Part shown: one piece after another, positions 1-60,342 of the stretch | How the letters are laid out: every line of letters starts with the position of its first letter | Position numbering within the stretch: position 1 is the first letter of the stretch | Origin: Eubacteriaceae bacterium | GTDB taxonomy: Bacteria; Bacillota; Clostridia; Eubacteriales; Anaerofustaceae | Length of the DNA stretch: 60,342 bases | NCBI GenBank assembly: GCA_009782875.1 | Contig: WRIE01000011.1 | Coordinates: 1-60,342 of the forward strand | Direction of reading: 5' to 3' | Made by a program: the position numbers and the translations under genes | The notes under the pieces: generated by a model | Database searches by the model: none | Told to the model about the DNA's origin: nothing | Seen by the model: only the letters and a program-made list of their open reading frames with translations

Positions 1-1
1 G

Positions 2-172
2 CGCAACGAGGCCCATATGTTCATTGTCCTTCCCAAAAGATGGATTGTTGAAAGATCATTCGGATGGGCTGACAATTGCCGGAGGCTGTGGAAGGTTTGC
101 GAAAGGCATTTGAGCACATTTTGCCAAATGTTTGTATTGTCATTTATTTCTGTTCTTTTGAGGAGATACTAA
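2..172 (+). CDS. IS5-family transposase, C-terminal end (cut by window edge)
   Basis: An open frame runs in from the left edge and stops at TAA 170-172, giving the last 56 residues of a protein. It contains the block R-W-I-V-E-R-S-F-G-W followed by C-R-R-L, typical of the C-terminal DDE-domain signature of IS5-type transposases (family usage is R-W-V-V-E-R-T-F-A-W-x-x-x-x-R-R-L). Only the end of the gene is visible, so intactness cannot be judged. It marks the left part of the window as mobile-element territory, like the right end. Confidence 0.7.
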   Translation, partial: RNEAHMFIVLPKRWIVERSFGWADNCRRLWKVCERHLSTFCQMFVLSFISVLLRRY

Positions 173-371
173 ACATCCTCTTAGGGTTTATTTCTGTATT
201 TGCCATTTTTTTTGGTTCCTTTTCATATTAAATTATTTTACAACCAATGCGCTGGCGGTAATGCAAATAAAAACGCCATCAATGGCGTTAAGTAATGATT
301 AGTCTGTTTTCATGTCATTGGGAAACTCTCCCATCAATGTTAAAATCGATAAATACAAGGAGGACAAATCA

Positions 372-959
372 TTGAAAAAAAATATTATTATAGCGTTATG
401 TACTATGCTGCTAATCGTGGGTTGCGGCAAAACAGATAAAAAAGCCCCAGATGGCAAACTAGCCGATTTTAAGGACCTTCAAGCTATTGGCGAGGAAATT
501 CTGCTTTCAGATAGCCAATACCCATTGATGTTGTTAGTGATGGGACCCTCAAAAGACGATCATAACGGCGAGCTTGTTGAACTTTCCCGCATGGAAGCCG
601 AAACGTTTCTTAGCACTCTTCGGCTAAACGAGTGGGAGCAACGTGGCGAGCATATCGAAACATTTGATGGATATAGCCCCCCGTTCTACCCTGGTAGCCT
701 CATTCTTCCAGGCGATTTTTACGAAAATTTAGACGACAAGCCATCGGCGTTTGAATTGCTCATTAGCTATAAGAACCACCAAGCAGTTGTCAGAAGGATC
801 ACATACACCAACAGCAGCGACCCTAACTTGGCAGTGAAGTACGAGTGGCAACTGTACCACTTGCCCGACGGGATCGTGGATGGTTTGCGCGACTTCGAGG
901 CTGGGCTGGTAGAAACACACAACCTGACTTTCCCTAACCGCGATAGATGGATTGGTTAG
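372..959 (+). CDS. Predicted lipoprotein of unknown function
   Basis: The start chosen is TTG at 372, because AAGGAGG lies at 358-364 and the frame from TTG gives a clean signal peptide: two lysines, a hydrophobic stretch and the lipobox L-I-V-G-C with the lipidated cysteine at residue 18. The mature protein of about 178 residues is mostly polar and acidic, with no motif I recognise. It should be exported and anchored to the outer face of the membrane. A short perfect stem (272-289) lies upstream. The next gene on the right is convergent. Function is unknown. Confidence 0.6.
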   Translation: MKKNIIIALCTMLLIVGCGKTDKKAPDGKLADFKDLQAIGEEILLSDSQYPLMLLVMGPSKDDHNGELVELSRMEAETFLSTLRLNEWEQRGEHIETFDGYSPPFYPGSLILPGDFYENLDDKPSAFELLISYKNHQAVVRRITYTNSSDPNLAVKYEWQLYHLPDGIVDGLRDFEAGLVETHNLTFPNRDRWIG

Positions 960-965
960 TGTGGC

Positions 966-3417
966 TTAGATCAACGAAGGAAGCGCCTCCCACAGCAGCC
1001 ACGGCTCTTGGCCAAGCGCCCATAGAGCGAAGCCCGCAAAGCCGTACTCATAGGCAGCCCTGTCGATCCAGTAGCGCAGCGAGTCGATGTCCGAGTACCA
1101 AAGCACGGAAAAGCCGTCATCGTCGCCCAAATAAAGCCTAGCCACCCAAGTGTTTATGTCCTTCAGCCTTACAACAGCCTGGTGGTCTCCCGGGCACGCC
1201 AAAGGCAGAAGGCCTGTGTGGTAGAAGCCGTAGTCGGCTGATATGTCCTCGCTTCGAGTGTCGCGCTCCTCGATGTCTGAAAGGATCCGGAAAGTTCCGA
1301 ACTCGCTTTCCCACGCCACGCCGCTGCGGGCGAGCCGCCCATACTCCCTCGCTGCGCCATCGGGCGCCACGACCTCGAAGCACTCTGCCGGCTCGTATTG
1401 CCAAGCGTCGCCGACACGCAGCAAATCCGACATTACCGGGCAATCGGACTTGTACCCGCACCTGCCGGAGCCCTGCGCTGATATGTTCGCAGTGAAGCGC
1501 AGGGTGTTGTTTGCGCCGCTATCTACCCTGACCCTAGAGCCCCGCTTTCTCATCGCTATCGTGTAGAGGGCGGGGCTGCCCTTTAGCGAGCCTGCAGGCG
1601 TGTTTGCGTAGCTGGACTGGTAGGAGCCCAGCAGGCTGCCCCCTTGCCACAATTCCAGGCACTGCGTGGCCATGTTGATGCAAAGCCACAAGGTGCCCAG
1701 CATAATGCCGCCGCGCCCCCTCGATCCAGCGGGGAAGGCGATAGTCGCCCTCACATGCATGTCGCCAAAGCCCTCGTGCTCAAGCCAGATCTCCCCGGAC
1801 CCCTCAAGCTGGCTGTATGGCCTGCCAAGCCATCCGTCTTGCCACACGCCCCAAGCCTCGGGCGACGGCTGCTTCCAGTACTGCGCGAGCATGCCGTCCC
1901 GCCAATCCTCATACCACACAAGCGCGCTGTCGGGAGGTCGCCTCAGCGCCTCTGTTGTCAGCCTGAACCCGTTGCGCGGAACCACATCAGCCCCGTTCAC
2001 ATCGACAAACGGGCGCGGCGACAATGTGAACTCCGCCTCCCCGCACCATGCGGACTCGCTGAAAGCCGAGCAAGCCCTGAAGCCGTAGAATTGCGCCAGC
2101 GGGGCTCCCGCCACCTCAAGCGTGTGCGACCCCCCGCCAACTGTGCCTATCTTCTTCCAGACTGTCTTGCGCCAATATGGCCACCACAAGCGGCTCTCGC
2201 TGATAGTCGCCGGCTGCCCATCAAGCCGGAATGATATGCTGCCAGATGAGAAGAACGGGAAGACGAAGCACACTGCGATGTCCCAGCTCCCCGCAGGCAG
2301 CGAAAAATCGTAGAAGGCCGTCCCGGATCCGTTGAGCGTCACAGACTCCGAGCCGATGCCCATGTATTCGTCGTCGGTGCTGTCGGGCACGCCGCTGCGC
2401 TCAAGGGTGACGCCCCTGAACACCGTTTTTTGCGTCTTGCCATAGCATGTCAGGTAGGAGCGCCTGCCGTACCAGCCTTCGATGGCGGGACCCGCGCGGC
2501 TGCCCGCGTCCTTGCCGTCCACAAAGTCGTAGACATGGGGCAGCATATAGGGCACCTGCTCATCCTCGTCCCAGTACGCCGCGAACGGCACGAAGTTGCC
2601 CTCCGGGGCTGTCTGGGTGAAATTGTGCACCGAGTACACGCCCTCCATCCAGTACTTCACTGCCAAATAGGTGTGGGACTCGCCCCTGTAGGAGCCTCCC
2701 CATTCGCTTGGCTCTGCGTGTATGCGCCAGTACCAGCCGTAGCCTGGCAGCCCCAGGAACACCTTGCTTGGATCCATCGACTTCAGCACATGGGCATACA
2801 CCGGCTCCAGCCAGCTCCTCGGCGAAACAGGCCCCGGCGCTTCCTGCCCAGCTCATGCCGTAGCTCATGACTGTGGCTGTGTCGACTAAAGGGTTTAGGT
2901 CTGAGTACCTGCACCAGTTTTCGCCGCCCACAGACGCGCCGTCCCCTGTCATGCCGGGAAGGCACACATTGAGCAGCTTGCCGGCGCCATGCACGGTTGA
3001 GGATATCATGGAAAAAAGCGTGTTCGCCGCCGCTGTGTTCTCCGATTGCCCGCCGTTCTCCAAATCGATGTCGATGCCGTGCGCCCATGGGTACTTTGCC
3101 AGGATCCGCAGCAGCTCGGACAAAAAAACAGCCCTCGCGCCGTTCATATTGTTTCGCAGGGCTGTGAATACGCTGGAAGCGCCGTCGTTCCGGATGGTGA
3201 GCATCCACTTCAGGTGCGGACATTTAGAGCGCACAGCGGCAAAGCTTGCCGGGTTGATGCCATCCTCCGTGATGGAGCCGGAGCTGCCCGCCATAAACGA
3301 GAAAATGCCAATGTGGGTCATCCTGTCGCTATGGCTGTTTAACGTGTCCCACATGCGCTGGTTGCCCTGGAATGTCCACATGTAGGCGCCGTGCCCTTTG
3401 CTTCTGTCTACTGCCAT
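966..3417 (-). pseudogene. GH18-type glycosidase, phage-tail-like, broken by one frameshift
   Basis: Two minus-strand frames join into one protein of about 810 residues. The first (from 3417) begins A-V-D-R-S-K-G-H-G-A-Y and carries the GH18 active-site motif H-G-I-D-I-D-L-E ending at Glu120. The second (to 966) continues the barrel with G-L-P-G-Y-G-W-Y-W, has a large inserted beta-rich region resembling a concanavalin-like domain, and ends with a Trp-rich GH18-like tail (L-W-Y-S-D-I-D-S-L-R). The break lies near 2805-2825 and needs one added or removed base. No signal peptide is visible. GH18 domains of this kind occur in phage tail or tail-like particles, where they cut cell-wall glycans; that role is inferred. 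Decay or a sequencing error could explain the frameshift. Confidence 0.65.
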
Positions 3418-3638
3418 GCGTTGCTTTTGGCTGCCGCTGCCCTTGCCTCAAGCTCCATTCCAGCTATGATTTTGGCGAAGTTCCACTCCTGCGGGTTTTC
3501 GACATCAACGCCACCGGCTTTGGCGAATGCTGTCGCCTTCGCTATTGCGGCATAGTACAGGCTTTTCTCGTTGGCGTCCAGCGTGTCTATGAGCCGCGGC
3601 TCCGCTTTCTGGCTAGTTCCTGGCTTCTTGTATTTCAT
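3408..3638 (-). CDS. Small phage-like protein upstream of the GH18 gene
   Basis: A 76-residue protein starting M-K-Y-K-K-P-G-T-S. The start at 3638 is set by TAAGGAGGGATTA just before the ATG. It is rich in Ala, Lys and Glu, with a likely helical C-terminal half, and its end overlaps the GH18 start by 10 bases, which suggests translational coupling. No family recognised. The small size, position and overlap fit a structural or adaptor protein of a tail-type cassette, but this is inference. Confidence 0.5.
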   Translation of the reverse strand: MKYKKPGTSQKAEPRLIDTLDANEKSLYYAAIAKATAFAKAGGVDVENPQEWNFAKIIAGMELEARAAAAKSNAWQ

Positions 3639-3648
3639 TAATCCCTCC

Positions 3649-4024
3649 TTATGGCCATTTGTTGGCGGCATCGCTTGCTTCGTTATACTCAAACAAAATT
3701 ATCGCGCTCCCGCCTTCTCCCGGGTCGATTACCACCCAGTTGTCGTGGGGGGCTGTGACGTACGGCAAAAAGCCGCTCCAGGCTGCAGGGCTGCCGTTTA
3801 CAAGGCGCGACCTGTCCTTGGTCGATATGACTGCCACAGCGCCCCCGGCAAGGCTCGTGAGAGCCCCCGTATGCGACCCGGCGCCCCTGTGGGAGTACTC
3901 CAAGCGCCGCGTGGCTTCACGGTCAATTAAAGGGGCATAGCAGACGTGCCGTTGCCAGGCAGTATGTAAGCCCCACATACTCGCCAGCCAGCTTGTCAGC
4001 CTCTGCCATTGTCAGCGTGTGCAT
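3649..4024 (-). pseudogene. Hypothetical phage-like protein, frameshifted
   Basis: Reading from ATG at 4024 gives M-H-T-L-T-M-A-E-A-D-K-L-A-G-E-Y-V-G-L-T-Y, then the sense frame moves near 3940-3950 into one reading R-H-V-C-Y-A-P-L-I-D-R-E-A-T and ending A-A-N-K-W-P at 3649. Both halves look protein-like and join well, so I read them as one small protein of about 120 residues with one frameshift. It ends 11 bases before the next small gene and belongs to the same decaying cassette. No family recognised. Confidence 0.4.
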
Positions 4025-4034
4025 GTCCTGGGCT

Positions 4035-4233
4035 TCTGGACTGTCCCGTCCCGCAGCGAGTCGATGTCCGAGTACCAGAGCACATAAAACCCGTCGCCGC
4101 CGCTTGAATAAAGCCTCGCCGCCCACACGTTGATGTCTTTTAGCCGAGAAGCAAGAAACGAGATTATGGCCATGTGGCTCGTTTTGATGCCGTGGTCATT
4201 TTACGGCAGCCCACATTCGCTGGTTATCCTGGT
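4035..4233 (-). pseudogene. Degraded partial copy of the GH18 gene
   Basis: Read on the minus strand with frame changes, this stretch contains Q-D-N-Q-R-M-W-A-A, matching the N-terminal Q-G-N-Q-R-M-W-D of the GH18 gene at 966-3417. It is followed directly by L-K-D-I-N-V-W-A-A-R-L-Y and V-L-W-Y-S-D-I-D-S-L-R, matching that gene's C-terminal L-K-D-I-N-T-W-V-A-R-L-Y and V-L-W-Y-S-D-I-D-S-L-R. The middle of the gene is missing, so this is a relic with a large internal deletion. It shows that the GH18 cassette once existed in at least two tandem copies. Confidence 0.55.
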
Positions 4234-4498
4234 TCGTCTAGCAAGCTTCTATAGTAGGATCATACAACATCGGTTGCCAATCAAGTGAATTAAAGAGATG
4301 TTTGCTATATGCAAAAAACGCTGATAGTGCTAAAGTTTCGACTGTTTTCTTATCCTTTCGATTAGAATCCAAATTGTGTATGATATAATACAAACTGCTA
4401 GGTTTAGCACGACGTAAATGGTTTCATCTAGTTCTTCCGCAAAACAGTGTTCATCCAAACAAGGGATAAACATCGATATGAGAAGGAGTTCTAATCCC

Positions 4499-4759
4499 AT
4501 GAGCCACGATTTTTTCCAGAATGTTGAATGCAAATATTTTCCTTGCCATGATGTAGATGATCTTGAAGAATTCAGCTGCCTGTTTTGCTATTGCCCTTTG
4601 TATGCTTTGGGGGAAGGTTGTGGTGGAGATTTTGTCTTCACTGAAAAAGGAGTTAAGAACTGCAAATTTTGTGTCATTCCACATACAAAAGAAAACTACG
4701 ATTATGTGACAGACAAGTGCCAGGAAATAATTGAAATGGTAAGAAAGAGGATTGTCTGA
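4499..4759 (+). CDS. Cysteine-rich small domain protein (PF04071-like)
   Basis: An 86-residue protein starting M-S-H-D-F-F-Q-N; the start follows AAGGAG at 4481-4487. It has nine cysteines (11, 16, 27, 30, 32, 41, 55, 58, 74) and His17 and His62, in the arrangement F-F-Q-N-x-E-C-x-Y-F-P-C-H ... C-L-F-C-Y-C-P-L-Y-A-L-G ... C-G-G known from the Cys-rich small domain family. The pattern suggests metal or iron-sulfur binding. Members are often found near cobalamin genes in anaerobes; here the cbi operon is 29 kb away. The methyltransferase gene starts 5 bases downstream, so the two are probably cotranscribed. The biochemical role is unknown. Confidence 0.8.
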   Translation: MSHDFFQNVECKYFPCHDVDDLEEFSCLFCYCPLYALGEGCGGDFVFTEKGVKNCKFCVIPHTKENYDYVTDKCQEIIEMVRKRIV

Positions 4760-4764
4760 GTTTT

Positions 4765-5496
4765 ATGGCAATCTACTCGCTCTTGGCTTATGACTATGAT
4801 TTGCTGGTGTACGAGCATGACTACGATGTTTGGTTCGAGAAACTGAAACTGCTTTCTGGAGTGCCAAATTTGAAGAGAAAAGTGGTTTTAGACCTTGGCT
4901 GCGGAACCGGAGAAATGTTGCGACGGTTTTACTTGGAAGGAGCCCAGGTTTGGGGGGTTGATGTCTCAAGTGACATGTTGGCCATTGCCGACTCCAAATT
5001 CAAAAGGCGTGCAGCCAAGAGGTTCTTTAATGTTGACATGAGCTCGTTTGTTTGTAGCCAAAAGTTTGACTTCATATACTCCATGTCTGATAGTGTAAAC
5101 TATCTGGAAGCAAAATCAATCAGCCCACTATTGGAAAATGTCTGGCAGATGCTGGCTCCAGGATCAGTTTTCGCATTTGATGTATTGAATATTGAATTTT
5201 TTACAGATGAAAATTTCGCGTCTACTATTTATGCCGATGAGCGCATCGAAGTAGAAGACGGCTTTTTTAACTTTGTGCGCTTAGTCAGCGATGATAGAGC
5301 GACCTTGAAGACAACGGTCAGCGTAAAAACTGCGTCAGGGACGTTTGCTGAAGAGCATCTCCAGTATTTGCACTCCGATGAAATGATCGCAAAAACGGCT
5401 CGTGAAGCTGGTTTTACTGGAGTTGACTCATATGAGTTTTATACTGGCTTTCCCTCGGGAGTCCCTGAAAAAACACAGTTCAAGTTAACCCGCTAA
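4765..5496 (+). CDS. Class I SAM-dependent methyltransferase
   Basis: A 243-residue protein whose Rossmann-type SAM-binding loop V-L-D-L-G-C-G-T-G-E is near residues 41-50, followed by the acidic ribose-binding position in G-V-D-V-S-S-D-M-L. The C-terminal half has the usual beta hairpin layout. The N-terminus, with repeated Tyr and Asp (Y-D-Y-D-L-L-V-Y), is like the small-molecule methyltransferases of the Methyltransf_25 type common in Firmicutes. The substrate cannot be inferred. It starts 5 bases after the Cys-rich small protein, so the two probably form an operon. Confidence 0.85.
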   Translation: MAIYSLLAYDYDLLVYEHDYDVWFEKLKLLSGVPNLKRKVVLDLGCGTGEMLRRFYLEGAQVWGVDVSSDMLAIADSKFKRRAAKRFFNVDMSSFVCSQKFDFIYSMSDSVNYLEAKSISPLLENVWQMLAPGSVFAFDVLNIEFFTDENFASTIYADERIEVEDGFFNFVRLVSDDRATLKTTVSVKTASGTFAEEHLQYLHSDEMIAKTAREAGFTGVDSYEFYTGFPSGVPEKTQFKLTR

Positions 5497-5577
5497 AATT
5501 TGGGAGAGGGAATGGTAGTCTTAATTCAAAAGTAAGAAAGTATTTTGCGAAAAATTGACGGAATTACATTTTCGTTA

Positions 5578-5606
5578 TTGACAAGAGATTTATGCTCATA
5601 TATAAT
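5578..5606 (+). promoter_or_regulatory. Consensus sigma-A promoter for the first tRNA cluster
   Basis: TTGACA (5578-5583), a 17-base spacer and TATAAT (5601-5606): a perfect consensus promoter 18 bases before the first tRNA. Such strength is expected for stable RNA genes. Confidence 0.9.
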
Positions 5607-5624
5607 GACTCTTGCATCACACTT

Positions 5625-5700
5625 GGTCGCATAGCTCAGCTGGGAGAGCACTTGCCTTACAAGCAAGGGGTCATAGGTTCGAGCCCTATTGCGACCACCA
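5625..5700 (+). tRNA. tRNA-Val (anticodon TAC)
   Basis: Full cloverleaf: acceptor GGTCGCA pairing with TGCGACC, anticodon loop CTTACAA between CTTGC and GCAAG, T-arm with GGTTCGAGCC, and an encoded CCA end. First gene of the cluster. Confidence 0.95.
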
Positions 5701-5707
5701 TGGAACT

Positions 5708-5784
5708 GGACCGGTAGTTCAGACGGTTAGAATGCCAGCCTGTCACGCTGGAGGTCGAGGGTTCGAGTCCCTTCCGGTTCGCCA
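5708..5784 (+). tRNA. tRNA-Asp (anticodon GTC)
   Basis: Acceptor GGACCGG pairs with CCGGTTC (one G-T pair), then TA at positions 8-9. The anticodon loop is CTGTCAC between CCAGC and GCTGG, discriminator G and encoded CCA. It lies 7 bases after tRNA-Val. Confidence 0.95.
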
Positions 5785-5787
5785 TTT

Positions 5788-5863
5788 GCCTAGGTAGCTC
5801 AGTCGGTAGAGCAGCAGACTGAAAATCTGCGTGTCGGTGGTTCGATTCCGCCCCTAGGCACCA
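5788..5863 (+). tRNA. tRNA-Phe (anticodon GAA)
   Basis: Acceptor GCCTAGG pairs with CCTAGGC. The anticodon loop is CTGAAAA between GCAGA and TCTGC; the CCA end is encoded. It starts 3 bases after tRNA-Asp. Confidence 0.95.
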
Positions 5864-5884
5864 ACTATATTATTATTTTTACTT

Positions 5885-5959
5885 GCGAAAGTGGCTCAGC
5901 GGTAGAGCATCGCCTTGCCAAGGCGAGGGTCGCGGGTTCAATTCCCGTCTTTCGCTCCA
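5885..5959 (+). tRNA. tRNA-Gly (anticodon GCC)
   Basis: Acceptor GCGAAAG pairs with CTTTCGC. The anticodon loop is TTGCCAA between TCGCC and GGCGA; the CCA end is encoded. Fourth gene of the first tRNA group. Confidence 0.95.
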
Positions 5960-6070
5960 TTGCTTGCAACCTGCTTTCTAAATTTTTTAGCTAGCAGGTT
6001 TCTCAATTTCATCATTTTAGACTGCCATGTGTCGAAGGATTGAAAATGCAATCGATATAAATAATTTTCC

Positions 6071-6100
6071 TTGCCATTTTTATAGTGGTTGTTGTATAAT
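6071..6100 (+). promoter_or_regulatory. Promoter for the second tRNA pair
   Basis: TTGCCA (6071-6076), an 18-base spacer and TATAAT (6095-6100) lie 31 bases before tRNA-Cys. This suggests that the Cys and Leu tRNAs have their own transcript in addition to any readthrough. Confidence 0.7.
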
Positions 6101-6131
6101 ATCAACGCACACATCTTGTTTAAGATTTAGA

Positions 6132-6205
6132 GGCGACATAGCCAAGCGGTAAGGCAAAGGTCTGCAAAATCTTCACCACCGGTTCGATTCCGGTTGTCGC
6201 CTCCA
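6132..6205 (+). tRNA. tRNA-Cys (anticodon GCA)
   Basis: Acceptor GGCGACA pairs with TGTCGCC. The anticodon loop is CTGCAAA between AAGGT and ATCTT; the CCA end is encoded. Confidence 0.94.
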
Positions 6206-6209
6206 TTTT

Positions 6210-6294
6210 GCCGAAGTGGCGGAATTGGCAGACGCACAGGACTTAAAATCCTGCGGTTGAATAAACCATACCGGTTCGACCCCGGTCTTCGGCA
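6210..6294 (+). tRNA. tRNA-Leu (anticodon TAA)
   Basis: A class II tRNA with a long variable arm. Acceptor GCCGAAG pairs with CTTCGGC, the anticodon is TAA in ACTTAAA, and the discriminator is A. No CCA is encoded, unlike the five genes before it, so the tail must be added enzymatically. Confidence 0.93.
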
Positions 6295-6701
6295 TATTAT
6301 GATTTTTGATTTACCAGTATGCGCTGTTACAGTGTAGCAGTGTGTTTTTTTTTGTTGATTATCGTTATCAACACGATGTCTTAGTAAGTATACAGTTTGC
6401 ATATATAATATATAAATAAAAAAGCTCCAATTGAAGCCAGCTAACATCGCCCCTAGGTTGCCAAACATATGTAAGCCAAGGGGAGAGAAAAAGCTTTAAG
6501 GCAAGAACTTGGTTTTTCATCCAGTAGTTGTGCAAGCGACCAACATGGCAATATGAAAAAATAGCACAGGTTTTCTATAGATCTCAAAAGCATGCGCTGG
6601 AATTTCGATATAACCATCCTTTGCCCTGGTCTCTTTCAATAGATTTATCCCTTTCGTCTGCTAAAATTACAGCAACGAGCTGCGTGAGTGGCTAACGCAG
6701 G
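6295..6701. other. Intergenic stretch without recognisable genes
   Basis: About 400 bases between the tRNA cluster and the convergent Nudix gene. A weak hairpin followed by nine T residues (about 6317-6355) could end the tRNA transcript. Nothing else is recognisable. Confidence 0.5.
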
Positions 6702-7544
6702 TTATTCTTTGTTTCTCACATATATTTGCGAAGGCCTATGGCCCGCATTCTGGGTGTATTCGCCTGTTTGGACCACAAAGCTGTTTACCTTTCGGCGGAA
6801 AGCGGCAGAGAGCAGCCTCTTGCCGGAGAGGAGCTCGTACACTTGTTGCAATTCGCTTAGAGTGAACTTTTCGGGCATCAGATTAAACGCCAAATCCGAG
6901 TATTCCAACTCGCCTCTAAGCCTCATCAACGCGTATGCGATTATTTTTGCATGGTCAAATGCCAAGCCGTCATTCTTAATAATTTCAGGCTCCAGCTGTT
7001 CCCCGTTTAAGGCCACTGTGGCAGAAAGTTCCACATCACCCGCTTTCAGGCTAAGCGCAACCTGACCATTCCCGCTGCTGGCGTTTAACACGAACCACTT
7101 TGCGCTTTGGGCGTCGCTGCCTGCAATAGCTTCAAGTTTTCCACTACTGACAAGAGCCATATGGGCGACGCTTATGACCCACGCGCGGGGATCCCTACCA
7201 GGGGTGCTGAATGCGAATAGCTGCTCAATGTAGCTGTCTGCAACACCGGTTTCCTCTTCCAGCTCCCGGCATGCTGCGCTTCCGACAGTTTCATCTGGCT
7301 CAACAAACCCTCCAGGCAGAGCCCATTGCCCAATATGAGGGTGCCCAGCCCGCTGGATAAGCAGGAGGCAAAGCTGCTTTGATGGCAGCTTGCGGTAATT
7401 GTCTTGGCTTCCTTCTGATATGGCGAATGCCACAGTGTCAACAGCTACAGATGGGCAAGGGTATTCCTTCTGGTTGTATTGGGCAAGAAATTGCTGTTCA
7501 TCCATACCGTTTTCATCTAATAGATTCATTGTTCCAACCACCAT
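6702..7544 (-). CDS. Nudix domain regulator, NrtR-like
   Basis: A 280-residue protein with an N-terminal Nudix domain and a C-terminal winged helix. The Nudix box reads G-F-V-E-P-D-E followed by seven residues and R-E-L-E-E-E-T-G-V, matching G-x5-E-x7-R-E-U-x-E-E-x-G-U. The last 60 residues (F-T-L-S-E-L-Q-Q-V-Y-E ... G-H-R-P-S-Q) match the winged helix of the NrtR group. NrtR proteins bind ADP-ribose or related nucleotides and repress NAD or sugar genes. No target gene is adjacent, so the regulon is unknown. ATG 7544 and ATG 7529 are both possible starts; the AAGGAA site fits neither ideally. Confidence 0.8.
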   Translation of the reverse strand: MVVGTMNLLDENGMDEQQFLAQYNQKEYPCPSVAVDTVAFAISEGSQDNYRKLPSKQLCLLLIQRAGHPHIGQWALPGGFVEPDETVGSAACRELEEETGVADSYIEQLFAFSTPGRDPRAWVISVAHMALVSSGKLEAIAGSDAQSAKWFVLNASSGNGQVALSLKAGDVELSATVALNGEQLEPEIIKNDGLAFDHAKIIAYALMRLRGELEYSDLAFNLMPEKFTLSELQQVYELLSGKRLLSAAFRRKVNSFVVQTGEYTQNAGHRPSQIYVRNKE

Positions 7545-7791
7545 TTCCTTCTGTATTTTTAATGTGATAATATCAGTATGTTATTAACTAACTGTTATTA
7601 TACTTATTTCTTTTAGCTGGTCAATAATACTAAAAGTTATGTTATAGGTATATGCGAAATTCCAGTCTCTACTAACAAAATAATCGATAATTTGTGGATA
7701 TTCTGGAAAAAACAAAATGCTATGGTAAAATGGTTATAACAATCAAAGCGTTTGTCCTCAAAAAAATAAAAGCGCTTCAACAGGAGGAAGC

Positions 7792-8664
7792 ATGTCAACA
7801 CAAATACCAAAAGTCTTTATGACAACAAAAATCGACTCTGGCGGGCTTATAGCTGTGTACAATGCATTGGGCGCTTCGCCCCAAGGTCGCATCGCAGCGA
7901 AAATCACCACTGGAGAGCCGCCAAATAGCAATTACTTGCGAGCAGAGCTGATACAAGAGCTTGTGTCATCCTTAGGGGCAACATTTGTCGAGTCAAACAC
8001 TGCATATCCTGGATCCCGCAAAGACAACGAGAAACACTACCAAGTGGCAAAAGACCATGGCTTTACCGGCTATGCGGATTTTGACTTGTTAGACGCAAAC
8101 GGCTCAATATCCATTCCGATAGCCGGAGGGGAAGTGATCACCGAGAACTTCGTAGGCGCGAATTTTCCGAATTATGACTATTATGTTGTTTTGTCCCATT
8201 TTAAGGGCCACCAGATGGCTGGATATGGCGGTGCGATCAAAAACATTTCCATTGGCATTGCCTCTTCAGAGGGGAAAATGTGGCTCCATTCTGCAGGGAC
8301 TTCGAAGACGAGTTTTGGCTCAGGGGAACATGACGACTTTTTAAGGGCAATGGCTGAATCTGCCAAGAGCATCGTCGACTACTTGAATGGGAATATTTTG
8401 TATATTAATGTGATGAACAGGCTCTCTATCGATTGCGACTGCAACGGAAACCCAGCTGAGCCAGACATGCATGATATCGGAATTCTGGCATCCATGGACC
8501 CTGTTGCCCTGGATAGGGCATGTGTAGATTTGGTGCAGGGAGCTCCGGATAGCGAATCACTCTTGGAGCGTATAAATTCAATGAATGGCACACTGACTAT
8601 TGACCATGCATCCAAGATCGGCCTCGGCAGCATTGAATATGAGCTAGTAAATATCGATGCATAG
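7792..8664 (+). CDS. DUF362 domain protein
   Basis: A 290-residue protein of the DUF362 family (PF04015), recognisable by the S-H-F-K-G-H-Q-M-A-G-Y-G-G-A-I-K-N block near residue 144 and the D-C-D-C-N-G-N-P ... D-I-G-I-L-A-S-M-D-P-V-A-L-D block near the C-terminus. Family members bind metal or iron-sulfur centres through the conserved Cys and His. Many relatives also carry a C-terminal ferredoxin domain, which is missing here. The GGAGGAAG site precedes the ATG, and a strong terminator follows, so it is a single-gene unit. The reaction is unknown. Confidence 0.85.
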   Translation: MSTQIPKVFMTTKIDSGGLIAVYNALGASPQGRIAAKITTGEPPNSNYLRAELIQELVSSLGATFVESNTAYPGSRKDNEKHYQVAKDHGFTGYADFDLLDANGSISIPIAGGEVITENFVGANFPNYDYYVVLSHFKGHQMAGYGGAIKNISIGIASSEGKMWLHSAGTSKTSFGSGEHDDFLRAMAESAKSIVDYLNGNILYINVMNRLSIDCDCNGNPAEPDMHDIGILASMDPVALDRACVDLVQGAPDSESLLERINSMNGTLTIDHASKIGLGSIEYELVNIDA

Positions 8665-8686
8665 CAAACAGGCTGCACAATTCTAG

Positions 8687-8742
8687 ACGGCAAGCAGGTA
8701 TCCTAAGGGGATAATTGCTCGCCGTTTTTTTTTTTTTTTTTT
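8687..8742 (+). terminator. Rho-independent terminator after the DUF362 gene
   Basis: A long imperfect hairpin (ACGGCAAGCAGGTATCC pairing with GGGATAATTGCTCGCCGT) is followed by an unbroken run of 18 T residues. It lies 23 bases after the stop codon. Confidence 0.85.
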
Positions 8743-9104
8743 AGCCTTTTTTTGATGCATTGCCTTCTTATTGATAAGCTTCCTCTTGTTTTCCTGATGT
8801 AGTCTCTTTTCATTTATTCGATCCTGGCAGCTGTTCACAATTTATACAAATATTTTCTACAAATTTGGGTGTTTATCGATAAAGAACATTTCAAAAACTT
8901 CCGATAACGATTTGGAGAAATAATGTAATTGGAAATATGTGAAAATAATCAACATTTTATGTCCGTTGTTTTCAAGTTTATTCGATAATATCGGATATAC
9001 TTATTTCTTTTTCGATATGGCTGTACAAATTCTTTAAAATATCGTATGGTAAACATATAGCACAGAATGAGCAGTAAAGCATATCAGGCGAAAGGAAATA
9101 AGAA
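8743..9104 (+). promoter_or_regulatory. Leader region of the catechol cluster with operator-like dyads
   Basis: An AT-rich non-coding stretch before the IclR gene. It holds several copies of the motif ATCGATA or CGATAT (around 8873-8880, 8902-8906, 8982-8993, 9012-9016). The best is an imperfect palindrome, TTCGATAATATCGGA, at 8981-8995. Clustered dyads upstream of an IclR gene fit autoregulation, but no clear promoter hexamer pair is visible and binding is inferred. Confidence 0.35.
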
Positions 9105-9884
9105 GTGCAAAGCAAGAGCATCAAATCAATACTAAAGGTTGGAAACATTGTTGATGTGCTCTCATCATCTCCGGAACCCCTTTCTTTGGCTGCTCTGGCA
9201 AAGAGCACTGGATTGGTTAAGAGCACCTTGCATGGACTTGTCTCTACTCTTGTAGAAATTGGCTATGTCGAACAGGTTCCAGATAATGGCTATTACCAAT
9301 TGGGTATCCGCTTGTTCGAAATCGGCAACAGTATATCCAACAAGTGGAATGAGAAACGCATTGCTTACCCTTACATGCAAGAAATCGTTGAGAAAACCGG
9401 AGAGACTGTCCATATGGCAATTCTTAGCGATGGGGAAGTCTTGTACATTGAAAAGCTTGAATCAAGCCGTTCGATCCAAATTGTTACTGCCAGCGGGGTA
9501 AAGCTGCCTGCTTATTGCACTGGGTTGGGTAAAGCTTTGATGTCGAACCTTCCAACTGAGGATATCAAGCGCATATGCCAAGCAACAGGTTTTGTGCAGC
9601 ACACAGAAAACACAATAATGAGTTGTGAGGCTTTGATGGCAGAGCTAGCGGTTATCCGTGATAGGGGGTATTCCGTTGACGAGCAAGAATTTATGATCGG
9701 GCTGCGGTGTATTGCAGTGCCAATCTATAACCATTTTGAAAAAGTGGTCGCTGCTATCAGCATAGCTGCGCCACTGTCAAGGATGCAAGGGGAGAGGTTC
9801 GAGCTATACAAAGAGCTTTTGATGTCTGCGGGACAGCAGATTTCAGCTAGATTGGGCTATAAGGTTTCGGCAGAGTCCCGTTGA
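9105..9884 (+). CDS. IclR-family transcriptional regulator
   Basis: A 259-residue protein starting with GTG at 9105, preceded by AAAGGAAATAAGA. The N-terminal winged helix covers roughly residues 10-70 (L-A-A-L-A-K-S-T-G-L-V-K-S-T-L-H) and the effector-binding domain the remainder, with the usual G-L-G-K-A-L-M-S and E-F-M-I-G-L-R-C-I-A-V-P-I blocks. IclR proteins often control aromatic degradation and bind a pathway compound. It is the first gene of the catechol cluster and its TTGA end abuts the ferredoxin gene, so it is the likely local regulator. Confidence 0.9.
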   Translation: MQSKSIKSILKVGNIVDVLSSSPEPLSLAALAKSTGLVKSTLHGLVSTLVEIGYVEQVPDNGYYQLGIRLFEIGNSISNKWNEKRIAYPYMQEIVEKTGETVHMAILSDGEVLYIEKLESSRSIQIVTASGVKLPAYCTGLGKALMSNLPTEDIKRICQATGFVQHTENTIMSCEALMAELAVIRDRGYSVDEQEFMIGLRCIAVPIYNHFEKVVAAISIAAPLSRMQGERFELYKELLMSAGQQISARLGYKVSAESR

Positions 9885-9895
9885 TTGGAGCAAAT

Positions 9896-10180
9896 ATGGC
9901 AATAGAACACACAATAAAAATGTTTGGCCAAGATATTTTCTTCCAATGCAAGGAAAACGAAGCTGTATTGGCGGCTATGAAACGATCTGGCGCCAAAACA
10001 ATTGCAGCTGGCTGTTTTGGCGGTGGTTGTGGTGTATGCAAAGTAAAGTTGATATCAGGCGCTGCCACTTACAAAACAATGAGCCGGGCGCATATCAGCA
10101 CAGATGAAGAGGGCAGGGGGATAGTGTTGGCCTGTTGCATGTTTCCTAAAAGCGACATTGAGCTAGAGTTTTTAGGATAA
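9896..10180 (+). CDS. dmpQ: XylT/DmpQ-like [2Fe-2S] ferredoxin for dioxygenase reactivation
   Basis: A 94-residue plant-type ferredoxin. Cys40, Cys45 and Cys48 form C-x4-C-x2-C in A-G-C-F-G-G-G-C-G-V-C-K, and Cys80 supplies the fourth ligand. The G-G-C-G-V-C-K-V spacing is that of XylT and DmpQ, which re-reduce the ferric iron of oxidised catechol 2,3-dioxygenase. ATG 9896 is chosen over TTG 9881 because of GGAG at 9887-9890 and family length. It lies between the regulator and the dioxygenase gene, as expected for this role. Confidence 0.85.
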   Translation: MAIEHTIKMFGQDIFFQCKENEAVLAAMKRSGAKTIAAGCFGGGCGVCKVKLISGAATYKTMSRAHISTDEEGRGIVLACCMFPKSDIELEFLG

Positions 10181-10281
10181 ACGCAGTCCTACTAAATGTT
10201 GCGCAGAAAATTGAAGCTGCCTGCAGCAACTTATAGGTTTAAAACCAATGTATTTACTCAAAGTTAAAGGAGAATTTTTTA

Positions 10282-11211
10282 ATGGCAATTACTGGTGTAC
10301 TACGCTCAGCATTAATGCAACTACGCGTGCTGGATCTTGAAGCGGCTGTTAGCCACTATGTCAATATTGTGGGCTTAGATGAAGTTGGACGCACTGAGGA
10401 TGGCCGTGTGTTGTTGAAAGGCTACGACGAATTTGAACACCATTCATTCGTGTTGCGCAAAGCTGAGGTGGCAGGAATGGACTTTATTGGTTTCAAAGTC
10501 GAAAGTGACGACTTCCTATCTGACTTGGCTGTAAAAACAGAAGCATTTGGCTTGCCAATCGCCTGGGTTGACGCAAATACAGACCAACCTGGCTTTGGCC
10601 GCAGGCTTACAGTCCAAGTCCCAACGGGCCACCGCTTCGACTTTTTTGCTGATGTAGAGTTGGCAGAAGACCGCCCAATGCTGAGAAACCCGGATATTTG
10701 GCAAAAAGAACCCCATGGGATGCGCGCCCAGTGTTTCGACCATGCGCTCTTGTACGGACCTAATTCTACCGAGACAGTGCGTTATTGCAAAGAAGTGCTG
10801 AAAATGGCACCGGTGGAAGAGCTGCTTGCCCCCGGCGGTGACGGTATTGTCTGTACATGGCTAACATCATCAAACCGTATGCATGATATTGCAGTATTAG
10901 AATATGACCAACCGGGCAAACTGCATCACGTCGGCTTCAAACTTGAAGACTGGAACGCTATAGGCAACGCTGCGGACTTGATATCAATCAACGATGTGTC
11001 TCTTGATGCCGGTCCAATGCGCCATGGAGTCACTAGGGGCTTGACAATTTACTTCTTCGACCCGTCAGGAAACCGCAATGAGACATATGCCGGCGGATAT
11101 GCCCACTTCCCGGACATGCCTGTGCGCCAATGGGATTTCGACCAGGCAGGAAAAGGGATTTTCTACTACACCCGCGAGCTTAATGACCGTTTCTTGTCAG
11201 TTGTGACCTGA
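10282..11211 (+). CDS. dmpB: Catechol 2,3-dioxygenase (extradiol)
   Basis: A 309-residue protein close in length and sequence layout to XylE/DmpB (about 307). It has two tandem vicinal-oxygen-chelate halves. The iron ligands are visible: His154 in F-D-H-A-L-L-Y, His215 in L-H-H-V-G-F, and Glu267 in G-N-R-N-E. The ending G-K-x-I-F-Y-Y-T-R-E-L-N-D-R-F matches the family tail. It cleaves catechol next to the two hydroxyls, using O2, to give 2-hydroxymuconic semialdehyde. AAAGGAG precedes the ATG. The reaction needs molecular oxygen, which is notable in this genomic setting. Confidence 0.95.
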   Translation: MAITGVLRSALMQLRVLDLEAAVSHYVNIVGLDEVGRTEDGRVLLKGYDEFEHHSFVLRKAEVAGMDFIGFKVESDDFLSDLAVKTEAFGLPIAWVDANTDQPGFGRRLTVQVPTGHRFDFFADVELAEDRPMLRNPDIWQKEPHGMRAQCFDHALLYGPNSTETVRYCKEVLKMAPVEELLAPGGDGIVCTWLTSSNRMHDIAVLEYDQPGKLHHVGFKLEDWNAIGNAADLISINDVSLDAGPMRHGVTRGLTIYFFDPSGNRNETYAGGYAHFPDMPVRQWDFDQAGKGIFYYTRELNDRFLSVVT

Positions 11212-11389
11212 TAAGACCAATGTTTGATTTAGCATTTTAGCAAATAATTATCACGATAGTATATAGTGAAAACACAAAAGAATGCTTTTGTCGTGAAATT
11301 GGATAATATTGAATATCCAGTCTTTCTGTTGCATTGCTATCCTGTTCTTGCGCGAAGTATTGGCTGCACAAACAGGGCAGGCAGATAAA

Positions 11390-11529
11390 AATGGGCAAAT
11401 GGCGCGATCCAGCAAACATGTTCTTCCTGTGATCCCACAAAAGATGGACTAGCATAGCAGGAAGGCACATACGCTGTGTTTGCGGTTTTTACTAGCGACA
11501 GGCACATAGACTCGGCTATCAATAGATGA
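11390..11529 (+). pseudogene. tnpB: Relic of a TnpB (IS200/IS605-type) C-terminus
   Basis: Across three frames the stretch encodes G-K-W-R-D-P, then C-S-S-C-D-P-T-K-D-G-L-A, Q-E-G-T-Y, C-V-C-G-F-Y and finally S-D-R-H-I-D-S-A-I-N-R before a stop. This is the order of the TnpB zinc ribbon and RuvC-III end (C-S-x-C-G ... C-x-C-G ... D-R-D-x-x-S-A-I-N). The fragments need several indels to join, so the nuclease is dead. It lies directly before a well-preserved element right end. Confidence 0.65.
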
Positions 11530-11678
11530 AACTAAGGGTTGAGCCAATTGGCGCAGCCAACCTATGAACCGTGGGCACACGGGGATAGCTTGGCAAATAT
11601 CTCGCCGTTGGGCGGGAGTTCCCAGGAAGCCTCCACCAAAGGGCGCCTTCAGTCGTTTAAGGTGGGGGAGTATGTCGC
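11530..11678 (+). ncRNA. Orphan omega-RNA-like right end of a TnpB element
   Basis: The stretch starts at CTAAGGGTTGAG, contains GAACCGTGGGCACACGGGGA and GATAGCTTGG, then GGGAGTTCCCAGGAAGCC, and ends with the hairpin CCTCCACC / GGTGGGGGAG and TATGTCGC. This order is that of the guide scaffold at the 3' end of tnpB genes in IS200/IS605 elements. The stems look intact although the protein gene is a relic, so the RNA could still be transcribed from the operon. The natural guide would start after 11678. Recognition is from memory of the family, not from a search. Confidence 0.6.
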
Positions 11679-11755
11679 AGCATAAAGTGGATGGGCCCCG
11701 TGCTGGTCCATTCACGCTTTTTTAGTTTAAGAAAAAATTTGTTGGGAGCGAAATA

Positions 11756-12577
11756 ATGAGCACACCTGAAATCGCAAACTCGATTGCAACCGGAAGTTTT
11801 AAGACCAACTACCATGACTATGGGGCAGGAGAGCCGGTTCTTCTAATCCATGGCTCCGGACCCGGAGTATCAAGCTGGGCTAACTGGGGCAAAGTAATGC
11901 CAAAATTGTCTGCCAACAGGCGGGTCTTGGCTATTGACATGTTGGGATTCGGATATACCGATAGACCTGAAGGCGCAGAGTACACGATGGCTGTTTGGAT
12001 CAAGCAGGCAATAGATTTTATTGATGCAATGGGCCTTGGCCAAGTTGACTTGGTTGGAAACTCTTTTGGAGGAGCCCTTGCCATCGCCCTTGCAGTCGAA
12101 TATCCAGAAAAAGTGCGAAAACTTGTTCTGATGGGGAGTATGGGTGTCGAGTTTCCAATAACCTTTGGCCTCGACAGTGTTTGGGGATATACCCCATCGC
12201 TTGAAAATATGAGGGCGCTCTTGGACTTGTTCGCCTATGACCGTGAAATCATCAACGATGATTTGGCAAAAATGCGCTATGAAGCAAGTATCCTGCCAGG
12301 GTTCCAAGAGTCGTTTTCAGCTATGTTCCCGGTTCCCCGCCAGTATTGGGTCGAATCAATGGCCAGGAATGAGGCAAAGATACCCGGCATCAAACATCCT
12401 GCTTTGATAATCCACGGCCGTGAGGACCAAGTAATCCCGATTGACACATCGCTGAAATTGTTTAGTTTGATTGAGGACGCCCAGTTGCATATCTTCGGAA
12501 GGTGCGGGCATTGGACCCAAATTGAGCATACTGACAAGTTTGTGGAATTGCTAGAAAATTTTTTGGCTGAACAATAG
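11756..12577 (+). CDS. dmpD: 2-hydroxymuconic semialdehyde hydrolase
   Basis: A 273-residue alpha/beta-hydrolase. The triad is Ser103 in G-N-S-F-G-G, Asp224 in H-G-R-E-D-Q-V-I-P and His252 in G-H-W-T-Q-I-E-H; the oxyanion region is H-G-S-G-P-G. The S-G-P-G-V-S-S-W-A-N-W block is characteristic of XylF/DmpD-type C-C hydrolases. It hydrolyses the ring-cleavage product to 2-hydroxypenta-2,4-dienoate, releasing formate or another acid. No dehydrogenase, tautomerase or decarboxylase gene for the alternative branch is present here. GGGAGC precedes the ATG. Confidence 0.9.
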   Translation: MSTPEIANSIATGSFKTNYHDYGAGEPVLLIHGSGPGVSSWANWGKVMPKLSANRRVLAIDMLGFGYTDRPEGAEYTMAVWIKQAIDFIDAMGLGQVDLVGNSFGGALAIALAVEYPEKVRKLVLMGSMGVEFPITFGLDSVWGYTPSLENMRALLDLFAYDREIINDDLAKMRYEASILPGFQESFSAMFPVPRQYWVESMARNEAKIPGIKHPALIIHGREDQVIPIDTSLKLFSLIEDAQLHIFGRCGHWTQIEHTDKFVELLENFLAEQ

Positions 12578-12580
12578 ACT

Positions 12581-13369
12581 ATGGATAACAAAATTGATAA
12601 CAAAACAAGCGATCTAGCTGCCCTCTTGCGGGATGCTGCAGACTTTCGCAATGCGATTGGCCCGTTAAGCGAGCTGTATGAGGGCTTGTCAGTGGATGGC
12701 GCATATGCTATCCAGCTAGAGAATATTAACCATAGGCTCAATAGCGGCGAACGCGTATCTGGAAAGAAAATCGGGCTTACGTCTTTGGCCATGCAAGAAA
12801 TGTTCAATGTCAACGAGCCGGATTACGGGCATTTGATGGAGAGCATGGACTCGTCAGCAAACCCTATCGCTATAGAATCGTTGATGCAGCCACGGGTTGA
12901 AGGGGAGATCGCCTTTGTCCTCAAGGAAAGCTTGGCTGGCCCATGCATCTCTGCCGATGATGTCATTTCTGCGACTAGCTATGTAGTAGCAGCCTTGGAG
13001 ATCGTCGATAGCAGGATAAAAGACTGGAATATCAAATTGGTTGACACAATTGCTGACAATGCTTCTTCCGGCAAATATGTGCTAGGAAAAACAAGGCTGT
13101 TACTCTCAAATGTAGACTTGGTAAACGAAGAAATGGAACTATACAAAAACGGGGAGCTGTGCAACAAAGGGTCAGGCAGGGATGTCCTGGGAAACCCTGC
13201 AAATTGTGTGGCATGGCTTGCCAACAAGCTAAGCGGGTATGGAGTGTCGCTAAACAAGGGAGAGCTGGTTTTGTCTGGGGCTCTGTCTGCTGCGGTAAAT
13301 GCCCAGAAAGGCGATTTTTTCGAGGCAAAATTCTCATCTCTTGGAAGCGTCGCAGCTAAATTTGAGTAG
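12581..13369 (+). CDS. dmpE: 2-oxopent-4-enoate (2-hydroxypentadienoate) hydratase
   Basis: A 262-residue protein of the DmpE/XylJ/MhpD family. The metal-binding acidic residues lie in P-R-V-E-G-E-I-A-F-V-L and A-L-E-I-V-D-S-R. The G-K-K-I-G-L-T-S block (near residue 64) and the final S-x-G-S-V-A-A-K-F are typical. It adds water to 2-hydroxypenta-2,4-dienoate to form 4-hydroxy-2-oxovalerate in the cytoplasm. It starts 3 bases after the hydrolase stop codon, consistent with one operon. Confidence 0.92.
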   Translation: MDNKIDNKTSDLAALLRDAADFRNAIGPLSELYEGLSVDGAYAIQLENINHRLNSGERVSGKKIGLTSLAMQEMFNVNEPDYGHLMESMDSSANPIAIESLMQPRVEGEIAFVLKESLAGPCISADDVISATSYVVAALEIVDSRIKDWNIKLVDTIADNASSGKYVLGKTRLLLSNVDLVNEEMELYKNGELCNKGSGRDVLGNPANCVAWLANKLSGYGVSLNKGELVLSGALSAAVNAQKGDFFEAKFSSLGSVAAKFE

Positions 13370-13387
13370 CTACAGAAGGTGGATTAG

Positions 13388-14266
13388 ATGGAAAAAATAA
13401 AAGTTGCGATATTGGGTCCTGGCAATATTGGCAGTGACTTGATGTACAAAGTGTTTCGCAGCGAGCATCTTGAAATGGGGCTAATGGCAGGCATTGCCGA
13501 GTCCGAAGGCATCAAGCGCGCCCGGTCATTTGGTGTGCCTGCTAGTGTTGAAGGCATTGACGGGGTTTTGGAATTGGATGATGTGGACATTGTTTTTGAT
13601 GCGACAAACGCCTTTTCCCACTACACGCATGCGCCTTTATTGGAGAGCGCAGGAAAAATTGCCATCGACTTGACGCCTGCGGCGGTAGGCCCGTATCTAG
13701 TGCCATGTGTGAATATCGGTGAGCTGAGCAATGCTCCAAATGTCAATATGGTGACATGTGGCGGGCAAGCGACTATACCAATAGTATACGCCATCTCCCG
13801 TGTAGCAGGGGCAAAGTACAGCGAAATAGTAGCTTGCATATCATCATTAAGCGCCGGTCCGGGCACTAGGGCCAATATTGACGAGTTCACCCAAACAACA
13901 GCCAAGGCTATTGAGATTGTGGGCGGGGCAGACAAAGGCAAAGCGATTATTGTGCTAAATCCCGCTGATCCACCCATAACGATGTCCAACACGATTTACG
14001 TCCAGATTAAGAACAGGTCTGCAGGCATCGAAGCCATTGCAAAGTCGATTGATGAAATGGTTGCAGATGTGCAAAAATATGTGCCTGGCTACCGCTTGGC
14101 AGTGCCTCCAATGCTGGATGGGGACAAAGTCACTGTCTGCATCCAAGTTGAAGGCGCTGGCGATTTTCTGCCAGCATACTCTGGCAACTTGGATATAATC
14201 AACTCAGCAGCCATTGGCGCTGCAGAAATAATAGCGAAAGGGCTTCTTGCACAAAGGGCCAAGTGA
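13388..14266 (+). CDS. dmpF: Acetaldehyde dehydrogenase (acylating)
   Basis: A 292-residue protein of the DmpF/MhpF family. The NAD-binding loop G-P-G-N-I-G-S-D-L is at residues 10-18 and the catalytic Cys124 in V-T-C-G-G-Q-A-T. It converts acetaldehyde and CoA to acetyl-CoA with NAD and works in a channelling complex with the aldolase encoded next. The following ATG starts one base after this stop, as expected for subunits of one complex. Confidence 0.93.
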
Positions 14267-14267
14267 T

Positions 14268-15281
14268 ATGGGAAAAAAAATACATATTGTTGATACAACA
14301 CTGCGTGACGGGAGCCACGCTGTCGCCCACTCCTTTACCCCTGGGCAAGTCAGCGCGATAGCTAGCGGCCTTGATAGTTGCGGCTTGGAGTACATCGAAT
14401 TCTCCCATGGGGACGGCATTGCCGGATCCACATACAACTTCGGGTTTTCAAAGTATGATGAAATGGATCTGCTTCGAGAAGCTGCAAATGCAATCAAGAA
14501 TGCTAAACTGACTGTGCTGTTGATACCAGGGATTGGGACAGTGGAGGATTTAGATTTAGCTAAAGAATGTGGAGCAAAAGTTGTCCGTGTAGCTACCCAT
14601 GTGACAGAGGCGGATATCAGCATGCAGCATATAAAAGCAGCAAAAGATTTGGGAATGATCGCATGCGGTTTTTTGATGATGGTCCATATGGCGCCGGTTG
14701 AAACAATTGTCGAGCAAGCAAAGCTGATGGAGAGCTATGGAGCAGATTATATCAACATCGCTGATTCAGCTGGATATATGCTGCCTGGCGATGTCAAAAG
14801 CGCAGTAGACGCCCTGGTGTCAAATCTCACAGTGCCTGTAGGTTTCCATGCACATGACAACTTAAGTTTTGCTGTCGCCAATTCCCTTGCGGCTGTGGAG
14901 TCAGGGGCAACTTATATCGATGCTACACTGCGGGGCCTCGGGGCAGGTGCGGGCAACGCCCAGCTTGAGGTAATAGCTGGTGTGCTCCAGCGGGAAGGCT
15001 ACGACACTGGGCTGGACTTCTACCCATTAATGGATTTGGCAGAACAAGTTCTCGAGCCTATAATGGTACGCCCACAGATTATCAATACCGCGTCTTTGAT
15101 GCTTGGATATGCTGGCGTGTATTCCAGCTTCTTGTTGCATGTCTACAAGGCAGGGGAAAAATTTGGCCTCGAGCCAAGAGACATTTTAGTTGAGCTTGGG
15201 CGCAGGCGTATGGTTGGCGGCCAAGAAGACATGATTATTGACGTGGCTTACAAGCTTTCCCAAGATAGAGGCTTGGCTTAG
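14268..15281 (+). CDS. dmpG: 4-hydroxy-2-oxovalerate aldolase
   Basis: A 337-residue protein of the DmpG/MhpE family. The N-terminal motif V-D-T-T-L-R-D-G-S-H and the metal-binding F-H-A-H-D-N-L are present, as is the C-terminal communication domain (from about residue 275) that docks to the dehydrogenase. It splits 4-hydroxy-2-oxovalerate into pyruvate and acetaldehyde. ATG 14268 is chosen since it follows the dmpF stop immediately with AAAGGG upstream. It is the last gene of the catechol operon. Confidence 0.93.
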   Translation: MGKKIHIVDTTLRDGSHAVAHSFTPGQVSAIASGLDSCGLEYIEFSHGDGIAGSTYNFGFSKYDEMDLLREAANAIKNAKLTVLLIPGIGTVEDLDLAKECGAKVVRVATHVTEADISMQHIKAAKDLGMIACGFLMMVHMAPVETIVEQAKLMESYGADYINIADSAGYMLPGDVKSAVDALVSNLTVPVGFHAHDNLSFAVANSLAAVESGATYIDATLRGLGAGAGNAQLEVIAGVLQREGYDTGLDFYPLMDLAEQVLEPIMVRPQIINTASLMLGYAGVYSSFLLHVYKAGEKFGLEPRDILVELGRRRMVGGQEDMIIDVAYKLSQDRGLA

Positions 15282-15314
15282 GCTGGCTATCTTGTAATGA
15301 GAGGTCATAAATAT

Positions 15315-15357
15315 CCGCCTGTTTATTAAAAATAGGCCGGCAGGCGGTTTTTGTTTT
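15315..15357. terminator. Terminator between the catechol operon and the phosphoesterase gene
   Basis: CCGCCTG (15315-15321) pairs with CAGGCGG (15341-15347), followed by TTTTTG on the plus strand. It separates two convergent genes and ends the catechol operon. Confidence 0.8.
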
Positions 15358-15358
15358 T

Positions 15359-16498
15359 CTAGTGCAAGGTTATCAACACAACTTCATTAAAAGTGCCTAA
15401 TCTTATAGGCATCATCCATGTGCCTGCGCCGCTTGTGACAACGATGTGGGGACTCGAGCTGTTTTCTTGGTAATAGCCGTAGTCTACAGTGAACATTCGT
15501 GATGTGAACATGCTGCCGGGAAAGATCTGCCCCCTATGGGTATGCCCTGCAAGAACCAAGTCTACGCCTTGTGCGTATTGGCTGATGTTTGCAGGATTGT
15601 GATCCATCACAATTACAGGCAACCCGTTTGGGGAGCCGGCCAAGGCTTGGATGCTTTCGCTTCTGGACAACTCCCCGAAACCGCCGATAGGGGACGAGTC
15701 TAGACGGCCGATAATAGATATTACTCCTTCAATAATAGCAATTTCATCATTCAAGAGCCTCACATTGCTGCGAAGCAAAAAATCCATCATTTCTGCCAAG
15801 GTCTTTCCCGCGTCGTGGTTTCCCAGGCATGCAAATGTCCCGTATGTGGAATCCAATCCTGCTATGAGTGTTTCGGCTTTGCCTGCGTCTTTGATCCTGT
15901 AGTAGTCGTCAGTGAATATGTCGCCGACAATGGCGACCAAGTCAGGCCCAGCTTCGTTGACCAGTTTTGTAACCTTTTCCAGCCGGTTTTCAGATTGGGT
16001 GTCGCCCAAGTGCAAGTCAGCGATGAACGCGATCTTCAATTCTTTGGATAGTGGGTTTTTTAGGTGTATTTCGTAAGATACAAACCTGACTTGGGTCGCA
16101 TTGTAGAGCCCAAAACATGTTGTCAAGCATGCCAGCAAAATTGCCCATAAGCGGGTTGAGTATTGGATTTTCGGCAGTGACTCCTGTGTCGCAATTTTGG
16201 CGATCTTTCCCGCAGCCACTACTAAGTCTGCCAGGAAAAACAGCAGCAGCAGATATACAAACAATCCCATCCATATAGAGCCAATTGCGCTGATGGCTTT
16301 TTTCGGCAATTCCGGCAGCGGCAGCCTGCCCAAGAAAAAAGAAAGGGCGATGGCAAGGTATAAAACTGTGTATATTGCCACATTGATGTTTCCGAAACGA
16401 AAATTTATGACTTGGTATGCCCTTCTGCCGATGTAGAAAAATGAGCCTGTGAAAATACCCATCACAATGCAAAAGGCTATGGCCATTCTTGGGCTCCT
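15359..16498 (-). CDS. Membrane-anchored metallophosphoesterase
   Basis: About 379 residues. The N-terminal 150 residues contain four hydrophobic segments; the remainder is a calcineurin-like phosphoesterase domain with A-D-L-H-L-G, V-G-D-I, G-N-H-D and G-H-T-H-R-G-Q, the five metal-binding blocks in order. The architecture resembles the YkuE/YaeI group, proposed to act on lipid-linked phosphates. The ATG at 16498 (M-R-S-P-R-M) is preferred because longer starts overlap the pyruvate kinase gene; an AAGGAG is 12 bases upstream. It probably follows pyk on the same transcript. Confidence 0.8.
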   Translation of the reverse strand, partial: RSPRMAIAFCIVMGIFTGSFFYIGRRAYQVINFRFGNINVAIYTVLYLAIALSFFLGRLPLPELPKKAISAIGSIWMGLFVYLLLLFFLADLVVAAGKIAKIATQESLPKIQYSTRLWAILLACLTTCFGLYNATQVRFVSYEIHLKNPLSKELKIAFIADLHLGDTQSENRLEKVTKLVNEAGPDLVAIVGDIFTDDYYRIKDAGKAETLIAGLDSTYGTFACLGNHDAGKTLAEMMDFLLRSNVRLLNDEIAIIEGVISIIGRLDSSPIGGFGELSRSESIQALAGSPNGLPVIVMDHNPANISQYAQGVDLVLAGHTHRGQIFPGSMFTSRMFTVDYGYYQENSSSPHIVVTSGAGTWMMPIRLGTFNEVVLITLH

Positions 16499-16535
16499 CA
16501 TAAATTGTTGTGTCTCCTTATGTTGCGCCAGATGC

Positions 16536-17972
16536 TTATATCTTTCTAATTTGGATCGTGTCCGACCCTCCAATCAAGTCACGGTGCATGCCGGATATGA
16601 AGACGATTGTAAGATCAGTCTCGCTTTCCTTCAACTGCAAGTACCCTGATTCTTTCAGCTCTTTGGCGAGGTCAAGCGCGTATGTGGGCGAGTAGGGCCT
16701 GACAAATGAGGCGTTGGCATAAGTGAGAGCAAGCTGGTTTGCAACTCCCTCGTAGTTTGACACTGAAATAATGGGCACATTAGGCCGGCCAGAGGCTATT
16801 GAGATGGCTGTAGCTCCGGACATGGTCTGGGCGAGAATCAGGTCTGCGCCAATCCGCTCAGCAAGCTGGACAGCGGAATAGCTTATCGCGTCGTAATTCT
16901 CATAGTGGCCGGTCGGGTCGGATTCCATCGGCTGGACTCTCGAGTTGTTTTGGGTATAAAGTATCACTTTGTTCATTTCCCTTACAGTCTCGATCGGGTA
17001 TTTGCCATTGGTTGTCTCATCAGACAACATGACGGCATCAGCCCCAAGTATAACTGCTGTTGCGATATCGGATACTTCAGCCCTTGTTGGCTCTGGGTTG
17101 TCTACCATGCTCAGCATCATTTGGGTAGCGACTATTGAGATCTTGCTGTATTGGCGGCAGAGCGCAATAAGTTTTCTTTGCACGATCGGGACTACTTCCG
17201 CCCCTGCTTCAATAGCCATATCTCCCCTGGCAATCATTACCCCGTCGGATGCTTTGACGATCTCCTCCATTATCTCATCAGACGCGATAGCTTTTTTTGT
17301 CTCGATTTTGGAAATAATTTTCGCTTTTGACCCATGCGATTCAAGCACACAGCGGAGTTTGTGGATGTCCTCAGGGCTTTGGACAAAAGACAATGCAACA
17401 AAATCGATCTCCTGATTTGCTCCATACTCGATGTCGGCGAGGTCTTTTGGCGTCAAGATATCTCCGCCAAAATCAGTGTCAGGAAGATTGATGCCTTTCT
17501 TGCTCATAATATATCCATCATTTTCGACCACTACTGCAATTGAGGAAGGGCTTTCAATTCTAGCAATAGTTGTTTTTACTCTGCCGTCAAAAAAATAAAG
17601 AGGCTCTCCCACTTTCGTTTTCTCTGCCAAGTTGTATTGGACAGGAAGCCGAAGTGAGCCGTCATGCTCTTCAATAGAGCTGTCGAGAATAATTTCATCC
17701 CCCTTTTTCAAATCAAGGTGGTTGCCTAGTATGTCGCCTAAGCGGATTTTCGGTCCTTGGAGATCCTGGAGGATAGCCACACAGCGACCTCTGGCTGCCG
17801 CTGCGCTTCGTATCCACTCAATCTGGTCATCACGCTCCTCATTGGTTCCATGGGAAAAATTCAAGCGGAAACCGTTTACTGAAAGGTTGACAAGCTCGGT
17901 GATTCTCTCTTTGGAGTGGACAGATGGACCAACTGTGGCAAGTATCTTTGTGCGTTTAAATAATCTACTCAT
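16536..17972 (-). CDS. pyk: Pyruvate kinase
   Basis: A 478-residue protein that starts R-T-K-I-L-A-T-V-G-P-S and has the substrate-binding N-F-S-H-G, the metal site and active-site signature I-I-S-K-I-E-T-K, and G-D-M-A-I-E. It transfers phosphate from phosphoenolpyruvate to ADP. It ends after the core C domain and lacks the extra C-terminal PEP-utiliser domain found in many Bacillus enzymes. The phosphoesterase gene follows 37 bases downstream. Confidence 0.95.
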   Translation of the reverse strand: MSRLFKRTKILATVGPSVHSKERITELVNLSVNGFRLNFSHGTNEERDDQIEWIRSAAAARGRCVAILQDLQGPKIRLGDILGNHLDLKKGDEIILDSSIEEHDGSLRLPVQYNLAEKTKVGEPLYFFDGRVKTTIARIESPSSIAVVVENDGYIMSKKGINLPDTDFGGDILTPKDLADIEYGANQEIDFVALSFVQSPEDIHKLRCVLESHGSKAKIISKIETKKAIASDEIMEEIVKASDGVMIARGDMAIEAGAEVVPIVQRKLIALCRQYSKISIVATQMMLSMVDNPEPTRAEVSDIATAVILGADAVMLSDETTNGKYPIETVREMNKVILYTQNNSRVQPMESDPTGHYENYDAISYSAVQLAERIGADLILAQTMSGATAISIASGRPNVPIISVSNYEGVANQLALTYANASFVRPYSPTYALDLAKELKESGYLQLKESETDLTIVFISGMHRDLIGGSDTIQIRKI

Positions 17973-18124
17973 AGTTTTTGACTTAATTATAGCAATTCTT
18001 GATCAATATTTAGGCCTTTCTATCCATAGTATTGTAAAATAATAACTTTTGCTCCAATCATAATTGGCATCTGGGCATATCCATGCATTCTTGGTGTGGG
18101 TCACTCGTGTTTCCACATCGACAC

Positions 18125-18163
18125 AAAAAAAAGCTGGGTAACCGGCGATACCGGTTGCCCAGC
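18125..18163 (-). terminator. Terminator of the trp operon
   Basis: On the minus strand GCTGGGCAACCGG pairs with CCGGTTACCCAGC (one mismatch), followed by eight T residues. It lies 17 bases after trpA. Confidence 0.9.
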
Positions 18164-18179
18164 GCTAATGGAAAAACGT

Positions 18180-18962
18180 TTATTCAGACACAGTGGAAAT
18201 TCCGCTCTTAAGGCCTTTGACGAACTCTGACACAGGCGCCGGGCTTTCCTTGCCATATTGTGCAACCAGCCTGACAATGGCGCTGCCAACAATAACACCA
18301 TCAGAAATTGAAGCCATCTTTTTTGCCTGCTCAGGGGATGAGATTCCAAAACCAATGGCGCATGGTATTCCAGAAACTTTCTTTACACCTTCGATCAGCC
18401 CTGCAATATCCATGTTGATATCGCTTCGCACCCCTGTAACACCCAATGAAGAGACGCAATAGAGGAAACCTTCAGCTTGGTTTGCGATCTTGGCAGCCCT
18501 ATCCCCTGAAGTGGGCGCAATCATGGATATCAGGCATATGTTGTGATTGTCGCAAAACTCTTGTAGCTCGCCTTTCTCCTCAAATGGCATATCAGGTACG
18601 ATTACCCCGTCAATTCCGCACTCTTTGCACTTGGCCATAAAACGTTCTTTGCCATATGTGAATATGGGATTAATGTAGGTCATAAAAACCAGCGGGATTT
18701 CTGTCTTCTGCCGAAGACGGGCTACCATGTCAAACAGTTTGTCAGTAGTGCATCCCGCAGCGAGTGCCCTCTCGTCAGCTTGTTGGATGACAATGCCTTC
18801 CGCTATCGGGTCAGAAAATGGGATGCCTATCTCGATCAAGTCTGCCCCCGCTTTTTCCATTTCTAAAACTAGCAGCTCTGTAGTTTCAATATCTGGATCC
18901 CCGCCGGTCACAAAAGTGATCAATGCTTTATTGCCCTCAAATGCTTTTGTTATTCTAGTCAT
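18180..18962 (-). CDS. trpA: Tryptophan synthase alpha subunit
   Basis: A 260-residue TIM-barrel protein. F-V-T-G-G-D-P-D and [11 protein letters not shown] carry the catalytic Glu and Asp. It cleaves indole-3-glycerol phosphate and passes indole to TrpB. The ATG at 18962 overlaps the trpB stop (ATGACTAG), indicating translational coupling of the two subunits. Confidence 0.96.
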
Positions 18963-20145
18963 GCAAATCTTCCCCCCTATATCTTGCAATAGCAGCCACG
19001 TCTTTATCTCCCCTGCCTGACAATGTAACGACGATTATTTTGCCTTTGCCTAGTTGCGGGGCGAGTTTGGCTGCATACGCCAGGGCATGGGCGCTCTCAA
19101 TGGCGGGAATTATCCCCTCTGTCCGGGATAAGTATTCAAATGCCACAACAGCTTCCTCATCAGTCACCGGCACATATTCTGCCCGGCTGATTTCTGACAG
19201 ATGGGCGTGCTCCGGACCAATGCCAGGGTAGTCAAGCCCTGCTGAAATGGAGTAAACAGGGGCGATCTGCCCGTATTCATCTTGGCAAAAGTACGATTTC
19301 ATACCATGGAAAATCCCCACAGAGCCCATTGCCATAGTTGCGGCGTGTTGCCCAGTGTCTAAGCCCAAGCCTGCGGCTTCACATCCTATCAACTGTACGC
19401 TTTCTTCCCCGATAAACTCATAAAAAGTGCCCATGGCGTTGCTCCCCCCGCCAACGCAGGCAATAAGGGCATCCGGGAGCTTTCCTTCAGCTTGCATAAG
19501 CTGCGCCTTGATTTCCTTGCCGATCACTTTTTGGAAATCCCTTACAAGGGTAGGGAAGGGATGTGGGCCCATTACCGAACCGAGGACATAAAGCGTGTCA
19601 TCCATCCTTGAGGTCCATTCCCTCATTGTCTCGTTGACTGCGTCTTTTAATGTCATAGTCCCGCTGGTAACTTCGTTGACTTTGGAGCCGAGAAGCCTCA
19701 TCTTGTATACATTCAGCGCTTGGCGTATAGTGTCTTCTTTGCCCATGAAAATCTCGCACTCCATGCCCATGAGGGCTGCTGCAGTAGCTGTGGCAACCCC
19801 ATGCTGCCCAGCGCCTGTTTCTGCAATGACCCGGGATTTTCCCATTTTTTTTGCCAGAAGCACTTGGCCAAGGACATTGTTGATTTTGTGTGAGCCTGTA
19901 TGGTTTAAATCCTCGCGTTTCAGATAAATCTTCGCCCCTCCAAGGTCAGCCGTCATTTTTTCGGCAAAGTATAGCAATGAAGGCCTTCCTGCATAGTTTG
20001 CCAGCAATTCGCCAAGTTCCTCTTGGAAAGCTTTATCTACGCTATAAGCAGCATATGCAGCCTCTAGCTCTTGGACAGCAGCCATCAGTGTCTCGGGGAT
20101 GTACTGCCCTCCATACTCCCCAAATCTGCCTTTTTTCTCATCCAT
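18955..20145 (-). CDS. trpB: Tryptophan synthase beta subunit
   Basis: A 396-residue PLP enzyme. The Schiff-base lysine is in H-T-G-S-H-K-I-N-N, and the phosphate-binding loop is G-G-G-S-N-A-M-G. It joins indole and serine to tryptophan. The length and the N-terminal [13 protein letters not shown] mark the TrpB1 type that pairs with TrpA. The start overlaps the trpF end by 8 bases. Confidence 0.97.
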
Positions 20146-20734
20146 TATGCACTCTCCTTACAATTGCAGTTATTTTTTCTATGTCTTTTAACCCGTTTGT
20201 CTCAACTCCGCTGCTAACATCAATCGCATATGGTTCAACGCTTTTTATTGCCTCATCTATGTTGCTGATTGACAGGCCTCCCGCCAAGAAGAATGGCTTG
20301 GCAGGAGATCCGATCAGGCTCCAGTCAAAGGCGGCTCCTGTGCCGCCGCCTTTATTGTCTAAAAGCAGATAGTCTGCGCAGCTCTCTTGCCACTCTTGGA
20401 CATCCCCGCTTTTGGCGACTGCTATTGCTTTTATCAACGGTATTCCGCACCGGTCCTTCAAGCGGCGTATATACGATTCATCCTCGCTGCCGTGTAACTG
20501 GATCATATTAATTATGCCAGCATCGGCGATATCCAGAATATTGTTTATTGGCTCATTAACAAAGACCCCAACGGGCTCGATGCCTTCTGCCAGATGGCTG
20601 CGCAGAAAGCGGGCATGCCCGCTTTCAACCTTCCTTCGGCTTTCTGCAAATACAAATCCCACAAAGTCAGGCTTTGCGGTGTTGGCAGCTTCAATGTCTA
20701 CAATCCTGGTCAACCCGCAGATTTTGATTTTCAT
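20138..20734 (-). CDS. trpF: Phosphoribosylanthranilate isomerase
   Basis: A 198-residue barrel enzyme starting K-I-C-G-L-T-R with the catalytic Cys in the first loop, and [10 protein letters not shown] near the end for phosphate binding. It isomerises phosphoribosylanthranilate to CdRP. It overlaps trpC by an ATGA. Confidence 0.95.
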
Positions 20735-21516
20735 GCCATTCCACGGAGTTTTTGGATTTCTGCGGCTTTATCCTGGCTCCTCATCAGTGTCTCGCCAATT
20801 AACACCCCGTCAACCCCATAGCTTCGCAGCTCGTTGATATCATCCGCATTCCGGATTCCGCTTTCAGCGATAAACAAAAGGTTTGGCGGAACCAGCTTCC
20901 TAAGCCTGGAACTGACTGTCAAGTCTACTTCAAATGTCTTTAAGTCACGGTTGTTGACGCCAACTATCCTAGCGCCTGCGCTAACGGCAGCAGCCACTTC
21001 CTCTTCTGTATGGGCTTCCACCAAAGCAGACAGCCCTAAATTTTGGGCAAGCGTTAGATATTCGCGAAGCTGGGTCTCATCCAAAATGGAGCAGATCAAG
21101 AGAACTGCTGAAGCCCCAAGCACTTTTGCCTCGTATACCATGTAGGGGTCAACGACAAAGTCTTTTCTCATTACAGGAATATCCACTATCTCGGCGATCT
21201 CTTTTAGATAGCTATCATCCCCTAAGAAGTAAAAGGGCTCGGTCAGCACTGAAATCGCTGCTGCGCCTGCTGCTTCATATTCGCGGGCGATCTGGGCGTA
21301 AGGGAATGATTCCGCTATCAACCCCTTTGAAGGCGACGCTTTTTTAACTTCACAGATAAAAGAGATGCCACTGCTTGCCAACGCTTTCTCGAATGGGTAA
21401 CTGCCGTCAATCGGCTTGGCAGTTGCGATGCCAACAAGCTCATCCAATGGAAGCTCTTTCTTTTTTTCATTTATGCGTTCCCTTGTCCTCATGGCAATTT
21501 CATCTAAAATGTTCAT
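20731..21516 (-). CDS. trpC: Indole-3-glycerol phosphate synthase
   Basis: A 261-residue protein with F-I-C-E-V-K-K-A-S-P-S-K-G, V-G-V-N-N-R-D-L and I-A-E-S-G-I, the substrate-binding and catalytic blocks of TrpC. It closes the indole ring. It is a stand-alone enzyme, not fused with TrpF. An AGGAGGG site precedes the ATG. Confidence 0.96.
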   Translation of the reverse strand: MNILDEIAMRTRERINEKKKELPLDELVGIATAKPIDGSYPFEKALASSGISFICEVKKASPSKGLIAESFPYAQIAREYEAAGAAAISVLTEPFYFLGDDSYLKEIAEIVDIPVMRKDFVVDPYMVYEAKVLGASAVLLICSILDETQLREYLTLAQNLGLSALVEAHTEEEVAAAVSAGARIVGVNNRDLKTFEVDLTVSSRLRKLVPPNLLFIAESGIRNADDINELRSYGVDGVLIGETLMRSQDKAAEIQKLRGMA

Positions 21517-21527
21517 AGTGCCCTCCT

Positions 21528-22538
21528 TTATTTCTCATTTGAGCAACGTATAAACTGTTCAAGTTTATCCATTGCCGCCCCGTTGTCGATTGTTTCTTGG
21601 GCAGCAATGACTGCTGCGTCTATTGATTTATACTTGCCACAGGTGTACAAAGCGGCTGCAGCATTGAGTACAGCCGCGTTTCGCTTAGGCCCCTTTTCGC
21701 CCATTAATATCGAGCGCAGGATTGCCGCGTTTTGCGAAGGCGTGCCACCTACAAGATCTGATTTCTCACACCTTTCAAAGCCGAATTGCTCCGGCACAAT
21801 CTCATATGATCGCAACCAACCGTCCTTAGCCTCGCAAACAGTGGTAGGCGCGCTCATTGAAATCTCGTCCAATCCGTCATTGCCATAGACAACCATGGCG
21901 TTTTTGACTCCCAAGTTGTTGAGGACCCTGGCAAGGGGCTCAACCAATTCTTGGTCATAAACGCCCATTAGCTCCATTTCCGCCCCAGCCGGGTTTACTA
22001 AAGGACCGAGAACGTTAAACACTGTGCGGATACCTAGCTCCGTTCTCACAGGGGCAACATATTTCATGGCTATATAGTAGTTTTGGGCGAATAGGAAGCA
22101 AATCCCGATGCTATTCAAAAGCTCGATACTTTTCTCTGGGGGAATGCTTATGTTGATGCCCAATGCCTCAAGCACATCGGCAGAACCGCACCAGCTTGAT
22201 GCGCTGCGGTTGCCGTGTTTTGCAACCGGGACCCCTGCCGCCGCTGCGATAAGGGCAGCAGTTGTCGAAATATTAAATGAGTTGGAGCCGTCTCCGCCGG
22301 TTCCGACAATCTCCAACGCGTCAACATCATGCAGCAGCCTGACACAGTGCTTGCGCATCGCTGCGGCTGAAGCTGTGATTTCTTCAATGGTCTCGCCCTT
22401 TATGCTTAGTGCAGTCAAATATGCGCTCATTTGGACTTGTGAAGCTTCTCCGGACATAATCTCATGCATAACTGCCGCAGCAGTCTCGTATGCAAGGTTT
22501 TCTTTGTTTGAAAGCGATATAATAGCTTCTTTGATCAT
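21528..22538 (-). CDS. trpD: Anthranilate phosphoribosyltransferase
   Basis: A 336-residue protein with [14 protein letters not shown] and K-H-G-N-R-S-A-S-S, the PRPP- and anthranilate-binding loops. The next residues read [12 protein letters not shown], where most relatives have a small residue at the Trp position. It is the first gene of the operon: trpE and trpG, which make anthranilate, are not in the window. Confidence 0.95.
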
Positions 22539-22563
22539 GGAAATCCCTCCTTAGTCTTTCATA

Positions 22564-22862
22564 ATAAAAAAGCCCTTGGCAAAGAATAACTTTGCCAAGG
22601 ACGAATTAACAATCCGCGGTGCCACCTTAGGTCACGGCAATGGTTGCCGCGCTCTTAGCAGGGTGCTATCACACCCCCGGCAACTAACGCATGCCTTCTC
22701 GTTATGGAATACTCAGCAGCTGCCACCGCTTTTGACCATACCCTCAACAGCCCATTTAACAGCCTGCATTTCAATTTGGCTCTCAGCTATGCCAAACTCT
22801 CTGTATTGCGCACATACTGTTTTTATCTCTGTTTCAACGGTTTGTAATATATAGAATATAAT
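22564..22862 (-). promoter_or_regulatory. T-box leader of the trp operon
   Basis: Read on the minus strand, the leader carries the T-box sequence AAGGTGGCACCGCGG (22614-22628), then the terminator CCTTGGCAAAG / CTTTGCCAAGG (22574-22600) with a T tract. A likely specifier TGG (Trp) lies at 22752-22754 in TTAAATGGGC, following the AGAGAGT-type start of stem I. Uncharged tRNA-Trp should favour the antiterminator and turn on trpDCFBA. The specifier assignment comes from position and the operon's role. Confidence 0.88.
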
Positions 22863-22870
22863 ATGATGAT

Positions 22871-22899
22871 AGAGTAACACATGGCTCGATTGTTGTCAA
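22871..22899 (-). promoter_or_regulatory. Promoter of the trp operon
   Basis: On the minus strand TTGACA (22899-22894), a 17-base spacer and TACTCT (22876-22871). Transcription would start near 22864, just at the beginning of the T-box leader. Confidence 0.75.
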
Positions 22900-23130
22900 T
22901 CTATAGGTTAAGAATTATTTTTGCAATTTACCTTCTAATGAAAATAATGAAAATGATTGGTATTGCCATCCAGATCAGCTTAATATCCCCAAATAAGGCT
23001 CTAGACTATAACTATATAGTTTCACATCAAAGCAGAAAACAAAAGCAGTGCCTTGATATTTCAATTCCCATGCGGTATTTGGGCTCGCACAGAGGGAGAG
23101 CTGGTTCTTGGGGACTTGATTTTTTATCAG

Positions 23131-23778
23131 TTACACCATAGCGGCTGCCATTGGCAAACCGTTAGCTGCCTCAACCAAATCAGCTGCAGCTAGCTTTGAA
23201 ACCAGAAGGCTTTGTTGTTCCCATTCCTTTGGCTGCTTTTTTTTAGCATACGATTTTCTATGCGCTTTTATTTTTTTTATCGCCCATTCATAATGGCTGG
23301 ATGTCGACGAGACAAAGTAGCTGCCCAGAAATGTTGTGCCTGTCCAAGAAAAATGCTTTTTTGCAAACAACTCTTCGTCATTGAAGGCTCCAAGGAGTTC
23401 CTTTGCTTTGCTATGGCTGTTTTTTAGCAAACTTTCTGCTTCGACATAGGAAGTGGACTGGTGTTGTTTCCAAAGCTCGATGTTCATATCGCCATAGGTT
23501 CTCCATGTATATGGTTCTGGCAAAAAAGGCTTCGATACCCCATTTTGGTTGGATTCGATCCAACGAAGCAAGAGCTGGTGCCATTCATACAAATGGATTA
23601 GGATATCCCTAAGATTCTTGTCCCTTTTCCAGTGGGCTTCCTTTTGCTTTATATCATCACCAAAGCTAAAGCTAGCTTCTTGTTCCTCTATGGGCATCGC
23701 TTTAATAAGCGCAAATACTTCCTGGAATTTTTTATTTGCAAGTTCTGCCAGTTCTAGTTTTGTGGTTGGCCTAGGCAT
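23131..23778 (-). CDS. ClbS/DfsB-family four-helix protein
   Basis: A 215-residue protein of the DUF1706 (ClbS/DfsB) family. The blocks R-D-K-N-L-R-D-I-L-I-H-L-Y-E-W-H-Q-L-L-L, P-F-L-P-E-P-Y-T-W and W-T-G-T-T-F-L-G-S-Y-F are characteristic. Family members include the colibactin self-resistance protein ClbS, but most have unknown roles. An unusual tail of about 40 residues, partly basic and then Ala-rich, follows the family domain. The WYL regulator gene lies upstream on the same strand, 43 bases away, and may control it. Confidence 0.85.
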   Translation of the reverse strand: MPRPTTKLELAELANKKFQEVFALIKAMPIEEQEASFSFGDDIKQKEAHWKRDKNLRDILIHLYEWHQLLLRWIESNQNGVSKPFLPEPYTWRTYGDMNIELWKQHQSTSYVEAESLLKNSHSKAKELLGAFNDEELFAKKHFSWTGTTFLGSYFVSSTSSHYEWAIKKIKAHRKSYAKKKQPKEWEQQSLLVSKLAAADLVEAANGLPMAAAMV

Positions 23779-23821
23779 ATAAACCTCTTTTCTACTTTCA
23801 AACGGCGCTTTATTCGAAAAA

Positions 23822-24727
23822 TCAAGTATATTTTTCAGCTATTTTGACGGCTATCTTTGCCAGCTCGTGGCGAATAGCTTGGGGCTCTAGAACCTCAATT
23901 GCTGGGCCAAAAGACAAGAGGTATTCATAGAGCCAATAGTCGTGTGGTATTCTCATATTGACTATAAAAGAGCCGTCAAGGTTTTTATAAATGGATTTTT
24001 CATCGAATTCATCATAAACCCTAAAAGCATTGTTAGCCTCAATCCGAAGCTTGATATCAACTAGATCTGGGGTTTCAAACTCAGCTGTCTCTATATTGGG
24101 GACTGTATATGCGCTTGAGTCAAAAGAGAGGTCAAGCATCTCGAGGCCTTTCATCCGGCTTATCTTAAATGTCCTGTAGTCGTTTTTTAGCAAGCAGAAG
24201 GTTTGCAGATACCATGAAACCGACTTAAAAGCCAGTTTCAAAGGATGCGCTTCACGAGTTGTCCTTTCCCCGTATGAGCTAAAATAAGTGAACCTTATTG
24301 TTTTTTCTTTTATTAAAGCGTTTTTCAAAAGGTCAAATTTGGTTCTGTCCTCTTCGCTGTTGCCCCATCTGGAGAAGTCTACTTCTATCCAATTTGTGCC
24401 AGTTTTTTCAAACAAGACTTGGAGCCTTGTGAGTATGCTTGTTATATCGACAGATCGGGTCGCCGACATGCCTTGTAGTGCAAAGAGGATTTGCTGTTGC
24501 TCTTCTTCAGATATCAATGTTTTGTTGATCACAAAACTATTATGGATTGAAATGCCCCCTCCTTTGCCTTGCACTGCAAATATGGGTATGCCTGCGCTTG
24601 ACAAAGTGTCAATATCACGCAGAATTGTCCGTTTTGACACTTCAAAATGGTTTGCCAGCTCTTGTGCTGTGGCTCTATTTTTTCCCATCAAGTAATATAC
24701 AAGGCCAAATAACCGGTTAATCTGCAT
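23822..24727 (-). CDS. HTH and WYL domain transcriptional regulator
   Basis: A 301-residue YafY-type protein. The N-terminal winged helix (residues 1-60) has A-Q-E-L-A-N-H-F-E-V-S-K-R-T-I-L-R-D-I-D, and the WYL domain (about 135-215) contains the S-W-Y-L-Q-T-F variant and a T-F-K-I-S-R-M motif. WYL domains bind nucleic acids or small ligands. It lies just upstream of the ClbS-like gene on the same strand and is the probable regulator of that gene or itself. Confidence 0.88.
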   Translation of the reverse strand: MQINRLFGLVYYLMGKNRATAQELANHFEVSKRTILRDIDTLSSAGIPIFAVQGKGGGISIHNSFVINKTLISEEEQQQILFALQGMSATRSVDITSILTRLQVLFEKTGTNWIEVDFSRWGNSEEDRTKFDLLKNALIKEKTIRFTYFSSYGERTTREAHPLKLAFKSVSWYLQTFCLLKNDYRTFKISRMKGLEMLDLSFDSSAYTVPNIETAEFETPDLVDIKLRIEANNAFRVYDEFDEKSIYKNLDGSFIVNMRIPHDYWLYEYLLSFGPAIEVLEPQAIRHELAKIAVKIAEKYT

Positions 24728-25133
24728 AGTCCCGCCTCAGCTACATCATACCATATTAGAGAAAAAATGCATGCCCACTTTCACGCAACCTGCCTAATCT
24801 GTAGCCTTGGTTATTTAACAGATGAAGCGTTTTGCTTGCCTTGCGTGGTAAAAGGGGATCGGAGCCAACCGCCTCTCTATAGGCGCCGTCAATATCTCTA
24901 TGAACATGCTCTTTTTTTTCTTGGTTTAGAGTTGGTTTGTTATATAGCCGGGTTATAGCCTTTTTTTTGCTGGCAAATCAACAAATTTAATGTATTTGCA
25001 AACGCTTTAGATTGGGGCAGCCCAATATCCACTTGTTGGAACTATGTCGAAAATAACACTAAGATCCGTCCGTTTAACACATTGAGAGAGCGTTTGACTT
25101 TTGTTTAACTTGCCAGTGATTTTTGTCGAATAT
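24728..25133. other. Intergenic region with no recognised gene
   Basis: About 400 bases between the WYL regulator and the promoter of the methyltransferase gene. It holds several poly-T runs (around 24908 and 24960) but no clear hairpin, riboswitch or coding pattern. Confidence 0.5.
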
Positions 25134-25162
25134 TTGACATGTAATCGAAATTGATATATTCT
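25134..25162 (+). promoter_or_regulatory. Promoter of the URO-D-family gene
   Basis: TTGACA (25134-25139), a 17-base spacer and TATTCT (25157-25162). The predicted untranslated leader is about 100 bases; no riboswitch is recognisable in it. Confidence 0.75.
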
Positions 25163-25269
25163 GATAATAAAGCAAATAAAAGAAGTGTGTTTCAGGTTGT
25201 TTTGAATATCATTGAATATGTAAAAAATCGTGGCAATGAGCTGAAACACCTAACCTATCAGGAGGAACA

Positions 25270-26427
25270 ATGACTGAGGAACTGAAAAAACTATATGATG
25301 AAAGAGTCAATCGTTTCGTCACAACTGCTGACATCAAAGAACCCGACAGGGTTCCGGTAATGAGCCAAGTCTCAACTTGGGCAGTAAATTACTCAGGCAA
25401 CACTTTCGCTGGCCTTCTAGAGAATTATGAAGCTGAGGCAGAAGCATACACAAAGGCAAATGAAGGCTTCTATTATGACGGCATTAGAAGTGTTGGCATC
25501 AACCATTTGACAAAAACTGGTTTTGAGCTTGAAAGCAAGACGTTTTTTATCTCTCCAAACGGCATTACGCTTCAGCACCATGAGTCATCCAGTATGCGAG
25601 AAGATGAGTATGATGAGTTTCTGGGCGATCCCATGCGATTTATCGCTGACAAAATTGCTGTGAGGAAAGTCCGGGCCTTCCAGCTTGATGATGAAGAGCA
25701 AGTTTACCAAAACCTCTCGAAATTGTTTGACAAGTCGGCAGAGATCCGCAGAAACACCATTGTAGGGCCAACTGTCGTCGAAAAGACTGGGCTGCCATTT
25801 TGTGTAGCCGGCTCAGTTGCGCATCCAATGGATGACTATTTTGACTTTATCCGCGGATTTAAACCCACAATGACAGACCTCCGAAGACGCCCGGAAAAAG
25901 TTCTTGCAGCCGTGGAGGCGTTGATGCCTTACCATGAGCGCAATATTCCGAAAGCAGAACGCCCGCCACTGCCATGGGTGCAAGACACGCACCACATCGC
26001 AACTTTCCTTACAAAACAATTGTTTGAGCTAGTTTATTGGCCATTCTACAAAAAAACCGTAGAAGGGTGTTTCGCTGTCGGGACAAAACTATTCTCCCAC
26101 TTTGAGGGCTCATGGGAACAGCATTATGATTTCCTTGAAGACCTGCCAAAGACAAGTGTAGTTGCAATTGTGGAGCCAACGGATGTTGCAGGTTTCAAGG
26201 CGCGTTTTGCCGACAGGTTTACTATCGCCAGTGGCGTGTCTACATCTATGCTTCGGTTCATGTCTGCTGATGAGTGCATCGAAGAGGCAAAACGTGTAGT
26301 CGGCATCGCCGCTCCAGGCGGAGGGTTTGTCTTTGCCACTGAAAGGTCCTTGATTTCTCCAAATGACGCGAACCCGGATGTGATACGCGCAGTGAACAAA
26401 TACATCTCAGAGAATACATATTACTAA
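25270..26427 (+). CDS. Uroporphyrinogen decarboxylase-family methyltransferase
   Basis: A 385-residue protein of the URO-D superfamily (PF01208, COG0407), with a TIM-barrel layout. It is not HemE: it lacks the typical HemE N-terminus. Members of this branch (MtaA, MtbA, CmuA and aryl-ether demethylases) move methyl groups to or from corrinoids. At the position of the zinc-binding H-x-C of MtaA it reads S-H-F-E-G-S-W, so metal ligation may differ. AGGAGGAA precedes the ATG. It has its own promoter and terminator, and hgcA starts 530 bases downstream on the same strand. A role in methyl supply to HgcA is inference. Confidence 0.82.
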   Translation: MTEELKKLYDERVNRFVTTADIKEPDRVPVMSQVSTWAVNYSGNTFAGLLENYEAEAEAYTKANEGFYYDGIRSVGINHLTKTGFELESKTFFISPNGITLQHHESSSMREDEYDEFLGDPMRFIADKIAVRKVRAFQLDDEEQVYQNLSKLFDKSAEIRRNTIVGPTVVEKTGLPFCVAGSVAHPMDDYFDFIRGFKPTMTDLRRRPEKVLAAVEALMPYHERNIPKAERPPLPWVQDTHHIATFLTKQLFELVYWPFYKKTVEGCFAVGTKLFSHFEGSWEQHYDFLEDLPKTSVVAIVEPTDVAGFKARFADRFTIASGVSTSMLRFMSADECIEEAKRVVGIAAPGGGFVFATERSLISPNDANPDVIRAVNKYISENTYY

Positions 26428-26434
26428 GGAATAG

Positions 26435-26563
26435 GTGATAGATTTGGAAGATAGGCTTTATAATCTTGTTGTGCGGTATGTAGGCGAGCGCTTTCCTGAT
26501 TTGGATCCTGAAGCCCGCCAAAAGCAAATTGATGCGTACTGCATATCATTTTTAAGGGTGTAA
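26435..26563 (+). CDS. Small protein of 42 residues after the URO-D-family gene
   Basis: An open frame starts at GTG 26435 (or TTG 26444, which has AGGTG at better spacing), 7 bases after the previous stop, and ends at TAA 26561-26563 before a terminator. The protein is charged, with L-E-D-R-L-Y-N-L-V-V-R-Y-V-G-E-R-F-P-D-L-D-P-E-A-R, which looks like an amphipathic helix pair. The tight spacing and the terminator after it favour a real gene. No family recognised. Confidence 0.5.
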   Translation: MIDLEDRLYNLVVRYVGERFPDLDPEARQKQIDAYCISFLRV

Positions 26564-26572
26564 AGTATTAGC

Positions 26573-26618
26573 AAAGAAGCAAAAAGGTTGTTGGATACAA
26601 CCAAATGCTTCTTTTTTA
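26573..26618 (+). terminator. Terminator between the URO-D-family unit and hgcA
   Basis: AAGAAGCA and GGTTGT pair with ACAACC and TGCTTCTT around a short loop, followed by TTTTTTAG. It separates the methyltransferase transcript from hgcAB. Confidence 0.8.
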
Positions 26619-26889
26619 GTTTTAGTGCCAAGACAAGACTTTATAGCCGCAGTGGCAGTCGATGGCAAGCACAAGTATTTTTTGCAAATCGATAGCATCC
26701 TACAGGCAATCCTTGTGTCTATGCTTTAGGTGATGGAAACGCAAAAGTGCAAAGCGATTGCCCGTCCTTGCTCGAGGTATACAGGCAAAGCTGTATATTT
26801 CTTGCCAGTTTCTTGGCCAAACAAGTGGTATGCAAAGCATCTTTGTTTCATGGCTGGTCAATAAAAAGGATCATTCAGCAAAAGCCATA
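26619..26889. other. Intergenic spacer upstream of the hgcAB promoter
   Basis: About 270 bases with no coding signal I can support and no recognisable riboswitch. The frame that continues into hgcA from 26758 lacks a ribosome site and family similarity. Confidence 0.45.
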
Positions 26890-26938
26890 TTGACAATAAT
26901 CAAAGTGTGCTGTATGCTTTATATAGATGAATATCTAT
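26890..26938 (+). promoter_or_regulatory. hgcAB promoter with a start-site dyad
   Basis: TTGACA (26890-26895), a 17-base spacer and TATGCT (26913-26918) form a strong promoter. The dyad ATAGAT-N4-ATCTAT (26923-26928 and 26933-26938) covers the predicted start of transcription, where a repressor could act. ArsR-type proteins control hgcAB in some species, but no such gene lies nearby, so the regulator is unknown. Confidence 0.65.
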
Positions 26939-26958
26939 GTAAGGCGAGGTCTATTTGC

Positions 26959-27963
26959 ATGAGTAGCCACACGACAAATGAACCTGTCAAACAGGTTCCA
27001 ACGAAACTAGCTTTTGGGGATTTCCTTGGCGCATGGAAAGCCAGGTGGGGCATTGGGCGCATGGATTACACTATCAAGCCAGGCCTTTATGCAGTGGGCA
27101 AGCCAGACAGTGAATCTCCAGTTTTGGTCAGCGCAAATTATAAATTGACTTTCGACGCTTTAAGGAAAAACCTTGGCGGTTTGGATTGTTGGATAATGAT
27201 CTTGGATACAGGCGGGATAAATGTCTGGTGCGCAGCAGGAAAAGGCGCTTTCGGCACGGACGAGTTGGTTAACCGCATTGAAAAGTCGGATATTTCAAAA
27301 TACGTGTCTCACAAACAGCTTGTTTTGCCCCAATTAGGCGCGGCAGGCGTGAGCGCTTATGAGGTGGCGCGGAGCTCAGGATTCAATGTCGTCTACGGGC
27401 CGGTTAGGGCAAAGGATATAAAAGAATTTATCAGAGAAGGATATAAAGCAACTGAAGAAATGCGCATGGTCAATTTTACCCTATGGGATAGAATGGTATT
27501 AGTGCCGATGGAGCTGGTTCCGGCATTGAAAAAATCATTGCCATTTTTTATAGGTATGGCCCTTTCAAGCACTTTTTTAGAAAAGCCTTTTGGCAAGGCT
27601 GATTATGCAGGTTTGGCAATGGCTATAGCAAGCGGCTCTATTATAACCCCCGTCCTGCTCCCTGCAATTCCCGGAAAGGCGTTTTCGCTGAAAGGGTGGA
27701 TTGTTGGGCTTGGTGGCACAGCAGCCCTCGTTGGCGCATTTGGCGGCTATAGGAAAGGCAGCCGGATCCTGTCGATGGGCCATTTGTTGTTGTTCCCTGC
27801 AGTTTCTTCATATTTGGCATTGAATTTCACAGGGTCGACAACATACACTTCCCATTCAGGAGTCAACAAGGAAATGAGAAAAGCATTGCCGTTGATTGTT
27901 GGCTCAGCTTTCGTTGGCGCTGCTTTGGCGATTGGCGCATATTTATTTAGGAGTGATAAGTGA
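26959..27963 (+). CDS. hgcA: HgcA, corrinoid protein of mercury methylation
   Basis: A 334-residue protein, close to the 338 residues of the Desulfovibrio desulfuricans ND132 protein. The N-terminal corrinoid-binding domain has the diagnostic cap helix N-V-W-C-A-A-G-K-G at residues 88-96; Cys91 is the expected lower cobalt ligand. Other hallmarks follow: T-D-E-L-V-N-R-I-E, L-V-L-P-Q-L-G-A, V-Y-G-P-V-R-A. From about residue 185 there are four to five membrane segments, then the family block L-N-F-T-G-S-T-T-Y-T-S. HgcA transfers a methyl group to Hg(II). ATG 26959 was chosen because GAGGT lies 8 bases before it and the length fits. hgcB overlaps the 3' end. Confidence 0.96.
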   Translation: MSSHTTNEPVKQVPTKLAFGDFLGAWKARWGIGRMDYTIKPGLYAVGKPDSESPVLVSANYKLTFDALRKNLGGLDCWIMILDTGGINVWCAAGKGAFGTDELVNRIEKSDISKYVSHKQLVLPQLGAAGVSAYEVARSSGFNVVYGPVRAKDIKEFIREGYKATEEMRMVNFTLWDRMVLVPMELVPALKKSLPFFIGMALSSTFLEKPFGKADYAGLAMAIASGSIITPVLLPAIPGKAFSLKGWIVGLGGTAALVGAFGGYRKGSRILSMGHLLLFPAVSSYLALNFTGSTTYTSHSGVNKEMRKALPLIVGSAFVGAALAIGAYLFRSDK

Positions 27964-28265
27964 AAGTATTAAGATATCTTGAGGATGTTTCGACACTGGA
28001 ACTTAATGGGGAAAAATGCACAGGTTGTGGCAGTTGCATTGATGTTTGCCCCCATGGAGTATTTTGTATTGTTGGCCAAAAAGCGTTCGTGGCAGACAAG
28101 GGGTTATGTATGGAATGTGGGGCTTGCGCCCTAAATTGCCCAACCAAAGCCATCGAAGTAATTGCAGGAGTTGGTTGCGCGTCTGCTATAATCGCCAGCT
28201 GGTTCAGCGGCAAAGAGCCTGCTTGCGAATGTGCGGAAGATGGCTGCAAACCCGGATGCTGTTGA
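27960..28265 (+). CDS. hgcB: HgcB, ferredoxin partner of HgcA
   Basis: A 101-residue 2x[4Fe-4S] ferredoxin. The cluster motifs are Cys20-23-26-30 and Cys50-53-56-60 (both C-x2-C-x2-C-x3-C-P). The conserved lone Cys73 sits in G-V-G-C-A, followed by a membrane-proximal A-I-I-A-S-W-F-S-G-K-E-P, and the chain ends with the Cys100-Cys101 pair that is a hallmark of HgcB. It reduces the HgcA corrinoid and probably passes Hg(II) to it. GTG 27960 overlaps the hgcA stop by 4 bases, indicating coupling. Confidence 0.96.
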   Translation: MKVLRYLEDVSTLELNGEKCTGCGSCIDVCPHGVFCIVGQKAFVADKGLCMECGACALNCPTKAIEVIAGVGCASAIIASWFSGKEPACECAEDGCKPGCC

Positions 28266-28330
28266 TTTTTAGAGTGGGAGAATATGATAGCAGGCTATAT
28301 AATCTACAGGGTAGATGCAAAAACAAAAAA

Positions 28331-28370
28331 AAGCAATGGCTTCAATTAGGTATCCATTGCTTCTTTTTAT
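28331..28370. terminator. Bidirectional terminator between hgcB and mgtA
   Basis: AAGCAATGG (28332-28340) pairs with CCATTGCTT (28355-28363). The plus strand has CTTTTTA after it and the minus strand has eight T residues, so it can stop both hgcAB and the convergent mgtA transcript. Confidence 0.85.
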
Positions 28371-28379
28371 GTCGCTTGT

Positions 28380-31100
28380 TTATAGCAACTCGCCATGCCT
28401 TTTCACAAAAGCTTGCTTGGCTACAGTCACTAGCGCCATATACACCAGGATCGTCAACACAAGCCACCCGAAATAGGCTGGGGGCAGGGGGGCAAAGCCG
28501 ATTTTGCTGCCAAAGGCGGTGAAAGGCACAATGCTAAGCACTGCAATGCCAGCAAAAGTCGAGGCTGCCACTTGCAAAGAAGCCCTGCTTTGCAAGAATG
28601 GGATTTTTGGCGTGCGTATCATATGGATTACTAAAGACTGGCTCCACATTGACTCTACAAACCATCCTGCTTGGAATATTGCGATAAACAGCGCTTTTGT
28701 CCCGGGATCAGAAATTTGGCTAAAACCAAGGCCGCCGCAAACTGCTGGGCATATCACAAAGTACAACAAAAGGTAAGTGGTGATGTCAAACACTGAGCTT
28801 GTCGGGCCTATCCATACCATGAATTTGCCAATGTTGCTTGCATCCCATTTTCGAGGCACTTTCAAAAATTCGCCATCAACATTGTCCCAAGGTATTGCTG
28901 CGCAGGAAATGTCATAAACCAAGTTGAGCAGTATCAAATGTATGCTCATCATTGGCAAGAAGGGTAAAAATGCGCTAGCAACCAGCACGCTAAACATATT
29001 CCCAAAATTCGAGCTAGCAGTCATTTTAATATACTTGATCATGTTCGCATACGTTTTCCTGCCTTCGACAATGCCTTTTTCCAACACCGTCAAGTCTTTT
29101 TCCAGCAAGATAACATCCGCGCTCTCTTTTGCTATGTCAACTGCAGTGTCAACGCTGATGCCGACATCTGATGCTGCCATGCCAGCAGCATCATTTATGC
29201 CGTCGCCCATATATCCCACACAGTGGCCATTTTCACGCAAAACCGTGATTACACGGGCTTTCTGCTGAGGGGAGAGTTTTGCGAAAATATCGACCTGCCC
29301 GGCTTTCTGCCCTAGCTCGGCATCATCCATGTGTTCCAGGTCTGAGCCTAGGAGGATTGCTTGCGCAGATATGCCCACTTGGCTGCAGACGTTAGCCGCC
29401 ACTTTGTCGTTGTCGCCTGTGAGGACCTTCACTTGCACCCCATGCTCTTTAAGCGCCAAGATAGCAGCTGCAGTCGATTCTTTTGGCGGATCCAGGAAAG
29501 CCAAGTATCCCAGAAAAGTCATTCCAGACTCATCCGCTACCCCAAACGACTCTACAGGGGAAGGGTTGGTTTTTTGCGCAACTGCAATTACCCGCATCCC
29601 TTCCTCATGAAGGCTGTTTGACTTTTGGAGTATATAATCCCTGACTGGCTCTTCCAAAGGCACCACACTGCCTTCATACTCGGCAAAGGAGCATACCTCC
29701 AACATTTCCTCTACTGCGCCTTTGGTGATCATTTGGGTTTTGCCATTTTTCACAACCACACTCATGCGCCGCCGCTCAAAGTCAAACGGAATCTCATCGA
29801 CTTTTTGAAACCGTTCTGCTATGCCCGTAAGCTCTGGGACTGACTCTTGCAGCTCAAGGGCGCGCTCGATAATGGCGATGTCAATCAGGTTTTTCAAGCC
29901 TGTTTGATAATAGCTGTTCAAAAAAGCGTAGCCAAGCACACTGGCGTCTTTCTCTCCATGGATGTTCAAGTGGTATTGGAGAACCACTTTGTCTTGGGTC
30001 AAGGTGCCAGTCTTGTCAGTGCATAGGATATCCATCGCGCCTAAATTCTGGATAGAATTCAGGTTTTTTATGATGGTCTTTTCCTTTGACATTGCTACAG
30101 CGCCTTTTGCAAGGCAAGTAGTGACAATCATTGGAAGCATTTCTGGAGTCAACCCCACTGCGATGGATACAGCAAACAAAGAGGCTTCCAGCCAATTGCC
30201 TTTACCAAAGCCAATGATAAGCAGAACCATGGGCACCATGGCAAGCATAAACTTTATAAGGAGCCATGAAACAGAATTCACGCCCTTTTCAAAGCTTGTC
30301 TGGGGAGGCTTTTGGGTTGTATTTGCAGAGATCCCGCCAAATATCGTGTCATCGCCGACAGCCACAGCAATGCCTGTCGCTGATCCGCTTATTATTGTGG
30401 TTCCCATAAAAGCCAAGTTGCAAAACTCTGTTATTCCAATTGTGCCATCGAGTTGGGAAGCATGGCTTTTTTCTACTGCCACGCTCTCCCCAGTCAAAGC
30501 AGACTGGCTTGCAAACAGGTCTTTTGATTTGATAATTCGCATGTCAGCCGGGATCATATCTCCTGCGGCTAGATGGACAATATCGCCAACGACAATTTCT
30601 TCGATGGGGATTTCAGTGGCTTTTTGTCCAAGCCTCTTGACATTTGCGGTTGTTTTTATCATTTGCAGCAGTTTTTCTGCCGCATTTCCGCTGCGGGTCT
30701 CTTGGACAAACCGCAGCACCCCTGAAATTAAAGTCATTGCCAAAATAATGACAAGGGTCATAGGCTCGGCTTCGTTTGGTTTTGCCATAATAATGTCGCT
30801 AAAGGCCGAGACAATAGCGAGCAAGAATAGAATGGCGGTAAATGGGTTTACAAACGACTCAAGCAACCGCCCGCCCAAGGATGGCTTGTTGCCACGGGTA
30901 ATTGTGTTTTCGCCAAATTGCCTGCTGGACTCTCCAACAGCATGTTCGCTAAGCCCTTCCAGGGAGCTTGCAAACTCTGTAAGCACTGTTTCTAGGTCTG
31001 ATAGGGCGGCAAATCTTAGCCTGTCATCATTTCTTTCTCGGCGGACTGCCGAGGTAGTGTTTTGGCGCAGGCTCGTGTTATTAATTGCTGCATTATTCAT
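28380..31100 (-). CDS. mgtA: Magnesium-importing P-type ATPase
   Basis: A 906-residue P3B-type ATPase. The phosphorylated Asp is in D-K-T-G-T-L-T-Q, the TGES loop in L-T-G-E-S-V, the hinge in M-G-D-G-I-N-D, and the membrane motif in [12 protein letters not shown]. The ten membrane segments and G-L-T-P-E-M-L-P identify the MgtA/MgtB type. It imports Mg2+ against need for ATP. The ATG at 31100 is preceded by AGGTG and overlaps the stop of a small upstream frame. The M-box leader upstream indicates control by Mg2+. Confidence 0.94.
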
Positions 31101-31284
31101 CGGATTGCACCTGCATGCTATCATGAATAGCTGGAAGCGCAGCCCAAAATACCCCAGGAAAGCGGCTATTTTTAATTAAGATGAGGCAAAGTGGAGCCAA
31201 AAAGACTGCAAAATGCCATGTCATATAAATCCCGCCGCCTAGGGTCAGGACTGTTGCTACTTCCGGATTCCACTTCGCACTCAC
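31093..31284 (-). CDS. Possible small membrane protein coupled to mgtA
   Basis: A frame of about 63 residues from GTG 31284 ends at a TAA that overlaps the mgtA start by 8 bases (ATGAATAA). It has a long hydrophobic stretch ([21 protein letters not shown]) and a second shorter one, consistent with two membrane segments. The overlap with mgtA favours translation. The start is uncertain: GAGAG lies too close to the GTG. No family recognised; it could be a regulatory subunit or a spurious frame. Confidence 0.4.
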
Positions 31285-31499
31285 CTCTCTTTTTAATACA
31301 TTTTTTTTATATAAATCAACCTCTGGTAATGAGGGGGATTGCAATTAAATTTGGGCGCATAAAAACCGTAATTTCAATATTGCAGGGGAGGATGGCATGC
31401 CGGTGATTGCCTTCCGAAAATAGCCCTTTGGCCAGCAATGCAATCCAGCCCGCAAGGGGCTTGTTTTTAATGCCCATGCATATTTACTGTGAATAATAA

Positions 31500-31535
31500 T
31501 AAAAAACCTCTATCACATGAACGGTGACAGAGGAA
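31500..31535 (-). terminator. Terminator of the M-box leader
   Basis: On the minus strand CCTCTGTCACC pairs with GTGATAGAGG, followed by TTTTTTA. It lies after the M-box aptamer and before mgtA, so it is the expression platform. Confidence 0.85.
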
Positions 31536-31539
31536 ATAA

Positions 31540-31725
31540 CCAAAAAAACGAGCTATAGCCATAAATTGCCATCGTCCAAGCTTTAGCATCGCAAGGCAAT
31601 GTTATTGCACTAGTCTGCGCCTTAGTTTCGACGCAGACTGTTGGCCTACTCATGGTGTCTCCACCACTCTGCGGCAGCAATCCGTATCCTTGCGGTAGCC
31701 TCACCTACCGATTATGTTTAAATGT
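31540..31725 (-). promoter_or_regulatory. M-box (ykoK) magnesium riboswitch
   Basis: Minus-strand sequence GGTAGGTGAGGCTACC, then ATACGGATTGCTGCCGC, AGTGGTGGAGACACC and the stem GTCTGCGTCGAAA follow the order of the M-box aptamer (TAGGTGAGGCTCC, then GCTGCC, then the lower stems). High Mg2+ should fold the aptamer and let the downstream terminator form. The aptamer borders are approximate. Confidence 0.85.
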
Positions 31726-31743
31726 GTTGTTAAATCTACAAAT

Positions 31744-31772
31744 AGTATATGCTAGCTTCCGGTGGTTGTCAA
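31744..31772 (-). promoter_or_regulatory. Promoter of the mgtA transcript
   Basis: On the minus strand TTGACA (31772-31767), 17 bases, TATACT (31749-31744). Start of transcription would be near 31737, just upstream of the M-box. Confidence 0.8.
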
Positions 31773-32244
31773 CATACTACGTTATTATTTTTGGATAATA
31801 ATAACATACTGGTTTTAATAATATGCCCCATAAATTTGCTGAAAGCCCAAATGGGCTTTAATGCATTTTATAGTGGATGGCTCAATCATAAGAATTTGCC
31901 AGCATATTTTAAATTTATTTTATTTTATATTGCTAGCAAAACTGCAAGGCAATATGAAACAGCAACCCGGAAAGCACTTTTTGTGGCAAGTTGCCTAGGG
32001 CAAGGCTTTTCGACAGGCAGAATCAAATGCTTGCCATAGGGCAGATAACAGCTACAAGCATTTGCGCGGTTTATTGGTTTGAGAGCTGGATGGCGGTCCA
32101 TTAGGCGTCAAATAGGAATTGCGAAGTTTTGGCACACTCTGGCGCACTATCGTTTCGAATCATTTTCAGAATGCCTCAAGTCCAATAGATTCACCCAAGA
32201 AAACAGGAATCCCGCTTGCTAGGAAAACCTCAGGTTTTTGAGCC
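31773..32244. other. Intergenic region, no gene recognised
   Basis: About 470 bases, AT-rich on the left and mixed on the right. Open frames here are short, have no ribosome site and no similarity to known families. No hairpins of note. Confidence 0.5.
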
Positions 32245-32273
32245 TTGACCAATAATCCGTCCCACGGTACAAT
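32245..32273 (+). promoter_or_regulatory. Promoter immediately before the MFS gene
   Basis: TTGACC (32245-32250), 17 bases, TACAAT (32268-32273). The ATG at 32280 is where transcription should begin, so the message would be leaderless; no ribosome site is visible. Confidence 0.55.
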
Positions 32274-32279
32274 CACAAT

Positions 32280-33461
32280 ATGGCAAATGAACAAAACCCC
32301 GGGAATAGCGCTTTCCCATCTGGCAAGTGGAAAAAGCAAACCGCTTTCTTCTTGGCCAGCCAAAATATCTCGTTAATTGGCTCGTCTGTGGTTGGATTTG
32401 CGATCACTTGGCATATAACGCTAGAAACCGGATCGGGTTTTTGGATGATGTTGGCGACTGTTTGCAATCTTGTTCCACAAGTTGCGTTCTCTCTAATTGC
32501 AGGCGCTTGGGCTGACCGCTACAACCGCAAGCATGTGATTATGCTTTCTGACGGGTTTGTTGGCTTGGCAATGCTTTTGCTGGCAATATCTTTTCTTGCC
32601 GGGTTCCCCAAAATCGAGCTGCTGCTGGTCGCATTGGCAGCTCGTGCTATCGGCGCAAGCATCCAAGCTCCCGCAGTAAACGCGTTCTTCACCCAATTGG
32701 CGCCAAAAGAGCAGCTTGCCAAAGTCCAGGGAATCAACCAAGCCATAGGCTCGGCATTCGCTCTTGCCACTCCTGCATTGGGTGGATTGCTGCTGGCCAG
32801 TGTTGGCATTGTGGGCGCATTCCTGACGGACACCGTGGGCGCTGCGATTGCCATAGGAGTGGCTAGCCGCATACATGTGGGCAAGCCACATATTGCCAAC
32901 CATCCGCAGCCTGTTTTTAAAGATATCGCCATGGGTATTTCATATATTGGCGGCAATAGGCGGCTGAAGCGCCTTTTTGCTTGCTTGCTGTGCTCTTTCT
33001 GGCTTGTCACACCGTCATTCACACTCACTCCATTGATGATCGGGCGCACTTTTGGAAACGAAGTGTGGAGGCTTGCTGTGCATGAAATTGTATGGTCAAG
33101 CGCAATGGTCGCATGCGGGGTCTTGTTGTCGATTAGGGGCGGTTTTCGCGACAATGAAAAGGCAATCGCGCGTTCCATTGCAGGTTTTGGCATATCGTTC
33201 GCACTGGCGGGATTGTCGTGGAGTTTTGCGTCTTTCCTAGTGTTTTTGGGGGTAGCGGGGCTGTTTTGGCCAATTTGGTCGATGGCGCAAACAGTCTTGG
33301 TGCAAGAGATAACACAGCCAGCAATGCTGGGGAGGGTGTTTTCAGTAGTCCATCTAATTATCACAGGAACGGTTCCAATTGCGATTCTTATATACGGTCC
33401 GTTGGCGGATACTATTGGAATAGAAGCCATTCTTGTTGCAACAGCGTTTTGCTTGCAATAG
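32280..33461 (+). CDS. MFS transporter, drug-efflux type, C-terminus frameshifted
   Basis: A 393-residue membrane protein of the major facilitator superfamily, MFS_3 or DHA3 type (macrolide-efflux-like). The loop motif A-G-A-W-A-D-R-Y-N-R-K is near residue 75, and about 11 membrane segments can be counted. It stops at L-Q just where the last helix should continue. A one-base shift near 33450 would extend it with A-I-E-G-L-V-Y-G-Y-A-A-K-K to a stop at 33509-33511. So the last segment is probably lost by mutation or a sequencing error. The substrate is unknown. Confidence 0.75.
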   Translation: MANEQNPGNSAFPSGKWKKQTAFFLASQNISLIGSSVVGFAITWHITLETGSGFWMMLATVCNLVPQVAFSLIAGAWADRYNRKHVIMLSDGFVGLAMLLLAISFLAGFPKIELLLVALAARAIGASIQAPAVNAFFTQLAPKEQLAKVQGINQAIGSAFALATPALGGLLLASVGIVGAFLTDTVGAAIAIGVASRIHVGKPHIANHPQPVFKDIAMGISYIGGNRRLKRLFACLLCSFWLVTPSFTLTPLMIGRTFGNEVWRLAVHEIVWSSAMVACGVLLSIRGGFRDNEKAIARSIAGFGISFALAGLSWSFASFLVFLGVAGLFWPIWSMAQTVLVQEITQPAMLGRVFSVVHLIITGTVPIAILIYGPLADTIGIEAILVATAFCLQ

Positions 33462-33552
33462 AAGGCTTGGTATATGGTTATGCGGCAAAAAAAGCGCAGG
33501 ATCCAGAATAAAGGCAGAGCCGACGCGGCAAATGCCAAAAATAAGTAGCAGG

Positions 33553-34398
33553 TTATGCCAAGGCATCCGCATCGCCCATCAGCCAGGCAAATTCCTCTAT
33601 TGTGCGCGGCTTCTTTTCTGATCGCTTGCATAACCCAGCTTTTTGGATATGCTCAAATGCCTCATACAGCAACGGTTTTTTTAGCCCTGCCTTTTTCAAA
33701 GTGTCTTCTTGGCTAAATACTTCATCAACATTGGCATCTGCAATTATTTCCCCATCAGCAAACACAATAGCCCTGTTAGCAATTCGATATGCAAAATTAA
33801 CATCGTGGGTAGACAATATGATCGTTATGCCAGACTCGTTCAAAGCAAGGAGTATGTGTTCCAGCGCGTCAGTGTTCTGCGGGTCAAGCGAAGCTGTTGG
33901 CTCGTCTAAGAGTATAATGCTGGGCTGCATAGCCAAGATGTCGGCAATGCTTACCCGCTTTTTCTCCCCGCCGCTAAGATAGTGCGGGGCATAATCCCTA
34001 TAGCGGAGTATATCCATTTGGACCAGGGACTCTTCCACCCGTTTTTCAACCTCTTCTTTTGAAAGCTCCAAGTTCAAGGGCCCAAAACTGACCTCGCTTT
34101 CCACTGTCCCTGCGATGATCTGGCTGTCTGGGTCCTGGAATACAAGGCCTACGGCTTGCCTCAAAGTGAATGTGTCTTTTTTGTTGCCCTTCAACTCTAC
34201 GCCATTATAGACGATCTTCCCGCTTTGAAGCTTCAACACCCCATTGCAACACAGAAAAAAAGTGCTTTTGCCAGCTCCGTTGCTTCCAAGCACAGCCACT
34301 AGCTCGCCTTCGGCAAAGGAAACGGAAACATTGTTTAATGCCCTGTACTTGCCATCGTATTGATAGCTTACATTCTCGATTTTTAACAAGTCACTCAT
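33553..34398 (-). CDS. cbiO: Cobalt ECF transporter ATPase CbiO
   Basis: A 281-residue ABC ATPase: Walker A G-S-N-G-A-G-K-S-T, Q-loop F-Q-D-P, signature L-S-G-G-E-K-K-R-V, Walker B I-I-L-L-D-E-P and the H-loop S-T-H-D. It powers metal uptake with CbiQ, encoded directly upstream. It is the last gene of the long cbi/hem operon. The pair serves cobalt import for corrin synthesis in this context. Confidence 0.9.
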   Translation of the reverse strand: MSDLLKIENVSYQYDGKYRALNNVSVSFAEGELVAVLGSNGAGKSTFFLCCNGVLKLQSGKIVYNGVELKGNKKDTFTLRQAVGLVFQDPDSQIIAGTVESEVSFGPLNLELSKEEVEKRVEESLVQMDILRYRDYAPHYLSGGEKKRVSIADILAMQPSIILLDEPTASLDPQNTDALEHILLALNESGITIILSTHDVNFAYRIANRAIVFADGEIIADANVDEVFSQEDTLKKAGLKKPLLYEAFEHIQKAGLCKRSEKKPRTIEEFAWLMGDADALA

Positions 34399-34410
34399 TA
34401 ATTAATTCCC

Positions 34411-35325
34411 TCACAATGGCATTAAACTCAATGCAGCGCCCACAGCCAGCAAAACTGCGCAGACCCACCCTTGGGTCATGGTTATTTTTGTGCTGTGTTC
34501 CAAAAACCTGATGCCCGTGTCATAGCAGCGGCTTTCCATAGCATCAAAGTTCTTTGCGGCAAAATGGTAGCTGCGGGCTAGCAAGTTCGCATAAACCATG
34601 CCAGTTGAGCGTAAGCTCGTTTTATAATCCTTCATGCCAAGCCTGCTTTTCGCTGCGTCATGCATCTCATGGTGCAAAGACATTAGTATAAAAATGTATC
34701 TGTAAACCAGGTACATCAAGTCAATGATGGCATCAGGGCAATGGCTTCGCCTCAGGACTGCGATGATGTCTGGCATTCGCGTTGTTACACTCAAAATGCA
34801 CAGGCAGCTTACAGCCCCTAAAGCCCGGGACACAACGAGGGCAGCCATTGCTTGGGAGCTCGTTGTAGCATAGAACCATATCCCCAGCGCCCTAAAGCTG
34901 GCAACACCCTCAATTTGCGTCATTGACACCGAAAAAAGCAGGGACAACCCGCTCAATAGCAAAAAGCCCAAAGGGAGCATCAATATCTGCAAATAGTGGT
35001 CGAAGTCCATTCCGCCAGCATAGACGGCAATAACAGGCGCAATTGCCATAAGGAAGATTCCTGTATAGCAGTTCTTAGAGGATATGCATATTGCAATCGA
35101 TGCCAAGACTGTCCAGAACTTCAATGACGCGTTCACGCCATTGAGTTTTGAGCTTTGGGCTATGATATCGATAGGCAATGGATGGTCATGTTGATGCCTG
35201 CTAAAGTGCCAGAAGAATGCCCCCAATGCAATGCAAGCTGCAGCGAGGATTGTGTTGGGCGCCTTGCCTGCAAAGAGAAACCAAACAAATGCCATGGAAA
35301 GAATGCCTGTCACCATGCTGCCCAC
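34411..35325 (-). CDS. cbiQ: Cobalt ECF transporter membrane protein CbiQ, with N-terminal extension
   Basis: A protein of about 304 residues. From near residue 53 (I-D-I-I-A-Q-S-S-K-L-N-G-V-N-A-S-L-K-F) it matches CbiQ, including the ATPase-contacting cytoplasmic helices (S-R-A-L-G, then S-R-L-G-M-K). The first 50 residues add two hydrophobic segments and H-Q-H-D-H, which ordinary CbiQ lacks. The substrate-specific subunits CbiM and CbiN are absent around it. The start is GTG 35325 or ATG 35316 after GGGAGG. Whether the extension replaces CbiN is unknown. Confidence 0.8.
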   Translation of the reverse strand: MGSMVTGILSMAFVWFLFAGKAPNTILAAACIALGAFFWHFSRHQHDHPLPIDIIAQSSKLNGVNASLKFWTVLASIAICISSKNCYTGIFLMAIAPVIAVYAGGMDFDHYLQILMLPLGFLLLSGLSLLFSVSMTQIEGVASFRALGIWFYATTSSQAMAALVVSRALGAVSCLCILSVTTRMPDIIAVLRRSHCPDAIIDLMYLVYRYIFILMSLHHEMHDAAKSRLGMKDYKTSLRSTGMVYANLLARSYHFAAKNFDAMESRCYDTGIRFLEHSTKITMTQGWVCAVLLAVGAALSLMPL

Positions 35326-35392
35326 ATCCTCCCGCCTGCTCTAAACCGCTTTGACTTCATTTTATAAAGCACCTCTTTGTTCTCTTCTAGTT

Positions 35393-36025
35393 CTAGTCCC
35401 GATCTGTTATTTCATACATCAAAGCATTGACTATCGCGGCCGCCACATTGCTTCCGCCTTTTCTCCCCCTTGCCACAATATGGGGCGCCTTAAGCGATAA
35501 AACCAGCTCTTTTGACTCGACGACATTCACGAAACCTACCGGCACGGCGATAACCAATGCAGGATCGAGCACGCCTGCCTCAACTAATTCGCAAATCCTT
35601 ATCAGGGCAGTGGGAGCGTTGCCCACTGCAAACACCAGCGGGCCTGCAACTGTCCTTGCTGCATAATCCACTGCCTCTCTTGATCTTGTATGGCCGCTTT
35701 CTTTTGCGATTTGGGCTACTTCAGGGGAGTCTACAAAACAGAGGACTTCGCATCCAAGTTTGGCAGCGGCCCTTTTGTTTATCCCTGAGCTCCCCATTTG
35801 GGTGTCAGTGATGATAGCCGCGCCGTTTCTGAGGGTGTTTTGGGCTGACGCCACTACCCCTTCAGAAAAAAAAAGGTTGTCCGCATAGTCAAAATCAGCT
35901 GATGTATGTATAACCCTCTTGAGGATATTAGCGTTCTCTTTTTTGAATTCCTTTCCCTCCAGCTCGGACGATATAATTTCGAAGCTACGGTTTTCGATCT
36001 CCATCGGATTTGTGATCATGTCCAC
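35393..36025 (-). CDS. cbiC: Cobalt-precorrin-8 methylmutase
   Basis: A 210-residue protein with the catalytic His in R-V-I-H-T-S-A-D-F-D-Y and the blocks T-D-T-Q-M and G-N-A-P-T-A-L, all typical for CbiC/CobH. It moves the C11 methyl to C12, giving cobyrinate. The GTG start at 36025 (AGGAG at good spacing) overlaps cbiA; ATG 36019 is the alternative. Confidence 0.93.
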   Translation of the reverse strand: MDMITNPMEIENRSFEIISSELEGKEFKKENANILKRVIHTSADFDYADNLFFSEGVVASAQNTLRNGAAIITDTQMGSSGINKRAAAKLGCEVLCFVDSPEVAQIAKESGHTRSREAVDYAARTVAGPLVFAVGNAPTALIRICELVEAGVLDPALVIAVPVGFVNVVESKELVLSLKAPHIVARGRKGGSNVAAAIVNALMYEITDRD

Positions 36026-37389
36026 TGCGCTTTGCTCCTAGTCTTATTGTATTCAAAACATAGATTTATAAAATTCTCTGCAAAAACCTTGTTGCCCCAA
36101 AAATGAAGATGCTGGTTGCCTGCGAAGACAGATCCTTGGGAGCGGACCGCGCTAAAAGTATTGCCGTTATGCTTGGTTACGATAAAACAATCGCCATCAT
36201 AAAAGCACTCTGCATAGGTGAAAAAATGCGCATTTATCGACTCTCCGGCTTTGCAAAGCAGGTTGTCGCGGGCTGCCTCCATTCTGCCGTATCCGAAGTT
36301 TTGCAGCTGCTTGCCCATACGGGAGCTGCCTTCGAGAACCCCTGCCATGCTGTATTGCCCGCCTGGCATGTCTTCAAGGCTTTCAAGCAGATACCTATAT
36401 CCGCCACATTCCGCATAGATTGGAATACCTGCATCAGCAGCGGTTTTTATGCTGTTTCTCATTGGAACATTCGCTTCAAGCTCCTTTCCGTACAGCTCTG
36501 GGTATCCGCCCCAAAAAACCACTCCGTCCGCATCAGCCGGCAGGGCGCTATCATGGATAGGGGAGAAAAAGCGGATATTTGCCCCTAGAGTTTCAAATAG
36601 CTCATGGTTGTCTTCATACCAGAAGGAGAAAGCCTCATCGCTTGACACATAAAGGTTGATATTGCCTTTTCTTGCAGGTTGCATGATAGGTCTTTCGGGG
36701 GCGTCCAAAGGAGGGGCTTGGCTAGCTATTTCCATTAGTGCCCCAATATCAACATGATTTTTAAAGTTCTCAGCCAGCAATGCGATTTTTTCTTTCAAGT
36801 CTTCAATCTCGCTTGGTTGGAACAGCCCCAAGTGCCTGGATTCGATGCTTGCCCCAGCCACTTTTGGCATATAGCCAACGACTTTGATGCCTATCCTCTC
36901 TTCTATCAGGTCTTTGTAAAAGCGGTACATGCCTTCTGTCACATTGTTCAACAGCACAGCCTTGATGTTGTTCGCCTCAAAATCCAAAAATCCCTTTATC
37001 AGCGCGCATACAGACAACGCTTCGCCTTTGGGGTTGGCAATGAGGACCACTGGGGTGTTTGTAGCCAGTGACACGTGGTTGCTTGAAGCGTAGCTGGTGT
37101 TTCCCATTCCGTCATAAAGGCCCATGACACCCTCGATGACAGATATTTTCCCCTCTGTGTTTGTTGCAAGACTCCTTGCCACCCCTTCTTCACCCATGAG
37201 GTATATATCCAAGTTGCGGGTGGCGACGCCAGCGGCTTGTGTATGGAACATCGGGTCGACATAATCAGGGCCGCATTTGAAAGCTGCCGCTTCTTCTCCC
37301 ATTGAAACAAGCGCAGCCAAAAAAGCGCTTGTCAATGTTGTTTTGCCGCTGCCGCTTCCAGTGGCGGCAAACATAATCCGTTTACCCAT
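36016..37389 (-). CDS. cbiA: Cobyrinate a,c-diamide synthase
   Basis: A 457-residue enzyme. The N-terminal ATP-binding domain starts R-I-M-F-A-A-T-G-S-G-S-G-K-T-T; the C-terminal glutamine amidotransferase domain has its Cys in Y-A-E-C-G-G. It amidates cobyrinate at a and c with glutamine. The ATG at 37389 overlaps the cbiET stop by 8 bases (ATGGGTAA). Confidence 0.93.
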   Translation of the reverse strand: MGKRIMFAATGSGSGKTTLTSAFLAALVSMGEEAAAFKCGPDYVDPMFHTQAAGVATRNLDIYLMGEEGVARSLATNTEGKISVIEGVMGLYDGMGNTSYASSNHVSLATNTPVVLIANPKGEALSVCALIKGFLDFEANNIKAVLLNNVTEGMYRFYKDLIEERIGIKVVGYMPKVAGASIESRHLGLFQPSEIEDLKEKIALLAENFKNHVDIGALMEIASQAPPLDAPERPIMQPARKGNINLYVSSDEAFSFWYEDNHELFETLGANIRFFSPIHDSALPADADGVVFWGGYPELYGKELEANVPMRNSIKTAADAGIPIYAECGGYRYLLESLEDMPGGQYSMAGVLEGSSRMGKQLQNFGYGRMEAARDNLLCKAGESINAHFFTYAECFYDGDCFIVTKHNGNTFSAVRSQGSVFAGNQHLHFWGNKVFAENFINLCFEYNKTRSKAQWT

Positions 37390-38545
37390 TTGTGCCACAT
37401 CCATTTCCAGTTATTATATATACAGGGTTCTGGGCCATCATCAAATCATAGCTGCCAACCCTCTTTGATTTTGCGGTGTTTACACAGACGATGTCGATAT
37501 CTTGGAGCCTAAAGCGCCCAAAAATTTCAACTACTTGGGCAAGTGTCTGCAGTGTGATGGCGTTTGCTACAATCCTTGCAGTTTTGTTCGCTGACAATAT
37601 AGAGCTAATTATGCCTTCCATGTTCCCTGAGCTGCCACCGATAAAAACTTTGTCTGGCGCTGACAAGCCAGCTAGAGCCCCTGGGGCTTGCCCATACACG
37701 ACTTGCATGTTAAACGCCCCATGTTTTGCCGCATTCTCTTTTACCAACTTGCAAGCGCCCTCGTTAGCCTCGATGGCATACACATAGCCCGAGTAAGCAG
37801 CCCTAGCCATCTCCACTGCCACAGAGCCTGTCCCTGCGCCAATGTCATATAGTGTGTCATTTGGGCTTATCCCCAGTTTTGCCACAGACAGCCAGCGGAT
37901 TTCCTCTTTCGTCATTGGGGTTTTTGAGCGTGTGAAATCACTGTCTTTTAGTGGCAGCCTGTCCTCTATTGCGCCAGGGTTTTGGATGTACATAACTGAC
38001 AAGTTGTCAAAAACTAAATTTTTCAGCTCTTTTGCGCTGCCTGATGTAATCTTTTCTTCTGGAAAAGAGAGCCTTTCGCCTACGGTGATTATGGCATGTC
38101 CCAAGCCATGGCTATCAAGGGAAGCGCAAACGCTCTGGACAGTGTTGGCGCCTCCAACAAGCGCAAAGACCTCTTTGTTGTAGGCAGCTTTGGCTACGAT
38201 GTTCGCATCCCTTCCATGGAGGCTTGCAAAAACCGCATTTTCATACGTTGCCTTGATTTTTGCGCAAAAGTATTGGACAGAGCTGATCCCAGGGATTAGT
38301 TGGATGTCATACAAGCCTCCAAGATCCATTACAAAGGTTTTTGCCACACTGTAAAAACCAGTGTCTCCGCTGGCGAGCACTGTGGTGTCCTCAAAAGGAG
38401 GCTCTTTAAGCGCGGCAAGCAAATCCCCCAATGGCAGCTCCCGGGTGTTGTAGACTTTCTGGGATGCCTTGATGGAAGACGATGCCATTCCAGTAAGCAA
38501 AGACTCGTCTCCCGGGCCATTTCCAACTACAATGAGTTTTGGCAT
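37382..38545 (-). CDS. cbiET: Cobalt-precorrin-7/8 methyltransferase-decarboxylase, CbiE-CbiT fusion
   Basis: A 387-residue fusion. Residues 1-200 are a CbiE tetrapyrrole methylase (G-N-G-P-G-D-E-S-L-L-T and A-S-G-D-T-G-F-Y-S). The rest is CbiT (L-Y-D-I-G-A-G-T-G-S-V-A-V-E for SAM binding). Together they methylate C5 and C15 and decarboxylate the acetate side chain. Such fusions are also known as CobL. Confidence 0.93.
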   Translation of the reverse strand: MPKLIVVGNGPGDESLLTGMASSSIKASQKVYNTRELPLGDLLAALKEPPFEDTTVLASGDTGFYSVAKTFVMDLGGLYDIQLIPGISSVQYFCAKIKATYENAVFASLHGRDANIVAKAAYNKEVFALVGGANTVQSVCASLDSHGLGHAIITVGERLSFPEEKITSGSAKELKNLVFDNLSVMYIQNPGAIEDRLPLKDSDFTRSKTPMTKEEIRWLSVAKLGISPNDTLYDIGAGTGSVAVEMARAAYSGYVYAIEANEGACKLVKENAAKHGAFNMQVVYGQAPGALAGLSAPDKVFIGGSSGNMEGIISSILSANKTARIVANAITLQTLAQVVEIFGRFRLQDIDIVCVNTAKSKRVGSYDLMMAQNPVYIITGNGCGTNG

Positions 38546-38551
38546 ATGCCC

Positions 38552-38908
38552 CTAGTCCTTTATCCGCTCCACGATAATATCGGCAATCCTCTCGTCAATG
38601 CCCAAAGTGCCCGTCAATTCGTATTTGATGTTTGGATGCCCCACAGAGCACTCTGCAAGGATTTTGGGGATGTCTTGTTGCAAGTGGATGCCCATGAACA
38701 GAAAATAGGGGACGACCTTTAATTGGGTGACCCCATGGGCATCCATTGTCTCAAACCCCTTCGCAACAGTTCGATCAGAGAATTCCATAAAAGCGCATTC
38801 AATGATCGTGTCTGGCGTTTTTTCCTTTACAATAGTTAATACTTGGTCTAGAGTGTCTTCTGTTTCTGTTGCCCTGCTTCCGTGGGCCAATACTAATACG
38901 CCTTTCAT
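38552..38908 (-). CDS. cbiX: Sirohydrochlorin cobaltochelatase, short CbiX type
   Basis: A 118-residue single-domain chelatase. The catalytic His is in L-A-H-G-S-R and a second in M-G-I-H-L-Q-Q-D-I. The length is that of the small CbiX form that works as a homodimer. It inserts Co2+ in sirohydrochlorin, committing the intermediate to the anaerobic pathway. It overlaps hemL by 4 bases. Confidence 0.9.
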   Translation of the reverse strand: MKGVLVLAHGSRATETEDTLDQVLTIVKEKTPDTIIECAFMEFSDRTVAKGFETMDAHGVTQLKVVPYFLFMGIHLQQDIPKILAECSVGHPNIKYELTGTLGIDERIADIIVERIKD

Positions 38909-40200
38909 TGTAGCGCTCCTTCTTCTTTTAGCTTTTTTAGTGCATTTCTAGCTGCTTGCAGTGTTGCATCAATATCGTCTTGGGAATGGGCAAAGCTGAC
39001 AAACATTGCCTCAAACTGTGAAGGAGCCAAGTAGACACCTTCTTGGAGCATTTTGGAGAAAAACTGCGCATACAAGCCAGTATCTGCCAGCTTCACCGAG
39101 GCGTAGCTATTTGCAGACTCGATTCCAAAAAAAACGCATGCGAGTGAGCCAATTTGGTTTACACAAACTTCCAGGCCGAATTTTTTGGTGATTTCTCTTA
39201 GCCCTTCTGCCAATGCCCCCCCAAGCTGGCCTATAGAATTGTATACATCGCCGTTTTCCAAAGCCTCTAGTTGGGCAATGCCCGCAGCCATGGCTACAGG
39301 GTTGCCGGAGAGGGTGCCTGCTTGGTATACAGGGCCCAAAGGGGAGATTAGCTCCATGATTTCACGCTTGCCGCCGTAAGCGCCAACCGGCATGCCGCCG
39401 CCGATAATTTTGCCGTATGTTGCCAAATCGGCTTTGACATTAAAGTATTCTTGGGCTCCCCCTTTGGCCAGCCTGAAACCTGTGATGACTTCATCGAACA
39501 CCAGCAGCGCCCCATATTTGTCACAAAGAGCCCGAAGGCCTGCAAGATAGCCTTCATCTGGCAAAACAATTCCCATGTTGGCTGCCACAGGCTCTATGAT
39601 GGCACAAGCGACACTGTACTTTTGCATCAAGGCTTCGACTGCCCCAAGATCGTTGTAAGGGGCGACTAGGGTGTCGGCAGCGACATTCATGCCCACCCCT
39701 AGGCTGTCTGCTTGGCCGGTGGTAAGGGCGCCGGAGCCTGCTTTCACCAACATGCTGTCCACATGGCCATGGTAGTTGCCTTCAAATTTAATTATTTTGT
39801 CTCTTTTTGTGTATGCCCTCGCCAGCCGCAACGCGCTCATGACTGCTTCTGTGCCTGAGTTGACCATGCGTACCATGTCGATGCCGGTGAACTGCGTGAT
39901 TTTGTCTGCCAACAAGACTTCAGCCTCTGTGGGCGCCCCAAAACTCAAGCCGTTTTGGGCTGCTTTGATGACAGCCTCCCTTATTGCATCGTTGTTATGC
40001 CCCAAGACCATAGGTCCCCATGATCCGACGTAATCTATGTAGCTGTTTCCATCAACGTCTTCCACCCGGCATCCACTTGCTTTGCTTATAAACAACGGGT
40101 TTCCCCCGACGGCCTTGAATGCCCGGACTGGGCTATTGACGCCGCCGGGGATCATAAGCTGGGCTTTTTCAAAAAGAGACTTTGATTTTTCGTTTGCCAT
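38905..40200 (-). CDS. hemL: Glutamate-1-semialdehyde 2,1-aminomutase
   Basis: A 431-residue class III aminotransferase-type enzyme starting M-A-N-E-K-S. It has P-G-G-V-N-S-P-V-R-A-F, D-E-V-I-T-G-F-R, and the PLP lysine in T-Y-G-K-I-I-G-G-G. It makes 5-aminolevulinate from glutamate semialdehyde. The ATG at 40200 shares its A with the hemB stop (TGATG). Confidence 0.96.
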   Translation of the reverse strand: MANEKSKSLFEKAQLMIPGGVNSPVRAFKAVGGNPLFISKASGCRVEDVDGNSYIDYVGSWGPMVLGHNNDAIREAVIKAAQNGLSFGAPTEAEVLLADKITQFTGIDMVRMVNSGTEAVMSALRLARAYTKRDKIIKFEGNYHGHVDSMLVKAGSGALTTGQADSLGVGMNVAADTLVAPYNDLGAVEALMQKYSVACAIIEPVAANMGIVLPDEGYLAGLRALCDKYGALLVFDEVITGFRLAKGGAQEYFNVKADLATYGKIIGGGMPVGAYGGKREIMELISPLGPVYQAGTLSGNPVAMAAGIAQLEALENGDVYNSIGQLGGALAEGLREITKKFGLEVCVNQIGSLACVFFGIESANSYASVKLADTGLYAQFFSKMLQEGVYLAPSQFEAMFVSFAHSQDDIDATLQAARNALKKLKEEGALQ

Positions 40201-41180
40201 CAACCAATGTCCCCATGCTTTATAGCCCGCGCCAGCTCTTGGGCGTAATAGGTTATCAAGATGTCTGCCCCAGCCCTGAAGACTGCAATTGCGCTTTCGC
40301 ACATTATGGCGTGTTCGTTGATCAAATCTGCAGCGGCAGCCGCTTTCACCATGGCATATTCGCCGCTGACGGCATATGCCGCGATAGGGATGTCAACCTC
40401 TGGCCTAGCTAGAGAAATGATATCCAAGCAAGAAAGCGCGGGCTTGATGATAATTGAATCAGCGCCTTCCATGATATCGATTGATATCCGTTTTAGAGCT
40501 TCCCTGCTGTTGTGGTAATCCATCTGGTAAGACTTCCTGTCCCCAAATTGGGGGGCTGAGCCAGCAGCATCCCTGAATGGACCATAGAACGCGGATGCGT
40601 ACTTTGCGCTGTAGCTCATAATAGGCACATTCGCCCATCCGCTTGTGTCAAGGCCTGCCCGCATGGCGGCGACTGTCCCATCCATCATGCCTGAGGGGGC
40701 GACCATGTCTGCCCCAGCTTCTGCATGTGACACTGCTGTTTTTGCCAGAAGGGGCAATGTGCTGTCGTTGTCCACATCCTCATCCACGATCAAGCCGCAA
40801 TGGCCGTGGGATGTGTACTCGCAAAGGCATACATCTGTGATTAGATATGCGCTTTTGCCGAATTGCTGTTTGATGCTCCTCAAAGCTTGTTGGACAACAC
40901 CATCGTCGCTGTATGCCCCAAGGCCGGCTTCGTCTTTGTGCTCTGGTATGCCAAAGAGCAAGAACGAGTTGACTCCTGCCTCCAATGCTGCTCCTACCCC
41001 GGCAGCGATTGTGTCAGGGCTATATCTGGTTTGGCCTTCCATCGAAGGGAGGGGCTCGATGACGCCTTTGCCCTCCCTGACAAACATGGGGTAGACCAAA
41101 GCGTCGGCAGACACCCTGGTTTCCCGCGACATCCGCCTTAAGAGGTCGCTTGAGCGAAGCCTTCTTGTCCTGATTTCCAT
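40200..41180 (-). CDS. hemB: Porphobilinogen synthase
   Basis: A 326-residue enzyme. The metal loop reads D-V-C-L-C-E-Y-T-S-H-G-H-C-G, with three cysteines of the zinc-dependent type. The Schiff-base lysines are in S-A-K-Y-A-S and I-I-K-P. It joins two 5-aminolevulinates. AAGGAG lies 8 bases before ATG 41180, and the start is inside the end of cobA-hemD. Confidence 0.96.
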   Translation of the reverse strand: MEIRTRRLRSSDLLRRMSRETRVSADALVYPMFVREGKGVIEPLPSMEGQTRYSPDTIAAGVGAALEAGVNSFLLFGIPEHKDEAGLGAYSDDGVVQQALRSIKQQFGKSAYLITDVCLCEYTSHGHCGLIVDEDVDNDSTLPLLAKTAVSHAEAGADMVAPSGMMDGTVAAMRAGLDTSGWANVPIMSYSAKYASAFYGPFRDAAGSAPQFGDRKSYQMDYHNSREALKRISIDIMEGADSIIIKPALSCLDIISLARPEVDIPIAAYAVSGEYAMVKAAAAADLINEHAIMCESAIAVFRAGADILITYYAQELARAIKHGDIG

Positions 41181-42640
41181 ACACACAACTCCTTAATTTT
41201 TTCTGCCACGCCCTCAATTGTGGCCTCATCGCTGAGAATTGCATTTATGCCATATGAGCGCGCCTTTGCAGCTGTCGACTCCCCGATGCAAACTGCGTCA
41301 AGGCTAGCCAAATCGACGCCTGCCGCATTTTGGGCGAACCAATCGACTGCTGAAGATGAGGTAAATGCCGCATAGTCGATCGCTCCGATATCAGCATCCC
41401 CGCCGCTATAGGCTTTTTCGTAAATTGGGATATCGTCAAACTCAACGCCATGGGCAGCCAAGATGCCGGGCAAATCGCTTCCTGCGTCTTTAGCCCTTGC
41501 GAGCAGCACCTTCTCCCCTGGTTTTGCCAGTCCTGATAGGCCCTTGCCCAAAGCGGCGCCATTAAACACGCTGGGGCAATAGTCGGCGAACAAACCCCAT
41601 TTTTCAACTGCCTTTTCAGTCTGTGAGCCAACGCAAGCGACTTTCAAGTGGGCAAGGGTCCTTATGTCGATTCTGCGCTGGGCTAATGACTCGAAAAATG
41701 TATCGACCCCCGTTGCGCTGGTGAACGCTACCCAAGAGTAGCTATTGATGCCTGCAAACGCTCTATCCAGCCCATTAGGATTTGGCGCAAATCTGGCCGG
41801 TGCAAGCTCGATGGTTTCGCATCCGAGCTCTTTGAGCCGCAGTGCCAATTTTGAAGCGCCAGGGGTTGCCCTTCCAACCGCTACCCGCTTGCCAAATAAT
41901 GGCCTTTTGCTAAACCAGTCGTAGCGCCCGGACAACGAGCTCACCTCGCCGACGATTATCAACGCAGGGGAGGCGATGTTATGCGATGCGGCTAAAGAAG
42001 GCAGAGTGGACAGTGTGCCTTCCACCTTGCGCTGCTTCGGGGTTGTGGCGTTTTCCACTACAGCAGCTGGCCTGCCAGGATCCATCCCTGCTTTTAAGCA
42101 ACCGTCACATATGGAAGCCAATGCCCCGACACCCATTAAAAACACCAAAGTGCCTTTGGCCCCTGCAAGGGCGCTATAATCGATATTTGTAGGCTCGTTG
42201 TTTTTCCCGTGGCCGGTTACCACATGGAATGAGGAGGCATAGTTCCTGTGTGTCACAGGTATGCCCGCATATGCCGGCCCCGCAATTGCAGAAGTGATGC
42301 CGGGCACAACCTCAAATGGCACGTTGTGCTCGATTAAAAGCTCAAGTTCCTCGCCCCCACGCCCAAAAACGTAAGGATCCCCGCCTTTGAGCCTGACAAC
42401 GTTAAGCCCTTGAAGCCCCCTGTCCAATAAAAGCCGGTTAATCTCGTCCTGGGGAACAGGATGGTTTCCCGCGTTTTTTCCCACATTTATTAGCTCAGCT
42501 TCCCTGGGCATCAATGCCAAGATATCCTCTCCCACAAAACGGTCGTACAAAACGACATCAGCGTTTTTTACAGCCTCATATCCTTTCAAGGTCAACAAGC
42601 CCAAGTCCCCCGGGCCTGCCCCAACCAAAACTACTGCCAT
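41138..42640 (-). CDS. cobA-hemD: Uroporphyrinogen-III methyltransferase/synthase fusion
   Basis: A 500-residue fusion. Residues 1-245 are SUMT ([11 protein letters not shown] and [14 protein letters not shown]). Residues 250-500 are uroporphyrinogen-III synthase (HemD), less conserved, with V-A-F-T-S-A-T-G-V. It makes uroporphyrinogen III and methylates it at C2 and C7 to precorrin-2. CobA-HemD fusions are common in Firmicutes. Confidence 0.94.
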
Positions 42641-43524
42641 TATCCTTTCAGCCTCCCTGCCAATTCTTTTGCAAGCCCATCCCCCAAAAATTGCGCCCGC
42701 GACGAGTCTCCGGCAACTTTCGCCTTTGCCAAGCTGCCATCAGCATCCACTACCATGCCTGATAGCAACAGCTCGTCGCCATTTAATTGCCCATAAACAG
42801 CCACAGGCGATGAGCATCCCCCAGAGAGGGCAGTTAAAAACTGGCGCTCAGCCAAAGACACAATTTGGGAGGAATGGGAATGGAAAGCGTCCAAGTATGG
42901 ATGCTCTTCGCCAGACCTGCCTTGGACCGCCAAAATTCCTTGGGAGCCAGAGGGGATCATTTCCTCCGGTGTAAACACTTTTGAAATCCGATCCTGCAAG
43001 CCAAGGCGCGCAAGGCCTGCTTGGGCGAGTATCAAGGCGCAAAATTCCCCGCTGTCAAGTTTTTTAAGCCTTGTTTGAACATTGCCCCTGACTGGGGCAA
43101 TGCTATATCCTTCATATAGTTGCTCAAATTGGACTTTTCTCCTGATGCTCGCTGACCCCACCGGTTTGGACTTGTCCAACTTGCTGGACCCTTTAGGCAG
43201 CACTAGGGCGTCAAAAGGCGCCTCGCGCTCTGAGAGGGCCACTATGGGCAAGCCGGGGGTCTGCTCATAAGGCATGTCTTTGTAGCTATGCACAGCAAGG
43301 TCAATAGCGCCATCGAGGAGGGCTTGCTCGATTTCTTTGATAAACAGACCTTTTCCGCCGATGGCATCCAAGGTTTTGTCAAGAATCCTGTCCCCAGTGG
43401 TTTTTATTGTCACAAGCTCAAAAGTGATTTGCGGGTATTTTGAGCTTATGGCCGCCATGGCTATATTTGCTTGGACCACAGCCAGCTGGCTTTCCCTGCT
43501 TCCAATACGTATATGCTTTTTCAT
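42640..43524 (-). CDS. hemC: Hydroxymethylbilane synthase
   Basis: A 294-residue enzyme starting K-K-H-I-R-I-G-S-R-E-S-Q-L-A. The cofactor-bearing Cys is in L-S-G-G-C-S-S-P-V. It links four porphobilinogens. ATG 43524 overlaps the upstream stop (ATGA), showing coupling. Confidence 0.96.
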   Translation of the reverse strand: MKKHIRIGSRESQLAVVQANIAMAAISSKYPQITFELVTIKTTGDRILDKTLDAIGGKGLFIKEIEQALLDGAIDLAVHSYKDMPYEQTPGLPIVALSEREAPFDALVLPKGSSKLDKSKPVGSASIRRKVQFEQLYEGYSIAPVRGNVQTRLKKLDSGEFCALILAQAGLARLGLQDRISKVFTPEEMIPSGSQGILAVQGRSGEEHPYLDAFHSHSSQIVSLAERQFLTALSGGCSSPVAVYGQLNGDELLLSGMVVDADGSLAKAKVAGDSSRAQFLGDGLAKELAGRLKG

Positions 43525-44744
43525 ATGCCCATGCAACCTCTAATTGTTTTTGCCATTTCCCTGACACCTGCATGGTCGCCCGCTTTTGAAACGACGCCTG
43601 CGATAAAAGCGCCGTCCTCGGCAATGGCGGGGAAATAAAACGTGCATTCTTCGCGGCAGTCAGCAACAGACACAGGTATGCCCATTGATTTGGCTTCAAG
43701 CATCACATTATGGTTGGCTTGCCTGTCATTTGTCGCTGCAAGCGCTATAAACGGCTTGTATGCGGCAATGTCGCCATAGCAATACTCTCTTGCCACAAGC
43801 TGGATATCTCCCTGCTCTGCAGCTTGCTGGACTTTGGCGGTTGCCTCGGGCGATACAACCAGGACTTTTGCCCCAAAGCTGACCAAGGTTTTTATGCGCC
43901 GCTCTGCTATTTCCCCAGCACCGGCAACCAAGGCTTTTTTGCCAGCCAAATCCACAAACAATGGGAAGAACCTGCTGTTTTTTTCCATTGCTTTTTTGCT
44001 GGTGTCGAAGAGGTCAAGCAATTCTTCAAGCAAGTATCCTTTTTCAGCAGGGGTAGGGCGGGAGATGGCGATAGTTGCCGCCCCAACTGATTCCGCTGCA
44101 GAGACTTTCTCGGCAAAACCTCCTGCGTTTCCGGATTCTTTCGTGACTAGGAATTTTGCTTGGACCATTTTTAGCATCGCCCTGTTAATATCCTCACTAA
44201 ACGGCCCTTGCATACAAATCAGGTTTGACTGCTTGTAGCCTAAAGCCATAGCTTTATGTATAGAATCCGCCATTGGCAGCAAACGGACATAAAAACGATC
44301 AGCAAAGCTTTTTATATGGGTAAATGCCTCCAACTGGCTAGATCCGATTGCAAGCAATGCTTTTCCATCACTTTTCTCCAAGATTTCAGCAGCGGCTATA
44401 GCGTCTGGCACAAAAGCCACACCTGCTGCTGCGTCACCATCAGGCCGCCGCAACCTGATATACTTAGAGCTGGAGGCTCTGCATGCCAGCTGGATGTTTT
44501 GCGTGGCGTCCAATGCGTATGGATGGGTGGCGTCAACTACAAAGTCATAATCCCCATCTCCAATAAGCTTTGACATGCCTTCCACATCAAGCTTGCCTGA
44601 CACGACGCCAACACTCCCGTTTTCCTCTGCCAGGCTCTTTCCAAAATCCGTAGCCACTGACAATGTCACGCTGTGGCCGCCTCTGCCCAAAGAGTCTGAC
44701 AAAACGCGGCTTTCGCTGGTGCCGCCAAAAACCAGGAATTTCAT
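43521..44744 (-). CDS. cbiJ-sirC: Precorrin-6A reductase fused to precorrin-2 dehydrogenase
   Basis: A 407-residue fusion. Residues 1 to about 250 are CbiJ (F-G-G-T-S-E-S-R-V-L near the start, D-A-T-H-P-Y-A, and T-K-E-S-G-N-A-G-G-F). From about 258 a second NAD-binding unit begins (L-F-V-D-L-A-G-K-K-A-L-V-A-G-A-G-E-I-A-E-R-R), the N-terminal domain type of Met8/CysG/SirC. So one polypeptide covers an early step (precorrin-2 to sirohydrochlorin) and a late reduction. No chelatase domain follows. Confidence 0.9.
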   Translation of the reverse strand: MKFLVFGGTSESRVLSDSLGRGGHSVTLSVATDFGKSLAEENGSVGVVSGKLDVEGMSKLIGDGDYDFVVDATHPYALDATQNIQLACRASSSKYIRLRRPDGDAAAGVAFVPDAIAAAEILEKSDGKALLAIGSSQLEAFTHIKSFADRFYVRLLPMADSIHKAMALGYKQSNLICMQGPFSEDINRAMLKMVQAKFLVTKESGNAGGFAEKVSAAESVGAATIAISRPTPAEKGYLLEELLDLFDTSKKAMEKNSRFFPLFVDLAGKKALVAGAGEIAERRIKTLVSFGAKVLVVSPEATAKVQQAAEQGDIQLVAREYCYGDIAAYKPFIALAATNDRQANHNVMLEAKSMGIPVSVADCREECTFYFPAIAEDGAFIAGVVSKAGDHAGVREMAKTIRGCMGI

Positions 44745-45469
44745 ATCCTATATCCCCTTGCTGTCACGAGCTTCCCTCCAATGACTCTAGTGGCCGAGTT
44801 TCCAATAATCACAGTTGTGAACATGTCCACTTGCGCGCTTGACAGCTCTTCAAGGGTCAAAACCAATGCTTGCGAGTCTTCCCCCCGCAGCGCGTTTCGC
44901 ACATATCCGCATTTTGTGCCGCCGGGTTTGTGGCGCAATGCTATTTGGCAAGCCTTCATTAGATAGTCGCTCCTCTTTTTGCTGGACGGGTTGTAAATGC
45001 ATATTGCCATATCAGCCATGTTGCATAAATCAAGCCTTTTTTCGATTACTTCCCATGGTGTCAGCAAATCTGACAAGCTGATTACCGCAAAGTCGTTAGC
45101 CAAGGGGGAGCCCAAAATCGCTGCTGCTGAAATTGCGGCCGTGATTCCTGGCACTACCTCGACCTCAAGGCTCGGGTGTGCTTCAGCCAGCTCGTAGAGC
45201 AGTGTAGCCATGCCGTATATTCCAGCGTCTCCGCTGGAGACGACACAAACTTTCTTGCCGGAAAGCGCCTCTTGGATGGCTGTTTTGCACCGCTCGTTTT
45301 CACCAGTCATTCCTGTGGCGATCAACTCCTTGCCGCTGGCAAGCTCGCCCATTAGCTTCATGTAGCCTGAATAGCCTACGATACAGTCACAATCGAGGAT
45401 AACTTCCCTTGCTCTTGGAGCCAGGTATTCAGCATCCCCGGGACCAATCCCAACTGCATACAATTTCAT
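44741..45469 (-). CDS. cbiH: Cobalt-precorrin-3B C17-methyltransferase
   Basis: A 242-residue tetrapyrrole methylase: A-V-G-I-G-P-G-D-A-E-Y-L-A, V-S-S-G-D-A-G-I-Y-G-M, V-P-G-I-T-A-A and C-I-Y-N-P-S-S-K-K-R. It methylates C17 with ring contraction. It overlaps cbiJ-sirC by 4 bases. Confidence 0.94.
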   Translation of the reverse strand: MKLYAVGIGPGDAEYLAPRAREVILDCDCIVGYSGYMKLMGELASGKELIATGMTGENERCKTAIQEALSGKKVCVVSSGDAGIYGMATLLYELAEAHPSLEVEVVPGITAAISAAAILGSPLANDFAVISLSDLLTPWEVIEKRLDLCNMADMAICIYNPSSKKRSDYLMKACQIALRHKPGGTKCGYVRNALRGEDSQALVLTLEELSSAQVDMFTTVIIGNSATRVIGGKLVTARGYRI

Positions 45470-46494
45470 CAGGTCATTCCTCCTGTTGCCGCTTTTGCTA
45501 AAGCTCTGTCTTTATACATCAGCCAGCGCCAATACTTGCTAATATGGTCGCTGACAATGCTTTCGATCGTCAAGATGCTCTCCCGGGGCAATTCGATCTG
45601 CCCCCCTGATATATCATCGATTGTGTAAAGGGTGGCGCCTGGGATTTGGGCAACTTGCGGGTCGATGTCCCTGGGCACAGCCAAGTCGACGAATATCCTG
45701 GCGCGGCTGCCAAGCCTTGCTATTTCATCATATGAGAGGGTGTAGTGGGGGCTTGTAGTCGCGCTAATGACCAAATCCGCCTCTTGGATCGATCTGTACC
45801 GGTCGGCGTAGCTGATAGCGCAAGCCATATCCGGCACTTGCACCTCGCCCCGCTTGTATTGGCGCACAGTCACAGAGACATTGGCATTTTCTTGGACCAG
45901 CAATTCCGCCATCAGCCTGCCCATTTGCCCATTCCCGATGACAACCGCATTTATCCCGCCAAGGCTTGTGGCTTCGCTTAATTTTTCTATTGTTTTGCCC
46001 GGCACTGAGTCAATGCCCAGTGTCCTGAGCACTACATTGGTTTTTATCGCTTTCGCTGCTTGGATCGCCGTGTTAAACATTGTCTCAATATAGCTGTCGG
46101 TGCAGCCGGCTTGCCTGGACAGCTCCAAGGCCTCCCTGACTTGGGTGATAACTTGGTCATCGCCCATAACTTGCGAGTCAAGCCCTGAGGCCATCCGGCA
46201 CAAATGCTCTAGTGCATAGTCTCCTGCCCTTTGGGTGAACAAGTGGCCATACTCCCCATATCCTCCGCCGAGCTCGTCACACAACAATTTCGCAGGATCG
46301 ATAAACCCGTATTCAGCCACAGTCAAGTATAGCTCTGTCCTGTTGCAAGTGGTTATTGCAACACACCCCCCTGCTATGCCCTTGTTTACAAGGGAGGCCA
46401 GGATCCTTTGAGTTTTTTCTTTGGTGATCGCAAACTTTTCTCGAATTTCTAAATTTGCCGATGTGTGGTCAAGTCCTGTCATCAACAGTTTCAA
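45469..46494 (-). CDS. hemA: Glutamyl-tRNA reductase, short C-terminus
   Basis: A 341-residue protein with the catalytic Cys50 in T-T-C-N-R-T-E-L-Y, G-L-D-S-Q-V-M-G-D-D-Q-V, and the NADPH-binding V-I-G-N-G-Q-M-G. It reduces glutamyl-tRNA to the semialdehyde for HemL. Most enzymes have about 400-450 residues with a C-terminal dimerisation domain; here the chain stops shortly after the start of the spinal helix. TTG 46494 (GGAGGG upstream) or ATG 46482 is the start. Confidence 0.9.
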   Translation of the reverse strand: MKLLMTGLDHTSANLEIREKFAITKEKTQRILASLVNKGIAGGCVAITTCNRTELYLTVAEYGFIDPAKLLCDELGGGYGEYGHLFTQRAGDYALEHLCRMASGLDSQVMGDDQVITQVREALELSRQAGCTDSYIETMFNTAIQAAKAIKTNVVLRTLGIDSVPGKTIEKLSEATSLGGINAVVIGNGQMGRLMAELLVQENANVSVTVRQYKRGEVQVPDMACAISYADRYRSIQEADLVISATTSPHYTLSYDEIARLGSRARIFVDLAVPRDIDPQVAQIPGATLYTIDDISGGQIELPRESILTIESIVSDHISKYWRWLMYKDRALAKAATGGMT

Positions 46495-47497
46495 AAGACA
46501 CCCTCCACAATTCTTCTGCCACAGCCACAGTCACTTTGTCTTTGGCTGTTTTTGCTTGCAGGATCCTGCCTCTTTTTGAGGAAAGGTATGCTGCAGCTTC
46601 GCAAACACTCCCTGTCCCAGTCTGCGCCCTGACAAATTCTGACTGGCCAAACATTTGGGCGACACTTTCTAGCCTTTGGGCGCTATATGTAATGAAAGGG
46701 ATAGTATATTTTTTCGAGATAGCGCAAATAGCTTCCTCGTCTTTCTTCAAGTCAATAGATGAAATCGAGCCGACTGCTTCAACCGATATGCATAGGTTTT
46801 CCAAACACTCCAAGAAAAACAATTCGGTTGTATCTGTGGCAACACCCCGCCTTGAGCCGATGCCAACATGGATATTCTTCGGAGCCAAATTTAAAGTAGC
46901 CCTAAAAGGCTTCTTGTCTGTGTCCTGGCTGATGCAAATCCCCACATCCCCTGTTGTTGAATGCAAAATCCCTGCGGGCAAGAGGGTGTCTACAGGATAA
47001 TCGGAATAAAAGCCGACTTGCGACCCTCCAAGCAAGGAGCTTGCTACGCGTTTTATCGCTTCAGGGTTTATGATGGCATATCTATTCTGTGAGGCATACT
47101 CGTCAATCGAGAACACCCCATTGACATCTGTGGCAGTAGTGATAACTGCCACAGCGCCTGAAATGCTAGCGATTTCCCTTGCTATGCGGTTTGCCCCCCC
47201 GATATGCCCCGACAATATAGGTATTGCGAAGCTGCCTCCCTCGTCGACTACGATAACTGCCGGATCAACACTCTTATGCTTTATATAGGGCGCGATAGCC
47301 CTTGTGGCAATTCCTGCCGCGCCAACGAAAATCAATGTGTTGCCCGGCTCAAAGATGCCAGCTACATGCTCGGCCAAGTTTTTTACCCTTGCAGACGAGA
47401 AGCTCGAAGCAATTCCGCCCTCGACAGCGAGGTTTCCAATGGTGTCTGCCAGGGCTTTTCCCTTAGATGTGAATGACATCAAGTGGAAATTACTCAC
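46469..47497 (-). CDS. cbiG: Cobalt-precorrin-5A hydrolase
   Basis: A 342-residue CbiG: the central block G-H-I-G-G-A-N, T-T-A-T-D-V-N-G-V-F-S-I-D and the C-terminal G-I-G-S-R-R-G-V are characteristic. It opens the delta-lactone and releases acetaldehyde. GTG 47497 overlaps the cbiF stop by 8 bases (GTGAGTAA), which decides the start over longer frames. Confidence 0.93.
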   Translation of the reverse strand: MSNFHLMSFTSKGKALADTIGNLAVEGGIASSFSSARVKNLAEHVAGIFEPGNTLIFVGAAGIATRAIAPYIKHKSVDPAVIVVDEGGSFAIPILSGHIGGANRIAREIASISGAVAVITTATDVNGVFSIDEYASQNRYAIINPEAIKRVASSLLGGSQVGFYSDYPVDTLLPAGILHSTTGDVGICISQDTDKKPFRATLNLAPKNIHVGIGSRRGVATDTTELFFLECLENLCISVEAVGSISSIDLKKDEEAICAISKKYTIPFITYSAQRLESVAQMFGQSEFVRAQTGTGSVCEAAAYLSSKRGRILQAKTAKDKVTVAVAEELWRVSFETVDDRT

Positions 47498-48251
47498 CTT
47501 GTGTCCCTTGCCGGAAACCATGGGAAAACCCAGGGTGGTAAAGCAGCGACCTCTCGTACTCGCTGCCCAAAAAGTCTCCTACTAAAATGATTGCAGTCTT
47601 TGAAATGCCAGCGGCTTTGCCGTCTTGCTCCATCTTCTCGAGAGTAGTGCGCACAATATGCTCGTCAGGCCATGTGGCTTTGTAGATTATGGCGGCAGGG
47701 GTGTCTTTCGGGTAGCCCCCCTCAACCAGCTTTTCTGAAAGCGCCCCAAGCATTCCGCTTGAAAGGAAAATCGCCATTGAAGCCTGGATTTTCGCCAACT
47801 CCGTTATCTTCTCTTTTTCTGGCACTGGAGTGCGCCCTTCCATCCTTGTCAAAATCACTGTCTGGCTGACGCCGGGAAGGGTGTATTCCGCCCCAAGAAC
47901 CGCTGCAGCAGCTGAGAAAGAGCTGACTCCGGGTATAACCTCAAATGGTATTTGCCTTGATTCAAGCAAATCGAGCTGCTCCCTGATAGCTCCATAAACG
48001 CTGGGGTCTCCAGTATGGAGCCTGGCAGTCAGAAGGCCTTTTTCCTCGTTTGCAAACATAACTTGCACGACCTCTTCCAATGTCATGCCTGCGCTGTCAT
48101 AAACCTCGCAGCCAGCTTTTGCGTAATCCAGGAGCTGGGGGTTGACCAAAGAGCCCGCGTATATAATGCAGTCAGCTTTTGAGAGAACGCCCATCCCCTT
48201 TACTGTAATCAGCTCTACATCCCCTGGCCCTGCGCCGATAAAATATACCAT
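47490..48251 (-). CDS. cbiF: Cobalt-precorrin-4 C11-methyltransferase
   Basis: A 253-residue methylase: V-Y-F-I-G-A-G-P-G-D-V-E-L-I-T, L-H-T-G-D-P-S-V-Y-G-A and V-I-L-T-R-M-E-G-R-T-P-V-P are typical of CbiF/CobM. ATG 48251 follows AAGGAG and lies just after the cbiL stop. Confidence 0.95.
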   Translation of the reverse strand: MVYFIGAGPGDVELITVKGMGVLSKADCIIYAGSLVNPQLLDYAKAGCEVYDSAGMTLEEVVQVMFANEEKGLLTARLHTGDPSVYGAIREQLDLLESRQIPFEVIPGVSSFSAAAAVLGAEYTLPGVSQTVILTRMEGRTPVPEKEKITELAKIQASMAIFLSSGMLGALSEKLVEGGYPKDTPAAIIYKATWPDEHIVRTTLEKMEQDGKAAGISKTAIILVGDFLGSEYERSLLYHPGFSHGFRQGTQGE

Positions 48252-48252
48252 G

Positions 48253-48948
48253 CTATGCATTCTCCTTTACAATCGCCAAGGTGAAATATTCCTTTTGGGG
48301 CGACGCTTCGTATTCTTCTATGCTTTCATAAAGCCTCTGGCCGTCCATGGCCACCCGGCTGGCTATTTTAGTGTTGGCGGACAACCCGCGCTCTTTCAGC
48401 ATCTCCAGCACGTTGTCGAGGTTGGCTCCGGATTTCATGAGGACCTTGTTTCCAGGAAACTCCAGGGCTTGGCCGATATCGACTGTATGCCTACCCGGTA
48501 TAATAGACAGGATTTGCTGGTCTTCGCAAAGGGCTATGCCAAAAGCCGCGGCAGCCGCAGAGAATGAAGTGACACCCGGAATGATCTCTGTCTCATAGCC
48601 CGCATTGGCTACTATCATATGGACATACATGTATGTGGAATATGTAGTCGGGTCTCCCAATGTGACGAAACCTACATCTTCCCCAGTGTCCAAAATCCCG
48701 ATAATTTCTCCCGCAGCTTTTAGGCGGGCCTCTTTTCGCTTGTTGATATCCCTGTCCATCGAAAAAAAACATTCGATGCGCTTTTTGCCTTCCAAGTACT
48801 CTTCCACAATCCCAAATGCGGCGCCGCCTTCGCTGTTTGATTTTGGTGTGGCGACAACACCGCATTTTTGGATGGTTTTTACCGCCTTGATCGTCAAGAG
48901 CTCCGGGTCTCCCGGCCCGGTGCCTATCCCGTAAAGCTTTCCTTTCAT
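48253..48948 (-). CDS. cbiL: Cobalt-precorrin-2 C20-methyltransferase
   Basis: A 231-residue methylase: L-Y-G-I-G-T-G-P-G-D-P-E-L-L-T, T-L-G-D-P-T-T-Y-S-T-Y and I-P-G-V-T-S-F. It adds the C20 methyl to cobalt-sirohydrochlorin. It overlaps cbiD by 4 bases. Confidence 0.95.
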   Translation of the reverse strand: MKGKLYGIGTGPGDPELLTIKAVKTIQKCGVVATPKSNSEGGAAFGIVEEYLEGKKRIECFFSMDRDINKRKEARLKAAGEIIGILDTGEDVGFVTLGDPTTYSTYMYVHMIVANAGYETEIIPGVTSFSAAAAAFGIALCEDQQILSIIPGRHTVDIGQALEFPGNKVLMKSGANLDNVLEMLKERGLSANTKIASRVAMDGQRLYESIEEYEASPQKEYFTLAIVKENA

Positions 48949-50021
48949 TTCGCGCTCACTCCCTTGGTCAATATTCCATGTTCCTGTGTAAAAACTATAT
49001 ATTCAATGCTCAAAGCCCCTCTTGTCCTCTCACGGAGGTGGAAGCCTATCTTTTCGCCAATGCTCTCCCAAACAGGCTCGTTGATTCCTGCTTCGGCCAA
49101 CTGCTCGACAGCAGCCTGGACTGTGGCGCACTCCATGATCCGTTTGACCAAATCGCTGTCTGCCCCATGCATCGCCCCATGAGCCGCTATAATTTCCATT
49201 CTGCCGTCGGCATAGCTTGAGTGGGTGTTCATAATTCCGGCAGCAAGCTTGACAAGCTTGCCACCATGGCCTATGAGGATAATTGGGCCGACGCCTTTTT
49301 TGCATGCGTAGTCCAAGGTTTCCCCTATAAAGTTTGAGCACTTGATAGCTTTATTGATATCCAAGCCCAGTTCTGTTTGGGCAAAATCCCTCCCATAGTT
49401 TCCCGGGGTTATAACTAGCCGGCGCTCGCCACTGGCAACTTGGACATCAATGTCCGCCTTGATCGTCTCCACAATCGCCCTTTCGCTCATGGGCTCCACA
49501 ATGCCTGTAGTGCCCAGCACCGACAACCCGCCGATTATTCCAAGGCGCGCATTCATTGTCCTCTTGGCTGCCGCCTCGCCCCCAGGAATAGAGATTATTG
49601 CCGTGATGCCCCCAGAATACCCGTTTTGGCTGCAGGCCTCAGCGATGGCGCTTGTGATCATTTGCCTGGGGACAGGATTTATCGCTGTTTGGCCGACAGC
49701 TACCTTCAAGCCAGGCTTTGTCACTGTGCCTATGCCTTCTCCGCCTTCAATTTGGATAACTTGCCCGTTTGTTTTTGAGACAGTGGCATACACCATCATC
49801 CCGTTGGTGATGTCAGGGTCGTCCCCCGCGTCTTTTTGCACGCCATATCTTGCCGTCCCATCCTGCATTGCCGCTCCCGTGGTTTCCAGGTCAAACGCTT
49901 TGCCATTCATAGCGGCAATGCTGACATGGCTGATGGCGGTGCCGGATAGCAGGGCAACAGTAGCCGCCTTTGCGGCTGCCGCAGCGCACAGCCCAGTTGT
50001 TATGCCAGGTTTTAAGTCTTT
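48945..50021 (-). CDS. cbiD: Cobalt-precorrin-5B C1-methyltransferase
   Basis: A 358-residue CbiD, starting K-D-L-K-P-G-I-T-T-G-L-C-A-A-A-A-A-K-A; D-P-D-I-T-N-G and G-I-V-E-P-M-S are further family blocks. ATG 50021 is preferred since the family begins here; the longer frame would start at TTG inside the riboswitch terminator. First gene of the 17-gene operon. CbiD is the marker of the anaerobic pathway. Confidence 0.94.
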   Translation of the reverse strand, partial: KDLKPGITTGLCAAAAAKAATVALLSGTAISHVSIAAMNGKAFDLETTGAAMQDGTARYGVQKDAGDDPDITNGMMVYATVSKTNGQVIQIEGGEGIGTVTKPGLKVAVGQTAINPVPRQMITSAIAEACSQNGYSGGITAIISIPGGEAAAKRTMNARLGIIGGLSVLGTTGIVEPMSERAIVETIKADIDVQVASGERRLVITPGNYGRDFAQTELGLDINKAIKCSNFIGETLDYACKKGVGPIILIGHGGKLVKLAAGIMNTHSSYADGRMEIIAAHGAMHGADSDLVKRIMECATVQAAVEQLAEAGINEPVWESIGEKIGFHLRERTRGALSIEYIVFTQEHGILTKGVSAK

Positions 50022-50070
50022 CATTTCAAAGCACCAAAATTCCCTCAGTTTGGTGTTGCAAAAAAGCAAC

Positions 50071-50104
50071 TAAAAAAGGCTTTGACCACAAGATCAAAGC
50101 CTTT
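50071..50104 (-). terminator. Terminator in the B12 riboswitch leader
   Basis: On the minus strand AAGGCTTTGA pairs with TCAAAGCCTT around an eight-base loop, then TTTTTTA. It sits between the riboswitch and cbiD and is the likely expression platform. Confidence 0.9.
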
Positions 50105-50189
50105 GAGTTTAATAACGAATAACCGGAAAAAACGAAAGCGACGGCTAAAGACGCTACCACTGCAAAGTCCCCATATCCTGTGAGGCTTG

Positions 50190-50395
50190 GCAATACGAAC
50201 CATGAGGTTCGGTGCTGGCAGGTCTTTCGACTTAGACATCATCGCTTGTTCCAAACCTTCCCAGGATTATTTCCCAGTGGTTGTGTTAGCATTTGGAAAA
50301 CTCCGTCTTTACGGCAGCAGGACTGTTCAGGATTCTCACCTGATTCCCTTTTAACGCAGAAAGCGCCGTGGCGCAATCTGTGGCCAGCAATTATT
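50190..50395 (-). promoter_or_regulatory. Cobalamin riboswitch
   Basis: Minus-strand reading gives AATCAGGTGAGAATCCTGA, CAGTCCTGCTGCCGTAAAG, CCACTGGGAA and the B12 box AAGTCGAAAGACCTGCC in canonical order. It should bind adenosylcobalamin or a relative and switch off the 17-gene cbi/hem operon through the terminator that follows. Confidence 0.93.
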
Positions 50396-50402
50396 TGCCA
50401 CC

Positions 50403-50430
50403 ATTCTACCACGAAAAATGGAAAAACCAA
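50403..50430 (-). promoter_or_regulatory. Candidate promoter of the cbi/hem operon
   Basis: On the minus strand TTGGTT (50430-50425), 16 bases, TAGAAT (50408-50403). Transcription would start at the beginning of the riboswitch. Confidence 0.5.
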
Positions 50431-51020
50431 GAGAATTTTATCAATTGCCACAATATTAGCCCAATCGCCAACCTATACTATACATCTAGTAATAACACAT
50501 GATATGTTAGTATATTTATGCTAGTAAATATTATAAATATTGCGAATATCTTCATTTGCAGAATTGCAAAATGTGAATAGCAACATCAAACTCGTGAAAC
50601 TGACTGATAATAATTCAATTATAGTTGCAAGAAAACAGTGTTAAAATTGTAATTCACTAGCTGTATAGCTGAATTACCTAAGAAGTGTGTTATATAGCTC
50701 TTAATGAGGCAAAGCAATATAGAGGAAGAAAGATGTGGATTTATAATAATATTAAATAATTACTAATTTCAAAATTGATACGCTTGTTTTAGTGGCAATT
50801 TTTGGGATAGCATAAAAGTAGCGGCAATTCTTATATTGTTTCTGAATTAAACTACTAATCAGAATAATATACTTTCATTTAATATTTTTTCTCTGCATAT
50901 GAATTAAAACGTAGGTTCCATATTGGTCCTTGCGTATTTCTGTTGACTCTAAGCAATCAGAAATATATAGTTGCGTTTTATTTGCCTAAGCAACAAAAAT
51001 GATAAAATGGGACATAAAAA
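50431..51020. other. AT-rich intergenic region
   Basis: About 590 bases, very AT-rich, between the cbi operon promoter and the degV terminator. No frames, hairpins or repeats that I can support. Confidence 0.5.
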
Positions 51021-51063
51021 AAACCAAAGCAGCCGCTGCAACAGATAGCCCGACTTTGGTTTC
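51021..51063 (-). terminator. Probable terminator of degV
   Basis: On the minus strand AACCAAAG pairs with CTTTGGTT around a 25-base loop that also holds GCAGCGGCTGC, followed by eight T residues. It lies about 90 bases after degV. Confidence 0.7.
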
Positions 51064-51151
51064 AGTTAAAGTTCAATTCCGCACTTGATTTTTAACTGGC
51101 AATATTAAATATGAATCATGCACTCGATATCAATCTATTTTTAGCTGGTTT

Positions 51152-52003
51152 TCAAGAAAACGCTACTGCCAAAAAGTCGACGCCTGCATGGGCAGTCACT
51201 GATGCCTCAGGATGGATTGCCGGCAGAAATTCCTCGACCTCAAATGCGGAACAAATTAAGCCTTTGAGCTGCTCAGCTTCCTTTTCACGGTTCCAGTGGA
51301 CAATTTGCGCCTTGCCAAGCTTTTTGGAGGGGCATTTTTCTTCCATATAACGCACTGTCGCGCCAAGGGCCCTACCCATGCCCCTCTCTTTGCCGAGTGG
51401 CTCCAGGGCGCCGTCATTGCAGTGCAAAATAGGCACTATGCCGATTACTCCGCCAACGACTGCGGATGTTAGGTTGATCCTGCCTCCGCTCCAGAGGTAT
51501 TTCAAATCAGGCATTATAAGTATAAGATGCTGTTTTTCATATGCTGACTCTAAGTAATTGACAATTGAGCTGCGGCTAGCGCCTTCGGCTGCCATTTTTG
51601 CGGCATCGTATACAGGATGCAGATAAGCGATTGAAAAGTTTTTGGAATCAACAACACTAATTGCGAGCTCGTGGCTATACTCTTCTTCAAGCTGCTCTAT
51701 GGCGATCCGCGCCGAATTGAATGTGCCGCTGCCCTTTGAAGTCATTGTGATAAAAATTAATTCGTCGCCGTTCTCAATATACTCGCGCATTTTCTCGGCA
51801 ATTTCGAATATCGAGATAGTGGCTGTCTTTGGGAACGCCTTGCTTTTTAACAAACGGTCACGAAATTCTGCGCCGCTTATATCGCGGTAAGCGCGATATT
51901 CAACATCGTCAATTTCCACAATAAGGGGCAATAGGTCAATCCCATGCTCCTGGATATGCTCCACAGGGATATCCGAGTCGCTGCAAATTAAAAACTTAAC
52001 CAT
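51152..52003 (-). CDS. DegV-family fatty acid-binding protein
   Basis: A 283-residue DegV protein: C-S-D-S-D-I-P near the N-terminus, T-M-T-S-K-G-S-G-T-F-N-S-A and L-K-Y-L-W-S-G-G-R-I. Family members (FakB) bind a fatty acid for phosphorylation by FakA. The usual S-S-x-L-S-G-T-Y block is altered to S-K-G-S-G-T-F. No fakA neighbour is visible. Confidence 0.9.
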   Translation of the reverse strand: MVKFLICSDSDIPVEHIQEHGIDLLPLIVEIDDVEYRAYRDISGAEFRDRLLKSKAFPKTATISIFEIAEKMREYIENGDELIFITMTSKGSGTFNSARIAIEQLEEEYSHELAISVVDSKNFSIAYLHPVYDAAKMAAEGASRSSIVNYLESAYEKQHLILIMPDLKYLWSGGRINLTSAVVGGVIGIVPILHCNDGALEPLGKERGMGRALGATVRYMEEKCPSKKLGKAQIVHWNREKEAEQLKGLICSAFEVEEFLPAIHPEASVTAHAGVDFLAVAFS

Positions 52004-52501
52004 GTCAATACCAATCTTTCAGCCTTTCAGCATTTTTTTTCTGCCAGTCGCAATAAACTCGGCAGCTTTCAACCAGATTGCTGCCAGGTCAGGAGAACCG
52101 GTATGCAAGGTCATGCAACAAATCTCACTCCGCCAATCCTATAGAGCGATCATTAGCAAATAAAGATTTGCGCCGCTAAAGTTTGGCAAGTGGGCAAAAG
52201 CCTGGCATAAAGTCCACAAAAGCGTTTTTGGGCTATCATATAGCGCCAATAGGCAGCATAGTATAGCAAAATAAGTGTAAATATTTTATTTACGTTTACT
52301 TTTTTCTTCAAAGCAAACCAGTTACATACAGGGCTAAATATCGCAACGCCGCCCACTGTCACTCAAAACGATCAAGCAGTGCCAATGCCAAAGTGGTATA
52401 TTGCGGGAGGCGGCGAACTGGCTACAATAACGGTATGTCTTTCGTATTTATAATACACACACTTATAGAGAGCAAACAAGTCGAATTGCGAGATTCAATA
52501 T
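52004..52501. other. Intergenic region without recognised genes
   Basis: About 500 bases. It carries a few short frames with no ribosome sites. Nothing supportable was seen. Confidence 0.5.
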
Positions 52502-52528
52502 TAAAAACCCCCCACAAATCGTGGAGGG
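52502..52528 (-). terminator. Terminator after tRNA-Leu
   Basis: On the minus strand CCCTCCAC pairs with GTGGGGGG over a six-base loop, then TTTTTA. It lies 13 bases after the tRNA. Confidence 0.85.
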
Positions 52529-52541
52529 AAACAGAGATTGA

Positions 52542-52623
52542 TGCGGATAAGAGGACTCGAACCTCCACACCTTGCGGCGCTAGATCCTAAGTCTAGTGCG
52601 TCTGCCAATTCCGCCATATCCGC
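52542..52623 (-). tRNA. tRNA-Leu (anticodon TAG)
   Basis: Class II tRNA on the minus strand: acceptor GCGGATA pairs with TATCCGC, anticodon loop CTTAGGA between CTAGA and TCTAG, long variable arm GCCGCAAGGT. No CCA is encoded. Confidence 0.94.
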
Positions 52624-52757
52624 ATTTACTAGCGTAGTTTAGCAAATGATCAGCCATTTGTCAAACTATCTTTCTTTGTTATTTTATGTATTTTATTATT
52701 ATGCTGTTTAAATATAGGCAGCCGCTCCATACAGGAGCCGCTCTGGAAGGAGAATTT

Positions 52758-53514
52758 ATGTACGAGTTTGCCAACCGTTTTCTATCTGGTGAACAAAACA
52801 GGAAATTCGCCAATGAAAATATGATGGGCCCTAACACAATAAGGGTAGCGGAAGAAATGGCTATGCAACTTAGCATAAACAAAAGCATGAGGATCTTGTA
52901 TCTGGGGTGTGGATGCGGTCTATCCACACTATTGCTGGCAAAAAAATATGGCGTGTCTGTTTTTTCGCAAATTTTGGATATCGCCCACTGGCAACTACAA
53001 ACGCTTCAAGGCGATGGGCATAGAAGACAAGGCTGTGCCAATCATGGTTGACGCGACAAAAGGGCTGTCTTTTGCCGATGGTTACTTTGATGTGCTGTTT
53101 TCCATTGGCGCATACCAATATTTCGGCGATACTGCTGGCATGCTGCCCTCCCTCATGCATCATGTGAAAAAAGGAGGATATATAGCTGTGGCTGTCAACG
53201 GCATCAAGCACGAGTTTGGAGAAAACGTGCCTGAGGAGATGAAGCCCTTTCGGGACGACCCGGAAGTAGCGAGAACCATCCATTCCATCCCTTGGTGGGC
53301 GGAGCTGTGGGGCAGGGAGGAAGGCATTGAAATTGTCGGGATTAGCGAAATGCAAAGCAACGACCAAGCTTAGGGCGAATGGTTGGCGGCGTACGATCCC
53401 TCGATCCCCTTTGCGGAGGTGATTGCTGAGGATATTATTATGATGGAGGCAGAGAGTGGCAAATACTTCAACACCATTATGATGATGCTAATATTGCCAG
53501 CAACCACAATTTAA
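52758..53514 (+). pseudogene. SAM-dependent methyltransferase, broken
   Basis: Starts at ATG 52758 after AAGGAGAATTT. The first frame has Y-L-G-C-G-C-G-L-S-T (SAM loop). Near 52965-52975 a one-base shift moves the sense into a frame with F-W-I-S-P-T-G-N-Y-K-R-F and D-V-L-F-S-I-G-A-Y-Q-Y-F. A TAG at 53371-53373 then interrupts the C-terminal part, which continues G-E-W-L-A-A-Y-D-P and ends at TAA 53512-53514 after G-K-Y-F-N-T-I. Together they make a protein of about 250 residues. Two lesions make decay likely. Confidence 0.75.
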
Positions 53515-53648
53515 AGCAGTTGATTTTTATACTCGCAAGCACAGGGCAGGCTTGTTCCTGCCGCTTCAATCGATATTCCATCCACAAGTTCCCATGCCTT
53601 TGCACATTAACATATATTAGGGTGTGTTTTAAATAAAAACCTATAGTA

Positions 53649-54440
53649 CTAACCAGCATAAATTATAAAAGCTGCTAAAGCGACAAACGCCTCAAACATA
53701 GCCAGAAGCTTGTCAAAGAGCATAGCGATGCGCCTACAATCTTTCAGCTTGCAGAAAAAGCGCTCAACTATGTTGCGCCTTTTGTAAAACTCCTTGTCGT
53801 ATGGCTCGGGGTTTTTGGCGTTTTTCTTTGGCGGCGAGACCAGGCCAGCCCTCTCGCCTTCAAGATATGTTCTTATGCCTACAGAGCCATAAGCCTTGTC
53901 GCCAGCCACTCTTGCGCCATCCTCGAATTACGCGTCATGTAACAGCGGGACAGCAGCCCGGCTGCCGTGCATGCCAGCAGGCGTCCAGAGGATGGCCAGA
54001 GGCTTCCCATCGCCGCCAACAAGGGCGTGGGTCTTTGCCGCCCTGCCCCCGCGCGCCGAGCCGATGCCCCTTGGAGGTTGTTAAAATTGTCTATTGCTCT
54101 GCCCTGCCCCCGCGCGCCGAGCCGATGCCCTGCCCTTGCGGGCCTTCCGGTGCAGCAGCGGCTCCGGCAGAGGCGCGGTGCGCCTTTACTCAAGCCGAGC
54201 CTACATGCCCCACCCCGGCAGGCTCGGCAGCTATGCTCTCAAGGATCCTGTCAACCAAGCCTTCTTTTGCCCATTTGCGGAACCTTCCATAAACTGTCTG
54301 CCACTTTTGCCGGGCCTCGCTGGCAAATCCCGCCACGGGGCCCCTGTCGCCAGCAGCCATGAAAGGTCTTGAAGGACGGCGCCGGTGGGTATTGGCGGCC
54401 TGCCGCGCTTTGCCCCCCTGTCCTCATCGCCAACAAACTG
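53649..54440 (-). pseudogene. IS5-family transposase, multiply frameshifted
   Basis: N-terminal part (54430-54240): R-G-R-P-P-I-P-T-G-A-V-L and T-G-A-P-W-R-D-L-P. The middle (to 53930) reads A-K-T-H-A-L-V-G-G-D-G-K-P-L in another frame. The C-terminal 86 residues (53649-53909) have G-D-K-A-Y-G-S, Y-K-R-R-N-I-V-E-R-F-F and L-K-D-C-R-R-I-A. This is the IS427-type IS5 transposase. Several frameshifts and a stop break it, and a 30-base direct repeat (54040-54069 and 54101-54130) flanks an extra 31-base piece inside. Confidence 0.75.
54040..54130. repeat. 30-base direct repeat inside the IS5 relic
   Basis: The 30-base stretch GCCCTGCCCCCGCGCGCCGA + GCCGATGCCC occurs at 54040-54069 and again at 54101-54130, with an AT-rich 31-base segment between. 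It suggests local duplication with insertion in the dead transposase. Confidence 0.85.
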
Positions 54441-54515
54441 CTTAAGAGGCTGTTTAATATGTCTATTAATGTCGATAAATGGTATGATAACAATAAAAAG
54501 GCTGTTTACCTTTAT

Positions 54516-54695
54516 ATGAGAAAAAAATATCCAAGCGACATAACTAGAGACCAATTCGAGATTATCAAGCCATTTTTAGAGTCAGCCACCGAAGCAACAA
54601 GGCCATACAAAAATGACCTTTATGATATTTTTTGTGCGATACTATATGTTTTGAGCGAAGGGTGCATGAATTATGTTTGTGCCAAGCAAAAATAG
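54516..54695 (+). pseudogene. IS5-type transposase N-terminal fragment
   Basis: Residues M-R-K-K-Y-P-S-D-I-T-R-D-Q-F-E-I-I, Y-D-L or N-D-L-Y-D-I-F-C-A-I-L-Y and L-S-E-G-C match the N-terminal DUF4096 domain of a second IS5-type transposase. After G-C-M-N the family continuation (W-R-x-L-P) is missing and the frame ends at 54695. It is opposite in direction to the neighbouring IS5 relic. Confidence 0.65.
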
Positions 54696-54802
54696 CTAAA
54701 ATCCACATGGTTAGCGGATTCTAGCTATGATAAAAGTTCTTTGATTCCCAAACTCGGGCACTTGCCACACTGCCGAAAGCCTGGTGGCATGCATAGATGC
54801 CC

Positions 54803-55123
54803 CTAATATAGCAGCCTAGATTTTGTTTGGGTAATCCTCTGCCCCAAAAAAGAACGGTAGATATTCACGGCTTTCCCTGCCTCGTCTATCTTGAAGATTA
54901 GCACATAGTTCTTGATCTGCGCTTTTCGGTAGCCTTCCTTGGCTAGGTGCTCGTCACTGCACAGCGCGTAAATTAATGGGTTTTTTTCAAGCCGGGCATA
55001 GCATTTATGTACTTCATCCATAAAGCTGGATGCAGCCTTTGGCGCAAAAAGGCTGTCTTTGATATATCCAACGATCATATGCAGATCCCTATGGGCAAGA
55101 GCAGACACGGTTCTTTTATACAT
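54803..55123 (-). CDS. RelE/ParE-family toxin
   Basis: A 106-residue basic protein starting M-Y-K-R-T-V-S-A-L-A, with D-L-H-M-I-V-G-Y-I, A-R-L-E-K-N-P and G-Y-R-K-A-Q-I-K-N-Y-V-L-I-F-K-I-D, the standard ParE layout. ParE toxins poison gyrase, RelE toxins cut ribosome-bound mRNA; which applies is open. The start overlaps the stop of an antitoxin tail (ATGTATAA), but the antitoxin is truncated upstream. Confidence 0.82.
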   Translation of the reverse strand: MYKRTVSALAHRDLHMIVGYIKDSLFAPKAASSFMDEVHKCYARLEKNPLIYALCSDEHLAKEGYRKAQIKNYVLIFKIDEAGKAVNIYRSFLGQRITQTKSRLLY

Positions 55124-55193
55124 TGAACTCTGCGCGTATGGCCCCAAGCGACTCAGCTGCGTCTATCACTTCTCCTGCGGCAATCCGGGCCTC
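55116..55193 (-). pseudogene. Truncated antitoxin, C-terminal tail only
   Basis: Minus-strand frame ending at TAA 55118-55116 reads A-R-I-A-A-G-E-V-I-D-A-A-E-S-L-G-A-I-R-A-E-F, typical of the toxin-binding tail of Phd/RelB-type antitoxins. Upstream of about 55193 the sequence becomes a transposase in the other direction, so the DNA-binding half is gone. Confidence 0.65.
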
Positions 55194-55842
55194 GGCCGGT
55201 CTACTACAACATCTACAGCGGGAGCATCCCCGGCAAGTCGTACATGCAGTTCATGATGGACCAGGCGAAGAGCCTGGGCATCGGCGGCATTTGCTTTGTC
55301 ATAGACCGGGGGTTTGTGGCGAAGGACAACTTCTATTATATGGAGGAGAACAAGTTCTCCTTGGTGGCTGCGATGCCGGGGAGCCTCCTGGAGGCTCAGA
55401 GGCTTGTCAGCGAAAACAATGCGGATATCCGCAAAGCGTCGAACCGCATCGCAGGGCTGGGCGTCTATGCGAAAAAAGTCCCTTTCGAGATGGAAGGCTG
55501 CCCGCTCGACGCCCACATATACTTCGACGCGTCAAAGCAGGCGCTTGACGAAAAGGAGCTGCACAGCCGCATCGAGAGGCTTGAGGCGGAGCTTGGCAAG
55601 ATGGGCCGGACCATGCGGGCGACAAAAAAATACAGGGACTATTTTGCTGTCGATGAAAAAATGCGCCAGCAGGGACCGGGTTTGAGCTTGACGAGGCGAA
55701 AGTGGACGAGAAACTGAGCCGAGCCGGGTTTTTCATATTGCTAAGCAGCAAGGATGGGCTCAGCAGTGAAGAGGCTCTCAAGATTTACCACGGCAAGGAC
55801 GTGATTGAAAAGAACTATTTGCTCCGCTTGCACAAGCTCTAG
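55194..55842 (+). pseudogene. IS4/IS1634-type transposase fragment, frameshifted
   Basis: The frame enters abruptly with V-Y-Y-N-I-Y-S-G-S-I-P-G-K-S, then C-F-V-I-D-R-G-F-V-A-K-D-N, matching the DDE-region of large IS1634-type transposases. At about 55675 the sense moves one frame into F-E-L-D-E-A-K-V-D-E-K-L and A-L-K-I-Y-H-G-K-D-V-I-E-K, ending TAG 55840-55842. The N-terminus and C-terminus are missing. Its left border is the point where the antitoxin is cut. Confidence 0.72.
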
Positions 55843-55893
55843 CCCTAAGCTTTCCAAGTCGGCTGACTCTGCCCCTTATAGGGGCAATTTTCA

Positions 55894-55957
55894 AACCACC
55901 CCTTGAATGGGTGGTTCCTGATTTTTTGACTCTCACCCGCATAGCGGGTGGTTTTTT
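55894..55957 (+). terminator. Two hairpins after the transposase fragment
   Basis: AACCACCC / GGGTGGTT (55894-55916), then ACCCGC / GCGGGT (55935-55949) followed by GGTTTTTTG. The second has terminator form on the plus strand. Confidence 0.55.
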
Positions 55958-56014
55958 GTTGATGGCAGTTGACACTTTGCATCGATTCGATGCAAAGTGT
56001 CAACTGCCATCAAC
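55958..56014. repeat. Perfect 57-base palindrome
   Basis: Two 28-base arms (55958-55985 and 55987-56014) starting GTTGATGGCAGTTGACAC are exact inverted repeats with a single T (55986) between. This may be two element ends abutting, a miniature element or a cruciform site. It follows the IS1634-type relic. Confidence 0.95.
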
Positions 56015-56028
56015 AGGCTAAAGCCTAG

Positions 56029-56080
56029 GGCAGAAAAATAAAAACAGCTCAAACCCGCTAACTATGCAGGTTTGAGCTGT
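56029..56080 (-). terminator. Terminator of the lipoprotein unit
   Basis: On the minus strand ACAGCTCAAACC pairs with GGTTTGAGCTGT, followed by TTTTTATTTTT. It ends the unit that includes the lipoprotein gene. Confidence 0.85.
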
Positions 56081-56123
56081 GCTAAAAGGTCAAAATCCTC
56101 AAACTTGGGTAATCTGCATACGA

Positions 56124-56288
56124 CTAAAGCATATCTTCGTGGCAACCCACATCGACAAGAAGGATGATCCCGCCAGTTTTGTGTTTCCACAAGATCCGGA
56201 TGTCCATGTTAGCGCTGCTCTCAAAAACATCCTCAAGGCTCTAAGCCTTTTTTTCTGCTTTGTATTTGTGTATGCCTTGTCCAATCAT
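56124..56288 (-). CDS. 54-residue RelE-like small protein
   Basis: The ATG at 56288 overlaps the lipoprotein stop (ATGA) and the frame ends at TAG 56126-56124. The second half, D-I-R-I-L-W-K-H-K-T-G-G-I-I-L-L-V-D-V-G-C-H-E-D-M-L, resembles the C-terminal strands of RelE-type toxins (R-I-I-Y ... V-L-L-D-V-G-H-x-D-x-V-Y). The N-terminal half of such a domain is missing. It is either a remnant or a distinct small gene coupled to the lipoprotein gene. Confidence 0.4.
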
Positions 56289-57226
56289 TTAACAATAGGA
56301 CCATCATCCATTTGATCCATGGAGTCGTCAGTTTGGACAATAGGATCTTCAATTTGGATAATCGAGTAGAAGCTTTCTGCGGGGACTGCGATGAAATCCG
56401 TCGAAAAAGGTCCCAGACCGCCCCTGGCGTTTTCCTTGAGCAGGATGCAGTAAGGCACATTTTGTCCAAGGCCAGGAGGAAGCATGATGAGGTCCCCTTC
56501 CGCATAAATTTGCCCATCAGCTTGCCCGCTTTTGACTATGCTGGCTTCCACAATGGTGTAGTCTGACACATATTTGTTCAGTTGCTGCTCCGGACCCAAA
56601 AGAACCTCCAGCACAACATCGGCTTCACTGTATGCGCCCTCCAGGCCCATGCTTTCAGAGAAAGACTGCAGGCCCATGCTTCCAGATGGTGCCTCACTGT
56701 ATTCGCGGCTTCTTTTCCCGAGCTCGCCGCTGGCTTCGGACTTTTGCGCTTCATTAATTAGCTGCTCGAGCGAGTATTCCCTCCCGCCTATTTCTGCCGG
56801 TGTGCCCTCTTGCACAAAAAAATCCTTGTCTATTGATGTGTATATGGTATGGGGATAATAGGCACTGTTCCCTCCGTATAGCATGAGGTGGGCTTCCCCT
56901 CCGATTATGTGCCGCCCCTCCACATACATCTCATACACTGTTATTTCGCCAGGCGCATAGCCGGCATAGTTTTCAACCACCTCATAGTGCAGTTCGTATG
57001 CGAAGTCGTCGAACTGCTCTATGCCGATGAGCTTTGCCCTAAGGAAATTTGTCGAGTGGGCTAAAAGATACTCAAGCCCCTCAAGACCCTCGGGGTCTGC
57101 TGCGCGTGTTGTATTAATAACCAAACCAGTGTTGTCCAGGATTTTTTCTGGTATGCCATTAGCAGAACAGCTTGCCAGAAAAATGCACAAGGACAGCACG
57201 AACACGATCGCAAGATTCTTCTTCAT
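56285..57226 (-). CDS. Predicted lipoprotein of unknown function
   Basis: A 313-residue protein with a signal peptide and lipobox F-L-A-S-C (Cys20). The mature part is acidic; it has a Glu/Ser-rich middle (residues 160-205) including the near-repeat S-G-S-M-G-L-Q and S-E-S-M-G-L-E, and an Asp-rich tail. GGAGGTG precedes the ATG at 57226. It lies 65 bases downstream of the secreted protease gene and may share its transcript. No family recognised. Confidence 0.7.
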   Translation of the reverse strand: MKKNLAIVFVLSLCIFLASCSANGIPEKILDNTGLVINTTRAADPEGLEGLEYLLAHSTNFLRAKLIGIEQFDDFAYELHYEVVENYAGYAPGEITVYEMYVEGRHIIGGEAHLMLYGGNSAYYPHTIYTSIDKDFFVQEGTPAEIGGREYSLEQLINEAQKSEASGELGKRSREYSEAPSGSMGLQSFSESMGLEGAYSEADVVLEVLLGPEQQLNKYVSDYTIVEASIVKSGQADGQIYAEGDLIMLPPGLGQNVPYCILLKENARGGLGPFSTDFIAVPAESFYSIIQIEDPIVQTDDSMDQMDDGPIVK

Positions 57227-57291
57227 TTGCACCTCCAGTAGCTTATGGACAATTTGTTAGTAAAACAGCTTGTATATTTGTTGCAGATGTT

Positions 57292-59645
57292 CTATGTCTC
57301 TGGTTGTAAGAGCAGTTGGGCTATGGAAGATAAGGTTACATGGTCTACGGTTGCATGCATTATATCCGTGTTGTTTGATGAATGGCCAGCCCAGCCAAGC
57401 ATATGACCCATTTCGTGCATTGCGACCCAGTTATAACAGAGTTGCGTATCTCTCGCAAGTATGTTTGCGTGGGGGCTAGATGCTATTATATAAGTCATGC
57501 CTCTAGGGTCATATCTAAACACTGTTTTTTGCTTATTTGAATAAAGCACTGTATCCTCCACACTGAGCTTGTATGAAAAATTGAGACCGAGTAAGTCTTT
57601 ACCCACCCAATATGGGTGAAGATTATTAAGTTGATCCCATGTGCAGCCAACTATGTTGAACCGGGCACTTGTGGAGGACGACTGGTAGATATTTATTGGC
57701 AGGGCATTATTCCACTGGCTACTGGCTTTAGAAATTGCGCTGCGTATCGCTGTTTGGTCACTATTTGAAACCGTACTTCGGAAAGCAATATTATAATCGG
57801 CGTGCGTTTTTAAAAAACCGACATGGTCTTCCTCTGAATCGTGCCAATAATTCAGTGTTCTCTGCCTGACAGTGACCGTGCATGTGGCGGATTTGCCCCC
57901 GCCGTTGCTGTGATGGTCGCGGTCCCGGCCGCCTTGCCCGTCACCAGCCCGCCGAGGCTGACTGTCGCCACGTTAGAGTTGCTCGAGCTCCATGCCACTG
58001 CCGCGTTTGTCGCGTTTGACGGGCTCACGGCCGCCATCAGTGTCGTTTGCGCCCCTATGCCGATGTTTGCCGACGTCGGAGACACTGACACCTGTGACAG
58101 GCACGCCCGCAGCAGCCGTGTAGGTGATATGCAGCTCGGGCTTGTTCGGGGACAGGGCGTCAGAGGAGTACCACGTCTGCCAGATGTTGACATTGGACTC
58201 GTTGGTGTCCATGATTGTGAAGCCGTAGTTTGTGGCTGTCTTGTTCGCCCACTGCTGCACAATCGCTGTCACTGTCATGCTGTACCAGTTGCTGCCGCTG
58301 TGCGCCGCCTTGGACGAGCCTGACGCTGTGGTGTAGGCCGGCTTGTTGTTCCATGTGGCGGTGCCGGAGCTCCATGGGCCCGTGTTGCGGTAGGCGTACA
58401 CATTTGGCGTGCCAGCGCTGCTGTAGAGCCTCATGCGCAAAGTGGCTGATGTCACATTGGCGACGCCGGCCGGTATCGGGAAGTTTATCAGCGAGCGCAT
58501 GGCCCCGTATGGGGCGTCCCTCCCTGTCCGCAGGTATGTGGCGACCGAGCCGGAGTTGTAGTTTGAGTTGGGGCTTGCGCTGGCGACAAAAGTGTCGGGG
58601 ACGCTCGAGTTGGAGACCATTATCGTCGGGTCCAGGTAGATAGGGAACGCCCTCCCCGGGTTCGTGATGTATCCCTCGTCCAGGGTGACTGTGAGCATGT
58701 AGCTCTCGCCGCCCTGCCGCTCCAGCGTGTATCTGACCTGGTCTTCCCCTGCGGGCGCGCCATTCGCGTCAAAGGCGAAGAACTCGGCGATGCCCACGCT
58801 CGCGCCGCCGGCGTAGGCGAACACCGGGCAGCCGTCGCCGCCATAGCCCAGCTCCGCCCCCGGGGCGTAGATCTCGGACTGGAACTCGTTCGCCCCCGTG
58901 CGCCCGTTGATCACGATGTATTCCTTTACGGCACTCTCCGAGACAGTGTAGGTCAGGTCGGCGCCCTCATACGCTTCCTCGTAGATGACCGTCTCGCTCT
59001 CCGCAAAAAGCACGTCAGGCGCCGCGCTTGCCTTCCGGCGGCGCTGCCCCATTTGCTTTGGCTTTGCGCCGTTTTCTGTGACAGGGTTGAAAGCGAACTC
59101 ATGCCCCCCGAACTCGAGGAGCACCGCGAACCTCTTCCCCTGGCCCCGGGCCGCCCCCGTGTCCCCAAAATGCGCGGAGAAGAAATTCGCCTTGTTTTTT
59201 AGCGAGTAGCTGCCATGCCTAGTCGACTTTTCGGCTGCCACAATCGTGTTGTCGATTTGGCGCCAGCTGCCCCTTTTTCCGCTGCCCCGACTGCCGCGGC
59301 TGGGCTGCCCGGGCTCCGCGCCGCTTTCGCCCTCGTCCAGGTAGTGGACGGGCGAGGCGTAGACCACGGCCTGGAGCTGCCCGTTGCCAAGCAGGAAGGT
59401 CTTTGACTGGGCGTCGCGCATCTCCTCGATCTCATGCGCTATCCCTGCCCCCCCGCCGCTGGCGCCAGTGTTATAACCCGCAGCCTCGTAAATCTCATCG
59501 GCTATCCCTTCTTCCCTGGCGCTGGCATCGATGTTATACCTATTATAGCTGCCTTCCTGCCCTGCCCATGCGCAAGCGCAGGGCAGGAAGACGCGAGCAT
59601 CGCAACGGCGAGCAGGATGCTTGCCCATTTTTTCATGTTTTTCAT
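57292..59645 (-). pseudogene. Secreted multidomain metzincin-type protease, three frameshifts
   Basis: Starts at ATG 59645 after GGAGG. Order of parts: signal peptide (M-K-K-W-A-S-I-L-L-A-V-A-M-L ... A-L-A), a long secreted region, a DNRLRE-type beta domain (about 58640-58120; D-T-F-V-A-S-A-S-P-N-S-N-Y, then T-A-T-W-N-N-K-P), a BIG2 Ig-like domain (V-S-P-T-S-A-N-I-G ... A-T-I-T-A-T), and a zinc protease domain with H-E-M-G-H-M-L-G-W-A-G-H and the Met-turn D-I-M-H. Frame changes near 59570, 58090 and 57890 join the parts; the last is at a run of five G. It would be an exported peptidase of about 780 residues; the breaks may be decay or sequencing errors. Confidence 0.72.
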
Positions 59646-60012
59646 ATGCTGCCTCCAAAAATTTTTCGATGGGCGGATCCGCTTATTGTTTTTGCGGGCA
59701 TTGGCGCAGCGCAGACCCCTTCCATATCCATTTCCATGCACTGGTTCCATACAATGGCTTAATATTACCATTAAATTGGATATTACAGCAATATTACAAT
59801 GTAATTGTGATATAGCTGTAATCAAGGGTGCTTTTTTCCAAAAAATCCACTGGGTAATTGCCCGCCTGGGCTGTTTGGCATGTTTTTTTTTGCGGATCCG
59901 CCCTCTGCAGCCGTTTTCAGGATATATTTCCCAGTGGAATGCCCGCCCTGCAGCAGCATAGCTGCAAAGCACATTGTTCAATTTATTGCATATACAGCAA
60001 GGGGAAGGCAGC
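59646..60012. other. Region between the protease gene and relaxase start, possible oriT
   Basis: About 370 bases without a supported gene. It includes an imperfect 19-base dyad at 59782-59822 (given separately). The right part has several poly-T runs. Since a MobA/MobL-type gene starts at 60013, an origin of transfer could lie here. Confidence 0.35.
59782..59822. repeat. 19-base imperfect inverted repeat, candidate oriT dyad
   Basis: ATTACAGCAATATTACAAT and ATTGTGATATAGCTGTAAT are inverted repeats with two mismatches and a 3-base spacer. The sequence AAGGGTGC at 59825-59832 follows directly. Inverted repeats beside a nick site are usual in oriT of MobQ-type elements; no exact nick consensus is seen. 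Confidence 0.6.
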
Positions 60013-60114
60013 ATGGCGATATACCACTACCACAAAAAATTCGTGTCGCGCTTGAAGGGGCAGTCCACCACAACGGCCGCCGCCTACCGGGCGGGGCGAC
60101 CATACGGCGTTTAG
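60013..60114 (+). pseudogene. MobA/MobL relaxase N-terminus, interrupted
   Basis: Starting ATG 60013 with AAGGGGAAGG upstream, the frame gives M-A-I-Y-H-Y-H-K-K-F-V-S-R and G-Q-S-T-T-T-A-A-A-Y-R-A-G, the standard N-terminus of MobA/MobL (MobQ) relaxases. After A-Y-R-A-G it stops within eight codons. The IS200-type end begins about here, so the gene has been cut by insertion. Confidence 0.8.
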
Positions 60115-60202
60115 CTTCTGGAAACAGCTGTCATAACTCAAGATTAAGCCCCGCGCTAGGCGCGGGAGAATAGATAAGCGGAAGCGATACATATGATAAC
60201 AA

Positions 60203-60262
60203 GTCCTCCTCTGATAGAATTGACAATGGCATCGCAAACCAAAGCCAAAATCAGAGGAGGAC
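60203..60262 (+). promoter_or_regulatory. Hairpin that hides the tnpA ribosome site
   Basis: GTCCTCCTCTGAT (60203-60215) and ATCAGAGGAGGAC (60250-60262) are a perfect 13-base inverted repeat. The second arm contains the ribosome site GAGGAGG, 9 bases before the tnpA ATG. Pairing would block translation, as known for IS200. Confidence 0.8.
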
Positions 60263-60269
60263 ATCCATA

Positions 60270-60342
60270 ATGGACAACCAAAGCTTATCACATACCAAGT
60301 GGAATTGCATCTACCATATTGTGTTTATCCCAAAATATCGCC
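60270..60342 (+). CDS. tnpA: IS200/IS605-family transposase TnpA (N-terminus, cut by window edge)
   Basis: ATG 60270 gives M-D-N-Q-S-L-S-H-T-K-W-N-C and Y-H-I-V-F-I-P-K-Y-R, the typical N-terminus of Y1 HUH transposases of IS200. The catalytic H-U-H and Tyr lie beyond the window. The mRNA hairpin upstream would keep expression low. Confidence 0.9.
   Translation, partial: MDNQSLSHTKWNCIYHIVFIPKYR

What the first reader, a model, noticed from the sequence alone, without database searches (positions are those of the whole stretch)
26959..28265. hgcAB mercury-methylation gene pair
The overlapping genes encode a corrinoid protein with the cap-helix N-V-W-C-A-A-G-K (Cys91) plus membrane domain, and a ferredoxin with two 4Fe-4S motifs, lone Cys73 and a terminal Cys-Cys. 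Those are the diagnostic features of HgcA and HgcB, which make methylmercury. It predicts that this host methylates Hg(II).
Basis: partly seen in the sequence, partly recalled or inferred. Interest (0 to 1): 0.95.

Follow-up and report, generated by a model that had tools for sequence, protein, structure and literature searches.

The report
Mercury-methylating gene pair hgcAB
This stretch carries the known gene pair hgcAB, which likely lets its bacterial host turn mercury into toxic methylmercury; in the family tree it groups with copies from termite-gut bacteria labelled as several different phyla, so the pair has probably been passed between unrelated gut microbes.

Summary
hgcA (26959-27963) and hgcB (27960-28265) overlap by 4 bases and score 435 and 119 bits against NCBI's curated HgcA and HgcB models (cut-offs 275 and 99), far below cut-off against the CFeSP paralogue. 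Cap helix NVWCAAGK with Cys91, five helices of the membrane domain (AlphaFold2), two 4Fe-4S motifs, Cys73 and terminal Cys-Cys are present. The model's best PDB match is the published HgcAB model (41% identity), then CFeSP. Mercury methylation itself is predicted, not shown. The published mechanism (SAM to cob(I)-HgcA to Hg(II)) would suit this host: no AcsC/AcsD was found in its 92%-complete assembly. Corrin-synthesis genes lie 5 kb away. Added here: in a 106-row tree the protein sits in a 43-row clade that holds all 16 termite-coded rows from the 80 best named loci (6 of 10 sample codes, 12 of 16 rows, confirmed as termite), under seven phylum labels once one likely mis-binned contig is dropped. 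That suggests cross-phylum transfer in termite guts. Some relatives sit in arsR-hgcAB-acr3 clusters; this copy stands alone between a URO-D-family gene and a Mg2+-ATPase gene. Overall: a new member of a known kind.

The parts
26959..27963 (+). hgcA, corrinoid protein with membrane domain, 334 aa
   Evidence: NF040863 435.2 bits, cut-off 275; AlphaFold2 model pLDDT 84.8; best PDB match 9a0b
27220..27243 (+). codons of the cap-helix motif NVWCAAGK; Cys91 at 27229-27231
   Evidence: read from the sequence; same motif in 79 of 80 named loci
27481..27951 (+). codons of the five C-terminal helices (residues 175-206, 213-232, 242-260, 269-288, 299-331), predicted membrane domain
   Evidence: model helices; hydrophobic peaks in the same places, of which only three pass a stricter threshold
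27960..28265 (+). hgcB, dicluster ferredoxin, 101 aa, with Cys73 and Cys100-Cys101; GTG start overlapping the hgcA stop
   Evidence: NF040864 118.8 bits, cut-off 99; cysteine list
26890..26918 (+). promoter-like TTGACA-17-TATGCT before hgcA (weak)
   Evidence: 10 of 12 matches; the scan found 5 sites where shuffles give 3.8
28325..28368 (+). terminator-like hairpin with T run after hgcB (weak)
   Evidence: fold -12.4 kcal/mol, z -2.29, 6 of 200 shuffles as good; not picked up by the pattern scan
25270..26427 (+). URO-D-family protein upstream, same strand, 531 bases before hgcA; link to hgcAB not shown
   Evidence: PF01208 24.1 bits, cut-off 23.9; paralogues of 48-62%
33553..50069 (-). corrin-synthesis and cobalt-transport genes (cbiO, cbiQ, cbiC-like, cobB, cbiET, hemL, hemB, cobA-hemD, hemC, cbiJ, cbiH, hemA, cbiG, cbiF, cbiL, cbiD), inferred cofactor supply
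   Evidence: NCBIfam best matches, some below cut-off
50200..50403 (-). cobalamin riboswitch before the corrin-synthesis genes
   Evidence: RF00174 100.3 bits, gathering 31.5

Best explanation
The window encodes an intact HgcA-HgcB pair, which is predicted to methylate Hg(II) to methylmercury and was likely acquired from other gut bacteria. Shown by sequence: the residues and domains that define the enzyme are present. Inferred from the published enzyme (PMC11588087, PMC7305189): HgcB's two 4Fe-4S clusters would reduce HgcA's corrinoid to cob(I), SAM would methylate it, Cys91 would bind the cobalt from below, and the methyl group would pass to Hg(II), with HgcB's Cys73 and C-terminal cysteines likely handling the metal. 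Corrin would come from the nearby cbi genes. No AcsC/AcsD was found in the assembly, so the pair would not depend on the host's own CFeSP. Exchange between phyla in termite guts is inferred from the tree.
For: HgcA and HgcB above curated cut-offs, paralogue models below theirs. Key residues present. AlphaFold2 model with corrinoid domain plus five helices; Foldseek finds the HgcAB model 9a0b at E 5.4e-20, 41% identity, then five CFeSP chains, and nothing else at E 0.001 or better. One PF03599 protein in the host, HgcA itself. SAM as donor: abstract and Discussion of PMC11588087. Corrin genes and cobalamin riboswitch. Transfer: all 16 termite-coded rows in one 43-row clade with the window (support 94/95); 10 phylum changes among 19 labelled rows.
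Against: No expression or activity data exist for this host. The cap region is the poorly predicted part of the model (residues 92-94 below pLDDT 50), 9a0b is itself a computed model, and the overlay is loose (TM 0.52, rmsd 7.7). The assembly is 92.28% complete, so missing genes may be unsequenced; two divergent AcsB-like proteins and a 639-aa frame of the CODH/Prismane family are present. On contigs of 30 kb or more only 4 phyla and 4 changes remain, against a minimum of 3. Four termite codes are unconfirmed, L026 looks mis-binned, and inheritance shared with G004 of the same family is not rejected (p 0.08).
Confidence: 0.85

Rival explanations
1. The cross-phylum picture is a binning artefact: the termite-gut HgcA genes belong to one group of Clostridia and were binned into genomes of other phyla. 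The pair would still be hgcAB.
For: Several of the loci are on contigs of 3-9 kb. L026, labelled an archaeon, holds thiF, thiH and thiE genes and looks bacterial. Phylum labels are record titles that I did not test.
Against: Contigs of 37-208 kb labelled Treponema (L018, L019), Synergistaceae (L021), Desulfovibrio (L022) and Defluviitaleaceae (L016) carry clade members. Interphylum transfer of hgcAB is reported for permafrost in PMC7438021 (section read).
Confidence: 0.25
2. The pair's main cellular role is arsenic or another metal response, with mercury methylation as a side reaction.
For: arsR-type genes precede hgcA in 8 of 31 loci, acr3-like genes follow in 10 and arsC-like genes in 5 (5 of 8 ArsR and 2 of 10 ACR3 tested and over cut-off, 1 of 5 ArsC tested and below it). 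The link is discussed in PMC10349881 and PMC7438021 (passages).
Against: The window's copy has none of these neighbours. All residues needed for Hg methylation in ND132 are kept.
Confidence: 0.15
3. In this host the methyl group comes from a URO-D-family or pterin methyltransferase route rather than from SAM, with the upstream URO-D protein feeding HgcA.
For: The URO-D gene lies upstream on the same strand; 25 URO-D places are listed in the genome; a paralogue follows a pterin methyltransferase gene at G000:C4; MTHFR and FTHFS are present.
Against: 531 bases separate the genes; the URO-D gene is not among genes shared by the 31 hgcA loci; purified HgcAB uses SAM.
Confidence: 0.07
4. The pair is intact but silent or unused in this host.
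For: Promoter-like and terminator-like sites are no better, or hardly better, than chance; no regulator gene is adjacent.
Against: Both frames are open with all key residues conserved in a lineage that has diverged to about 70% from its nearest relatives.
Confidence: 0.1

Closest known systems
HgcA/HgcB of Pseudodesulfovibrio mercurii ND132 (computed HgcAB model 9a0b; families NF040863, NF040864)
   Same: Corrinoid domain, cap-helix Cys, five-helix membrane domain, dicluster ferredoxin with Cys73 and C-terminal Cys pair
   Different: 41% identity in the fold alignment; host is a Clostridia relative of Alkalibacter; HgcB starts at GTG inside the hgcA stop; no adjacent arsR
HgcA of termite-gut MAGs and digester Clostridia (e.g. 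L002, L003, L016, Acetivibrio mesophilus L006)
   Same: Same HgcA clade or its neighbours, 59-61% identity for L002, L003 and L006, 56% for L016, HgcB downstream
   Different: Some have arsR before or acr3 and arsC after the pair; the window does not
CFeSP large subunit (AcsC / CdhE; PDB 2h9a, 2ycl, 4c1n, 4djd, 9fzy)
   Same: Corrinoid-binding domain, 24-27% identity over 126-129 columns
   Different: Paralogue: model NF003195 gives 84.8 bits against a cut-off of 306; no cap Cys in CFeSP (passage of PMC7305189)
HgcAB-like fusion protein (NF043039)
   Same: Related domains
   Different: 201.1 bits against a cut-off of 285 for HgcA, and the window has two genes

Membership tests
HgcA | Score above the curated NF040863 cut-off (275 bits) | tested here: met
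   435.2 bits
HgcA | Cap-helix motif N(V/I)WCA(A/G)GK (as quoted in a passage of PMC10349881) | tested here: met
   NVWCAAGK, residues 88-95, Cys91
HgcA | Corrinoid domain followed by a five-helix membrane domain | tested here: met
   AlphaFold2 helices 175-206, 213-232, 242-260, 269-288, 299-331 and matching hydrophobic peaks; strict hydropathy gives three
HgcB | Score above the curated NF040864 cut-off (99 bits), next to hgcA | tested here: met
   118.8 bits, 4-base overlap
HgcB | Two CxxCxxCxxxCP motifs, Cys73, C-terminal cysteines | tested here: met
   positions 20, 50, 73, 100-101
HgcAB | Methylates Hg(II) | not testable with these tools
   needs a wet assay
CFeSP gamma subunit (AcsC/CdhE) | Score above the NF003195 cut-off (306 bits) | tested here: not met
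   84.8 bits over residues 37-161 only
HgcAB-like fusion protein | Score above the NF043039 cut-off (285 bits) | tested here: not met
   HgcA 201.1 bits, HgcB 52.2 bits

The most novel reading that the evidence does not exclude
Termite guts harbour their own hgcAB lineage, traded between Bacillota, Spirochaetota, Synergistota, Desulfovibrionales and others, in some hosts inside arsR-hgcAB-acr3 clusters. This lineage is the genetic basis of methylmercury made in insect guts, and it works in hosts that lack the CFeSP of the Wood-Ljungdahl pathway.
Probability: 0.45. Interest if true: 0.65.

Novelty: new member of a known kind. Interest (0 to 1): 0.45.

Why it matters
Methylmercury is a neurotoxin, and its known anaerobic microbial formation depends on hgcAB (established knowledge). 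Mercury-methylation genes in termites are already on record (passages of PMC5893877 and PMC7075563); the first says methanogens may be the dominant methylators in termite hindguts. If the clade seen here is real, gut bacteria of several phyla share one hgcAB lineage there, and assigning taxa from hgcA amplicons would fail. A title in reference lists (Limper et al. 2008; paper not seen) reports methylmercury production in the gut of Mastotermes darwiniensis. L022, a Desulfovibrio MAG coded Md513, carries a clade member, and passages of PMC12483993 tie Md513_bin60 to that termite. So the genetic link is testable. A host without AcsC/AcsD would also be a natural test of SAM against methyl-THF as methyl donor.

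Tried and rejected
CFeSP paralogue and fused HgcAB-like type: rejected by scores. A palindrome between the promoter-like site and the start (26919-26942) as a regulator's operator: not better than chance, reached by 25 of 300 shuffles of the 80 upstream bases and 103 of 300 of the 531-base intergenic stretch. URO-D gene as a conserved hgcAB partner: not among the genes shared by the 31 loci. MerB in the host: no hit, but no control genome rang either, so it proves nothing. Thermoplasmatota as a clade phylum: dropped because L026 looks mis-binned. Vertical inheritance shared by the window's genome and G004: neither shown nor rejected (p 0.08). Print searches (open-licence PMC papers only) listed no paper whose title or abstract start describes a termite-gut hgcAB clade; I did not open most of those listed. 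Podar et al. 2015, recalled as a survey of hgcAB in metagenomes, was looked up by its DOI and is not held, nor is the ArsR paper PMC10132117.

Full report
What is there. hgcA runs 26959-27963 and hgcB 27960-28265, overlapping by four bases. HgcA carries NVWCAAGK at residues 88-95 with Cys91. HgcB carries two CxxCxxCxxxCP motifs, Cys73 and Cys100-Cys101. HgcA scores 435.2 bits against NF040863 (cut-off 275) and HgcB 118.8 against NF040864 (cut-off 99). The fusion-type model (201.1 of 285) and the CFeSP gamma model (84.8 of 306) are not met.

Structure. An AlphaFold2 model on a 34-row alignment has mean pLDDT 84.8 and pTM 0.78; residues 1-7, 92-94 (in the cap region) and 292-297 are below 50. 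It shows a corrinoid domain followed by five helices. Foldseek finds 9a0b, the published HgcAB model (E 5.4e-20, 41% identity, TM 0.52, rmsd 7.7), then five CFeSP chains at E 1.1e-7 to 1.1e-5; nothing else reaches 0.001. 9a0b is itself computed, so the match confirms the family, not an experimental structure. By sequence, only CFeSP chains are found in the PDB copy, 4 distinct sequences.

Host. RpoB of the window's genome is 83% identical to its best hit outside, 81% to a MAG named Eubacteriaceae and 71-72% to three Alkalibacter species. So the host is a lineage of Clostridia near Alkalibacter; the habitat of its sample is not given. HgcA over the cut-off is in 5 of 67 genomes of its order: the host, G004 of its family and three of genus code g10. 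Two of those three (G057, G060) were placed in the tree and group with L027, labelled Acetobacterium.

Methyl-group metabolism. The assembly (3.19 Mb, 92.28% complete) has one PF03599 protein, HgcA itself, so neither AcsC nor AcsD was found. AcsB hits of 205-238 bits, seen in 8 of the 20 relatives searched, are missing from the host; it has two weak AcsB-like proteins, which score 262 and 229 bits against models with cut-offs of 800 and 809. FTHFS, MTHFR and pterin-binding proteins are present, and two proteins of the Prismane/CODH family, one in a 639-aa frame. The abstract and Discussion of PMC11588087 give SAM, not methyl-THF, as methyl donor. A host without CFeSP fits that, but incompleteness limits the inference. 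Corrin genes at 33553-50069 with a cobalamin riboswitch are a likely cofactor supply; the link to HgcA is inferred.

Relatives and transfer. All 80 gave an HgcA frame, 79 with NVWCAAGK and 77 with an HgcB-like frame next to it. Sixteen rows carry sample codes that I took as termite. Six of the ten codes are confirmed by passages: Nt197, Th196, Emb289, Lab288 and Cu122 in PMC7024585 (listing) and Md513 in PMC12483993; they cover 12 of the 16 rows. Pc512, Nc350, Aly426 and Po218 (4 rows) are inferred from the same style of naming as Md513; a search did not confirm them. All 16 lie in one 43-row clade with the window (support 94/95), together with 24 metagenome rows of unknown habitat that had been chosen as best hits of the window, L025 (habitat not checked) and G004. 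The termite-coded rows bear the labels Bacillota, Spirochaetota, Synergistota, Thermodesulfobacteriota, Chloroflexota, Actinomycetota, Pseudomonadota and Thermoplasmatota. The last (L026) is probably mis-binned, since its contig holds thiF, thiH and thiE genes. Ten phylum changes are needed among 19 labelled rows with eight labels, seven being the minimum; the window and G004 I labelled Bacillota myself. On the seven rows with contigs of 30 kb or more, four phyla remain and four changes are needed, three being the minimum. Interphylum transfer of hgcAB is already argued in PMC7438021 (section read); what I did not find in print is a gut lineage.

Neighbours. Among 31 loci, arsR-type genes precede hgcA in 8, acr3-like genes follow in 10 (four of these frames are under 200 aa) and arsC-like genes in 5. 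Of these, 5 of 8 ArsR and 2 of 10 ACR3 were tested and pass NCBIfam cut-offs; 1 of 5 ArsC was tested and matches below cut-off. Inside the gut clade only 4 loci have the arsR and 3 the acr3 (from the list). The association of hgcAB with ars genes is known (passages). The window's copy lacks all of them and sits between a URO-D-family gene and an mgtA-type gene with an M-box riboswitch.

Verdict. A genuine hgcAB pair, so a new member of a known kind. The added interest is the gut-linked lineage and a host in which AcsC and AcsD were not found. Methylation by this host is predicted, not shown.

Noticed in passing
window 25270-26427 and genome G000: The host is rich in URO-D-family proteins: 25 places listed (the window's own gene is not among them). 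The window's protein has nine relatives of 48-62% that look like paralogues from the same assembly (no source given), while the next best hit is 33%.
   Followed up: partly
L109 2361-4253 (G000:C50) and L110 2473-4359 (G000:C2): Two divergent AcsB-like proteins of about 630 aa, far below the curated cut-offs, in a genome where no AcsC/AcsD was found; by eye the second keeps CxxC..C..C and CGC cysteines like the ACS A-cluster.
   Followed up: partly
P0024 and P0040: HgcA homologues of 422 aa with a dicluster ferredoxin domain at the N terminus, unlike HgcB in its place in the chain.
   Followed up: no
P0002-P0111 rows of alignment A1: Most close relatives have a Cys-Cys-rich N terminus in HgcA that the window's protein lacks.
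   Followed up: no
L019 5892-7000 region: A Treponema-labelled HgcA on a 208-kb contig reads NVWCAAGE instead of NVWCAAGK.
   Followed up: no
L106 (G004, unnamed): Transposase-like and recombinase-like frames, named by eye, lie about 7 and 2.4 kb upstream of arsR-hgcAB; PMC7438021 reports finding none near hgcA.
   Followed up: no
window 31561-31719: M-box magnesium riboswitch on the minus strand upstream of the mgtA-type ATPase gene 28380-31124.
   Followed up: no
G000:C40 (L115): A cluster that by eye reads as the methyl branch of the Wood-Ljungdahl pathway (pterin methyltransferase, folD, metV, metF, lpd, gcvH, fhs) with a divergent FTHFS.
   Followed up: partly
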